Of a stretch of DNA of 64,000 bases, positions 1 through 64,000 are shown in pieces; position 1 is the first letter of the stretch; every line of letters starts with the position of its first letter. The notes under the pieces were generated by a model. It ran no database searches and was not told the DNA's origin. It worked only from the letters and a program-made list of their open reading frames with translations. The stretch is from assembly GCF_027580225.2 (NCBI RefSeq), contig NC_073356.2:62001-126000 (forward strand), given 5' to 3'. This DNA is from Misgurnus anguillicaudatus. Lineage: Eukaryota; Chordata; Actinopteri; Cypriniformes; Cobitidae. Made by a program: the position numbers and the translations under genes.

Positions 1-750
1 TCCTAAAACTCTCTTTATTGTCTTGCTGTAATCTCTTTCAAGACTCATTAGAGAAAGTGTTTTCACTCAAGAGTTTGCTCTTACTAAGCTCAGCATTTAT
101 GGTTGTGATTCTCATATGTGTCCACTTTAGGTTTCAGATTTGACTTCACATTTTCCTCATAAAATTGCCCAGGAAACATACAATTAGACATAAATGAGAC
201 TAAAGTAAGTTTTCTGCTCACACTTGGAAAGAAAAGGTTGGTATTAATACAGCTTCAACAACCTAAACCACCAACACAGAAAAAAAGAAAAAGCCATTTA
301 AATTTGTAAATAATTTGCAGCATTTACCTTGATACAGCGCGGTCCGTGACACACTTATGCCATATGCTTTATTAGAGTTGGACAATAAATTGCGCATTCT
401 GCTACAGAACTGCAATGGACTCTGATATTTTAACAAGCCAACGAGTGAACGCGGAGCGAGGCGCTAATAAGGAGGGCGTGGGGAGGGAGCGAGGAGCAGA
501 ATATTGTACACCCAGAGCGGAGCTTGAGCGGAGTTATTATGAAATGCTTTGAGCGCGGAGCGCAAATTCTTTCCACTCCACTCCGCTCACATACTCTGGT
601 GTCAACACATTAAAACATTTAGGCCTAAATAAAAAGTTGTTTTTGTAAAGGCATAGCTGATTTCTTGCCTTTCATTCACAAGTTAGTGATGTTTGTGGTC
701 ACAGTTTCAATCGCAGATCGTAAATACCAGATACAACTGACCAGTTTTGA
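1..750. other. Intergenic, no gene seen
   Basis: No ORF here has a recognisable domain. Positions about 430-600 are GC-rich, with repeated GGAGCG-type words (gcggagcgagg, gagcggagc, gcgcggagcgc), and look like a degenerate dispersed repeat. The rest is AT-rich unique-looking sequence. Confidence 0.5.
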
Positions 751-898
751 CTACCCTGCTGAAAAAAACAGCATGGACCAGCATGGGAATTATGCTGGTC
801 CATGCTGGTCTGATGCTGGTTCAGCTGGTGTTCACCAGCAAACAGCACCAAAACACAACACATGCTGGTCCTGCCGGAATGCTTTTTCAGCACGGTAG
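751..898. mobile_element. Short MITE rich in ATGCTGGT/ACCAGCAT
   Basis: Inverted ends CTACCCTGCTGAAAAA (left) and TTTTTCAGCACGGTAG (right) match after reverse complement with one mismatch. The interior is built of ACCAGCAT and ATGCTGGT words. The same termini bound the larger copy at 1398-1832, so this is a nonautonomous DNA element. Superfamily is not assigned because no clear target duplication is visible. The small ORFs across it on both strands are by-products of the repeat. Confidence 0.7.
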
Positions 899-1397
899 CC
901 TACAACTTGGATAAGATTCCTAAAAGACACTGATGCACAATTGCGGATATGTTCTACAAATACTAAATATAAAGAATAAATAAACTTGTCTTTTACTCAT
1001 TGGTGTTCCTTAAACAACTAAAATATGATTTGCATGCACAATAAATCGTTCTAAAACTAAAGCTTTTTAATAAAACAAGCATATCAAGAAACTTATAAAA
1101 CAAGAAACTTCGTGAATCAGGTTCATTCAAATCTACGGTGAGACACACGGTGTGTCAGCAACTCATCCGTCAGAGTTGTCGGCAATCCTTGCCTCAGTAA
1201 TCATCGACAGACTTCGTTCGGTTCTTTTTGAGTCCGATGTGCTATTTTGGCTGTGCGTCCTGCATCATCAACCCCAAACCTATGCCCAAAACTAAAGTTC
1301 AATTCAGTTCGATTTGTGAACTGGCTCGACCGATTACTTCCTGAGAACCGGCTCAAAAGAACGATTCGTTCAAGAACCTAACATCACTAATGTCGAT
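899..1397. other. AT-rich spacer with a degenerate hAT-like MITE fragment
   Basis: About 1100-1390 reads, on the minus strand, as sequence of the kind gttcttgaacgaatcgttct followed by gagccggttctc, typical of dispersed nonautonomous hAT-like repeats in fish. Its other end and target duplication are not visible. No coding capacity. Confidence 0.35.
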
Positions 1398-1832
1398 CCC
1401 CTGCTGAACAAAAAACATCATACCAGCAAGACCAGCATATGTTGTGTTTTGGTGCTGGTTTGCTAGTGAACAACAGCTTAAACAGCATCAGCACCAGCAT
1501 TAGCACCAGCTAAACCAGCACCAAACCAGCATTAGCACCAGCATCCCATGCTGGTCATGCCAGCAAGACCAGCATATGTTGTGTTTTGGTGCTGGTTTGC
1601 AAGTGAACAACAGCTTAACCAGCATCAGCACCAGCATTAGCACCAGCTAAACCAGCACCAAACCAGCATTAGCACCAGCATCCCATGCTGGTCATACCAG
1701 CAAGACCAGCATATGTTGTGTTTTGGTGCTGGTATGCTGGTGACCATCAGCTAAACCAGCATCAAACCAGCATAGAACAGCATAATTCCCATGTTGGTCC
1801 ATGCTGGTTTGTTGATGTTTTTTTCAGCAGGG
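1398..1832. mobile_element. MITE with internal ~137-bp tandem repeats (ACCAGCA family)
   Basis: The ends CCCTGCTGAACAAAAAACAT and GATGTTTTTTTCAGCAGGG are near-perfect inverted repeats. Between them a block of about 137 bp (starting near 1421, 1559 and 1696) is repeated three times; each block holds ACCAGCAAGACCAGCATATG followed by a run of ACCAGCA words. Same family as 751-898, but with an expanded interior. Nonautonomous: no transposase ORF. Confidence 0.75.
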
Positions 1833-2078
1833 TCCACAAAGCAGATAATTGCTGTGCAGAAGTGCTTGGAGTTGACAATGGCATTTCTCAGGCAGAGGGA
1901 TCTTCTATGATGTACGGACCTAAATAGCACACCTGCCTATAATTGATATATAGTGAAAATATTACCACCCGTTATAATATTTGGAAATGTATTATGTAAT
2001 ATGTCACATTATATATAATAATATATTCCCATGTATTATTGTTTTGTAAGGGCTGAGCACGGTGCAAGATATTACCAA

Positions 2079-2357
2079 GATCTCTTATGAAGCTTTAGAG
2101 GAGATAAATGTGAGAATGTGAGTGCCTCTATCTAAGGAGAATAATCCGAGCACAGTGAGTGATGTAGCTGAGATCTCTTATGAAGCTTTAGAGGAGATAA
2201 ATGTGAGAATGTGAGTGTCTCTGGTTAAGGAGAATAATCTGAGGACAGTCAGTGACGAAGCTGTGGTCTCTTATGAAGCTTTAGAGGAGATACATGTGAG
2301 AAAGTGAGTGTCTCTGGTTAAGGAGAATAATCTGAGCACAGTCAGTGATGTAACAGA
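2079..2357. repeat. 93-bp tandem repeat, three copies
   Basis: Units begin at 2079, 2172 and 2265 (word TCTCTTATGAAGCTTTAGAG), exactly 93 bp apart. The unit length is a multiple of three. One plus-strand frame reads through each unit and meets a TGA at the same place every time (inside AGAATGTGAGTG). The same spot contains GTGAGTG, which resembles a splice donor, but the implied intron of about 38 bp is too short. I treat it as a noncoding minisatellite. Confidence 0.8.
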
Positions 2358-4139
2358 GGAAGCCAAGCCGCAAAAACAATGAAAAATTGTCATGACTTTT
2401 TAATTTAAATAAAAGTTTTGTGTTAATAAAAAATAAGTTATTTTAATAAGTTGTTTTAAAATAAAAATAACAATATTCTGTATGTTTATGGTATTTACCC
2501 TATAACATTTATAACAAGAGTGTGAGGGCAAAAAACACAGAGAGATCCCAGTGCAGATGAACAGAAAAATGTATTGAAATAATATTATATTCAAAGAGAG
2601 TCAATAGCGCGTCTGGGCGCAAAGGCCACTCCGAGGCAGACGGCAAAAACGAAGACCACACACTGGGCTCGAGAGATAGCCACACACGTTCGGGCTCCAG
2701 CCACACTTAAACGAACGGTGGGTGAGAGAGAGGAGGGCACACAGCACAGCGAGAGATATCCACAACTCGCCTGGGCACAACGCCACACTCGGCAGACGAG
2801 AGGAGTAATCCTGTGGCGGGCAGAGAGAGAGAGAGCGTTAGGGGTGCTGACGGAGAGAAGCTGGACAGCTCCCGAGACGAAAGACCGCCCTGCTGGACAG
2901 CGGCAAATCCGCGGCATGAATCCTTTGCACGTTGATAGAGAGATAGGAGTCTTTAATGCGTAGAATTCGAGCAGAGGACAGCAGATGAAATCAGAGGCGG
3001 TAATCCAATTCTTCCGGGTAGCAGAGAGCACAGATTAACAGGGAAAACACTTTAAACAGATTTCACACGACAAGACAAGAATCTAGACGGAGCTAGAAAG
3101 GGGCAAGCACATATAAAAGACAAACTTGCAACGAGACACAAAACACGCAGGGATTAAATACCAAACTGATTGGTCATCAAAATGAGCTGCAGCTGTGAAA
3201 TGATGCACGTGAATGAAATAATACTAATGACACCCATGTGAGAGACGTGCACGTGTGAAGCTGTCAAAACAAAACACAAACACAGGGAAACAAAAGCACA
3301 GCAGTCAATAAAACCGAAATCATGACAAAGAGGTGAACAAAGCACCACTTTAGTTTACAGCCCGCAAATATGAGAGTTACCTGGTAAATACACAGAACAA
3401 GGCTGTAACAAGCACCACTTTAATTATTATAAGATCATAACCTTATCACACTGTGCGACATGTATCGTTTAAACTCGGGTACGAGAGGCATGTAGACTGT
3501 ATGATGATGACACGGAAGCTTCGGCGGCGGCGTCACACGTTGCACAACGTCACCAGCATTGCGCTCGTGGTAAACAAATACCGGCGCGCAGGTCGTAGCA
3601 GCAAACACACTGTGCGGGGATCATGCCGAATTTCTGACACTGCCAGAAAACTATCGTAGGCTATCTTTGGACGCAAGGCCGGGAAAACGGCCGTCTTTGA
3701 ACCTCTCTCACTGTACGACATAGGACTACCGATGGAGAGCCACGATCACAGAAATCGCGACGATAGTTTCACGATGGCAATCTTTTGTCTGGGACAGCCA
3801 ATTATTAAAGATCTGTCCAAACATTTTACACTTTTTACAAAATAATTGCAAGATTGTTCTAAAAATAGGTTTTTAAGAAAAATTAATTATTTAATTTAAT
3901 TAAGACATAAATTAAAAGTCTATTATGTTTTTCATTTTATTTATGGCAAACTCATCATTAAAACGATCTCCCTTTTTAATTCTGCAAATTTATGTCATTA
4001 AATCTGTATATAAACAAAAAGTAGACAAATTGGTAGTGTTATTGGTCAGAAGGGTGAATGTGTTTATGAACCGTTATAATAAAACTGACCCAAGTTCACA
4101 TACACTGGTCATTTGTGATCAACTCCCCTATTGGTGAAT
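2358..4139. other. Dispersed-repeat sequence, no gene supported
   Basis: About 2500-3350 is a purine-rich stretch (gagagagag tracts). The minus-strand ORF there (2591-3031) has low-complexity arginine/serine/cysteine composition and no domain. The phrase acaagcaccactttaat/acaaagcaccacttt recurs near 3338 and 3410, suggesting a repeat boundary. 3440-3780 is GC-richer, 3780-4139 AT-rich. The character is that of old transposon debris; I cannot assign a family. Confidence 0.4.
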
Positions 4140-4315
4140 CGTTGGATTTTCACAACGTTTCGAAACAGTTATGACGTAATGAAGCCTCGTTTGCTAAAAT
4201 CACGTGACTTTGGCCAGTTTGAAACAAGCTCCGAACCAATGATTCGAAACAAAAGATTCATAAATGTTTCGAAGCCTCATGAAGCGTGCTTCGAAATCGC
4301 CCATCACTAGTGTTT
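4140..4315. mobile_element. Degenerate MITE, probably hAT-like
   Basis: Contains repeated GAAGCCTC/GTTTCGAAG words in both orientations (cgaaacagttatgacg, gaagcctcgtttg, gtttcgaagcctcatgaagc) and ends in cgaaatcgcccatcactag, resembling the minus-strand form of hAT-like MITE ends starting CTAGTGATGGGC. The left end is not clear. Confidence 0.4.
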
Positions 4316-5705
4316 TGTAGAAAAGTGTTCTGTCAGTTTATTGTGAAGTGTTTACCAGTTTAGTGTCTTAGTCTAGTACTGTTTCAAGTTGTGTGTTTAT
4401 TCTGTCATATTAGTTATCGTGTTTATGTTGTTTTGCTCCCTCGTGGGCCTTTTGTTTTCGGTTCTTTTAAATAAAGTGTTTGTGTTCATCAACCTCTGTT
4501 TGCACTTGGGTTCCTCCTCATATACCTTAACACATACATCTCTTTCAGCCAAGAACTTCTTTAAACTTTTTTAGATTGAGTGAAACTATGCTGAACCCAT
4601 CTCTGACCAAAAAGAAAAATAAATCTCTTTCAGAGCTTCCAAACTGTTAAAACTGATCTTGGATCTGACATTCCCTACTTCCTTTGACCAATCATTCACT
4701 TACTTTGAGCCCTCAGTTGTGAGATAAACAGCGCCCTGTCCTTCACACACACCATTCGTATTTGAATATATATTTACTGGGAATTTTTTTGCTTAATAAA
4801 AATAAAAGAATGAGAGTTGAAACACTTTACCTTTTATTTCACCTATTAAAGTTTTAGAAAAATATTCTGTGGTTGTATGGCCCTGTGGAGCTAAATGAAA
4901 TAGTCACTAATTTGAAAGAATTCAACCACAAACCCTTAACTGTTATGTTTATACATGGCAAATTTTGAAAAGCAACTTCCTAAAACATTGTACAATTAAA
5001 TGGCATATATCATGGTATACTAACTGGCATTTGCAAAAGCAGATCTTCATTGCCAAGCAGAAGTAGCAAAACCAAAATACTCATCTGAACTCACTAAGGA
5101 CATGATATACCCTTTTAAAAACATCATTGTCTGTTTTAAAATCTGAATCTGGTTGTATCAATGTCACTACCAGTGTCACATGAATTTAAAATCTGGTAAA
5201 ACCGGCGTAATTTGCTTTTGATTGCTTATGTCTTAATGTTCAAACCTCGTCCAACCCATGTCCCACCAGCATGAATTCAACATGCAATGTTATACCAAAA
5301 TGCTTAAAGCAACATCCCACAAACCTTGAGCTTCCATAAATATTCTCTTTTTCTAGCTCTGTTTAAAGAGAGACAGGACAGCTCCTGAAACTTCACAAAT
5401 GTTAGACAACTATAAAACCGAACAACAATGAAATCAAGACATATGAAACATAGAAATATGAATGATATAATAAAATATAGAAATATAATGAATGAATAAA
5501 TGAAAATATAATGATAAAAATGATAATAATAAAAATGATAATAAAAATAATATTGAATAATCAAATGAACAATTATATGGATAACTAATGATTATAAAAT
5601 GATTATGTAAATAAATGATTAGGAATAAACTAAAAAACACAATAATAAACACATTCTGAACGTGAGGATCTAAAGTAGGATCCTTCACTGTCATGCAATT
5701 ACATA
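4316..5705. other. AT-rich spacer, no gene supported
   Basis: 4316-4540 is T/G-rich, contains AATAAA at about 4471, and looks like the tail of a dispersed element. 5450-5650 is very AT-rich simple sequence (aataatgataaaa), which explains the hydrophobic Phe/Tyr/Ile-rich minus-strand ORFs there. Nothing else recognised. Confidence 0.5.
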
Positions 5706-6752
5706 AAAACTTTACAATGTGATCAGATGATATCCTGTCACGAAGTTATTTTAAACCTTTACAATGTGATTAGATAGTACCTGTCGTGCATTTATATTAA
5801 ACCTTTACAATGTGATCAGATGTTACCTGTCGTGCAGATACATTAAACCTTTACAATGTGATCAGATGTTACCTGACGTGCAGTTACATCAAACCTTTAC
5901 AATGTGATCAGATGTTACCTGTCATGCAGTTATATTAAGCCTTTACCTGTCATGCAGTTATATTAAACCTTTACAATGTGATCAGATGATATCCTGTCAG
6001 GAAGTTACATTAAACCTTTACAATGTGATCAGTTGTTACCTTTCGTTGCAGTTATATTAAACCTTTACAATGTGATCAGATGATATGCTGTCATGCAGTT
6101 ACATAACATCTTTACAATGTGATCAAATGATATCCTGTCATGCAGCTATAGTAAGCCTTTACAATGTGATCAGATGATATCCTGTCGTGCAGTTATATAA
6201 AACCTTTACAATGTGATGTGATGTTACCTATCATACAGTTTTATTAAACCTTTACAATGTGATCAGATGATATCCTGTCGTGCAGTTATATTAAACCTTT
6301 ACAATTTGATCAGATGTTACCTTACATGCAGTTATATTAAACCTTTACAATTTGATCAGATGATATGCTGTCGTTATATTAAACATTTACAATGTGATGT
6401 GATGTTACCTGTCATGCAGTTATATTAAACATTTACAATGTGATCAGATGTTACCTGTCACACAGTTTTATTAAACCTTTACAATGTGATCAGATGATAT
6501 CCTGTCGTGCAGTTACATTAAATCTTTACAATGTGATCAGTTGTTACCTGTCATGCAGTTATATTAAACCTTTACAATTTCATCAGATGTTACCTTACAT
6601 GCAGTTATATTAAACCATTAAAATTTGATCAGTTGTTACATCTCGTGCAGTTACATTAAACCTTTACAAGGTGATCAGATGTTACCTGTCATGCAGTTAT
6701 ATTAAACCTTTACAATGTGATCAGACGTTACCTGCCATACAGTTTTATTAAA
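5706..6752. repeat. 46/47-bp minisatellite, roughly 22-23 copies
   Basis: The core word TTTACAATGTGATCAGATG recurs at 5711, 5758, 5804, 5850, 5896 and onward with a 46-47 bp step, followed by (A/T)CCTGTC(A/G)TGCAGTTA(T/C)ATTAAACC. One unit near 5937 is shortened. Units diverge by point changes and small indels and abut directly, with no unique spacers. The array stops where the palindromic element begins, and a last partial unit (cctgtcgtgcagtt) resumes just after that element at 21689, so the array was the insertion target. Confidence 0.92.
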
Positions 6753-6758
6753 CCTGTC

Positions 6759-7410
6759 AGAAGAAAATATGATGTACCATGTGTCAAAAATTATGATTTA
6801 TGACCTTGATTTACGACCTAACACCTTATGAGTTGTTTTGCTTCCTGTAATAAAATATTATGGTGGTAATTGATGTTTATACTCCGGAAATTACTCCGGA
6901 AATTACTCCGGAAATGATGTTTATCCAGGTGTCCTATAGTCTCTGTTGTTTCACGCCTCCCATCTCCTGTGTGAGTGTTTAAAGAAATCAGAAGATAGTA
7001 AAAAGATAAGTTAGAATTGTATGCCAGAATGTTTTGCTTTTAAGCATAATGTCTGTGAATAAATCAATACACATGATTAAAGAAATAAGAAGTCAGTAAA
7101 AAAGATAAGTTAGAATTTTGTATGGCAGAATGTTTTGCTTTTAAGCATAATGTTTTTGCATAAATAAATACATATGATTAAAGAAATAAGAAGACATGAT
7201 GAAGAAACAATGTTAAATAAAATAATTGTAATTGTATTTAGGTAGGTTTTTTAAAAGAGGTACCGGTTAGGAGCCCAACCGAACAAGCTGTTGTCTTCCT
7301 GTCTTGAAAGTTGTAATGTAAATCTTTCCTTCCAAGCCAGTCATCGTCGTCTATTCGGGTCACGCCCCAAGACTTCTGATACGTCGGTACAGTTCAATAG
7401 AATAAACGTT
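6759..7410. repeat. Left outer terminal inverted repeat with duplicated ~100-bp block
   Basis: Mirrors about 21070-21688. It contains three ACTCCGGAAATT-type words (6880-6915; partly kept on the right as cctccggagca) and a block of about 100 bp starting at 6981, 7079 and 7180 that includes AGAATGTTTTGCTTTTAAGC twice. The same duplication appears in the right arm, so it predates the palindrome or was copied with it. Confidence 0.85.
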
Positions 7411-7930
7411 TAGGAACTCGGCTAGGCGTTAAGACATATCCTTTCCCTGCAGAATAAGTGTCTGCTCACGCCAAAGGACCTTGCTTGATATTCAAATATT
7501 ACTTCCTTGCAGTCTCTGTCATCTCCCACAAACAAGGTGCCATGGTATTACAAAAAATCTAGATCAATAGATGGAAACTTTACGAGTTCTGCTTGGTGTT
7601 AAGACATTTCCTTTCCCTTCAGACTGTGTCTGCTCACGCCAAAGGTCCTTCCTTGATATTCAAATATTACTTCCATGCAGTCTCTGTCATCTCCCACAAA
7701 CAAGGTGCCATGCTAGTACAAAAAATCTAGATCAATAGATTTTAACTTTAGGATCTCTGCTAGGCGTTAAGACATTTCCTTTCCCTGCAGACTAAGTGTC
7801 TGCTCACGCCAAAGGTCCTCCCCGATACCCAAATACCACCTCCCAGCAGTCTCCGCCATCTCCCACAAACAAGGCGCCATGGCACCACAACAACAATCTA
7901 GATCAATAGATGAAAAGTTTGGGATTTGGT
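7400..7930. repeat. ~170-bp subterminal tandem repeat, left arm
   Basis: Units marked by GCGTTAAGACAT begin at about 7431, 7601 and 7769. A fourth lies just beyond the gypsy insertion (12469), 170 bp from the third once the insertion is removed. Each unit includes CTTTCCCTGCAG, TGTCTGCTCACGCCAAAGG, CATCTCCCACAAACAAGG and TCTAGATCAATAGAT. The right arm has three corresponding units. Subterminal repeats in a DNA element are often transposase or replication-initiator binding sites; here that is only a suggestion. Confidence 0.85.
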
Positions 7931-8109
7931 TGTTGTGTTTAGTCAATAAACACACTAGAGTTTTATGTAATGAACTCACGTGTAGTCTTTTATTATTTGC
8001 ACATCACATGTCTCCAGTTCTTCATCTGATTTCTCTTAGATATCTCTTAGCATATATAACACAGTGTTGCCACCTACAGGACATATCCTGAATTACAACT
8101 ATCACCACA
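7931..8109 (-). repeat. 3' LTR of the gypsy element
   Basis: Plus-strand start TGTTGTGTTTAGTC, end ATCACCACA. It pairs with 12277-12455. On the minus strand it holds the element's 3' end, preceded by a purine-rich tract. Confidence 0.93.
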
Positions 8110-8278
8110 TCTCCCTTTCTTTAAAGCATTAACTGAGAATTAAATTAACAGCATGGTAACAAAAAATGCAATATGAGAATAGTGTGACAGTTATGAAACA
8201 CGGTAGCAACATACCAAATAACAATTTCAAAAAGTAAACACAAGTAAATTCTTTTCAAATTACTTTGATTACGAACAT

Positions 8279-8713
8279 CTACAAATTAAGTCTATCAGGT
8301 TTCTTTATGATACGTGATGATCTTCTTAGTACAGGCAAAGTATCTGTCTGTGCAGAATGATCAGTGTCAGGTGGAGGGAAGGAAGTCTTTGCACTCAATG
8401 TAATTTGTTCTTGTGGCAAGACCTGAATCTCTTCACTCACTTCATCATTCAATTTCTGGGTTGTTTCCTGTGTCTTAAGAAGACTTTTGCGATTTCTCCT
8501 GAAGATCTGTCCACTTTCTGTTCTGACCACATATGACCTTGGACTCACTTCTTCAAGTACCACAGCTTTTCTGTCCCGGTAGTTTGAATCTCCAAATCTC
8601 ACAGTATCATCCTTTGCTAATGGTTTCAATCTTTTGGTTTTCTTGTCGTAGCTTAACTTCTGTCTTTTTTGTAGAGCTTTCAGTTTTGGTTTTATTGTCA
8701 TGCTTTTCATCAT
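8279..8713 (-). pseudogene. Gypsy pol C-terminal segment after an in-frame stop
   Basis: About 144 codons in the same frame as, and immediately downstream of, the integrase ORF, from which it is separated by a single TAA at about 8714-8716. The sequence is basic, rich in Lys/Arg (TIKPKLKALQKRQKLSYDKK), with a segment like the small beta-barrel region downstream of gypsy integrase cores (DTVRFGD...YRDRKAVVLEEVSPRSYVV). It is probably the integrase C-terminal DNA-binding tail. The stop makes the full pol unreadable unless suppressed. Confidence 0.8.
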
Positions 8714-9763
8714 TTATTGTTTTGAGTCAATTCTGTAAGGAAGTGTTGTTCTTATTTTACGACCCATTAAGAGTTCTGCAGGAGATGCACCATGCTCTAG
8801 AGGTGATGCTCGATAACTCAGAAGAGCTAGATATGGATCTGAATTACCTTCTGACGCCTTCTTGAGCAACTGCTTCACGATGTGCACACCTTTTTCTGCC
8901 TTTCCATTAGACTGAGCGTGATGGGGACTCGAAGTCACATGTTTAAAATCATAGGATGTGGCAAAGTCCTGAAACTCTTTGGAATTGTAACATGGACCGT
9001 TATCGCTTACTACAACATGCGGAATGCCGTGCCTCGCAAACTTGGATTTCATGTGCTGTATCACGCATGTGCTTGAGCATTTTGACAGCAGGGCAATTTC
9101 TGGATAATTGGAAAGGTAATCCACCACCAATAGGTAATCTTTCCCATGAAGATGAAATAAATCAGTACCCACTTTCTGCCATGGATGCTTAGGTAAGTCT
9201 GTTGTGATCATAGGTTCTCGTGCCTGTTTGTTCTGATGCTTCAAACATATTTCACATGTGCTGACCATTTTCTCAATATCAGTATTGATTCCGGGCCAGT
9301 AGACGGACTCCCTTGCCCTTCTTTTGCATTTCTCTATTCCTAGATGTCCTTCATGTATCCTAGAAAGCATCTCTTTTCTCAGAACTTCAGGAATCACTAT
9401 CCTCTCTCCTCTCAAGAGAAGGCCTTTCACTTGACTGAGCTCAGCTCTGATTTTGAAGAATTGTGAACAGGAACCTTTAATCCATTCATAGTTCAGATTC
9501 TCACTTACAGTTTGCAGAATTGGATCCTTTTCTGTCTCCTCAGCTATTTGTTTGGACTTTAGATCAGACACCGGAAGCGTTTCAACAATCAGTTTCACAT
9601 GCATGTCTACATCAACTTCTGTGGAACTTTTCTCAGGTGACTGACAGGTTATTGGTGCACGAGATTGTCCTAGCTGACGCACTATGTACTTTCCTGGAGT
9701 GTAAACTAGTTCAAAGTCATATCGTTGCAATCTCATCATTAGACGCTGAATGCGTGGAGACAT
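8714..9763 (-). pseudogene. Gypsy integrase (pol, 3' part)
   Basis: The integrase inserts retroelement cDNA into the chromosome. The start region carries the end of the RNase H/connection segment (LQRYDFELVYTPGKYIV). An HHCC zinc-binding domain follows (H-x3-H near EGHLGIEKC; CEIC near residue 150), then a core with the three acidic residues in TDLFHL, VSDNGP and GKAEKG, in the usual order and spacing. It overlaps the upstream RT ORF in another frame (9739-9763), marking a frameshift, and ends at an in-frame stop. The catalytic residues themselves appear conserved. Confidence 0.9.
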
Positions 9764-10776
9764 TCAGATTTTTTTCGAATGATTGCAATTAAAGGCTTGT
9801 GTTCAGTTTCTGCTGTGAATGATGGTAAGCCATATACATAATCATGAAATCTTTCAAATCCAAAAACGAGTCCTAGACACTCTTTCTCAATTTGAGCATA
9901 TCTGCATTCAGATTGTGTCATTGTTCTGGATGCATAGGCTACAGGTTTCCATCCTTGAACATCTTCCTGGAGTAGAACTGCGCCTAATCCATCTTTTGAT
10001 GCATCCGTAGAGATCTTGATTTTCTTGGAAGCATCAAAGTAGGTGAGAACTGGTTCTGTTGTCAATGTTGACTTGAGCAGTTTCCATTCTTGCTCGTGTT
10101 TGCTTGTCCAGTTGAACTCATTTTTGTGATTCAGTAGTTCCCTGAGACTTGCTGTTTTTGCAGAGAGATTAGGAATGAATTTACCGATGAAATTTATCAT
10201 TCCCATTATTCTCATCAGTCCTTTCTTGTCCACAGGGCTTGGCATTTCCAGGATTGCCTGTATTTTGGATTTGTCAGGTTCAACGCCATGTCCAGACAAC
10301 TTGTCACCTAGGAAAGTAATTTCAGTCACACAAAACTGACATTTGTCTTTGTTTAGTTTAAGTCCATACTTTTGTATTCTTTGAAAGAGTTTTAAAAATC
10401 TCTCATTGTGCTCCTGCACTGAAGATCCCCAGACAATTATGTCATCAACATATGCACACACTCCATCCAGCCCTTCTATGATATGCTCCATAGCACGATT
10501 AAATATTTTGGAGGCTGAGATTATGCCAAAAGGCAGCCACTGGAACGAATATTGTCCGAATGGTGTGTTGAACCTGCAGTATTTGGTGCTTTCTTCATGA
10601 AGTTTCAACTGCCATAATCCCTGAGAAGCATCAAGCTTGCTGAAATACTGTGCACCAGCCATTTCACTTGTTATCTCTTCACGCTTTGGAATCTGGTAAT
10701 GCTCTCTTTTAATGTTTGCATTCAAATCTTGAGGATCCATGCATACTCTCAGATCACCATTTTTTTTTTCTGACAC
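9739..10776 (-). pseudogene. Gypsy reverse transcriptase and RNase H (pol, middle part)
   Basis: Copies element RNA into DNA and removes the RNA strand. Visible RT motifs are the LDASQGLWQLKL block, QWLPFGIISASKIF, and the catalytic YVDDIIVWG. These are followed by the RNase H start ISTDASKDGLGAVLLQ and CRYAQIEKECLGLVF. The 5' junction with gag-protease lies in a run of about ten T (plus strand) near 10760-10770, where the frame changes; homopolymer slippage is the simplest explanation. The 3' junction to integrase is a second frameshift near 9765. Confidence 0.92.
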
Positions 10777-12244
10777 ATACCATTGAGTTTACCCAGTCTG
10801 TGGGTTCCTCCACTTTTTTAATTACACCAAGAGTTGTCATTTTGTTAAGCTCCTTTTTTAGTTTATCTTTTAGTGGTGCTGAGACTCTTCTTGGAGCATG
10901 TATTACAGGCTTGGCATCTTCTTTGAGCTGTATTTTGTAAGTAAATGGCAGAGCTCCCAGTCCTTTGAAAACATCATCAAATCTGTGTACAATTTCAGTT
11001 GCTGTTTCCTGTTGTGCCACTGTTACCTTTTGACTGTTAATACAGTACACTCGTTTAACCAATCCTAACTCCTCACAGGCTTTGTCACCTAGGAGAGATT
11101 GATGATCAGCTGGGACTACAACAAAGAGAAGGTGATGAGTTGTATTCTTGATGCATATTTTGAGTCTGCATACACCTTGAGTCTTTATGTCTTGTCCATT
11201 GTATGCTTTAAGTGACACTGGACTTTTTCGAATATGGGGCTTGATTTTCATCTGCTTTATGTCATTTATACTTATGAGATTTGCCTTAGCTCCTGTATCA
11301 AGTTTTAGTGCCACACTTGTTCCATTAACTTGCAGAGATACAATCCATTTATCATTGGGAACACTATTCATGTCAGCATCACTCTCATGTTTTTGTTGAA
11401 TTCTTTCTGTATCATCATTGATCATGCCCACAAAGAAAGTGTCTGATAATTCTGTTTCTTCCACAGCATCTACATTTTTCGTTGACTTTGTTTTTGTGAA
11501 ACACTGTTTAGCAAAATGGTTCATGCCTTTACATTTTCCACACTGCTTCCCATATGCTGGACATTGCTTGGGTTGATGCTTTAAACCACATCTCTTGCAA
11601 TTGAAAGCACCTGTGCTTACTTTTGGTGTAGCTTTTAGACTTTGCCTTTTCATTTTATGAGTTACAGCACCCACTACTGGACAGCCAGCATCTGCAGCAT
11701 CCTTCTCACTGAAAGTTTTAACGTGCAAAGAAGCAAGTTCACTTGCATGACAAATCTTAACAACACCTTCTAATGTCAGCTCTGTTTCTCTGAGCAGTCT
11801 TTCTCTCACTTTCTTTTCATGAACTCCAAAGACAATTTGATCTCTGATCATTGATTCATTCAAGATACCGAAGTTGCATGTCTTCGCCTTTAACTTCAAA
11901 TCAGTTAGAAAAGAGTCAAAACTTTCTCCCTGTTGCTGAATACGTGAGCGGAACACATACCTCTCGTACGTTTCATTTTTCTTGGGTGAACAGTGATCGT
12001 CAAATTTCCTTATGACATCATCAAATTTTTGTCCGTCCGCTTCCTCCGCGAATGTGAAAGTATTGTATACTTCTATCGCTTGAGGTCCAGCAACCGTAAG
12101 GAACAACGCTATTTTCCGTGCATCCGGCTTGTTGTCCAGTCCGACTGCTTGCATGTATAGCATGAATTGCTGCTTGAATGCCCGCCAGCTGCTGTCAACA
12201 TTCCCGGTAAGTTTTAGGGACTCCGGTGGTTTTAAGACATCCAT
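10754..12244 (-). CDS. Gypsy gag-protease ORF with start of pol
   Basis: 496 codons starting at an ATG about 30 bp downstream of the 5' LTR. The N-terminal half is a gag-like capsid region (SWRAFKQQFMLYM, KIALFLTVAG, YERYVFRSRIQQ, GESFDSFLTDLKLKAKTCNF). Two zinc knuckles follow (CKRCGLKHQPKQCP and CGKCKGMNHFAKQC), then an aspartic protease with LDTGAKANLIS. The ORF ends at the entry to RT because of the frameshift noted for pol. Gag and pol appear originally to share one frame with no programmed shift. This ORF is open throughout and could still be translated. Confidence 0.9.
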   Translation of the reverse strand: MDVLKPPESLKLTGNVDSSWRAFKQQFMLYMQAVGLDNKPDARKIALFLTVAGPQAIEVYNTFTFAEEADGQKFDDVIRKFDDHCSPKKNETYERYVFRSRIQQQGESFDSFLTDLKLKAKTCNFGILNESMIRDQIVFGVHEKKVRERLLRETELTLEGVVKICHASELASLHVKTFSEKDAADAGCPVVGAVTHKMKRQSLKATPKVSTGAFNCKRCGLKHQPKQCPAYGKQCGKCKGMNHFAKQCFTKTKSTKNVDAVEETELSDTFFVGMINDDTERIQQKHESDADMNSVPNDKWIVSLQVNGTSVALKLDTGAKANLISINDIKQMKIKPHIRKSPVSLKAYNGQDIKTQGVCRLKICIKNTTHHLLFVVVPADHQSLLGDKACEELGLVKRVYCINSQKVTVAQQETATEIVHRFDDVFKGLGALPFTYKIQLKEDAKPVIHAPRRVSAPLKDKLKKELNKMTTLGVIKKVEEPTDWVNSMVCVRKKKW

Positions 12245-12276
12245 TTTGCAGGTTTAGTGTAGCACTCCTGGTACCA

Positions 12277-12455
12277 TGTTGTGTTTAATCAATAAACACA
12301 CTAGAGTTTTATGTAATGAACTCACGTGTAGTCTTTTATTATTTGCACGTCACATGTCTCCAGTTCTTCATCTGATTTCTCTTAGATATCTCTTAGCATA
12401 TATAACACAGTGTTGCCACCTACAGGACATATCCTGAATTACAACTATTACCACA
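12277..12455 (-). repeat. 5' LTR of the gypsy element
   Basis: 179 bp, same boundaries as the 3' LTR. It is immediately followed, reading the minus strand, by TGGTACCAGGAGTG, a tRNA 3'-end complement (possibly leucine; not verified), which fixes the LTR edge. Confidence 0.93.
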
Positions 12456-13146
12456 TCGGTTAGGTGTTGAGACATTTCCTTTCCCTGCAGACTTAGTGTC
12501 TACTCAAGCCAAAAGGTCCTTCCTTGATATTTGAATTCATCCTTTCTTAAACACACACCTCCCTTGGGGGGGAAACAGATCCCCCGAATTGTAGTGTTTA
12601 AATGTAATTCAATCAAAAAGTAGATTTAAGCATAGCATTGCCCTAGATGTCCACACAAACAAAAAGTCGTATACATATCGTTATAAGTATGCGCGGGTGA
12701 AATGTTATGTCATTTGTCTTATACTGTTTAAAATGTTAATATATTAAAAGTATGATTTAAAATAAAATTATTCTTTTAACAGTGATGAGTAATTATACTT
12801 TTAACTACAGGCTTGTCTAGTTTGTACTTTTTCCCATCGGTTTTCATGAAGATATATTCTTTACATTATAATTTTATAAGTGTCTATAATTTACTAGAGA
12901 AGCTTATATTTATAGTTGATAATCTTATTTGTAAAAGGTTTAAAAATAAATAGCCAAATAAAATATAGGGTGGGGTTTGTGTCATGTAAATATGTGGGGT
13001 ATGGCCTCCTGAGTCTGGCAAGCACCGCCTCGGTAGTTCAAAAGGTTGGATTCTCATTTGGGCCCTTACACCAGTAACTGATTTTCGCGAGGACATCTCT
13101 TTCTCTCAGTTATATTAAAGAGGCCTTGTTTTATTTTTCTCAAACA
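12456..13146 (+). other. Left arm: last 170-bp unit, AT-rich stretch and gene A 5' region
   Basis: Mirrors about 20011-20700 in the right arm. 12461-12540 is the innermost subterminal repeat unit. 12560-12980 is AT-rich. 12960-13146 is the leader upstream of the gene A start, with TATA-like words (ctatattttattt region on the mirrored strand) and a conserved stretch (CACCGCCTCGGTAGTTCAAA). The strong conservation between arms up to the ATG suggests promoter/leader sequence, but no element can be named. Confidence 0.55.
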
Positions 13147-14682
13147 ATGGATTCAGGACTCGCTGGTAAGTTATTTTGTTTGTTTTATATGTTTTATTTA
13201 TCATGTTTGATATACCAAGTTATCTTCATTTGTAAAAACAGTCTTATTTTGTTTTTATTTTTAACATTTAACAGGCTTTTAAATGTGTATGTATACGATA
13301 CAGGAATTTTTAAAACGCTACCTCCCTACCAACATTTTGACCAGATCGACCAGCTTTGTAAGTGTTTTAAGTATATTTTCAAGTAAACTTCCTGAATGAT
13401 CACATGAGCGCATTTATGTATGTATATTTTATATTACACGTTTATTCCAAATTAGTGAATTCTACTTTGATAAATACTGAAGAGCAAAGCGACACCAGGA
13501 CCAGCGATCTGCAAGGTAATACTGTGTTTTTTAATTATACATTCAGATTTTCTGAAAAACGTGATACTTACATTTTTACACTTTTATACCCACAGTTAAC
13601 AACCCCGCAACAAATGAGGGCTCCCAAGGCCCCAATGGGGGCCGCGAACCGCAAGGCGACTATATTATTTGATCTTTACATCTCTTTAATGTGTATTATT
13701 GACTGTTACATGTGTCTTAATTCTTTTTGAAAAAACTTTTCTTTCTGTTTTATACATGTAGATGCTGCATTACTAGTCACACAACCAGGATTTGTACCAC
13801 AGAAACCCTCTACAAAATCTTCAAGACTTAGTCTTAGTCGGAAACGTAAGCAGGCCCGTTCTATTACCCTTGATAAAAGGGCATGCCCGGACCATACACT
13901 AGTCTCTGATGCACAACCTCTGGATACTACCACAGATTTCATTAAAACAGTTGGTAAGTGTGATTTATATGGCTAAATATTTGATTTTTAAATACTGTGG
14001 TGTTGTAGTATACTAATCTTACTGTATTTAAACAGATTTCTATACAGAAAACCTGTTAGGAGCTGGAGATGTCACAAATTCATGGTCTGCAGCGTTGGCA
14101 AGGGCCTCAGAAGCTAACGGTGATGCAATAGTACCGGTAGTTAATACCGTACTTCCATCGTCTTTGGACTCGCAGACATCTGCGGCGGTTAATCTGCCAA
14201 CTGTGGTTGGTGACGGTGTTGAGGATGAATCTTCTGTGATCTTTGAAACATCTCCACCCACAAACCAGGAACACTTCAACAATGAGTTGTTGCAGGAATT
14301 GACAGCGCAAGTGAGAAGACTGACTGAAGGCATCGCTGTCATAATTTCAAGGTGTGCAGATCAAGACGTATTGCTGAGAAGACTGACTGAAGGCATCGCT
14401 GCCATAATTTCGAGGTCTACAGCTCAAGATGCATTGCTGAGAAAACAGACTGAAGGCATCGCAGCCATAATTTCGTGGTCTAAAGATCAAGAGGTATTGA
14501 CCAGACTTATATTTGAAGCTCACCAGAAGACTTCTGAAGAACAAAACTTGGTGACCAGAGTGCTGCTTGATCGATTGGTGGACATTGAAAAAGCCCAAAG
14601 AAAGGAATTCGACCTACAGGAAAGTACGGTAATTCTACTTCAACAAGTTAAAGATGCTGTTTCATGCAATAATGGTTTATAG
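13147..14682 (+). CDS. Gene A (left copy): six-exon gene, unknown family, repeat-bearing coiled-coil-like C-terminus
   Basis: Proposed exons: 13147-13165, 13304-13357, 13456-13515, 13596-13655, 13762-13953, 14036-14682. All five introns are phase 1, have AG acceptors and GT donors (exon 4 has GC: CAAG|GCGACT), and the joined frame is open for about 343 codons. Exons 2, 3 and 4 are 54, 60 and 60 nt; exon 5 is 192 nt. Exon 5 has a basic patch (SLSRKRKQAR) resembling a nuclear-localisation signal. Exon 6 ends in three tandem 21-residue repeats (LTEGIAAIISRSTAQDALLR type) in a heptad-like Leu/Ile pattern, likely an oligomerising coiled coil. I do not recognise the family. Start chosen because the right arm conserves it and its splice donor. 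Confidence 0.7.
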
Positions 14683-14689
14683 TTGAAAT

Positions 14690-14900
14690 AAGTGTTGCTG
14701 TTGCTGGGTTTTATTCTACTATTTTGCGAAGCTGTTTTAAATGTGCTTTTAAATATGTTTTGATTATTTTGGTGTTGCTGGGTTTTTTCTACTATTTTGC
14801 GAAGCTGTTTTAAATGTGTTTTTAAATATGTATTTGGTTATTTTGGTGATGCTGGTTTATAGTTGAAATACGTGTTGTTGCAGAGGTTTTCTACTATTTT
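14690..14900 (+). repeat. ~80-bp tandem repeat after gene A, left arm
   Basis: The phrase CTACTATTTTGCGAAGCTG followed by TTTTAAATGTG(C/T)TTTTAAATATG recurs at about 14718 and 14800, with a degenerate third copy. The right arm has the same block three times (16080-16300). It lies in the presumed 3' untranslated region of gene A. Confidence 0.8.
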
Positions 14901-15090
14901 GTGATACCGGTTTAATTGCGATATTTTTTTTTTGATTGCTAGTTTTATTACGGTTAAGTGTAATTTAAGTGTTTTTTTCTTTTTGTTTGGCTGTATCGAC
15001 ATTGGCTAACGTTGATTTGTGGTGCTATTTTGGGTATAATCAGAGAAAATATCTGTGTAATCCTGGAGAAGTTCTAAATATTTTTTGAAA

Positions 15091-15250
15091 ATGGCTGGTA
15101 AAAGAGTGCATTCAGATGATGATTTACATAGCTGTCAAGAAATACCTACTGTAAGGGCATGAGACTGAGGCTGAAATGTTTGCTGCCGCACAAGACCAAT
15201 TACTTGAAAGGGTAAACGAAATGATTCGGTCATATCCACATCAGATTTGA
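15091..15250 (+). pseudogene. Gene B, truncated left-arm copy
   Basis: Begins MAGKRVHSDDDLHSCQEIPT at 15091 and matches the right-arm gene B reading the opposite way. Compared with the right copy it lacks 5 bp (left GTAAGGGCATGAG, right GTAAGGGCTAGGCATGAG), which breaks the frame after about 23 codons. Homology ends at about 15249, where the palindrome arm stops. Confidence 0.8.
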
Positions 15251-15827
15251 GACTGCTGCCTTTTAGACTGATATTAATGTAGGAATTCTCACCTCCTATC
15301 TGTCTGGAGAATGAAACCATTTCCGACAGAATATTTTGAACAAATATAGTGTACGCTGCCAAATCTGTGGTTATGATCTCGCGCAAATTTAGATTTCTGT
15401 GGATTTCTAGACCATTAAAATAGGGTCTCGGGACTATTGTGTAATCACTTACTGTCCCTCCATCACGCACTAGCGTGTCCACGTCACTCTGACTTAAACC
15501 CGTAAGGGTGTCTGTCGTGTTAGAATTATCGTTAGGATTTACTACGCCATAACCTGTTTGTAACAAATTTGTTTCAAATCTTTGTTCATATGACCGAATC
15601 ATTTCATTTTATCTTTCACGTATTTGTTCGTATGTTAGGTCTACCCTCGCAGGCACAGGTTCTAAAATCTGATGTGGATATGACCGAATCATTTCGTTTA
15701 CCCTTTCAAGTAATTGGTCTTGTGCGGCAGCAAACATTTCAGCCTCAGTCTCATGCCTAGCCCTTACAGTAGGTATTTCTTGACAGCTATGTAAATCATC
15801 ATCCGAATGCACTCTTTTACCAGCCAT
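15250..15827 (-). pseudogene. Gene B: unknown protein crossing the palindrome centre, 3' end lost
   Basis: Starts at ATG 15827 inside the right arm and runs through the unique centre (15663-15250). The N-terminal ~75 residues are charged (HSDDDLHS, ETEAEMFAAAQDQLLERVNE). A TAA at about 15606 splits the frame, in a stretch that nearly duplicates an upstream one (NEMIRSY occurs twice), so the frame may have broken during a local duplication. The downstream part (155-residue ORF start at 15602) contains TLTGLSQSDVDTLVRDGG, PYFNGLEIHRNLNLREIITT and GGENSYINISLKGSSL, an ordered-looking domain I cannot assign. At 15250 it runs into the inverted left arm, so the true C-terminus is missing. Virus-like structural or replication functions are possible but unproven. 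Confidence 0.65.
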
Positions 15828-15834
15828 TTTCAAA

Positions 15835-16313
15835 AAATATTTAGAACTTCTCCAGGATTACACAGATATTTTCTCTGATTATACCCAAAATAGCATTACA
15901 AATTAACGTTAGCCAACGTCGATACAGCCAAACAAAAAGAAAAAAACACCCAAACTACACCCAACCGCAACAAAACCAGCAATCCCAAAAAAAAAAAATA
16001 TCGCAATTAAACCGGTATCACAAAACAGCAGAAAACCTCCGCAACAACACGTAATTCAACTATAAACCAGCATCACCAAAATAACCAAATACATATTTAA
16101 AAACACATTTAAAACAGCTTCGCAAAATAGTAGAAAAAACCCTGCAACACCAAAATAACCAAATACATATTTAAAAACACATTTAAAACAGCTTCGCAAA
16201 ATAGTAGAAAAAACCAAGCAACACCAAAATAATCAAAACATATTTAAAAGCACATTTAAAACAGCTTCGTAAAATAGTAGAATAAAACCCAGCAACAACA
16301 ACACTTATTTCAA
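15835..16313 (-). other. Right arm: spacer between gene B and gene A with ~80-bp tandem repeats
   Basis: Reverse complement of 14683-15085. 16080-16300 holds three copies of a unit with TTTAAAACAGCTTCGCAAAA. The two divergent starts of gene B and convergent ends of gene A are mirror-symmetric around the centre. Confidence 0.8.
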
Positions 16314-16792
16314 CTATAAACCATTATTGCGTGAAACAGCATCTTTAACTTGTTGAAGTAGAATTACCGTACTTTCCTGTAGGTCGAATTCCTTTCTTTG
16401 GGCTTTTTCAATGTCCACCAATCGATCAAGCAGCACTCTGTTCACCAAGTTTTGTTCTTCAGAAGTCTTCTGGTGAGCTTCAAATATAAGTCTGGTCAAT
16501 ACCTCTTGATCTTTAGACCACGAAATTATGGCTGCGATGCCTTCAGTCTGTTTTCTCAGCAATGCATCTTGAGCTGTAGACCTCGAAATTATGGCAGCGA
16601 TGCCTTCAGTCAGTCTTCTCACTTGCGCTGTCAATTCCTGCAACAACTCATTGTTGAAATGTTCCTGGTTTGTAGGTAGAGATGTTTCAAAAATCACAGA
16701 AGACCCATCCTCAACACCGGCACCAACCACACCCGGCAGACCAACCGCCACAGACGTCCGCGAGTCCAAAGACGATGGCAGTACGGTATTAA

Positions 16793-18432
16793 AGGGCCAT
16801 TTCACCCATAGGAACATTAATCTTTATGGAAAGTGAGTCATATTTGTAGTCAAAATGTAACATAAATGTAGAATTTTGTGCCTATTTGACAGAGAAAAGA
16901 CAAAATGTGACTTTAGAGCACATTTGTATGAAAAACTACAACTCCCACTATGCACCACAATGCACAGCTCTGCAAGCCACTCCCATTAATCGGAACACGG
17001 CTCAGACATGCTATTATGTACATAAATGCCACGTTAGTAAAACAAAGAAAATAGCCACCACCACTGTGTCTGACTGACACCAATCATGATTTACTTTTAA
17101 ACGTGATGTTACATTGTGTTACACACAATAACACTCTGGCCTGGTGTGTAGCAAAGTCTTATTCAAACAGTAACGTGCAGTTTTAGATCCGCGGTACAAA
17201 TGTCTTTTCAAGTAGTTAAAAAAGGGTATGCATTTTAAATGTTTATTTAGTTTTACCAATTTTCTTTTTGTCTCTTGTTTACTGTAATTACATTTGTGTT
17301 ATTATTGGCCTCACTGCTTTCACAATATAGACATATAAAACACCGCTCAGATATGCTATTGTGTACATAAATGCCACGTTAGTATAACAAAGAAAATATA
17401 AACACTTACGTTAGACGTTCGTTTATCCCTGCATCCTCCACACAAACGCGTCCCCTGCATAATATCTCCACAGACAAGCTGCCTCAGCTCTTGGAGCTTG
17501 TGCTCGTAAACCGAAACACGTCTTTGATATAAGCACGCGACCAGAAACATTCACAAAACAAACGTTCATATCCTTATCTGATCCAGAAATGTTAAACCGA
17601 AAGCAAACGGCGCGAGTCCGTCCAAGCTTATATACTCCGCAGCGCGTCTGCTCGTAAACCGAAACATGTCCGTGAAATAAACGTTCCAAACGCGCGCAAA
17701 GTTCCTCTCTTGCATAGAAACCTTCACCAAACAATCGCCCATATCCTTATCTGATGCAGAAATGTAATAAAGCAAGCATACAGCGGGAATACAGGCAGTT
17801 GTCTGTCCAAGCTTCTCTGCGCAGCAGAGGCCGATGGTTTCTGCGTCTTCACCGGGCTCCTCTACCCAGCCAACGCCCAGGCTCCGGCCTACTCCTCGGG
17901 CTTCTGTTCCTACATCTGCCTCAGCTCTTTGCAGTATTGTGGCTCATAAAGGTGCAATGAACAGCGGATTAGAGCATCACGCTTGTAAAATCACCCTCTT
18001 CCATGTAATATTGATTAACTTCCACTGTTATTGTAACATGAATTCGGCTCGCTCCACAACTTCTGTTTAGCTTAGCTTAGCATAAAGATGGCGGCTGATC
18101 GTTTTTTTTCGGTCTGTGTTCGTATATTTTCGTAAGTCCCACCCACTTGTCTGTAATTGGTCTGAAGCGCGAGTGGGTCCCACCCATAGCCCCCACCTTG
18201 GAAAAATGAGGAATGAGTGTCTGTAGTCTTTCACACTCAATAGAGATACAGGATTTCCTTCTTTCAATGACGCAAAATGACGATTTTTACATCATTGAAA
18301 GAAGGAAGTGCCTCACTGAACTCAGTATTTCTCCCCTCTCAGGGGAAACTGAGGGAATGGTGCACGACCATTCAAAAACATGACTGGGGTTCTAACGGTA
18401 CAAAGCTTAATGCAAATGGGTGAAGTTTCCCT
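16793..18432. mobile_element. 1.64-kb nonautonomous TTAA (piggyBac-like) element
   Basis: Flanked by TTAA at 16789-16792 and 18433-18436. Ends AGGGCCATTTCACCCA and TGGGTGAAGTTTCCCT are inverted repeats (three mismatches). The insertion site in the left arm is intact (GTAGTTAATACC), proving insertion into gene A exon 6 after arm duplication. No transposase ORF. Inside are a ~45-bp direct repeat (TACATAAATGCCACGTTAGT at 17018 and about 17363) and a degenerate ~170-bp duplication at 17455-17810 (GCTCGTAAACCGAAACA). Confidence 0.9.
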
Positions 18433-18743
18433 TTAACTACCGGTACTATTGCATCACCGTTAGCTTCTGAGGCCCTTGCCCACGCTGCAGACCATGAATT
18501 TGTGACATCTCCAGCTCCTAACAGGTTTTCTGTATAGAAATCTGTTTAAATACAGTAAGATTAGTATACTACAACACCACAGTATTTAAAAATCGAATAT
18601 TTAGCCATATAAATCACACTTACCAACTGTTTTAATGAAATCTGTGGTAGTATCCAGAGGTTGTGCATCAGAGACTAGTGTATGGTCCGGGCATGCCCTT
18701 TTATCAAGGGTAATAGAACGGGCCTGCTTACGTTTCCGACTAA

Positions 18744-19425
18744 AGTACTATTCGGACGGGATTAGTTTTACATAGGGAGGTGGGGTAAAGCAAGTTTTTA
18801 TCAGAGCTTCTCGGTGATTTTAGTCCAGTCCGAATGCTCTATGTCAGTAATCATTACGGACAATGTCAGTAAAGTTTACGGCGTCTTTTACCTTCTGTGA
18901 AAAGGTCCGGAGAAATTACCTCAGGTAATACTAATCCAGTGCGAATAGACCAGCTGTAAATATCCACGTAAATCGCGTCATTTCCTTTCAATTTGCGGGT
19001 TTCTTTTAAATATAGAAGCGCTTAAAGAAGCATTTACTTGCGTTCTAGACGGGAAACAAGTCAGTGGCAGGTCAGTTTCTGAATAAAACACGACACAAAC
19101 TTTAAAAAATAAGTCAAATTCACTTCTCAGATTCGCGGAACTGTTTACGAAACTGACGTTCTCCCCAAACTGAAATTAATCACAGTGTTTCGCGTTTTCC
19201 TTGTCTGTGTCATGTTGTTTGCACATCTGATATCTGGAAGCAAGGTAACGTGCACGTGAAGACGAGAGGTGACGCGCTGCGCAAACGAGTTACCCCTCCC
19301 ACTTCTGAATGTTTTACTGAGATTTCTAATCCCGTCCGAATTGAAAATTAATATTACCGATGTTCTGTGGTAAAATTACATTACGCCATCTACTCCTGTA
19401 AAACGAATCCCGTCCGAATAGGGTT
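18744..19425. mobile_element. 0.68-kb nonautonomous PIF-Harbinger-like element
   Basis: Flanked by TAA at 18741-18743 and 19426-19428, the TWA-type duplication expected of PIF-Harbinger. Ends AGTACTATTCGGACGGGATT and AATCCCGTCCGAATAGGGTT are inverted. The uninterrupted sequence is visible in left-arm exon 5 (CGACTAAGACTAAG). No transposase. Confidence 0.88.
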
Positions 19426-20639
19426 TAAGACTAAGTCTTGAAGATTTTGTAGAAGTTTTCTGTGGTGCAAATCCTGGTTGTGTGACTAGTAATGCAGCAT
19501 CTACATGTATAAAACAGAAAGAAAAGTTTTTTCAAAAAGAATTAAGACACATGTAACAGTCAATAATACACATTAAAGAGATGTAAAGATCAAATAATAT
19601 AGTCACCTTGCAGTTCGCAGCCCCCATTAAAGCCTTGAGAACCCTCATTTATTGCGGGGTTATTAACTATGGGTATAAAAGTGTAAAAATGTAAGTATCA
19701 CGTTTTTCAGAAAATCTGAATGTATAATTAAAAAACACAGTATTACCTTGCAGATCGCTGGTCCTAGTGTCGCTTTGCTCTTCAATATTTATCAAAGTAG
19801 AATTCACTAATTTGGAATAAACGTGTAATATAAAATATACATACATAAATGCGCTCATATGATCATTCAGGAAATTTACTGCCTGTTAAATGTTAAAAAT
19901 AAAAACAAAATAAGACTGTTTTTACAAATGAAGATAACTTGGTATATCAAACATGATAAATAAAACATATAAAACAAACAAAATAACTTACCAGCGAGTC
20001 CTGAATCCATTGTTTGAGAAAAATAAAACAAGGCCTCTTTAATATAACTGAGAGAAAGAGATGTCCTCGCGAAAATCAGTTACTGGTGTAAGGGCCCAAA
20101 TGAGAATCCAACCTTTTGAACTACCGAGGCGGTGCTTGCCAGACTCAGGAGGCCATACCCCACATATTTACATGACACAAACCCCACCCTATATTTTATT
20201 TGGCTATTTATTTTTAAACCTTTTACAAATAAGATTATCAACTATAAATATAAGCTTCTCTAGTAAATTATAGACACTTATAAAATTATAATGTAAAGAA
20301 TATATCTTCATGAAAACCGATGGGAAAAAGTACAAACTAGACAAGCCTGTAGTTAAAAGTATAATTACTCATCACTGTTAAAAGAATAATTTTATTTTAA
20401 ATCATACTTTTAATATATTAACATTTTAAACAGTATAAGACAAATGACATAACATTTCGCCCACGCATGCTTGTAACGATGTGTATAGCCTGCGACTTTT
20501 TATTTGTGTAGACATCTGGGGCAGTGCTATGCTTAAATCTACTTTTTAATTGAATTACATTTAAACACTACAATTCAAAAGATCTGTTTTCCCCCAAAAA
20601 AGGTGTGTGTTTAAGAAAGGGTGAATTCAAATATCAAGC

Positions 20640-21070
20640 AAGGACCTTTTGGCTTGAGTAGACACTAAGTCTGCAGGGGAAAGGAAATGTCTTAACACCT
20701 AACCGAGTTCCTAAACTTTTCATCTATTGATCTAGATTATTGTAATACCATGGCACCTTGTTTGTGGGAGATGACAGAGACTGCTAGGAAGTAATATTTG
20801 AATATCAAGGAAGACCCTTTGGCGTGAGCAGACACTTAGTCTGCAGGGAAAGGAAATGTCTTAACGCCTAGCAGAGCTCGTAAAGTTACCATCTATTGAT
20901 CTAGATTATTGTAATACCATGGCACCTTGTTTGTGGGAGATGACTGAGACTGCAAGGAAGTAATATTTGAATATCAAGGAAGACCCTTTGGCGTGAGCAG
21001 ACACTTAGTCTGCAGGGAAAGGAAATGTCTTAACGCCTAGCCGAGTTCCTAAACGTTTATTCTATTGAAC
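20640..21070. repeat. ~170-bp subterminal tandem repeat, right arm
   Basis: Three units marked by GGAAATGTCTTAAC at 20685, 20853 and 21022 (168-169 bp steps), reverse complements of the left-arm units. One unit fewer than the left arm. Confidence 0.85.
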
Positions 21071-21688
21071 TGTACCGACGTATCAGAAGTCTTGGGGAGT
21101 GACCCAGTTAGACGACGATGACTGGCTTGGAAGGAAAGATTTACATTACAACTTTCAAGACAGGAAGACAACAGCTTATTCAATTGAGCTCCTAACCGGT
21201 ACCTCTTTTAAAAAAACCTACCTAAATACAATTACAATTATTTTATTTAACATTGTTTCTTCATCAGGTCTTCTTATTTCTTTAATCATATGTATTGATT
21301 TATGCACAGACATTATGCTTAAAAGCAAAACATTCTGGCATACAAAATTCTAACTTATCTTTTTTACTGACTTCTTATTTCTTTAATCATGTGTATTGAT
21401 TTATTCACAGACATTATGCTTAAAAGCAAAACATTCTGGCATACAATTCTAACTTATCTTTTTACTATCTTCTGATTTCTTTAAACACACAGGAGAGGGG
21501 AGGCGTGAAACAACAGAGACTACACGACACCCGGACAAACATCACCTCCGGAGCAACCTCCGGAGCACAAACATCAATCACCACCATAATACCCCACTAC
21601 AGGAAGCAAAACAACTCACAAGGTGCAAGGTCGCAAATCAAGGCCACAAATCATAATTTTTGACACATGGTACATCATATTTTCTTCT
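21071..21688. repeat. Right outer terminal inverted repeat
   Basis: Reverse complement of about 6759-7400, with scattered substitutions but a perfect terminal 28 bp or more. Includes the duplicated AGCAAAACATTCTGGCATAC block. Confidence 0.88.
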
Positions 21689-21694
21689 CCTGTC

Positions 21695-22190
21695 GTGCAG
21701 TTCAGTGGCGGAGTGGCAATCGGGAGAGTCAGGACTTTTCCCGGTGGGCCGGTAGTGTTTTAAGGCTGCGAGGGCTGGTCTGATAATAGCCGTGCTTTCA
21801 GTCTTTAGTCATGCACTCCGGCCACACTAAAACCTATTTATCATATATTTAATATGCTTCAGCGCTCAAAATGTATCTGGCCGCACAGCTCTCTCTATCA
21901 AGCCCGTCTCCCCTGGAGTTCTATCAGCAAATTAAAAAATAAAGAAAGAGGCTACACAATAGCCAATCAGAAAATAGGACTGTTGTATCTGGGTAAGATT
22001 TAACGCAATAACCAATAAAAAAGCATAGCCACGCACACCCACAGAGGAATGGAGCTCCGAGCATCACTTTGAGCAGCACAGAGTAAGTCTGATCTCCTGT
22101 TTAAATGTTACAACAAATGCACAACTTTGATGCTGATTATCTGGGAAACATTCTCTAACAGCAGTCAAGTTGTCATTGTTTGTGTCAGTT
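21695..22190. other. Flank with a probable hAT terminal fragment
   Basis: 21705-21760 reads cagtggcggagtggcaatcg then cttttcccggtgggccgg, a type of hAT 5' end (CAGTGGCG) common in fish genomes. The partner end was not found. The remainder is unremarkable and noncoding. Confidence 0.35.
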
Positions 22191-23754
22191 TTTTTGTGAT
22201 CAAAACTTTTATTATTTTTCAAATATAACAAAATAATACAGACATACAAAATTAAATAGTCAAAATAATATAAAGGGAGGGGGGAGCAACAGACACAATA
22301 TTTCACAGTTTAAAGTCAGAGTGAAAAGTAAAAAATTTAAGAAATAAAACAAATAATGCACATAATTAAACATCTTGGTGATTACAGGACCATTACATTG
22401 TTTTCATATGATCCAATAGGAAGAGATACAGTTCCAGGAATTAATTGTAGAAGGTTTTGCCTTGTTACGCCGAGCAATTGTACATTCACTCGTTGCTATT
22501 TGGAGAAGATTCTGAACCCAAAATTTTTCTTTACACATGTAAGGGGTAAACCAGTTCTGTATTATAGTTTTTTTGGCAGAGGTAAAGCCAGCAAAAGCTT
22601 TTTTTAGCCAGAATCATCATTGAGAAGACACAGACCTGGGTTAGGAATAAGGTCAAATCCTAATAAAAGGGACAAAGTGGAGTTTACATAAGTCCATAGA
22701 CTGGAAACAACTGGACACTCCCAGAACATATGGAGACAAGTGCCTGCAACTGCAGTGCCACATATATGACAGTCATACGTCGGTTGTAGCTTCATTCTGT
22801 ACCTATTAAAGGGAGTGATATATGCTCTATGAATAGATTTGAAGTGAATGAGACGATGTGCTAGATTTTTAGATGTTAGACTAAGATTGGACCATACCCT
22901 CTCCCAGTCAACAGTAATATTATAGTTAGACAATTCACGATTCCAAATAGACTTAATAGAGAGAGGTTTTGCACAGTGATCATTGAGTTTATTATATATA
23001 ATCGATACGGATGGCGGACCAGAAGATGGGGCAATCAAGTTCCACATAGGATGAGGGGAAATGCTTGATCCCCATGGAACTCCATATGTTTTCACAGCGG
23101 ATCGTAGTTGAAAAAAAAACAAAGTATGAGGATGCTGGTAAACAGAACTTAGTTCTCAAGTCCTGAAGTGAACATAGGCCCTTGCTGTCATATAGATGCC
23201 CAATTGTGTTTATGCCGAGTGCAGACCATGAGGGTTGCACAAATGGACAGTTCCCCCGTAAAAAGTTAAAATTGTGCCATAAGGGTGTCTTGTCACAGAA
23301 TTTAATAGGTTTCCCTAGCAGACGTTTCGAACTCTTTTCCAGATCCTGATAGAATTTGCAACAATAGGACCAAACTTGTACTTATCTGCTTTTTTCCCTG
23401 TCCCAGTAAATAAAATATTCTCTAATCTATGTGGTTTAACTTCATCAGACTTAATTACTCTCCATGACACTTTGGATTGAGGATTTATCCAATTATGAAG
23501 AGCCCTGAGCTGGAACGACCAATAATATAGTTCAAAATTTGGAACCGCCAGTCCCCCTAAAAATATAGGATGTTGTAATGTGGCGAGTTTAATTCTAGGG
23601 TTTCTGCCATTCCAAATGAAACCAGATATTGTAGATTTGATCTGTTTAAAGTAATTTAAAGGGGGAGAAAGTGGCAACATAAAGAACAAGAAATTAAGTC
23701 GGTGTAGTAGATTCATTTTAACCGTAGAAATTCTACCTTGGAGAGAGATTTTAA

Positions 23755-26447
23755 GCCCCTGTTTACACTAGAGCACCTGCGCTCCAAAACGGCATTTTAA
23801 AATGAAAACGATCCTCGTTTACACTGGAATTTCAAAAAGAATCCTCATCCACACTATACACCACCATAAATGCATGAAATATGCCCAATCATGTAACTGG
23901 GCATGCGCATAAAAGTGTAAAATAACTTATTACTCTAATAATAGCTTACCTTTGCGTGTTTATGCAGCCTAGGGGTGTGCGATATTGACAAAAAGTCATA
24001 CCTGGGTCCTTTGCTGGCAACTATAACAGACACTATTTTTGAACCTATAAAAATGTGTTTGGGAAAGTCTTATACTGTTCTAGCTCCCCCCTACAACATA
24101 TTAATATGATTAATAGGTTAATTTTGATTTTATAACTAAACAGAAAGGTCTTTATGATTTAAAAAGAAAGCATTCAAGTGAACAGTACTAAACGAACTTG
24201 AAGCAAAAATAAATTTCAGCAAATGCAAACTTCAAAGAGGTGAAGTATTGCTTTAGCCTACAGAAATGCTTATTGCATTAATTTTTAAAAGTGTGCGAGG
24301 TCCGTGCACGTCCTCCGCCAGCAACACAGATATAGCTAAGCGCAAGCACCTAAACGAGCACTATACATCAATGACGTTGAGTTCATTGCCTCCACCAATT
24401 TATATCCACAAAACTTATCAACAGAACATCGACTAAAACCAAGAGACAAATTATCTGAAACGAAATCCATTCCAAAGCAGCAAACAAAACCTACACCAAA
24501 CCGGAAAACAATGTCCGACCCATCACAATTCTCCCTTCACATTGGCCTCCACAACGCCCATATGGCGTTTAAAATTACAGTCTATCTTTCGTAAGCTAAC
24601 TAAATTTAAACAAAACATAAACAAATTACAACAATACTCAAACCCAACAATAATCAAACATTACTATAAAAAATACATTATCTATAAGGATACATGTTAA
24701 AACAATCCGATATAGCGTTTATAATAGCTGGTTGGTAGATGTTTACTATTTTTGGCAAAACCTCCTTGGAAACCAACATTTATATGAATAAAATAATTTT
24801 TACTTTGAAAATGATGAGCTGTCACGTTAACATCCGCTCTTCGTTTACATAAGACCCCGTCTACGTTCATTTACACTCAGAGCAACGTCTGAGTTCTCAA
24901 ACTGAGGCTATGTTTACATTAATGCGTTTATCCTTTAAAACGTGTTACTTTTGCTACGTTTACGCCTTTCATCTACACTACATCACCGTTTTCGACCCTC
25001 ATAAACGGATTCGTTCGCAAACGCTGAAGACCCTGTTTTAGTTTGAGAACTCAGACATTGCTCTGAGGCTACGTTTACATGGAAACGATCTGAAAAGAAA
25101 CGCAAAAGTCGCGTGGCGTTAACACTTTTTATTCCGCGTTTATACAAGCATTTTGAGGGGGAAATCTGCATGCATATGGTGACGCAAAAGTGTGTGATAT
25201 ATTCGATGTAGTATGCACTCCAGGCGGCTAGGTGGCAATGTGAAGCACTGACACACAACAACACCAAGTCCATGTGCCTGCGTACAACCTTCTTCCTGGT
25301 TCTCCCAGGTCTCGTCCAAAGCCGTCTGGTTTGCCTCCGATGAATTGGCGCATCAACAGTTTCACTGAGGTAATTAATGCGCCTTCTCTCATCAGTAATA
25401 CTTGCTGTGAATAATTCGTACAACTGCTGGAAAGACTTGTATATTTATCAGAGCTGCTATGGCAACTTGAAGGTCCGACGTATGGAAATAATCTGACATG
25501 TTTGTTGTTATTTTCCTGAACTGGCGCATGCCTGTGACGTAAACACGTACGCGACGAGAGCCACCGTGAGCAGACTTTTGCGTTTTTACTCTTTAGACGA
25601 GAATGCGACGGTAGATAGTTTTTAAGATTTCCACTCTGAAGGTGGTTTCACTTTTTTGCGTTTTTAAGCCCCCAAAATGCCGTCGCCGTGTAAACGAAAG
25701 GCACATCCGATAAAATATTTTTACGTTTTCACCCTCGAGCGTACTCGTGTAAACAGGCCCTGAGTGTAAATGAACGTAGACGGAGTCTTATGTAAACGAA
25801 CAGCTGATGTTAACGTGACAGCGCATCATTTTCAAAGTAAAAATTATTTTATTCATGTAAATGTTGGTTTGCAACGGAGGCCCGCCAAAAATAGTAAACA
25901 TCTACCAACCAGCCACCACAAACGCCACATCGGATTGTTTCAACATCCCCACAGATAATGTCTGTTTAATATCAATGTTTGACCATTGTTGGGTTTGAGT
26001 ATTGTTGTAATGTGTTTATGTTTTGTTTAAATTTAGTTAGCTTACGAAAGATAGACTGTAATTTTAAACGCCATATAGGCGTTGTAAAGGCCAATATGAA
26101 GGGAGAATTGTAATGGGTCTGACATTATTTTCCAGTTTAATGTAAGTTTTGTTTGCTACTTTAAAATGAATTTCGTTTCAGATAATTTGTCTCTTAATTT
26201 TAATCGATGTTTTGTTGATAAGTTTTGTGAATATAAATTAATAAAAACAATAAACTCAACGTCATTAATATATAATGCTCGTTTAGGCGCTATTTCTGTG
26301 TTGCTAGCGGAGGACGTGCACGGACCTCGCACACTTTTAAAACGAATCCGTTTATGAGGGTTGAAAACGGTAAAGTGTAGATGAAAGGCGTAAATGTAGC
26401 AAAAGTAACGCGTTTTAAAGGATAAACGCATTAATGTAAACATAGCC
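23755..26447. mobile_element. Nested Harbinger-like foldback cluster inside L1 ORF2
   Basis: Flanked by TAA (23752-23754 and 26448-26450) within L1 coding sequence that resumes in frame. Ends GCCCCTGTTTACACTAG and the complement of TTAATGTAAACATAGCC share the TGTTTACA core. Inside, 24290-24893 is the inverted copy of about 25764-26340 (e.g. GTCCGTGCACGTCCTCCGCC against its complement near 26310). A second TIR starting GGCTATGTTTACATTAATGC at 24907 mirrors the right end for about 110 bp. The result is a stack of related GTTTACA-ended elements. No transposase. Confidence 0.75.
25067..25760. mobile_element. 0.69-kb nonautonomous element nested in the foldback loop
   Basis: Flanked by TGA at 25064-25066 and 25761-25763. 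Ends GGCTACGTTTACATGG and CTCGTGTAAACAGGCCC are inverted. The mirrored arm at 24875-24900 shows the empty site, confirming the insertion. The minus-strand ORF at 24983-25423 crosses its boundary and is not a gene. Confidence 0.8.
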
Positions 26448-28177
26448 TAAGAGCATTCCATCTTTGGATATCATTTTTAATCTTACTTAGCATATTATTG
26501 AAGTTATCTCTGGCTATCTTATGAATATTTTTATATATAGTTATACCCAGATATGTAAACGAATCCTTAATAGGAATAAATGGGGGGGTGGAAGAGACTA
26601 TTTTAAAATTATTAATTGGAAGTAGGGCAGATTTAGTCCAATTTATCTTATAGCTAAATACAGGATAATATCGTCAGCATATAATGAAATAATGTGATTG
26701 TGGTCATAAATTTTAATTGGTACTGCTTTGGATTTCCTAATAGCTTGTGCTAGTGGTTCAAGGGATAGACAAAACAATAAAAGAAAGAGTGGGCATCCCT
26801 GCCGTGTTCCTCGTTGTAGAGGGAAGGAGGGAGAGATAACGTTTCCTGTCAAAACTGAAGCAGCAGGTGAATTATAAAGAGTTTTGATCAGTGAAATAAA
26901 GTATTTGCCAAAGCCAAAACTTTGTAGAACAGCCCACATATAGTTCCATTCCAGCCTGTCAAAGGCTTTTTCTGCATCAAGTGAGAAAACTGCTCAAGGA
27001 TTGGTATGAGAATCTGCAAAGTCCAAATGTAGAAGTCGACGCATATTGTCTGCGGCATGACGTCCCCTGATAAAACCTGTTTGGTCCTCACTGATTAAGG
27101 AATGAATTACTTTGTCCATACGAGAAGCAGAAACTTTAGCATATATCTTCAGATCACAAGGGATAAGTGATATAGGTCTACAGCTGGAGCAATCTAAAGG
27201 GTCTTTATTTGTAAAATATCTGTAAAATTCTGCTTTTGCAATTTTTGTAGTGCTTCAATTTTGTTTTCTATCTGTGTAAGCTGATAAGTTTTAGCTTTGG
27301 CAAGAGGAAAATGAAATACAAAACCCCCGTATGGCACATTTAGTGGTTTCCCATTGAGAATCCACACCACATTGCATATTAATGTCAAGAAATTCCTTTA
27401 TGTGATCTTTCAATGAATTTATAAATGCCTGATTATTTAGCAGTGATGTGTTGAGGGGCCTTTGTCTTAATACCAGAAAGGTGAACTTTACATAAAACAG
27501 CTGAGTGATCTGAGAGTAAAATTGGTAATATAACTATGGAGGGATCGGATGTAACTAAGGTTGGGCTAAGAAATATATAGCCTATCCTAGAGAAAGTCTT
27601 GTGTCTATTTGAAAAGAAAGTGAAATCCTTAAGTGTAGGATTCTGAATTCGCCAAAGATCAATTATATTTAAGTCTCTAATGAATCTATTCAACAGTTTA
27701 GAAGATGAATTTGCCATTGTATCCGAGAGAAATTTGTTTAGCGTGGGATTTAAGACAGCATTAAAGTCACCTCCCACCACTAAAGGGCAGTCAATCTGTT
27801 CAAGTAGGATATTGAAAATATTTGCAAATAAATTTTTATCAGTCTCGTTTGGGCAATAAATGGAAACCAATGCTAATCTGTCATTGTGTATATTACAACG
27901 GATAAAAACAAATCTACCCTCGTTGTCATTCCCAATGTGTTCAATAGTTAAATTGAGTTTTCTGTTGACTAATATAAGTACCCCTTTAGTTTTATTAAGG
28001 GCGCAGGAGGAAGCAACCAATTTGTAATGTTTGTTTTGAAGCGCGTCACATCGCACTGTTTTAAATGTGTCTCCTGTATAAGGGCACCTGATACCGCATT
28101 GCGATGTAGATATTCAAGTACTTGACAGCGGAGTTTAGGCCATTCACATTTAGTGATAAGATATTTAAAGTCTCCAT

Positions 28178-28639
28178 TGTATATTTATAAAGCTGGAAAT
28201 GTACGTAGTTGGCAAGAAACTATTTTTATTTCCAAGTAACACAGGCATATTGACAGGTGTTCCAAGTGACAGTTTGTTTGAAAAAAATGTCCTTTTCACA
28301 GTATATAGACGAAATAAAGGCATTAGTGTCTGTTGCCAGGGGTGTAACCAAACATGTAAGAAACAAGAAAAAAATAAAATAATAACAGTTATAATAGTAA
28401 CTATATACAACAAACAGAGCAGACCGCACAGTAATACACATTTAAACATGTAGGTCTGCCGAAAAACAAAACAAATATTGAAGCGTGACCGGTCAACTTC
28501 AATGCAAGCCATAACCCCACGCAGGCCCACTGAGCCAAACATCTTTATCAATTATCAAACATACTCTTCAAAACCCCGATAATATCATCGGTCTTACCAG
28601 TCAATGGGTTATTGCGCGTAGGATCATTAAAGTGAGAGA
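28178..28639 (-). other. Spacer between L1 ORF1 and ORF2
   Basis: About 460 bp, AT-rich. The ORFs on both strands are short and hydrophobic, with no domain. In place it corresponds to an inter-ORF region of a LINE. Confidence 0.6.
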
Positions 28640-29675
28640 TTAATAAGTATCCATGTCTCCTTTATTACTGCTGTCTTTGCCTGGGCTATTTAGATCGCCA
28701 GCATCCCGGTCTTCGGGGTTCTTTTGCTGAGCCCCAGAGGTAACGTTAGAGGATGTCGATTCTGTGATTCCCATTGCTGCTGCATAAGTCTTTGTCTGTG
28801 GCAACTTTTTGGGGAGAGTCAAACATTAGCACTTCACCCTTGTGTTGTAGCTTGATCGTTGCTGGATAGATGAGAAAAGGCTGTAGACCCAGCGCTGTCA
28901 TTTTCTTCATGATAGGATTGAAGCTCTTTCTCTTTGCTGTTGTAATCGGACTAAAGTCAGGAAAAAAGAGTAAAGTGACATTGTCCTGTGAGAATTTTAC
29001 CGGGTGTGCCTGCCGAGCTCCCTTTAGGATCGCTGACCTATCCTGCCACCTCAGGAGACGGAAAATGAGAGTTTGCGGGCGCCCGGAGTTGTCTCCTTTT
29101 CCACCATACACTCGATGAGCTTGATCAATCTCAATATCTCGGCCCTTCAATGATGGGATCCATTTGGAGAGGTTAGCTCTTAGGAAACCAGCTGCATCAG
29201 AGCCCTCCACTCTTTCCGGTAGGCCTACCAGTCGAACATTGTTTCTCCTGCTTCTGTCCTCGATGTCCGTCATCTTATCCGTGAGTTGTTCTAGTTGCTT
29301 TTTCAAGTTTGTGACAGATCGTCTATCGTCACGTGCAGCCACCTGAATGGAGTCTACCTGATCCCGGGTCTGTTTTTTGGTGGTAATTAACTTTCCAAGT
29401 TCTTCTCTCATCACTTCGACAGATTTATTTGTCAGTTGTATCTCTGCATTTAGATCTCGTAATGCAGGGATTAAGATTGAATCTACCGCGTCTTTTACCG
29501 CCGTGGTCACAACTGAATCCAGTGTATGTTGTTGTTCCTCCAGCGCCTGCTTAATGCCATTAACAATGGCGGCCTCGATATCGTCCCTGGAAATGATAGA
29601 ATCTTTGATTTTTTTCTTGATTGGCGATTGCTCAATCTCTCGCTTTTGCATGTCCTTGACTGTTGAAGTATTCAT
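28640..29675 (-). pseudogene. L1 ORF1: RNA-binding coiled-coil protein
   Basis: Encodes the chaperone that coats LINE RNA. The N-terminal region is a predicted coiled coil (DDIEAAIVNGIKQALEEQQ, LKKQLEQLTDKMTDIEDRSR), followed at about residues 140-240 by the RRM-like Transposase_22 domain (RRNNVRLVGLPERVEGSDAA, RGRDIEIDQAHRV-type, IFRLLRWQDRSAIL). The long frame closes at 28746, but the expected C-terminal tail continues in another frame to 28640 (KLPQTKTYAAAMG), so one frameshift near 28800 truncates it. Confidence 0.85.
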
Positions 29676-29744
29676 GACGTGTTTGGTAAAGGTTAGTTCG
29701 AAATTTACTGACAGGATTAAAGTAAATTTGGCAAAGTGAGCAGA

Positions 29745-29926
29745 GCGAAAAACTATGCGTGCATTGCCGCCGAAGGGTCACGTGATCTGATCAGCATCAG
29801 TTTTTCACGAGTGAAGATTCTTTTTAAAATGCCAGTATAAACGAGAATCGTTTTCATTTTAAAATGCCGTTTCCATTTTAAAATGCCGCTCCAAAACGCA
29901 AATGCTCCAACGTAAACAGGGCCTCA
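29745..29926. mobile_element. Half of a GTTTACA-type MITE at the L1 5' edge
   Basis: Minus-strand reading starts GGCCCTGTTTACGTTGGAGC and continues with the word CATTTTAAAATG twice, closely resembling 23755-23830 (CATTTTAAAATGAAAACG). The partner end is not at the other side of the L1, so the MITE is truncated or the L1 5' end was joined to it. Confidence 0.65.
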
Positions 29927-30346
29927 GCTGCCGTAGTTGCAACTCTTGCATCATTAGAACAGGGTGTTCAACCATATCTGTTTAACTTCTTCCACCCTGA
30001 AGCTATTTTGGGGATTTTCGCCTGGATTTGGCCTAACCAATTTCAAAAAGCTTCCCATACCCACATGCAGAGGTTTACATACAAAAGTTTGGTATCATTT
30101 TACAGGAAACCCTTTGAAATTACATAAAACACTGTTGAAAGTGCTATATAAATATTAATTTTTTGTTTTGCACATATAATAAATGGCAAGGGATTATTCA
30201 TGCACACAACCAAAGAAAATGCTGTGAATGGACTCATTGTTTAGAGTAGGACCTAAGATAAAAGATGGTGTAGCATTTGTGGCTATCTGTGCTATCTGAG
30301 GCAGCTCACGCTCAAGTTTCACATAAATTTACAAAAGACCATTTTT
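29927..30346. other. Spacer, nothing recognised
   Basis: Unremarkable AT-rich sequence with no coding signal and no inverted ends that I can pair. Confidence 0.5.
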
Positions 30347-31464
30347 AGGGGTCAAGCCCAGAATGTGCGAAGACCCCTATTGTATCTGTTAGTTTTTTTA
30401 TTATTATAATTAGGGGTCAAGCCCTAAAGGGGCGAAGACCCCTATTGTATCCGTTAGTTTTCTTCTTATTATTAGTATTATTCCTCCGCCTTGGAGTCTC
30501 TATTTCAAACCCGCTAGCGCCACCAACAGTCCAAAGTTGCACTTACGTTTTTGCTTATAACTTCTGACCCATACGTCCTAGAAATTAAATGTTGTTTCCT
30601 CTGATTCCTTGGCTCAAGACGATTCGACTGGACCCTATGACGTCATTTTCCGTCATGAAAATTTTTCCACCATTTTAAATTATTCGTAAAACCTACTTTT
30701 GCGAACTCGTCCTAGAGCTTTTGCCCGATTTCCACGAAAATCGGTATGTAGCATTTACAGACACTCACGGCAAAAAGTTATGGAATACATGTTAATTCGT
30801 CAATCCGTTTCCGTAAACCGCGTCAACGAATTTTACGTAGAGAGCAACAAAACGGATTTGAGGCTGTATCTTCGCCAAACTTAAGCCTATTGACATGATA
30901 CTTGGTACTTGTGATGCCAGTCAGGAACTAAGGGTGCATGCAGAGTTTTGTCACAGCGCCACCTAGTGGTCAGACTTATGCTTTACACGCCTATAACTTT
31001 GGCTCCGGTTAACCCTGCGCAGCAAAACAGCACTTAAAAAACACGCGCGAATATCTCCGCGAGCGTTTTTCTGATCGACACGAAAACACCATAGGAAGAA
31101 ACTTACCTTACCTTCTGAACAAAAAGTTCTATTGGCGTTATGTTAACATTTTCATCAGAAATGGCCGAAAATTGCAAAAAACAACCTTCAAATTTTGTGT
31201 TTTTTACACATAAATGGTTGTAACTTCGTAACGAAAATATTTTTTTTACCAGATTTGATACGCAGATGTATGAGCACATTCTGAGGCCACACAAAAAAAT
31301 TGTATGCTTTCACCACTAGATGGCCTTATAATTGAACAAAACCTTTGCTACGCTGCTATGGGCTGCCATAGACGCAATGGCAGAAGAAGAAGAAGAAGTA
31401 AGAATAATAATAAGAAAACTAACAAATACAATAGGGGTCTTCGCCCCTTCGGGGCTTGACCCCT

Positions 31465-31866
31465 AAATATAGCTGCAAGCAACAATACCGGGGTCATGCC
31501 AAAAAGGGTGTAAAAAAGAATGTAAAATTGAGATTGGAGTAGATTGAAGAACCTAGGTAAACCTAATCATTTTTGATGAAAAAACAAAAAAGTTCTCAAC
31601 AAAAATAATCTAAGTTCTTGTCTACTGCAATCGTCCTTCTGTTAATGACAATCATGGAACATTAGAGCACTGAAGGACATGTGAGTGGTGTTTGCAGGGT
31701 CACATCATGTCACAACAAGTTTAATTAGTCAAAAGAGACCATCCCCGTGTCTCTACGATGTTCTGATGCAGAGATATAGCTTTTGCAAAAACGGTTGATA
31801 AGGTATTCTCAATGGTTGCTAGGGAGTGAATTGGCAACCACCAGTGATTATAGTCAAAGCCATAGT
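31465..31866 (-). repeat. Inverted fragment of an array unit
   Basis: Reverse complement of a unit's last ~400 bp (compare 33765-34165: shared ACAATCATGGAACATTAGAG, CAACCACCAGTGATTATAGT). At about 31866 the sequence switches abruptly to forward unit sequence (TAGTGGTCAGACTTATGC). This is a rearrangement junction within the array. Confidence 0.8.
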
Positions 31867-34800
31867 GGTCAGACTTATGCTTTACACGCCTATAACTTTG
31901 GCTCCGATTGACGTATTTTCACCGGACTTGTTTCTTTGGAGTTCTGAATAGTTGCCGAGTCCAACGATACCAAACATGCCAGAATTCGCCCTACGCAGCA
32001 AAATAGCGCTTAAAAAACGCGTGAATATCTCCGCGAGCCTTATTCCGATCGACTCGAAAACACCATAGGAAAAACATTACCTTACCTTCTGAACAAAAAG
32101 TTCTTTTGGCATTATATTAAAATTTCCATCAGAAATGGCCGAAAATGGCAAAAAACTAAGAATTACCTTTAAATTTGGTGTTTTTTAAACATAAATGGTT
32201 ATAACTCAAAATGTGATTTTTACACCAGATTTGATACACTGATGTATGAGCACATTCTGAGGCCAAACAAAAAAATTGTAGCTTGCACCACTAAATGGCC
32301 TTATAATTGAACAAAACCTTTGATATCAAGCTAGCCCTAGGGCCATACAACTGTTTCTTCACTAAACAAAAGTGTATAGTCATAAAACTAGCAAGATGTA
32401 ACACAATCATGACCTAACGTTGCATGCACAATTTTGTCATTGCGCCATATACTGGTTTTGGCTTGACCCCGGTATTGCTGCTTGCAGCTATATTTAGGGG
32501 TCAAGCCCAGAATGGGCGAAGACCCCTATTGAAACTGTTAGTTTTCGTTTTCTTTTTCATATTATTCCTCCTCCGCCATTGCGGTCTATGGCACCCCATA
32601 GCAGCATACATAGGAAAGTTATGAAATTTAGCACGCTTATAAAGGACTGTCCAAAAAGTCTCCACAGCAAATTTGGAGTCTCTACCTCTAACTCGCTAGC
32701 ACCACCAACAGTCCAAAATTGCACTTATGTTTTTGCTTATAACTTTTGACCCGTAAGTCCTAGAAATGAATTTCTTGTATTCTTTGATTCCTTTTCCGCC
32801 ATTTTGAATTATTCATAAAACCTACTTTTGCGAACTTGTCCTAGAGCTTTTGCATGATTGCCACGAAAAACGGTATGCAGCTTCTAGAGACACTCAAGGC
32901 AAAAAGTTATTAAAAGAATTTTGATAAACCAATCCGTTGTTGTATAGCGCGTCAACAAATTTTACGTAAAGCGCAAAAAAACTGATTTTAGGCTGTATCT
33001 TCGCCAAACTTATGTCAACTGACACGACACTTGGTACTTGAGATGCCAGTCAGGAACTGAGGGGGCATGCACAGTTTTGTTGCAGCACCACCTAGTGGCC
33101 AGACGAATGTTTTATACACCTATAACTTTGACTGCGATCAACGTATTTTGACGGGACTTAATTTTTAGGAGTCCTGAGTAGTTGCCGAGTCCAACGATAC
33201 CAAACATGCCAGATTTCGCCTTACGGTTAACCCTGCGCAGCAAAACAGCACTTAAAAAACACACGCGAATATCTTCGCGAGCGTTTTTCCGATTGACACG
33301 AAAACACCATAGGAAGAAACTTACCTTACCTTCTGAACAAAAAGTTCTATTGGCGTTATGTTAACATTTTCATCCGAAATGGCCGGAAATTGCAAAAAAC
33401 GAAAAATTACCTTCAAATTTTGCGTTTTTTTACACATAAATGGTTGTAACTTCGTAACGAAAATATATTTTTTAACCAGATTTGATACGCTGATGTATGA
33501 GCACATTCTGAGGCCACAAAAAAAATGGTATGCTTTCACCACTAGATGGCCTTATAATTGAACAAAACCTTTGATAACAAGCCAGCCCTATGGTCATACA
33601 ACTGTTTCTTAACTAAACTAAAGTGTATAGTCATAAAATTAGCTAGATGAAACACAATCATGACCTGATGTTGCACGCACAATTTTGTCATTGCGCCACC
33701 TACTGGTTTTGAGATAGAATGTGGTATTTTTGCCTAAAACTACTGCAACAACACATCTAAAACCATGAGTTATCATGGATTATTCCTTTCATGGCTTTGA
33801 CTATAATCACTGGTGGTTGCCAATTCACTCCCTAGCAACCATTGAGAATACCTTATCAACCGTTTTTGCAAAAGCTATATCTCTGCATCAGAACATCGTA
33901 GAGACACGGGGATGGTCTCTTTTGACTAATTAAACGTGTTGTGACATGATGTGTCACCACTCACATGTCCTTCAGTGCTCTAATGTTCCATGATTGTCAT
34001 TAACAGAAGTACGATTGCAGTAGACAAGAACTTAGATTATTTTTGTTGAAAACTTTTTTGTTTTTTCATCAAAAATGATTATGTTTACCTAGGTTCTTCA
34101 ATCTACTTATCCAATCTCAATTTTACATCCTTTTGTGCCCTTTTCGGATTGACCCCGGTATTGCTGCTTGCAGCGTTATTTGTATTTGTTAGTTTTCTTA
34201 TTAGGGGTCAAGCCCCAAAGGGGTGTAGAACCCTATTGTTATTGTTAGTATTCTTATTATTATTCTTACTTCTTCTTCTTCTTCTTCTTCCGCCATTGCG
34301 TCTATGGCAGCCCATAGCAGTGTACATAGGAAAGTTATGAAATTTGGCGTATTGATAGAGGACAGTCCAAAAAGTTTCCACAGCAAAATTGAAGTCTCTA
34401 TATCAAACCCGCTAGCGCCACCAACAGTCCAAAGTTGCACTTACGTTTTTGCGAATGTCCTAGAAACGAAATACTTGTTTCTCCTGATTCCTTGGCTCAA
34501 GACAATTCGATTGCACCCAATGTCATTTCCGTTGGCCTTATAATTGAACAAAACCTTTGAAATCAAGCCACCCTATGGTCATACAACTCTAAACTAAAGT
34601 GTATAGTTATAAAACTAGCTAGATGTAACACAGCTATGACCTGAGGTTGCATGCACAATTTTGTCATTGCGCCACCTAGTCGTTTTGAGATAGAAATATG
34701 GTATTTTTACCTAAAACTACTCCAACAGTACATCTAAAATCTTGGGTCATCATGTATTATTCCTTTCATGGCATGGAACTCATTGGTGCATGCCAATTAA

Positions 34801-37800
34801 CTCCTTAGCAACCAATTATGATACCTTATCAACCCTTTTTACAAGAGCTATATCTCTGCATCAGAACATCGTAGAGACATGGGGGTGGTCTCCTTTGACT
34901 CATTAACACCACTGTAACATTTTGTGAGCTGAGAATGGCCACTGCAAGCACCACTCACATTTTCTTCAGTGTTCTAATTGTCAATGCTCCTCGCGAAGAG
35001 AGGGAGAGATTACACTGAATGAAAACACAGCTTTTTTGCTGATAACTGTTATATTATTTAGTCTGAAATCAAGAGATTTTCCTAGGTTCTTTAAACTGCT
35101 CATCCGAATTCAACTTTACTTTCTTCTGTGCCCTTTTTGTCTTGACCCCGGCATTGCTGCTTGCAGCTATATTTAGTGTAATTAAGCCCAGAATGGGCGA
35201 AGACCCCTATTGTATCTGTTAGTTTTTTTTATTATTATTAGGAATCAAGCCCAGAATGAGCGAAGACCCCTATTGTATCTGTTAGTATTATTCTTCCGTA
35301 TTCTTCTTCAGCCATTGCTGTCTATGGCAGCCCATAGCAGCGTACATAGGAAAGTTATGAAATTTGGCACGCTTTTAAAGGACTGTCCAAAAAGTATCCA
35401 AAGCAAATTTGGAGTCTCTATCTCAAACCCGCTAGCGCCAGCAACAGTCCAAAATTGCACTTACGTTTTTGCTTATAACTTCTGACCCGTAAGTCGTAGA
35501 AACGAAATTCTTGTTTCCTCTGATTCCTTGGACCCTATGACGTCATTTTCCGTCATGAAAAATTTTCCGTCATTTTTAATTATTCGTAAAACCTACTTTT
35601 GCGAACTTGTCCTAGAGCTGTTGCCCAATTTCCACGAAAAACGGTATGTAGCATCTAGAGACACTCAGGGCAAAAAGTTATTAAAAGAATTTTGATAAAC
35701 CATTCCGTTTTCGTATAGCGCGTCAACAAATTTTACGTAGAGCACAAAAAAACAGGTTTTAGTGTATCTATTGACGCCAAACTTGGTAGTTGTGATGCCA
35801 GTGAGGATCTGAGGGGGCATGCAGAGTTTCGTCACAGTGCCACCTAGTGGTCATACGAATGTTGTACATGCTTATAACTTTGGCTCTGATTTTTTTTTTC
35901 ACTGGACTTGTTTCGCTTTTCATCAGAAATGGACAATTTTCATCAGAAATGGACGAAAATTGCAAAAAACGAATTTGTGTTTTTTACACATAAATGGTTA
36001 TAACTTCGTAAGGCAAAGAGTTTTTTCACCATATTTGATACACTGATGTACGACCACAGTCTGAGGCTACACAAAAAAAATCGTATGCTTGCACCACTAG
36101 TTGGCCTTATAATGGAACAAAACCTTTGAAATCAAGCCAGCCCTATGGTCATACAACTGTTTCTTATTTAAACTAAAGTTTATAGACATAAAACTAGCTA
36201 GATGTAACACAATCATGACCTGATGTTGCATGCACAACTTTGTCATTGCGCCACCTACTGGTTTTGAGATAGAATATGGTATTTTTGCCTAAAACTACTG
36301 CAACAACACATCTAAAACCACGAGTCATCATGGATTATTCCTTTCATGGCTTTGACTATAATCACTGGTGGTTGCCAATTCACTCCCTAGCAACCATTGA
36401 GAATACCTTATCAACCGTTTTTGCAAAAGCTATATCTCTGCATCAGAACATCGTAGAGACACAGGGATGGTCTTTTTTGAGTAATTAAACTTGCTGTAAT
36501 ATGATGTGACCCATGTTTTGCCACTGCAAACACCACTCACATGTCCTTTAGTGCTCTAATGTTACATGATTGTCAATAACAGAAGGACGATTGCAGTAGA
36601 CAAGAACTTAGATTATTTTTGTTGATAACTTTTTTGTTTTTTCATCTAAAATTATTAGGTTTACCTAGGTTCTTCAATCTGCTTATCCAATCTCAATTTT
36701 ACATCCTTTTGTGCCCTTTTCGGCTTGACCCCGGCATTGCTGCTTGCAGCTATATTTAGGAGTCAAGCCACGAAGTGGCGTAGACACCTATTGTTATTGT
36801 CAGTTATCTTATTACTATTATTCATCCTTGTTCTTCCGCCATTGAAGTCAATGGCAGCCCATAGAACTGTACGTAGGAAAGTTATGAAATTTGGCACACA
36901 TGTAGAGGACAGTCTCAGAAGTTACTATAGCAACCTAGGTGTGTCTGACTCAAACCCTCTAGCGCCACCAACAGTCCAAAATCCACTTATGTTCATGCTC
37001 ATAACTTCTGACCCGTGAATCCTAGAAATTAAATTCTTGTTTCCTCTGAATCCTTGGCTCATGATGATTCAATTGCACACATTGATGTCATTTGTGTCAT
37101 GCACATCTTTCCGCCATTTTGAATTTTCCGTAAAACCTACTTTTTCGAACTCCTCCTAGACCGTTTGTCCGATTTGCATGTCCTTTGGTATGTAAGCATC
37201 TAGAGACACCCCAGACAAAAAGTTATCAAAAGCTTTTTGATAGACCAATGCGTTCTCGTATAAATTGACAACATATATGGCGGCGAGCATGCCAAAACGG
37301 ACGTGAGGCCGTATCTTCGCAAAACTTTATTGTATCAACACGAAACTTGTTATATGTCATTACAGTCATGACCTGAGGGTGCCTGCAACGTTTCGTCTCA
37401 GCGCCACCTAGTGGTCACGAAATTCGAAAAATGCATATTTTTGCTTATAACTACTTCAAACTTGAGTCTAAAATCATGAAGGTGGTCTTGTTAGATTCCT
37501 TGAGGCATGCCGAGTCAAATGATATCAAACGGTTTTCGGTCGGCCATTTTGGGTGTCAGCCATTTTTAATTTTCTCATTAAGTTCAGTATTTCACAAACA
37601 GAATGGCGTATCTCTACGTAATTTGGCATAGTTCATCAGTGACATGTTCTGAGCGCACCTATAAATCTTTAAGACAGTGCCACCTAGTGGTCAGGATATG
37701 TAAATAAATGGTTTAAAATCTTTATATCATTTGATTAAATTGCCACTATGACATAAGAATTCACTCTATTGATTCCTTGGCTCATGCTGAGTCCGACTGT

Positions 37801-37927
37801 ACCAAATATGTTACAGTCAAACTTACTTCCTGTCGGCCATTTTGAATTATATTGAACACCTACTTTTTCGAACTCCTCCTAGAGCGCTTGTTTGACTGGC
37901 TTGATTTTTGGTACGCATCATCTAGAG

Positions 37928-38109
37928 CAGTGATTCTCAATCCTGGTCCTGGAGGCCCACTGGTCTGCACATTTTGTATGTCTCTCTTATCTGACAGACA
38001 ATGAGATTTCTGCTAATGAGCTGATGATTTGAATCAGCTGTGTTAAACAAGGGAGACATACAAAATGTGCAGAGCAGCGGGCCCCCAGGACCAGGACCGA
38101 GAACCACCG
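37928..38109. mobile_element. 182-bp hAT MITE inside the array
   Basis: Ends CAGTGATTCTCAATCCTGGT and its imperfect complement (ccaggaccgagaaccaccg). The 8-bp flank is ATCTAGAG (37920-37927) / ATCCAGAG (38110-38117), one mismatch. The empty site appears in other units (catctagagacac). Classic nonautonomous hAT. Confidence 0.9.
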
Positions 38110-41106
38110 ATCCAGAGACACCCCCGACAAAAAGTTATCAAAAGCTTTTCGGTAGACCTATCCGTTGTTGTATAACGCGTCAAAGAATGCAAGGGCGAGC
38201 ACGCCAAAATGTGTTTGAGCCTGTATCTTTGCAATACTTTTGCGTATTGATATGAGACTTGGTATATGTCATAACAGTGATGACATAAGGGTGCAAGCAT
38301 CGTTTCGTCACAGCGCCCCCTACTGGTCACGAGATATAAAAAATTTACATTTTTGCTTATAACTACTGCAAACTTGAATGTAAAAGTATGAGACTGGTCT
38401 TGTTAGATTTCGTGAGGCATGCCGAGTCAAACGATACCAAATGGTTTTTGGTCGGCCATTTTGTGTGTCAGCCATTTTGAATTTTTTCTATAAGTTCAAG
38501 TATTTCAGAAACGCAATTGCGTATTGTTATGAAACTTGGTATGGTTCATCAGCAACATGTTCTGAGAGGACTTGTAAAATTTTCGGCGCCCCCTAGTGGT
38601 CAAGAGATTTGAAGCTATATCTCTGCATCTCTTTATCATATTTACACCAAATTTGGTGGGTGTCATCACAATCAAGACCTGAGTCACAATTTATTGTTTG
38701 GTCAGTGCCCCCTAGTGGTGAAGTCATTTAAGGCTATATTTTTGTATCGCTTTATCGTATTTACACTAAATTTGGTATGTGTCATCACAGTCATGACCTG
38801 AGGCACCATCTATTGTTTCGGTACAGCGCCACCTAGTGATCTCAAGATAAAAAAAAATTGCTATTTTTTTCATAAAACTAATGCAAACTTAGATCTTAAA
38901 TCATGACAGTCATCACGTATGAATAATTTTTTGCCATGTTTGGCTTGACCCCGGTATTGCTGCTTGCAGCTATATTTATAGGGGTCAAGCCCAGAATGGG
39001 CGAAGACCCCTATTGAAACTGTTAGTTTTCTTTTTCTTATTATTCTTCCTCCGCCATTGCGGTCTATGGCCGCCCATAGCAGCATACATAGGAAAGTTAT
39101 GAAATTTGGCATGCTTATAAAGGACTGTCCAAAAAGTCTTTACAGCAATTTTGGAGTCTTAATCTCTAACCCGCTAGCGCCACCATAAGTCCAAAGTTGC
39201 ACTTATGTTTTTGCTTATAACTTCTGATCCATAAGTCCTATAAACAAAATTCTTGCTTCCTCTGATTCCTTGCCTCAAGACAATTCGATTGGACCATATG
39301 CCGTCATTTTCCGTCATGAATGATTTTCCGCCATTTTGAATTATTCGTAAAACCTACTTTTGCGAACTCGTCCTAGAGCTTTTGCCCAATTTCCTCGAAA
39401 ATGGGTATGTAGCATCTACAGACCCTCACGGCAAAAAGTTATGGAATTCATGTCAATTCGTCAATCTGTTTCCGTAAAACGCGTCAACGAATTTTACGTA
39501 GAGCGCAAAAAAACGGATTTGAGGCTGTATCTTCGGCAAACTTAAGCCTATTGACACGATACTTGGTACTTGTGATGCCAGTCAGGAACTACGGGAGCAT
39601 TGAGAATTTCGTCACAGCGCCACCTAGTGGTCAGACTTATGCTTTACACGCCAATAACTTTGGCTCCGATTGACGTATTTTCACAGGACTTATTTCTTTG
39701 GAGTTCTGAATAGTTGCAGAGTCCAACGATACCAAACATGCCAGAATTCGCCTTACGGTTAACCCTGCGCAGCAAAATAGTGCTTAAAAAACATGCGTGA
39801 ATATCTCCGCGAGTGTTTTTCCGATCGACTCGAAAACACCATAGGAAGAAACGAACTTTACCTTCTGAACAAAAAGTTCTATTGGCGTTATATTAAAATT
39901 TCCATCAGAAATTGCCGAAAATTGCAAAAAACGAAAAATTACCTTTAAATTTGGTGTTTTTTACACATAAATGGTTATAACTCTGCAACAAAATGAGATT
40001 TTTACACCAGATTTGATACGCTGATGCATGAGCACATTCTGAGACCACACAAAAAAAATTGTATGCTTGCACCACTAGATGGCCTTATAATTGAACAAAA
40101 TCTTTGATATCAAGTCAGTCCTATGGTCATACAACTGTTTCTTCACTAAACTAAAGTGTATAGTCATAAAAGTAGCTAGATGTAACACAATCTTGACCTG
40201 ATGTTGCATGCACAATTTTGTCATTGCGCCACCTACTGGTTTTGATATAGAATATGGTATTTTTGCCTAAAACTACTGCAACAACACATCTAAAACCATG
40301 AGTCATCACGGATCATTCCTTCCATGGCTTTGACTATAATCACTGGTGGTTGCCAATTCACTCCCTAGCAACCATTGAGAATACCTTATCAACCGTTTTT
40401 GCAAAAGCTATATCTCTGCATCAGAACATCGTAGAGACACAGGGATGGTCTCATTTGATGAACTAAACTTGCTGTAACATGATGTGACCCATGTTATGCC
40501 ACTGCAAACACCACTCACATGTCCTTCAGTGCTCTAATGTTCCATAATTGTCAAAAACAGAAGGACGAATGCAGTAGACCAGAACATAGATTATTTTTGT
40601 GGATAACTTTTTTGTTTTTTTCATCTAAAATTATCAGGTTTACCTAGGTTCTTCAATCTGCTTATCCAATCTCAATTTTACATCCTTTTGTGCCATTTTC
40701 GGCTTGACCCCGGCATTGCTGCTTGCAGCTATATTTATCTATTATTCTTCTTCTTCCGCCATTGCGTCTATGGCAGCCCATAGAACCGTACGTAGGAAAG
40801 TTATGAAATTTGGTACACTCATAGAGGACATTCCAAATAGTTACCACACCAAATTTGGAGTGTCTATGTCAAACCCAATAGCGCCACCAACAGTCCAAAT
40901 TTTCACTTACATTTTTGGTTATAACTGCGGATCCGTACGTCATAGAAACCTAATTCGTGTTTCTTCTGATTCCTTGGCTCATGCCGATTCGATTGCACCA
41001 TATGACGTCATTTCCGTTATGCTAATTATTTTGATATTTTGAATTGTTTGAAAAACCTACTTTTCGAACTTGTCCTAGAGCTTTTGTCCAATTTGCTTAA
41101 AGAATA

Positions 41107-41353
41107 CTGCCCTCCAAAGGCTAAGTGCAGTATCTACGCAAACACTGAAACTGAGAAAAATGGCTTAAAAGTTTTTTACACCAGCCAGTCAAACATGCTA
41201 CTGCAATTTTGGCACACACATTTCTCTGAAATGGGACAAAATTTAACCAGAAGACTTTGTCACAAGACACAACAGATCTCACAAAGCCCATTTTAACCCT
41301 TAACTCAATTTTGACCAAATGCGTAGTTACTGCGCTTTCGCTTTGTAGGGCAG
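41107..41353. mobile_element. 247-bp MITE inside the array
   Basis: Ends CTGCCCTCCAAAGG and CTTTGTAGGGCAG are inverted. The flanking direct repeat is AATA (41103-41106, 41354-41357). The empty site is visible in the sister unit at 42060 (AAAGAATGGGTGTG). Superfamily not assigned. Two apparent ORFs across it are not genes. Confidence 0.8.
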
Positions 41354-42361
41354 AATAGGTGTGTAGCATCTACAGACACTCATGGCAAAAAGTTATGGAA
41401 TTCGTGTTGATTCACCAATCCGTTACCGTATACCGCGTCAATGAATTTTACGTAGAGCACGAAAAAACAGATTTGAGGCTGTATCTTCGCCAAAGTTAAG
41501 CGTATTCATACGAAACTTGGTAGTTTTGATGGCAGTCACGACCTGAGGGTGCGTGCCCAGTTTCTTCACAGCACCACCTAGTGTTCACGAGATTTGAAAA
41601 ATGGCTATTTTTGCTTATAACTACTGCAAACTTGAGTCTAAAATTATAAAAGTGCTATTGTTAGATTCCTTGAGGCATGCTGAGTCAAACGATACCAAAA
41701 GGTTTTCGGTCGGCCATTTTGGTGGTCGGCCATCTTCAATTTAAATTTTTTGTAGGAAAGTTATGAAATTTGGCACACTCAAAGAGGACATTCCAAATAG
41801 TTCCCACACCAAATTTGGAGTGTATATGTCAAACCCGATAACGCCACCAACAGTCCAAATTTCACTTACACTTTTATTTATAACTGCTGACCCGTACGTC
41901 ATAGAAACGCAATTCTTGTTTCTTCTGATTCCTTGGCTCATGCCAATTCGATTGCACCATATGACATCATTTCCGTCATGCTAATTATTTCGATATTTTG
42001 AATTGTTTGTAAAACCTACTTTTTCGAACTCGTCCTAGAGCTTTTGTCCAATTTGCGTAAAGAATGGGTGTGTAACATCTAGAGACACTCATGGCAAAAA
42101 GTTATGGAATTCGTGTCGATTCGCCAATCCGTTTCCGTACACCGCGTCAACGAATTTTACGCAGAGTGGGAACAAACGGATTTGAGGCTGTATCTTCACC
42201 ACAGTTAAACATATTCACACAATATTTGGTGGCAGGTAATGGCAGGTAATGACCTGAGGGTGCGTGCACAGTTTCGGTACAGCGCCACCTAGTGTGAGTA
42301 TGCTGATGAGCATGCCAAAATGGATTTGAGGCTATATCTTCGCAAAAGTTTTGCACATTGG

Positions 42362-42482
42362 CAGTGGTTCAGGGGTGTAGGTTTAGTGTAGGTTGTCTAT
42401 AAATCGGAAGGTTGGTGATTCAAACCCCAGCTCCACCTGACCAAGTGTCAAGATGTCCATGAGCAAGACACCTATCCCCAGC
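42362..42482 (+). mobile_element. tRNA-derived SINE fragment
   Basis: Contains GGTTGGTGATTCAAACCCC, a box-B-like promoter word, then gtccatgagcaagacacct, a phrase common in fish SINE-like repeats. Truncated at both ends within an array unit. Not a functional tRNA: no acceptor or anticodon stems can be drawn. Confidence 0.55.
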
Positions 42483-43000
42483 TGTTATATGTCATAACAG
42501 TCATTGAAAAGTGATTTTTTTTGCTTATAACTACTGCAAAATTGAGTCTAAATTCATGAAAGTGCTATTGTTAGATTCCTTGAGGCATGCCGAGTCAAAC
42601 GATATCAAAACGTTTTCTGTCTGCCATTTTTAATAACAAAGCATACCAACTTTTTCAAAACTCCTCCTACGGCGTTTGTTTGATTGGCTTGGATTTGGTA
42701 CACACAATCTAGACTCTAGACAAAAAGTTATTGTCAGTTGTTGTATAGCACAACAACTGACAATAGATTGTGTCATCACAATCATGACCAGAGGCACCAT
42801 CTATTGTTTTGGTGCAGTGCCCCCTAGTGGTCAAGTCTTTTGAGGCTATATCTTAACATTGCTTAATCGTATGTATATCAAATTTGGTGGATGTCATCAC
42901 AATCATGACCTGAGGCACATCTATTGTTTCATTACTGATACTTCATTCTGTGCCCTTTTTGGCTTGACCCCGGCATCGCTGCTTTGCAGCTATATTTTAC

Positions 43001-43440
43001 CTTATTATTCAATTCAATTATTGTTGGATGTGTTGATAATAGATCAAAAATAACACTGTAGCCTTATTCCTGAGAATGAGAGCTTTCATTTGATATAAGA
43101 CTTGCCCATGTTTGTCATATTTGAAAAATATTAAATATGTGAATATTAAATGATATAAATTATGGGGGGGTGATAGTGTAAATTAAGTGTAAATAAATTT
43201 CTTACAGTAAAAGATATGTCAAAGTGATGCATATCTGCAGAAAGTAGAGACTCTAAGCTTTCAAACAGTATCTCATATGTGTTACTGGGGTCCATGACGG
43301 ACCATTAAGGATTAAAATAATATTTTAGTTAATAATATTAAGTCAAAATACGAAATTTTGGACCCGGGACAGGGTCCTCAGGGTTTAAGAGGTTCAAAAC
43401 CGTTTTATTCAGCCCCGAAAATCGAATCAAACACGGCATC
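43001..43440. other. Spacer, AT-rich
   Basis: No coding signal. Contains a (G)7 tract near 43164 and the phrase cccgggacagggtcctcagg. Nothing else recognised. Confidence 0.5.
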
Positions 43441-44399
43441 CAAAACTTGCTGCGTCCAAATACCCACACTTGCGGTATTGGCCACTTAAAAGCGCATACA
43501 CGCGACAGGAAGTAAGTGCCCAAGACTGTCCCACGTCTTCAAACTGGCAAAGTTCAGTGCCCTTAAAGGAATAGTCTACTCATTTTCAATATTAAAATAT
43601 GTTATTACCTTAACTAAGAATTGTTGATACATCCAATTCAATTCAATTCAATTTTATTTATATAGCGCTTTTCACAATACTCAATTGTTTCAAAGCAGCT
43701 TTACATTAATAGAAGCAGTAAAAGCACAGAAAAACGACAGATAGCATAACATAATACACAATAGCATAAGCAGTCAAATTTGCTGCGGCTATGACGCGAC
43801 ATTATGAGTGAGCATATTACTAATGTAACGTCTAGAAGAAGAAGCTAAATTAAGCCCAAGCAGGCTACCTCCCCGGGGTAAAAAACCCCCTAGGAGAAAA
43901 AAAAACAAAAACCCCGGGTTGTTTAGCCGAGGAAATAAAAATAAAAGTCCTAGGAGGAAAAAACCCTTGGGAGATATACATGTATATACACACATATAAA
44001 CGGATAAGGAGCTTAAGCGGAGATTAAGCAGAGATTAAGCGGATATTAAGCGGATATTAAGCGGGTCCTGCCGGTGGTCGTTGGTCAGGCATCAGCTGGG
44101 CATCACATTGAAGGACGACCAGTAGATCAGAGGTGTGCCGACTTCCACATCTACCGGAACTGGGTCTGTTTGTCCCATTGTCCTCAGGGTCAATGGGACC
44201 CAGGGATGAGACAGGGAGAGAAAAACAAAATCATATTAGCGTAGGGGCCGTTCACATGTAATGCAAGTGTCACACAGTGATGTGGTTTAATCAGCTTAGT
44301 TTCATACAGACTAACTATTGAGGCATAATTGTTTTATCCACAGTTGAGGATTTTGCAAATTGGGGGCCCACTGCGACGGTATATATGGTAACTAAGGGT

Positions 44400-45075
44400 C
44401 ACCTTCCGATCTTTAAGAGAAAATGAAACCTGTCGACCCGTTTGACTAAGGCCTTTAACCCCACTGTCGTCGTTAATGCAGGTTCAGTGGCAACCGGGTC
44501 TATATGGCATACTATTTACAAGATCACGAAAAAAAACGCCAACATCGCAACCTGACCATACGTGTCAACCCGTTTGACTAAGGCTGGAGGCCCCACTGTC
44601 GTCGTTAATGCAGGTTCAGTGGCAAACGGGTCTGTTTGGCATACTATTCACAAGACACAAGAAAGCGCCAAAATCGCAACCCGACCATACGTGCCAACCC
44701 GTTTGACTAAGGCCGGAAGCCCCACTGTCGTCGTTAATGCAGGTTCAGTGGCAAACAGGTCTGTATGGCATACTATTCGCAATAGAAAGAAAGCGCCAAA
44801 ATCACAACCCAACCATACGTGCCAACCCGTTTGACTAAGGCCAAAAGCCCCACTGTCGTATTTAATGCAGGTTCAGTGGCAAACGGGTCTGTATGGCATA
44901 CTATTTGCAATACAAAGAAAACGCCAAAATCACAACCCAACCATACGTGCCAACCCGTTTGACTAAGGCTGGAGGCCCCACTGTCGTCGTTAATGCAGGT
45001 TCAGTGGCAAACGGGTTTGTATGGCATACTATTCACAAGAACACGAAAGTTCCAAAATCGCAATCCGACTATAGG
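44400..45075. repeat. 129-bp tandem repeat in the L2 3' region, five copies
   Basis: GGTTCAGTGGCAA occurs at 44481, 44613, 44742, 44870 and 44999 (132, 129, 128, 129 bp steps). Units include CCAACCCGTTTGACTAAGG and CCCCACTGTCGTCGTTAATG. Three consecutive plus-strand ORFs arise because 129 is a multiple of three; there is no sign that they are translated. Confidence 0.9.
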
Positions 45076-45181
45076 TTAAGATAAGGTTTTTATTTATTTA
45101 TTTGGTTGGTCTGTGTTATGACCGCGAGTGCTTTGTTCCGTACAACTAACTATTTCGAGTTAAGTACTTTTACTAGACAAA

Positions 45182-46774
45182 TTATGCGAATGCTTTGTTG
45201 AAGAGAAAAGTTTTAAGTCTAGATTTAAAATTATCGACTGTGTCTGATTCTCGGACATCGGTTGGTAAATCATTCCAGAGCTTAGGGGCTAAGTAGGAAA
45301 AGGATCTTCCACTTTTAGACACATTTGATAGTCTAGGGATAATCAAGAGACCAGAATTTTGCGACCGTAGTGTGCGTGATGGATTGTATTCTGATAGTAA
45401 TTCTCTAAGATATGAGGGTGCTAGGCCATTTAAAGCTTTGTAGGTGATTAGTGATATTTTAAATTGTATGCGATATTTAACTGGTAGCCAGTGTAAAGAT
45501 GCCAGAATTGGGCTTATGTGGTCATACTTTTTAGATCGAGTAAGTACACTTGCGGAAGCGTTTTGAACTAGCTGAAGCTTGTTTACTTGATTTGCATGGC
45601 ATCCCCTGAGTAGCGAGTTACAATAGTCTATTCTAGAGGTCATAAAAGCGTGGATAAGCTTCTCTGCGTCAGATGTAGACAGTATATGGCGTATTTTCGA
45701 GATATTTCTAAGATGGAAGAATGCTGTGCGGCAGACGTTGGCGATATGACTATCGAAGGATAAGTTGCTGTCGAACATCACACCTAAGTTCCTAACCGTG
45801 GAAGATGGCACCACAGTGCAGCCATCTATGTGCAACTTGTAATCTGACATATTATGTTTGTAGCGATTCGGTTCAATAATAAGTATCTCTGTCTTATTGG
45901 AGTTCAGCTTAAGAAAGTTATGTGCCATCCAGTCACTAACATCATTAAGGCAGTCTGTTAGCTTAGAAAACGTGTGTGTTTCGCTGGGATGTGAGGAGAT
46001 GTAAAGCTGGGTATCATCCGCATAGCAGTGAAAACTTATGTTATGTTTCCTGATAATGTCTCCTAGAGGTAACATGTATAACGAGAACAGGATAGGACCT
46101 AAAACCGAACCCTGCGGTACACCGTATTTAACCAGGGAGTGATATGACTCTTCCTTGTTTACATAAACAAAGTGATAGCGATTGGTTAGATACGACCTAA
46201 ACCAGGCTAGCGCCTGACCACTGATACCAACATAGTTTTCTAGTCTATTGAGTAAGATTGTATGATCTATTGTGTCAAAGGCTGCACTAAGGTCTAATAA
46301 TATAAGAATTGAGATTTCACCACGATCGGATGTTAATAGGAGGTCATTTGTAACTCTAAGCAATGCTGTCTCTGTGCTATGGTGGGGCCTGAATCCTGAT
46401 TGGAACTTTTCATATGTACTATTATTTGTCAAGAATGTGCGTAACTGGCTTGCCACTACCTTTTCTAATATTTTCGAAAGAAAAGGGAGATTTGAGATTG
46501 GTCTAAAGTTATTAAGCTCTCCCTGATCAAGCTGCGGTTTTTTAATCAGCGGTTTAATAACTGCTAGTTTGAAAGCTGTTGGAACGTATCCTATTTCTAG
46601 CGATGAGTTAAAGATATTTAGTACCGGGGTTGACACTACAGGGAATACCTCTTTAAGCAGTTTTGTGGGAACGGGGTCTAATATACAGGATGATGATTTG
46701 GATGATGTAACTAGTCTAGAGAGCTCATCTATTGTAGTACGGTTAAATGAATCAAGATGTTCGTATGGTAGTCT
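45182..46774 (-). pseudogene. L2 ORF2 reverse transcriptase part
   Basis: About 530 codons of intact RT frame. Visible motifs: [83 protein letters not shown], the catalytic YADDTQLY, and [16 protein letters not shown]-terminal domain ([29 protein letters not shown]) ends in the normal place. The frame is extended upstream into the inserted DNA element (to 46861), so the first ~30 residues of the apparent ORF are not L2. The RT itself looks intact; it is separated from its endonuclease by 1.9 kb. Confidence 0.93.
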
Positions 46775-48647
46775 CAGTGTTTCCGCTAGGATTTTTTTCA
46801 GCTGTGGCGGCAGGGGGCGCCCATGATGATTATAAATGTAATTTTTTTTTATGTAGAACATAGGCTACAGTAAACTAACATGTATTTTTTTATAATTTTC
46901 ACGGTGTCATTTACTTTTCCTTATATTTATAGCATATTGCTTTTCTATGTTTGATCTAAACTGTATTTTCTTAAAAAAACGTTACATAGCTAGGTACGTA
47001 GTTCGGATATTTCATAGTTTTAATGTAGTGTGCATTGCAAGTTCGTCCTCGTGTTTAGCGTACAGAGCTGTTGCAAAGTCATGCAGTCCTGTTTGATAAT
47101 CCGCACCGCTGTGATTGACAGAACAACCGACCAGTTATCCGACATCAGCAGCAATTTTATTTCACACCCGTACCATTTGACATAAAGACTGTGACCCCGA
47201 GCCGGTCACACCGCAAATCGCGCAGTTAAATATAAACCTTTACCGGTCTTCAGACAGATCTTAAACACAAATAAGCACGGGACATTTAAAAACGAGTCGA
47301 ATTTTGGTCTTGGATGTTAGACCCGCATTTTACTCTTGTCTATTGAGTCCCGACCTGCATCTACAACACAAATGACACGCGAATAGCCTATTATTACACC
47401 CGTTACATCCAATATTATGCGGTTCACCCAGCGGGTACCCCGACCCTGCTGTTTCGTCTGAAAACAGATGAAACAGTCTCACCGTCTGCCTCAAGTTTCT
47501 ATTACCAACGTTCTTCTCTTCCACGAGAATACAGATTCGACTATTAATGTCTTGCAGTCGCATATAAGTAGTATTCAGTATTTAGCCTTTTGTTTTTGGA
47601 CAAATATCTTATCATTTAATGTGAAACTTTGTGAGTGTCGATCTAAAGCACAGACGATTGACTGACAGCTGAGCGGTCAGCAGCGCGCTGCGCTTATATC
47701 CTATATTCTGAATAACTAATGGCCAGATAAGTTGATAATATGAGTACAGTGATTCCAAATGAATGTCCAAAAAACTCGTAATATGTCAAATCAAAAGTTT
47801 AATAATGTCTTTTCTCGCAGCCCTGCGCTGTGTTGGTGTAGATATGCGCCGGTGAACATCATGCGTGATGACCTTGCAGCTTAAATTACCCTAAATTTAT
47901 AGTCATAAAGATAAAAGTAAAACAACATTCGAAACTTCAAATGATGTATTTTTATTTGTGTAAACTCACAATAAGGAGAAAACCTTGTGCTTATTTATAA
48001 TCATTAAAAACATGACGTGCTTTCTGCTGCTTTGGTTTTAGAGCGCGTCACAAAAAAAGAACAGAAACTCAAATACTTTTTTATTCGTTTTGTCAATTTA
48101 ATAATTATTTAAGTGCAACATATTTCGTATAGGCTTATTTATTTTATTATTATTTCTCAAAACAGAGACGTAGCTTAATAATCCTCTGTTGATTTAAATC
48201 TATTTGTGCATGAAACTAAACCATGGAGGAAATTATGATATTTTAGGAGATTTATTTATAAATGAGTGAACAACGCAAATCCAGAAAGGAATTTATTTCT
48301 AGACAGCCAGTCTCGCAGAGCGGACATTTCGGTAGCTTTTTTGCGAGCTGCCGCTGTGGGTTTTGTCTAGAAGGGATACAGCAAATGCCGAAAAGTTAAG
48401 GATTAGATTTGGAGGTAGGATTATTAGGATGAAAACAGCGGTTCTGGCTAAATTAGATACAAATACATCCTACAATCCTGTGAAATTTTGTGTTTAGAGT
48501 TGGGTTTGGTTAAAGGATTAGGATAAAACAGTGCTCATCCAACGAGATTTCGTTTGCTGTATCCCTTCTATCCACAACCGCAGGCGTGGCGGGGATGTTT
48601 TAGGAGTGGCGGGCCGCCACGGTTGAATGTATATAGCGGAAACACTG
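46775..48647. mobile_element. 1.87-kb nonautonomous DNA element in L2 ORF2 (hAT-like ends)
   Basis: Ends CAGTGTTTCCGCTA and TAGCGGAAACACTG are perfect inverted repeats. The shared flank is AGTCT (46770-46774, 48648-48652), a 5-bp duplication rather than the 8 bp expected of hAT. L2 codons resume in frame across it. Inside, GAAGGGATACAGCAAATG (about 48372) and its complement near 48550 form another inverted pair. No transposase. Confidence 0.8.
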
Positions 48648-49690
48648 AGTCTAGTGTTAAGTGAACTAACGGGTAGAGTGGTGGCTGCCTGGGTAGCTAC
48701 GATGTTTTCCCTTATAGCCGTAATTTTGTTAGAAAAGAAGTTCATGAAGTCATTACTATTGTGTTGAAGTTTACTATTGGTTTCTGTTTGTTCTTTATTT
48801 CTAGTCAGTTTTGCAACGGTGCTGAAGAGGAAACGAGGGTTATTATGATTCTCATTTATAAGCTTGCTATTTATTAAGTCTAATGTGTGCTTACGAGTAT
48901 GCGTTGGCCCTGTCACATTTTGTCTAATATTGAGAGAATTTAGAACATCCATAAATGCACGTCCTAGTGCATCTTTTGGGTTATCCACATGAATATTAAA
49001 ATCATCAACGATAAGAGCTTTATCTACAGTGACTACAAGCTCAGACAGGAAATCTGCTATTTCTTTAAGGAAATCTGCATGGTGGCCCGGAGGTCTATAG
49101 ATTGTAGCTAAGGCAAAAGAGAGCTGTTTGTGGTTACGATCGGTTATTTCCATATTTAACAACATTAGTTCGAATGATTTAAATTTTACTTCAGATTTTT
49201 GGTTTACTTTAAAAATTTTGTTGTATATTGTAGCTACACCACCCCCTCTCCCCTTTAATCGAGGTTCGTGTTTATAATAATAGTCTTGTGGGGTGGATTC
49301 GTTTAAACTCATTTAGTCGTCTGCTTTAAGCCAGGTTTCTGTTAAACAGAGTGCATCTAAGTTTTGGTCTGTAACTATTTCATTGACAATAGGTTCTTTA
49401 TTGGTAAGCGATCTAATGTTAAGAAGGCCGAATTTTAACATTCGAGGTTCATCTGTTAATGTATTGTTTTCTAATTTTATATTAATCAGATTTGTACCAG
49501 ATGTGGCAAGCGGTGCTCTGTATTTATTTGTTCGGGGAACCGATACAGTTGAAATGTGTTGATATTCTGGTAAGATTGACTCGAAGTGCTGGGATATAAG
49601 TGATCTTGACATATCACGGCAGCTAACAGATGGACGGTTAAGCCGATCCGTCTGTTGCCTGACTTGTACCCTGGATAGTCAGACTGTATT
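48648..49690 (-). pseudogene. L2 ORF2 endonuclease part
   Basis: APE-type nuclease that nicks the target. Present: LKFGLLNIRSLTNK, LCLTETWLKADD, then an in-frame stop at about 49313-49315, then RLKGRGGGVATIY, ATIYRPPGHHADFL, DDFNIHVDNP and THTRKHTLDLI. At HTLDLI the sequence jumps to a downstream segment (NENHNNPRFLFSTVAKLT), so the C-terminal catalytic part with the SDH motif is deleted. Nonfunctional even without the stop. Confidence 0.88.
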
Positions 49691-51068
49691 CGAAGTAAGA
49701 CTATTGGTCAGGTTTATAGAGAGAATCGCTCTTCCTTCCTGAGATGGATGGAGGCCATCTCTCTTTAGCAGGTCAGGTCTCCCCCGAAAATGCTTCCAAT
49801 TGTCTATAAACCCTACGTTATGCTGAGGGCACCATTTTGACATCCAGTCGTGAAGAGACAATAATCTACTGTAAGTTTCATCCCCCCGGTAGGCGGGGAG
49901 GGGACCAGAGCATATTACATTGTCTGACATTGTTTTAGCAATTTCACATATCTCTTTAATATTATCTTTGGTGATCTCCGACTGGCGGAGTCTGGTGTCA
50001 TTCGTGCCGGCGTGAATAACAATTTTAGAAAACTTACGCTTAGCATTAGCCAGCACTTTAAGTTTTGATCTAATGTCTGAAGACCTGGCTCCCGGTATAC
50101 AATCGACTATGGTGGCTGGTGCCTCAATGTTCGCGTTCCTAAGTATCGAATCTCCAATGACCAAGGCACTTTTAACAGACGTCTCAGTCGGTGTGTTGCT
50201 TAGAATATCGAACCTTACCAGGGGGGGTCTTGGGTGGGCACCGGAAACGACTTTGCCACCTGACAGTCACCCAGTTAGTCGGCCCCCTTGACTCAGATGA
50301 TGGAACCGAGCTATGTGTATTACGTTTAACACTAGGCGCACCCGAAACAGTGTTTGTAGCATTAGCGGTATTAGCGTTTGTAGCATTAGCGGTATTAACG
50401 TTTGTAGCATTAGCGGTATTAGCGTTTGTAGCATTAGCGGTATTAGCGTTTGTAGCATTAGCAGTATTAGCGTTTGTAGCATTAGCGGTATTGCTGTCAT
50501 CAACTAGCGTTTGGATGCGTGCTTCTAGTTCTGCAATCTCCTCCGTCAGCCTTACTACTTCAATACACTTAGCACAAGTAAACCCCTCTGTGCTGATGGA
50601 AGAAGCTAAACTGTACATGTGGCAAGTAATGCAGGTTACAATAACAAGCGGAGTCTTACCGCTTTCATGTTGGGTGATGGCGTCTTCGGTCACCTGGACG
50701 CGGTCCGTGAAGCTACATCGCGAGGGAAGCTCACTCGCAGCACGCCCCGATCGCCTGCGGACGTCTGTAGCCAGTGTGATGTGAGGCACGCTGAATCTAC
50801 GACGGCCGGGCAGCGGCTCCTCCACGGCTTCCCGATCGCTTTCATTCTGGGCGATGGCGTCTCCGTTCCCTCGAGCGCGGTCCGTGAAGCTGCAACGCGT
50901 AGGGTGTTCGCTTTTTGCACTTCTCGGTCGCTTGTGGATGTCTGGAGCCTGGGTGAACTGGGCGCTGTACGTCGCGTAGTATCTGCGATAACCGGGTATC
51001 AACTGCTCCACAGCTTCCCGCTCAGGTGAGGACAGGTCTGAATAGCATACAGTGGATGAGTCCGCCAT
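49679..51068 (-). pseudogene. L2 ORF1: zinc-finger plus SGNH esterase-like protein, one frameshift
   Basis: The N-terminal part (51068-50184) has a C-x2-C...C-x2-C cluster (CITCHMYS...FTCAKC), a short coiled coil (LTEEIAELEARIQTL) and an Asn/Thr/Ala repeat tract. The C-terminal part (50164-49679) is an SGNH-hydrolase fold: GDSILRNANIE, HAGTNDTRLR, DGLHPSQEGR with the catalytic Ser, Asn and Asp/His in place. The two are in different frames; the break lies at a run of seven G (plus strand) near 50220. ORF1 esterases of this kind are known from CR1/L2-group LINEs. Confidence 0.9.
50350..50500 (-). repeat. 24-bp coding minisatellite in L2 ORF1
   Basis: TTTGTAGCATTAGCGGTATT plus AGCG repeats about six times, encoding the octapeptide TNANTANA in tandem. 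On the plus strand the same DNA gives a spurious hydrophobic ORF (VALAVLAF repeats). Confidence 0.9.
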
Positions 51069-51078
51069 TAGATCGGCC

Positions 51079-51600
51079 CTCCATCATCTGTGTGCGCGCA
51101 CGCAAGGGCCGGAGCGCCCTGCGACGCTTCGATAGCATTTAGCTTAGCCCCATTCATTCAATGGTACCATTTAGAGATAAAGTTAGAAGTGACCAAACAC
51201 ATCAACGTTTTTCCTATTTAAGACGAGTAGTTATACGAGCAAGTTTGGTGGTAGTTATACGACTCGGCGCAGTAACACCCTCCCTCTCCCATTATGAGAG
51301 TGAGAAGGGGAGCGGACTTTTCAGGCAGTCGAGGTACTCCCAAAAGTGCTATTCCGCCATACAATATAGTCCCTCTTTTAAATCCGCTTAGAACAGCGCT
51401 ATGTTTTATTTTGTGCCACCATACTTGCTCGTATAGCTGCTCGTCTTAAATAGGAAAAACGTTGATGTGTTTGGTCACTTCTAACTTTATCTCTAAATGG
51501 TACAATTGAATGAATGGGGCTAAGCTAAATGCTATCGAAGCGTCGCAGCGCACTTCAGCGCTTACGTGCACGCACACAGATGATGGAGGGATGTATCAAT
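51079..51600. repeat. Long hairpin of the TTAA MITE
   Basis: Arms about 51080-51260 and 51405-51595 are near-perfect reverse complements (AAAGTTAGAAGTGACCAAAC and its complement); loop about 145 bp containing GAGAGTGAGAAGGGGAGCGG. RNA from this locus would fold into a duplex of about 180 bp. Confidence 0.88.
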
Positions 51601-52057
51601 AATTCTTAGTTAAGGTAATAACATGTTTTAATATTGAAAATGAGTGTACTATTCCTTTAATGCACACTAAACCCACACTGGTGTTCAAGGCTAAGCATGT
51701 CCCATCATGCATCATGTTCTGGATTTATATTGTGAGACTTTTGCCCAAACCTCGGGAGATGTCGCAGAAACTTATAATTGTAAGTTAATAAATGGATATT
51801 ACATATGTTGGAAGTAAAACAAAAAGTATTGCACATTTCAATGGTGCCAGCATGTATTTTGTAAAATATCTGCAACTGCTTTTATCACATAATTAGAAAC
51901 AACACTAATGGTGTTGTTTATTCATAGACTACTGAATAGACAATAAAATTTAAAGTGTTTTTACAGGTGCAAAGAATTCTGCTTCTGAAAGTTTCAGGTA
52001 AGTGTAGATTTTTAAATGTTCAAATGTTCGCAAGTGTGGTTATTTGGACGCAGCCCA

Positions 52058-52538
52058 TATAGTAGGCAAAAAGCACTACTTCGCTTTGTAATTAATACTG
52101 ACATAGGCAGTCTTCAGGATAACTTGGCAATTAAATACAGATGTGTTTAATTAGAGTTGGAACTAATCTCTGTAACACAATGGCCTCCAGGGCCCAGAAT
52201 TCGCCACCCCTGCTCTAAGCTGAGAGGATGGGGAGAGGGAGAACAGATATGGAGGTGTGAGTTTGTAAAACAAATGTGAACTGTTGGAAGCCAACAGTAT
52301 TGTAAAGAGTTCTCTCCCCTGTGAAGATATATCCTCTTTGATCCTGGCACCCATGCTGTGGAAGGGGCACCCTTTGAAATGAGTCTACAATTACAATAGC
52401 TTAATGATTAATACTTACTATAATACTTAAATGATTTAAAGATGTGACTATATGAGGGGGATGAGAGTTTACGTTTGTCAGGCTAAATCATTTTTTGTCT
52501 AGCTAAGTCCAAAACTTTTGCCATAGCTGTATCCCCCT
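52058..52538. other. Spacer with half a MITE
   Basis: About 52150-52217 (taatctctgtaacacaatgg ... cgccacccctgctcta) resembles the end of a CAGGGGTGGCG-type nonautonomous hAT repeat; the other half is not seen. The rest is unremarkable. Confidence 0.45.
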
Positions 52539-52665
52539 CAGAGGTGGATAGAGTAATAAAATATTCTACTTATGTAAAATTAAAGTTACTTTAATGATAT
52601 TTTACTTGAGTACAAGTAAAGTTACTAGTCTAAAAATCTACTCAAGTACAAGTAAAAAGCAGGGC
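52539..52665 (+). mobile_element. hAT (Tol2-like) terminal fragment
   Basis: Starts CAGAGGTGGATAGAGTA and continues with tandem TTACTTGAGTACAAGTAAAG and CTACTCAAGTACAAGTAAAA words, as in Tol2-like hAT ends. No opposite end in the window. Confidence 0.65.
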
Positions 52666-52724
52666 TGGGACAAAATGATAGTTCGGCCCTCACTACATAG
52701 GACCACAAATACATCTTTGTGCAT

Positions 52725-52805
52725 CACACCTAGGTTATTGACTTTGGAAGATGGCACCACAATGCAGCAGCCATCTATAGGAACCTTGTAATCTTACATA
52801 TTTTG
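52725..52805 (-). mobile_element. Small L2 ORF2 fragment
   Basis: Matches 45785-45860 of the L2 (GGAAGATGGCACCACA, GCAGCCATCTAT, CCTTGTAATCT) with several changes. A remnant about 80 bp long. Confidence 0.7.
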
Positions 52806-53549
52806 AGCTGATACGTGACATTAAAATAAATGCAAGCACTGTAAAAATGCTTTGAAGGGTTTAAAAAAATCTGCTAATTGTTTTAGCCAGCGGTACAATG
52901 TCTAAACTAACCATTCTGACCACCTTATGATAACAATGAGACCTGATAAATGTTACAATGTAGTCGCAGTCACGCAGCAGAGCCACGAGTCCCATTACAG
53001 TGTGTGCAGAATTATTAGGTACAACAATATTTTGATAACTTTTTCCTGAACACCTTTTACCAATTCCAAACCATAGCAATTTTAATAACTATCATTAATT
53101 TTGTATACATATTTTTTCACCCTATTTCTGTGACCCTGCTGCCCCAATCAGGATTTCTTGTCTAATGTCACACCTCACTTTAGCTTTTGATCATGCGTGT
53201 TGTGTAACGCTTGTATAAAAGAGATTGTAAGGGTGTGAATATGGAGATCATTAACTGTGCAGAGCCACATTGCTTTGTGCTAGTGCTGGCTGTGAAGATG
53301 AGACGGGCCTGGTACTAGGCTTGCTGGACTGGGGACAGTCAGGATTTTTGGGTGGGCAGCCATTTCTCGACAAAAATGATTCATACACAAAAATGATGGA
53401 TGTTTCAATCCAATTTTATTTTGCATCGGTCTTGTGCAAAATGACATATGAATGGCCCTTTATTATATTCAAATTTCAAATGTAGATGCACGTGAATGCG
53501 ATTAGAATAATAATGATTTATAATTTTATAAGGATTACACTTAATTTGT
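52806..53549. other. Spacer, no gene seen
   Basis: AT-rich noncoding sequence with a dispersed-repeat phrase gtgtgcagaattattaggta near 53000. The ORFs at 52861-53079 and 53270-53485 have no domain or coding bias that I can point to. Confidence 0.45.
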
Positions 53550-53843
53550 ATATATAAATATATCTCCCAAGGGTTTTTCCCTCCTAGGACTTTTTTTTTT
53601 CAACCCGGGGAGGCAGCCTTCTTGGGCTTAACTTAGCACCCTCTTCTTTACGTTACATTAGCAATACGCACGCTTATAATGTCGATTCATAGCCGCAGCA
53701 AATTTAGCTGCTTGTGCTATCGTGTATTATGTTGTGCTATCTGTCGTTTTTCTGTGCTTTCCACTGCTTCTATTAATGTAAAGCTGCTTTGAAACAATCA
53801 CCAATTGTGAAAAGCGCTATATAAATAAAATTGAATTGAATTA
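53550..53843 (+). mobile_element. 5'-truncated L2 copy (3' end only)
   Basis: Forward-oriented equivalent of 43633-43985: CTCCCAAGGGTTTTTCCCTC, GTAAAGCTGCTTTGAAACAA and GAAAAGCGCTATATAAATAA followed by a GAATT tail. Severe 5' truncation is typical of LINE insertions. It belongs to the same family as the long L2 copy 8 kb away. Confidence 0.88.
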
Positions 53844-54360
53844 ATTTAGTTTTACACACTAAGTCACAGTTAATGAAATCAGGCAAGCAGGTGGTATGAA
53901 TGCAAAACTGTACATATAGCTATATTTTATTAATGTGTACACTCAATTTAATCTATTATTTCACTTATAGATAAATAAAAGCCATCCCTACCTATACCAA
54001 CCCCTACCCAACATATGCCTTTATTCTAAATAAACACTTGTTATGCACTTTATTTCCACTTCTAAAACATTTTCTTCATTAAAAAATAAATGTCTTTTCA
54101 ATGTGATAAGCTATATTTTCATTAATTCATACATGCTGCTGCAGCAAACATGCCAATTTAAAGCACAACGCTTTAAATTATCTCTATTAAAACATCATTA
54201 AAGCAATTTGACATGCATGACAAATTCGTCAAAGGTTATCCTGTTTGCCGATAACAGCACCAGAAAAAAGCACAAGCCCTAAAATACTGTAGGCTAAGTG
54301 TGAGTTGCGACGAGACCAAAAATAAATCACACTGCTTTGTTCATAACACAGCAAATTAGA
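53844..54360. other. Spacer, no gene seen
   Basis: AT-rich. No ORF of note and no paired repeats recognised. Confidence 0.5.
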
Positions 54361-54500
54361 TATTTAAGCAATATCGCTCGAGTAGGAGTGTGGTATATCA
54401 CACTCCTAGCTCTATCTCATCACGGCTGTGATTAGGCCTATCACAACCGTGATGATATAGAGCTATATCACACAACTCAGAGAGCGATATTGCTTTTATA
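54361..54500. repeat. Hairpin-rich palindromic MITE
   Basis: Outer arms GCAATATCGCTC and GAGCGATATTGC, with inner arms such as AGGAGTGTG/CACACTCCT and ATCACGG/CCGTGAT, so almost the whole 140 bp can fold as a cruciform. No coding content. Confidence 0.75.
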
Positions 54501-54502
54501 CA

Positions 54503-55640
54503 ACAGTTCGATGGCACACGTTTGAAAAAAGAAAACTAGAAAACAACAACAGAGTTTTTTAAAAAGCCTCTTTGTTTGAGAACTACTTTCTTCTGCCATG
54601 GATTTGAAGGCCAGAATGACACTTCGGCTGTTTTGAATCTCATAATAACTCAATGGACGGAATAGCCGTTTCTAAATATTACCGTTTCTTTGTAACAAAG
54701 TGTAGATTTAAGATTAGTTCAGTCGAAAATATATATGTATAATATTCAAATCTGCAGTCGATTAGTAAAGATAGCGCCTGTATGAACTTTTTCTTAGCAA
54801 GATTCGGTACTCGAGATCCAGAGCAATGAGCGGACGTCAGTGTTCACTCGCCCCGCTGACCACCGCTGTTGGCCCTGTCTGTGTTTGATGGTCAAAAATC
54901 AGGATCAAATAAGCAGTATTTGGTGTCATGAAACTATTACTTGTTTTCCTATTAATATTTTGTGTTGTTATTGTTTTGGCGCGAGGTAAAAGTTAATAAA
55001 ACTATATTTATATAACATTGCTACCCAGTTAATCTTAACGCGATACGAGCATTATTATTAGACTTAGTTTTTTATAGTACTGACAAGAACAGTTTTTTAT
55101 AAGTTTCAGTTTTTATACTGCTATCAGTGGCGATGTCTCAAAACGTGTTTTAATAGTCACATCACGATAAAATAAATTATCAATTGTCCAATTTAAAAGC
55201 TGCAGTGCTTACCTAGCAGTTCCACTGTGTTTTCGCGTTCTGAGAAGAGAGAAAAAAATTATTGTTTTTATTCCTTTTTCCAAGTGTTAATCGTCCACAC
55301 GATGTGACATTACTCCACTTAAGTTTAACGGTACATCCAAAAGTTCTGATCTTCGACGGGATAATCACTTCCGATTGGAAATTCACAGACTGATTCACGA
55401 GCTAGTGAACTAATGAGACACACGGAGAGTGTTTAAAAACGTCTGTGCGTGTGTGTGCGTGCAGTTTTTCCAGTCAGAGATGAGGCTGTTTAAAGAACCT
55501 CCATTCACTAACACTAAAATGACCAGTAGGTGGTGAAATGATACAAAAGGTTAAGCGGTTACTGTGCCGTTATCAGTAGAATATCGCATAGCTCTTAGCC
55601 AATCAGATTGGAGAACCAGAAATAACTGTTGTATAATATA
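54503..55640. mobile_element. ~1.1-kb nonautonomous DNA element, TA-flanked
   Basis: Left TATACAACAGTT (54504) and right AACTGTTGTATA (55623-55634) are inverted. The right side carries AGCCAATCAGATTGGAGAACC, a phrase typical of this dispersed fish repeat. TA target use is plausible. No transposase; the ORF at 55213-55398 is not convincing. Confidence 0.6.
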
Positions 55641-57377
55641 ATACAACGCAACATTATAAAATATGTTTTACCTTAAAATGAGCTTGCGGAGTGAAAGGTC
55701 CTCCTTAACTTAATAGTCGGTAGATTTTTGCGCATGAAGTTTTTCTCAAACGCGAACTGAATGAGCTGACGAATGACAATGACAAAACTGCCAAAATTAG
55801 ATTTTAAAACTGCATGTGATGCTCAGCTGTTACAATACTGTATATTTACTGTATAACCATCTTATATCATTTATATCTACTATATATTATGCCACAACCA
55901 AACTGCATATTCTAATTTTAATGAACAGAACTACGTCTAAAACAAACACATTAAAGCTGCAGTCGGCAAGATATTTTTGATTATATTCACTGAAACCGAC
56001 ACTATGCTCCGATGGAACAACATAAATTAGACTGTTTAAGAAAAAAATCTGCGCTTCTAGCTCCACCTAGAGCCTATTATTTGGATTGCAAAAATCCACT
56101 GCTCCCGGTTTATCTGGTTTAATCAGCGCAGGCCGGTTCATCTGGTCCAATAAGCACAGGGGTGTGTAAAATCTGTCTGTCAATCACAGTTCCGGCACAT
56201 GCCACAGATGCGTTTACAAAAATACTGGTGCACATGCACTGACAAGCTCGCCTTAGCTACGGCAGTTCATTGGAACGAAAGCGTTAAATAGAGACGCCAT
56301 CTTGAAACAGGGGAGCCCTGCATCAGTGTAATTGTAGGCAATGGTGTAACGGAAATAAAATCAGTTTTAATATTATGAAAGTCTACTTTTTCTAACTACA
56401 ATGCATAGTTAATGTGTTAGTTAAGGTGGTAAGGTTGGGCGGACGGGTGGGTGGTGCCGGGGTGTGGCAATCAAAGGGGCATGATGAAAATGGAAATATT
56501 TTTATTTAAAACACTTAATTTTGAAGAAATAATGACAGAAAATGAACACATACTAGATTATTAATGAATTAAATGTTTTTAACAGATACCTCTAATGGGA
56601 ATAGCTGCATGAAGAAGTGAAACTAATGGGTTAATAAACACAAACTGAAGCAGATGTTGTAGATTGTCTGGCGAACAATGATAGATAGCGTGAAGGTTGT
56701 AAAAACTGATTATTTTCCACTATTAATTACATTATCTTAAAGGAGTGTAACTACAGCATGTAAATAATGCACATAAATAATGTGAGCAAGAGCGCTCAAC
56801 AATTATATTTAATCAACAGGCATGTGCAACCTTGCTAGCAGGTTGCTGAAACAACAAAATCACCAGCTAACTTACTTTAAATTTGCAAGAACTATAGACT
56901 AATACATTAACAGGCTTAAATAAACCCAAAACATAAGGCCACTTACAGTTCTCACGGACACGCGTTTTATCAACTGGCTATCCTCCAGACAATGACGGAC
57001 CATTTTGGCGATGTGAAGCGCGTCCGTGCTATTCTCCGAGATGCACTTGAAAGCCTTTTTTTGATGACCTAGTTAAGGCGGTAGGGTTTCCCAGTTTAGT
57101 ACCCTATGCTAGTAGGTCTAACATCCATACGCAGCACAGAAGTCCGGCATCGTCCATGAATTTCAAGTACAGGCGGAGATAATAGCATTACCTAATGACG
57201 CATAACACATGCTGTTAGAACCCCAAGGCGACATGTAGTGTACATATCTATGCAGACAAGGATGAACTTGAAGGGAGGTTGCTCGTTGGTAGTGTGGGAG
57301 GGGCATGAAAATTGTAAACATTCGAAATCATCCCAATCCTCCAGAGTTGCTGACCGCAGCTAAAAGCTGCTGGAGAC
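55641..57377. other. Spacer with dispersed-repeat pieces
   Basis: TTAAAGCTGCAGTCGGCAAG at 55951 looks like the start of a TTAA-type nonautonomous element, but I cannot find its other end. 56080-56330 is moderately GC-rich repeat sequence. No supported gene. Confidence 0.4.
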
Positions 57378-57457
57378 TTGCCATTGGCTGTTGTATTTGA
57401 ATGAATAAATAATGAGGTTGCCATTGGCTGTTGTATTTGAATGAATAAATAATGAGG
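57378..57457. repeat. 40-bp perfect tandem duplication
   Basis: The block starting TTGCCATTGGCTGTTGTATT and ending AAATAATGAGG occurs twice back to back with no visible difference; hence recent or a replication slip. Confidence 0.92.
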
Positions 57458-57564
57458 TGAGTCGAACCGTAGGTTCACACCAGCCATGTTTGAGGCGTCT
57501 ACCGCGTCCAGTTTGCCGCTTGAACACCTCGAGTTTACTCGCTTCATTTGCATGTGAAATTTTA

Positions 57565-58336
57565 TGCTGCGTTTACACCAACCGCGGTAGAGGCGTGAAG
57601 AGCGAGTGATTTCAATGTTAAGTCAATGTGCAGACGCGTTGACGCGCGTCAGGAGGTCCCGCGGCGTGGAAGAGGCGTTCGGCACGAACGGAAGACGCGT
57701 TTCCGCCTCAAAGGCTCGAATTGAGCGTTGTGCGCGGTACCGGCGAATGGTGCTTTTGTGCATTTTGCGATTCACGCGAATTTGCGGCTGACGCCCGAGT
57801 TGAAAAATTTGAACTTTGGCGGAATTGTACGGCGCGTTAACCAATCAGGAGTCTGCCTGCTGCCGTGGTGGCAGCCCCGCCCGGAGTCACTCACTCAACC
57901 AAGGCTTGATATTGTCCGTGCGCAGTCACCCGGAGCTATATGAAGTTCTTATTTCTATAGAGGAGACAGGAATAAAAAGGACCTCGCTTGGAAGAGTGTC
58001 AGTAAGGAATTTGGGCAACCTGGTAAGTTGTAATACACACTTCACTTTTGAATCACGTGACGTTTATCGACCCGCGCCGTTTATTTTCCCCCTATAGTAA
58101 GGTTACCAAGTACAAACTGGTAACTCTCTTGATAAATGCACAATCAACAAAAGACATCTTGCAAACAGACACTAGCACAGGAAGCGGATTTTGCCTCTGA
58201 CGCACGTTAAATGCTTGCTTTTTCTGCGCGTCTACTCCGCTCTACATGCGCGAATGCCTTCAAAGTGTTCAAGCGGCAAACTAGGCATGGTAGATGCGAT
58301 TTTGACGCCCAAAACGCGTTTGGTGTAAACCCAGCA
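57565..58336. mobile_element. 0.77-kb PIF-Harbinger-like nonautonomous element
   Basis: Flanked by TTA (57562-57564, 58337-58339). Ends TGCTGCGTTTACACCAA and TTGGTGTAAACCCAGCA are inverted with one mismatch. The interior is GC-rich with many CGCG words. The ORF 57816-58097 crosses it but I see no complete transposase or Myb-like gene. Confidence 0.85.
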
Positions 58337-58339
58337 TTA

Positions 58340-59698
58340 GTCATTGAGACATTCACGCTACTGGGTCCTAAAGTACACCCATTTCTCACAACATACAGAC
58401 CATAGACACAGACAGATGACTTGCTGATATCTCCTGTTTAAATGAAAATCGGATGAAAATCTGATTTATTCACTTGTGTTTTATCTGAACTGGATCAACA
58501 TTTATCTCACGACCCCAAATGTGCCATGATTATGTTATTTATTTGATGTTTATGCGAACAAAAGTTTCCATAATTTTTTATACCGTCAAAAATATCATTA
58601 CCCCAAAAATTCTTAAAATAGCATGATATAATTTTGAGGCTGTATTGCCCACTCTTAGTAGTGAAAATTCTCTAAGACCAATCAGTAATCTACAGTGTTT
58701 TCGCATTACGTTTTGGTACTAGCTCGGGTTGCTTGGAATGCTGACCGAGGTGTACTACGTACTGCACCCAGTGGAAAACTCACTGGGTGAGTTACCCAAA
58801 AGTAAGCTGACCTGACCCAAACCATGGGGAATGGAATGGAAAAGTGCCATTACAGACACACACTGACGCTGCGTGCTCCTTAAAAAAAGGCAAATTGGGC
58901 TAGCCAAATGTCAAATAAAAAAGAAGCAATGGGCTGATTAGGTGTCTCATGGGCCGGTCTGTCAGGAAAAAACATCTTACACTAACTTTTTTGAAAAATC
59001 CAGTACATGGCCACCACGACATAAGATACACTTGTGTCTCCTTGCTCATGACTTCTCGTTCTGTGCCTCCTCACGATGCAAATAAAAAATTGAGATGTCC
59101 GACAAGATGGCAGAGCTCAATCAGTTTCCTGGTTGTAGGATGTAGAAGTGAGAAAATAAAAAAGCATATTGAGAAGCACCCGATACCCAATACCCAGGTA
59201 TATGCTTAAATATTGTTTTGGACAAAGATATAATTTTGAAGATTTTAATTTCTTGATATATTACAAACCAAACATTCCATATATTTTTTATGTTTTTATG
59301 ATTCAAACCTAACAATGAAGTAGAAATACATAAAATCAGCATTCATTTTACAGACGATATGAGACTATAAATATATATATGGACAGTTGAGACAATCAAA
59401 TTATGCATCTCCTCTTGTTTTACGTGTGGGATCTAAAGTTGTCCCTTCATAAATTACTTTATTCTTTATACCATCCTGAATGACTTTCTGTTGAACTCGT
59501 AGCTTGGCATTATCATATCTGCAGTAGAGCCATGAAAAAGGAAATAATTAAATAAATGTGCAAGTCTCAAAACCTGTCAGGTTATATTTTACTCTAAAAT
59601 TAAAAGGAAACCTTGTTTAAAAATATTGACAGTGCCAGTTTCATCACCACCTTGCGGCTCCAATGAAACACTACACAGTGGACAGATGACTAAGACAT
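58340..59698. other. Spacer, no gene supported
   Basis: 58680-58880 contains repeat-like sequence (ccgaggtgtactacgtactg, cactgggtgagttacccaaa). 58949-59209 has an 86-codon ORF with no domain. The remainder is AT-rich. Confidence 0.4.
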
Positions 59699-60098
59699 AT
59701 TGAGATTAGGGATGTTAACAATTAGGGATGTTAATCGATCTTCGATTAATTGTCGATAAGAATTTACACGATAAAACTTAACGATTGTTGAAAAACAAGA
59801 TCATGCACGTGTGTGCGGCGCCTGCGCAAAACACATACAGTCGGAGAAAAAAAAAAATTAAGCGAGCGCGCAAAAGTTAAACTACTAGCTATGATCACAA
59901 CGATGCTCGATGCCAAGCATAGGCATGTGCTTTTTAACGTCATGCGAGACGAGGCTGGCTGGCTGCCAACGCAACGAAATTACATCCGCAGTGGATCTGA
60001 CAGGGTCCGACGCAGAAAATGCAAATACGTTTAGGATACTGAAAGCAAAGACCCTCTTCGGGGAAGCCTGCAAGATTAGCATAGCAACGCAGCTATAT

Positions 60099-61066
60099 AG
60101 AGGGTTTTCTCCGACGTCACGTTCTGGGCGGTAACCCGGATGCGCGGCCATTGTGGAGGCACTCGGTGTAAAGAACTGAACGGAGTACAATGGATTATTG
60201 TGCGCTTTGGATATAAGTGAATTTAGACATGTCTAAACAACAGATAACGCATCCAAGATGCAAAGGCATATAGGGAAGGACTGGGACCACAAGAAACAGC
60301 ACGATATTTTGAGAAATTACAATTTATAGGAGGTGCAGATCCTTACGAGTTAGCTCCCTCTTGTTGGATCCGTAACGACCCGGCGATTCTTTCTTCAGTT
60401 GCATATCCCGGTATAGTCAACTACCTGGTTTTCATGCCGAGCCCATATATTTCAATGTCAGCTTTATTTATATAGCAAATTTAAAATAGCCAGTGTCCTA
60501 CCAAAGTGCTTTACAGTAAAATAAGCACACATTAAAACAATAAAAGCAATAATTGTTTTTACCATTTACTATTAAAAATATTATTATCATTACAATAGAA
60601 AATTTGTTATGAGCAATTAAGCACACTGACATTAAGGCATTGCAGCGCAAATTTTAGTTGTGTTTAAGTACATTTTGTGCATCCACTTAAAGTATACTTT
60701 GAAAAAGTACATATTAAATACTCTTTAAATAAAGCACAACAAGTAGAAGCATAGTTGTTTTATACTTTATGAACTTCAGTCATATTTCTAATACAACAGA
60801 ACTCTTTTCTTGAGCTTTGCCGATCACAAGCGCCGCCTCTGATAATTTCTTGCATTCCTTTCCCTGGTTTTTAATAACTTTGGAAGTCGATAATATTCCA
60901 AATGTTTTTCTCAAACTGTCCTAATGATACAACCTCAAACACTCCAATAATTAACCATTTTCCTTGACGACGTTCGGGATATACTTCAGTGCCTGTGCTC
61001 TGTTGTGATGCGGAGTGCCTCCAATATGACGACTATCGCTCTGATGACGCGTCCTGAAAACCCTCT
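60099..61066. mobile_element. ISL2EU-like element nested in the hAT
   Basis: Ends AGAGGGTTTTCTCCGACG and the complement of GTCCTGAAAACCCTCT. The flanking words ATAT (left) and ATAT (right) are consistent with a 2-bp AT duplication, as I recall for the ISL2EU superfamily. About 970 bp, far too short to be autonomous. It contains one coding-like fragment (60255-60450) and a LINE/SINE-tail-like insertion from about 60450 (GCTTTATTTATATAGCAAAT). Confidence 0.6.
60255..60450 (+). pseudogene. Exon fragment of a transposon-borne protein (YqaJ-associated type)
   Basis: The frame reads AKAYREGLGPQETARYFEKL and then GGADPYELAPSCWIRND...YPGIVNYLVFMPSPY without a stop. The PYEL...P.IVNYL..SPSPY pattern resembles the N-terminal region of proteins found with YqaJ-nuclease elements in fish. 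No nuclease domain follows, so this is a remnant exon. The identification is from memory of the family and is tentative. Confidence 0.5.
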
Positions 61067-61573
61067 ATATAAGCATCTTTGCTGAAAGTACGTCTAAGTT
61101 GAGGTGACGACGAGAAAAGTGCCCTTCGTGTGCTTCTTGGATATAATTACAAACAGTGTATCAACTATTTATCGGAACAACTTGATAAATAACACTTGAT
61201 GATAATAAAACTGTTATTTTGACATGGACTTTCATGCGTCTGTTGCAGAGTGCCCGTGTGAGGCGGAGTTTACTGTGTCTATTAGTCATTATATTTCATT
61301 ACGAGATAAGTTTAAATTGATGATTTTATCAAAACAACAACTACATTGACTCATTTTACAATCCCACTAGCATGTTATTTAGACAAAATAAAATCTTTTA
61401 ATTCGCGTGAGGAAGCTGTCGTTTTTATGCACACTTTTATGTCATTGGCTATATGCCACTGCAGTGAAGGATTATTGCACTATTACTGTTAACGATTATT
61501 CGATTGATTGATCGTTAATTTAAATGATCATCGAATATGGGAAATTGCATAAATTGACATCCCTAATTGAGAT

Positions 61574-62466
61574 GTATATTTCAACTTCAGTGGTCGGCAT
61601 CTGTGACAGGTATTTCAACTTTCATTAGTTCTGTAAGGATGCCAAATGCCTAAGGGCTAAGTGCAGTCCGTTTTTTTTTCTAAGTTTGATTGTCCCCACT
61701 CCCCCATAGGGTTGACCTCACACAATATTTTTCCAATCCGAGCCTGTATGCTTTTGTCATTATAATGCTACTGTTTGGAAGAAAAGAAAAAAGGTTGAGC
61801 GCCCTTTAACATAATTTGGTGCCCGAACAGTGGCACTCCTACTGCCACATTTGTGGCTTTTTATTTAGAGTTTTGACCAGCGTGAGACATTTTGGATCCA
61901 TCAGTTGGATGCGCTTCGTTATCCAGGTCTAAACGAGGACACAGAGTTTAAGTGTTTTTTATGATGTGTTTTCTATGTTCTTGATGACTATGCTTTGTAC
62001 TTTTTGTTCTTTATTATTTCATATTTTTTACTTATTTTATTTTCACCTCCAGATAACTCATATTTTTGCTTTATTGGATACTTTTATTTCTTGATGTGTT
62101 TTGTTTATGTTTGGTTCCCTAATCCCTTACATCTGATTACCTTATTGGGTCAAATTGATTGTTTCAAGCATGATTAGTTTATTAAATGGTTTCTAATAAG
62201 GGGGGTGTCGCTGTAACTTATAAGTTGCTGACATTCTCAGTTTGTGTTGTTTTGCCCCTGATGAAGACCACTTGTTGGTTTCTTGTTGGTTGGCTTTTTA
62301 TTCATTCCTTCTCCTCTTTTTTATATTTGACTGGGTGCCTGGGACCTGCTGTTTTGTCTAAAGCTGTGTTCACTTGAGTTATAGGTGAACTGCTACTGTT
62401 GTCACTACAGTCAAGCTAAGGGGGCGTGGTTTTAGCAACCAGGCAACTAAGCTCCACGCACACCAT
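61574..62466. other. Spacer, no gene seen
   Basis: Near 61655, GCCTAAGGGCTAAGTGCAG resembles the left end of the 41107 MITE (CAAAGGCTAAGTGCAG). The rest is T-rich and noncoding; the hydrophobic ORFs at 61995-62377 reflect composition. Confidence 0.45.
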
Positions 62467-63029
62467 AGGTGTGTTCGACATCAGCTGCGGCTGAAACGGA
62501 GACATGAAGTCGGACATGCTGTGGTTTCTGTAGTTTGCTGCATTTACGTCAGGCATGGATGATCATGTGATGTTTTCTTGCTTTATCGCAGTTAACATGA
62601 TTTGTAAGATGTAACAACATAAAAAGTAAATTATACTGTTTTGAATGTCAGTGTATGAGCATGAGTGGAACTGAAGAGGCTTACAGCATCTGTTTTTACA
62701 GGAATAAAGTTTATAAAAATACAGATTTGTGAGCATTCCTGGAACTGAGGGCGTGAAAATAAACACGAAATACACGTGATTGTTGTCATGGGGTGAATCC
62801 GACCAATTGTGAAACAGCTGTGTGGTCATTACAGCCTGTGCAGCTCCTCTTCACGAACTGCGCTAGCTGACTCAGGTGGCTGATCTTGAATTGCTCTCGC
62901 AGTTCTTTAAAACCATATGACACAGTCATGTGCCTTCAGCGCCAGCTCAAGTCGGACAAAATTACTAACCGGCATGCACTGCTTTAAGCCGATCGGCCTG
63001 CACAGCGCCGCATGAAGTCGAACACACCT
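62467..63029. mobile_element. 0.56-kb nonautonomous DNA element
   Basis: Ends AGGTGTGTTCGAC and GTCGAACACACCT are perfect inverted repeats. Flanking CAT at 62464-62466 and 63030-63032. No ORF of note inside. A 3-bp duplication fits Harbinger in length though not in the TWA consensus. Confidence 0.8.
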
Positions 63030-63032
63030 CAT

Positions 63033-64000
63033 GCCTCTGCCCATTTTCAGTTATCCTCGAGTGATGCATGGTGACGCGCTGTCAAGATGGCGACGGCAGG
63101 CATCGCCTACTTTAAGCTTCAAAAAAGCTCTTCACAAACCTACGGGTGACGTCATGGATACTACGTCTTTCTTTTTTACAGTCTAGGGGTCAAACACACT
63201 TGTGCATGGTTCTGATTGGACACTGCGAGAAAATCAACATTCACTGCATAGTGGACACAAATTTGGCAAGAACAAAATAAATCCTTGTCCTTTGCCCATG
63301 GCTGACAACTCTGAAGCGTGTGCCAAAATTAGTGATTAGTTTAAAAAAAGGCCACCATTATAAAACAACACAACTATTAGTTATGTTCCTGACAGACTTT
63401 ATTTATTTTCTATTTTCTTGGTTTTGAATTTTAAAGAACAATATGGAGCATGGAAAGAAAGCTAGAAGTGTTGCCATAGCTTGGTAAAATGCGGTTTTAC
63501 ATTAGATTACATACCATGATCCCAATGTTGAAAGCATGAATCCTGCAACACCAACATCAAATGACCTCTTTACACGGCCTGTAAATTACAAGAAAAGTGT
63601 AGATGAAAAGAAAGAAATTTTACAAAGTACAAAAAAGCATAACATTAATGTTGCGGTGATGGAATTTTCCCAACAGTTAATCAGCGTGCAACAAACCCGG
63701 TGATACTGGTATCATTTTTACTTCTACTTAAAATTGTTTAAATGCAGCGCTTGTGTAAGCTGAGTTAAATCACTTATGAATTTGCTTGCAATGGCAACAA
63801 TTTTTTTGCTTTAGCGAGTGTATGCAGGTACTTCTGATGGAAGCCCGCCAGTCCCAAGCTGAGCAACTGGCTCTTCCTCTATTGTTATTCTTAATGAAAA
63901 ACATAATATCAAAACAATCTCGCTTATCGTCGCTGTCCGATGAAAACCACGTATGTCCATTTTGCCGATTTTGAGATTTTTTGACGGATTGAATGTCCAG
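63033..64000. other. Spacer to window end, no gene supported
   Basis: 63060-63200 looks like a dispersed repeat (gatggcgacggcaggcatcg, acgtcatggatactacgtc). The short ORF at 63786-63974 has no recognisable domain. Confidence 0.4.

Follow-up and report, generated by a model that had tools for sequence, protein, structure and literature searches.

Structure of the Palindromic Element

A palindromic element of 14.9 kb, inserts included, lies at 6759-21688 of the 64-kb window, i.e., the whole stretch of DNA that was analysed. The 6-bp target duplication CCTGTC borders it on the left (6753..6758) and on the right (21689..21694), as the original prediction had it; the interval given there for the element, 6753..21694, includes this duplication. 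Both termini read inward as AGAAGAAAATATGATGTACC. With up to three mismatches allowed, this 20-mer has two matches in the 64 kb, both exact (6759-6778 on the + strand and 21669-21688 on the - strand), compared with an average of 0.02 in shuffled sequence, which bears out the claim that the termini are identical when reverse complemented. The terminal 6 bp, AGAAGA, form a doubled triplet, (AGA)2. The 20-mer has no exact match in viral contigs and one match in the prokaryote collection, on a groundwater Dojkabacteria contig, which is taken as chance.

On the left, the element abuts a 46-bp minisatellite, at the end of which lies the left copy of CCTGTC. As the repeat unit itself contains CCTGTC, the probability of a chance match of this 6-mer is estimated at about 1 in 46, rather than 1 in 4,096. 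On the right, the flanking sequence CCTGTCGTGCAGTT carries on the minisatellite unit in register, as predicted for an insertion into a minisatellite array. The presence of CCTGTC around the whole structure supports its insertion as a single unit with a 6-bp duplication, as had been suggested.

Inverted matches extend inward from both ends (E-values down to 0.0), with 89.5-99.4% identity in the main in-register arm blocks found by BLAST. Over five aligned blocks, the arms are 96.5% identical (115 differences in 3,244 columns); columns with gaps, every insert, and the tandem repeats at 7396-7930 and 20707-21064 do not enter this count. Each arm measures 3.7-4.0 kb, and the element without its inserts about 8.1 kb. 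Long inverted arms are present, but the "near-perfect" symmetry described through almost the whole element is limited to about 7.7 kb out of 14.9 kb, with three one-sided inserts.

The outer part of the left arm (6759..7930, + strand) runs from the AGAAGA terminus, through 101-bp and 168-bp subterminal tandem repeats, to TTGGT, one copy of the duplication flanking a gypsy-type insert. Its inner part (12456..15248, + strand) opens with the other copy, TCGGT, and ends with CCACATCAGATTT, the mirror point. An unpaired loop follows at 15249..15664; it measures 416 bp, for a predicted centre of about 414 bp. The right arm, on the - strand, comprises an inner part (15665..16792) that includes the beginning of gene B and the bulk of gene A exon 6, and ends with a TTAA duplication; a middle part (18433..18743) extending from the TTAA to a TAA duplication, with the rest of exon 5 and the start of exon 6; and an outer part (19426..21688) that opens with the TAA duplication and carries exons 1, 3, 4, and part of 5.

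Such long arms with subterminal 101-bp and 168-bp tandem arrays around a small unpaired middle speak for a foldback-type, non-autonomous transposon family, of which the arms would be the standard inverted repeats and gene A a family gene, mobilised by a transposase making 6-bp duplications. This origin is considered possible, albeit rather unlikely. The same anatomy would also be expected from the deletion of a large unique centre from an element with long terminal inverted repeats (TIRs), leaving the arms and a scrap of gene B without any snap-back, provided that the parent already had a 4-kb repeat at either end. This second scenario appears improbable, given that the repeats would far exceed the maximum of 1,447 bp reported for Mavericks (PMC8097293), and that both would have to contain the beginning of gene B.

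Insertions Confined to One Arm

Three younger inserts, each found in a single arm with its own duplication, explain the asymmetry of the arms. The left arm contains a gypsy-type LTR retrotransposon of 4,525 bp (7931..12455, - strand), with 179-bp LTRs showing three differences, and a 5-bp duplication (TTGGT/TCGGT). It encodes protease, RT, RNase H, and integrase domains, and accounts for the RT and integrase domains detected in the interval. In the right arm, a 1,640-bp element (16793..18432; ends GGGCCATTTCACCC and GGGTGAAGTTTCCC) lies between two TTAA copies, and the one ORF of it that was tested has no Pfam match. An element of about 682 bp (18744..19425; ends ACTATTCGGACGGGATT and AATCCCGTCCGAATAG) lies between two TAA copies. 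The single duplication around the whole, together with one-sided inserts having duplications of their own, indicates that each arm existed as a sequence in its own right.

These insertions bear on the possibility of an assembly artefact, or of an inverted duplication arising after insertion. Palindromes are indeed troublesome for sequencing. Sequencing error can also produce mismatches of one type in clusters, and a systematic G-to-A error has been reported for capillary traces (PMC2873906). Nevertheless, a mirrored read would repeat the insertions, indels, and substitutions that are here specific to one arm, and three inserts that each occupy a single arm, flanked by their own duplications, strongly disfavour an artefact. 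A duplication posterior to insertion would not be expected to leave a single 6-bp duplication around both ends. Both scenarios are regarded as very improbable.

Genes Carried by the Arms

The left copy of gene A (13147..14682, + strand) is predicted to comprise six exons (13147-13165, 13304-13357, 13456-13515, 13596-13655, 13762-13953, and 14036-14682), based on splice sites picked by eye. The predicted gene encodes 343 aa and has five introns, all in phase 1, one of the five donors being GC. Its C-terminal part contains a 21-aa repeat (a 63-bp repeat at the DNA level), with a coiled coil judged by eye. In the right arm, gene A is damaged, and the left-arm segment 13277-13381, which holds exon 2, has no partner there. 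The idea that the TIRs carry spliced genes is supported as regards the predicted multi-exon gene A, present in both arms.

The right copy of gene B (15249..15827, - strand) begins with MAGKRVHSDDDL and runs via the loop to the mirror point, over 193 codons with one in-frame stop. The mirror image of its start in the left arm (15091..15248, + strand) has a 5-bp deletion relative to the right copy, which breaks the frame. Gene B is severed at the mirror point, and the loop is filled by its continuation: on the minus strand, 120 codons stay open between the loop-side stop and the mirror point, in frame with the right-arm start, and an 18-nt motif recurs there in frame at a distance of 90 bp. This asymmetry of the loop suggests that the right half is the parental one and the left half its copy. 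A gene cut in this way, with its continuation in the loop, looks like a broken parent gene, which argues against the foldback family. Both genes are oriented toward the centre in both arms.

Neither gene has a Pfam match above the family cut-off, or a relative among viral contigs. The best E-values of genes A and B against solved structures are 0.18 and 2, and gene A has one weak PHROGs match of unknown function (E 0.048). The AlphaFold model of gene B, built without relatives, is poor (pLDDT 43), so that the absence of any hit at E <= 0.001 in a Foldseek viral search says little. The 64-kb window contains no tRNA, and no Rfam match reaches the gathering score.

In 15 partly overlapping arm and loop pieces, selected from a much longer ORF list and searched with Pfam, no pPolB, integrase, ATPase, protease, or capsid gene was found, in agreement with the prediction that Polinton core genes are lacking; no transposase was found in the arm and loop pieces searched either. 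The failure to detect a polymerase or an integrase in these pieces is in line with the foldback family. As the core-gene search used Pfam only, gene B could be an unrecognised part of a core gene, and our impression is that it might be a candidate part of a protein-primed polymerase.

Differences between the Arms

The differences between the arms cluster in dense patches of A-to-G change, predominantly on a single strand (80 of the 98 transitions), and 45% of the A within the patches are changed. The context of the changed A is ADAR-like, with G depleted before and enriched after. A second inverted repeat, 2.6 kb away, bears a similar one-strand signature. Read as C-to-T, the changes show a CC excess and a TC deficit; C-to-T deamination is rejected as the main process, since the two places that can be polarised point to T-to-C. 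That A or T is favoured before the changed A would be compatible with the error-prone polymerase eta, but a density of 45% seems too high for it.

In ADAR RNA ultra-editing (PMC3197674), G is deficient before and in excess after the edited site, and dense clusters occur where inverted repeats can pair. The present patches share this context and this clustering in pairable inverted repeats, but the changes are in DNA instead of RNA. With more doubt than conviction, we propose an ADAR-type A-to-G hypermutation fixed in germline DNA, whatever the origin of the element, either through an edited hairpin transcript written back or through the editing of one DNA strand in RNA:DNA hybrids. The second repeat hints that closely spaced inverted repeats may be subject to such a process more generally in this genome. 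If real, the patches would constitute a germline DNA footprint of an enzyme usually studied on RNA.

Origin of the Element

The original prediction mentioned a snap-back genome, and the palindrome, the loop, and the identical termini make this the best reading. The element would be an integrated snap-back derivative (a one-end inverted duplication) of a larger protein-primed mobile DNA with a Maverick-type integrase, to which we give a probability of about 0.45. A strand would begin at one end of the parent and grow inward via gene A into gene B; about 4 kb in, its 3' end would fold back by about 0.4 kb, self-anneal, and copy the strand back to the terminus, leaving the loop behind. In protein-primed replication, (AGA)2, as a doubled triplet, would allow the jumping-back start. 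As both halves possess the parental end, replication and integration could proceed with enzymes provided in trans; once inserted, the molecule would have decayed.

If this snap-back origin is true, the locus provides chromosomal evidence that a Maverick-like element replicates from its ends as a free linear DNA: palindromic derivatives would be products of such replication, then captured by an integrase. Should germline editing and this origin both hold, the locus would at once record the hypermutation and be the integrated defective genome of a Maverick-like virus.

Comparison with Known Systems

Foldback transposons of the FB/Galileo type have 7-9 bp duplications and a family-specific transposase. 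Like theirs, the inverted repeats of the element are very long and contain tandem arrays (here 101 and 168 bp). It differs by its 6-bp duplication, a discrepancy in length that weighs against a foldback origin, and by gene B being cut at the mirror point.

Adenovirus incomplete particles and the hairpin forms of yeast killer plasmids are palindromic defective genomes of protein-primed replicons. By analogy, one end and an inverted copy of it lie on either side of a small loop, and both ends keep the origin. These genomes are extrachromosomal, whereas the present element is chromosomal.

Intact vertebrate Mavericks are reported (PMC8097293) to have TIRs of 46-1,447 bp, a length of 12.7-24.6 kb, and intronless core ORFs. 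Their end motifs are mostly (AGT)2 or (AG)3, with (AC)3A as a third reported type, and are thought to permit jumping back in protein-primed replication; their duplications are of 6 bp, and their gene modules point to the centre (PMC8097293). The element departs from this description by its arms of 3.7-4.0 kb, its length of about 8.1 kb without inserts, an (AGA)2 motif that shares the form of (AGT)2 and (AG)3 but is outside the three reported types, the five introns predicted by eye in gene A, which may not be a core gene, and core genes that are undetected in the 15 Pfam-searched pieces. Owing to the longer arms, the predicted introns, and the lack of a detected core gene, it is not filed as a Maverick member. 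The Polinton-like ends of the original prediction are supported by the 6-bp duplication, a likeness weakened by a minisatellite site containing the same 6-mer, and by inverted ends whose first six bases are a repeated short motif starting with AG. With genes A and B also pointing centreward, the element is probably Maverick-like.

Architecture of the Palindromic Element

The element occupies positions 6759–21688 and is bordered on both sides by CCTGTC (6753–6758 and 21689–21694). The window contains two copies of the terminal 20-mer (expected 0.02), one at each end of the element and in opposite orientations. The outer arms, 6759–7924 and approximately 20641–21688, match in inverted orientation in several registers, because of tandem repeats. 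The match then extends inward through 12456–13276 with 19881–20706, 13382–13836 with 19426–19880, 13837–14144 with 18433–18740 and, for the inner arms, 14145–15261 with 15651–16788. The mirror point lies at the 13-mer CCACATCAGATTT (15236; complement at 15665), and the unpaired loop between the two is 416 bp long.

The original prediction described the symmetry as running through almost the whole element. This has to be revised, as three stretches are unmatched in the opposite arm, and all three resemble transposons inserted on one side only. The left arm contains a gypsy-type LTR element (7931–12455), with protease, reverse transcriptase (RT), RNase H, and integrase domains, 179-bp LTRs showing 3 differences, and TTGGT/TCGGT at its sides. 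In the right arm, two TTAA copies enclose the insert at 16793–18432 and two TAA copies that at 18744–19425, each breaking a site that is intact in the left arm. Because the insertions of one arm are absent from the other, the palindrome is not a single sequence assembled twice. Without the three inserts, the element measures ~8.1 kb, comprising a left arm of 3,965 bp, the loop, and a right arm of ~3,695 bp (by subtraction from coordinates, omitting one duplication copy per insert).

The insertion target is the 46-bp minisatellite of the left flank (5688–6755; unit with CCTGTCATGCAGTTATATTAAACC), whose consensus reads CCTGTC followed by ATGCAGTT. As the right flank is CCTGTCGTGCAGTT, the observed flanks are those expected from insertion into this array. 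The 6-bp duplication is, therefore, weaker evidence than it would be at a unique site, because CCTGTC belongs to the minisatellite unit. Another tandem repeat, CCAGCA-rich and with a 137-bp unit, lies at 1418–1773.

Predicted Genes

Two genes are predicted in the arms. Gene A of the left arm (13147–14682) would encode 343 aa in six exons, with introns all in phase 1 and a 63-bp (21-aa) repeat in the C-terminal part; its splice sites were picked by eye, with GC at one of the five donors. This is the exon-4 donor, at which the right arm has GT instead. The right copy lacks a 105-bp stretch with exon 2, and its exons 5 and 6 are split by the TAA and TTAA inserts, respectively. Gene B starts with MAGKRVHSDDDL in both arms. 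The left copy carries a 5-bp deletion, while the right copy runs through the loop up to the mirror point (193 codons, one in-frame stop) and contains an 18-nt motif twice, 90 bp apart and in frame.

Neither gene has a convincing family match in Pfam, PHROGs, PDB sequences, or viral contigs. For Pfam, 15 partly overlapping arm and loop pieces chosen from ORF lists were searched, the best match being a GAT domain (E 0.0029, 18.2 bits vs. a cut-off of 31); the PHROGs match (E 0.048) is of unknown function.

Clustered Transitions between the Arms

The five aligned blocks contain 115 arm-to-arm differences in 3,244 columns, 98 of them transitions, and, unexpectedly, these differences are not random. 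Adjacent transitions agree in type 69 times vs. 33.6 in shuffles (p 2e-4), with a longest run of 21. By block, the clustering p values are 2e-4, 0.18, 1.0, and 6e-4, the fifth block having too few transitions; the block at 1.0 is uninformative in shuffling because 16 of its 17 transitions are of one type. Two classes, left A/right G (42) and left C/right T (38), account for 80 of the 98 transitions. If the change is A-to-G, these 80 fall on the minus strand of the window and the other 18 on the plus strand.

The direction of change can be read from a 168-bp tandem unit of the left arm (L3, changes at ~7818–7886), which departs from what most other units have by 24 substitutions, including 15 T-to-C changes. 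T is universal among the other aligned units at 8 of the 15 T-to-C sites; the remaining sites have T in 3 or 4 of 6 units or in 3 of 4. Units L1, L2, R1, and R2 have 1, 0, 0, and 0 T-to-C changes, and two partial units, divergent near their end, have 9 and 7. Together with the exon-4 donor, L3 thus indicates T-to-C on the plus strand, that is, A-to-G on the minus strand. A C-to-T reading is contradicted by the same two sites, despite context biases of its own (CC excess, p 0.0024; TC deficit, p 5e-4).

Defining a patch as four or more same-type changes, each no more than 60 bp from the next, gives eight patches, in which 78 of the 175 candidate A (45%) are changed. G rarely precedes the changed A (4 observed vs. 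16.6 expected; p 5e-5 by stratified permutation, Fisher 1.3e-5) and more commonly follows it (16 vs. 11.4, p 0.022). This matches the published ADAR motif, described in PMC3197674 as a G deficit upstream and a G excess downstream of the A. Clustered sequencing error may also make same-type differences; PMC2873906 describes capillary traces with a systematic error of the G-to-A type.

Control Repeats and a Second Inverted Repeat

The controls were 14 other repeat pairs of the window, several of which share sequence and are non-independent; 13 have at least 8 transitions, and in 11 of these 13, clustering of same-type transitions is absent (p at least 0.21). Transitions are clustered in the direct pair 35235–35914/38976–39696 (p 4e-4) and balanced among the four types. 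This pair lies within 30491–42294, where direct and inverted repeats, ~77–94% alike, are densely interspersed.

The last of the 13 pairs, a second close inverted repeat (24283–24883/25757–26342), is like a foldback insert, with a one-strand signature resembling that of the main element: the minus-strand classes make up 49 of 52 transitions (31 + 18; p 2e-4). Here A or T before the changed A is favoured (41 vs. 35.3, p 0.0056), and G is not significantly altered either before it (2 vs. 4.5, p 0.097) or after it (7 vs. 5.6). A related pair is found at 24902–25015/26341–26451. The smaller inverted pairs give a mixed picture. Three around 0.75–1.8 kb (CT 6 and GA 2; CT 4; CT 4), 23787/29812 (CT 4), and 31342/32429 (AG 8, CT 1, GA 2) lean as the main element does; 24902/26341 (CT 1, GA 2, TC 1) and 31342/33791 are without that lean.

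As for a possible route from RNA editing to DNA, PMC7955049 describes ADAR1p110 as able to edit the two strands of telomeric RNA:DNA hybrids that contain A-C mismatches, but not those of fully complementary hybrids. The second inverted repeat breaks a LINE-like stretch with minus-strand ORFs (22604–29777; endonuclease and RT parts, judged by eye), and an edited transcript could have been reverse-transcribed by this surrounding element itself. No such route is visible for the palindrome. Similar minus-strand ORFs (RT and endonuclease, also by eye) occur at 45182–46864 and 48518–51083. The titles and abstract openings covered, a part of the literature, contain no report of such editing in genomic inverted repeats.

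Proposed Snap-Back Origin and Comparison with Mavericks

Gene B, with its start in one arm, its continuation in the loop, and its end at the mirror point, is the kind of leftover expected from a snap-back event. A strand started at one terminus would have been extended inward, then folded onto itself, and copied its own beginning. Protein-primed strand-displacement replication would be the natural setting, and since each end is an origin in this type of replication, the product would have two functional ends. Adenovirus and yeast linear plasmids offer parallels for such products. We tentatively propose, at slightly below even odds (about 0.45), that the element works like a Maverick-type protein-primed replicon, having arisen via snap-back.

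Membership of the Mavericks (Polintons) is not claimed, because no core gene was found in the element (Pfam, same 15 pieces), its arms exceed the 46–1,447 bp given for vertebrate Mavericks, it has predicted introns, unlike the intronless core ORFs of intact Mavericks, and its (AGA)2 end is absent from the motifs reported in PMC8097293. A limited check of Maverick literature, covering titles and abstract openings in part, gave no such palindromic element. According to PMC8097293, vertebrate Mavericks have 6-bp duplications and the end motifs (AGT)2, (AG)3, or (AC)3A, the repeated motif being thought to permit jumping back at initiation. The element shares the 6-bp duplication, and its AGAAGA end, read as (AGA)2, likewise repeats a short motif.
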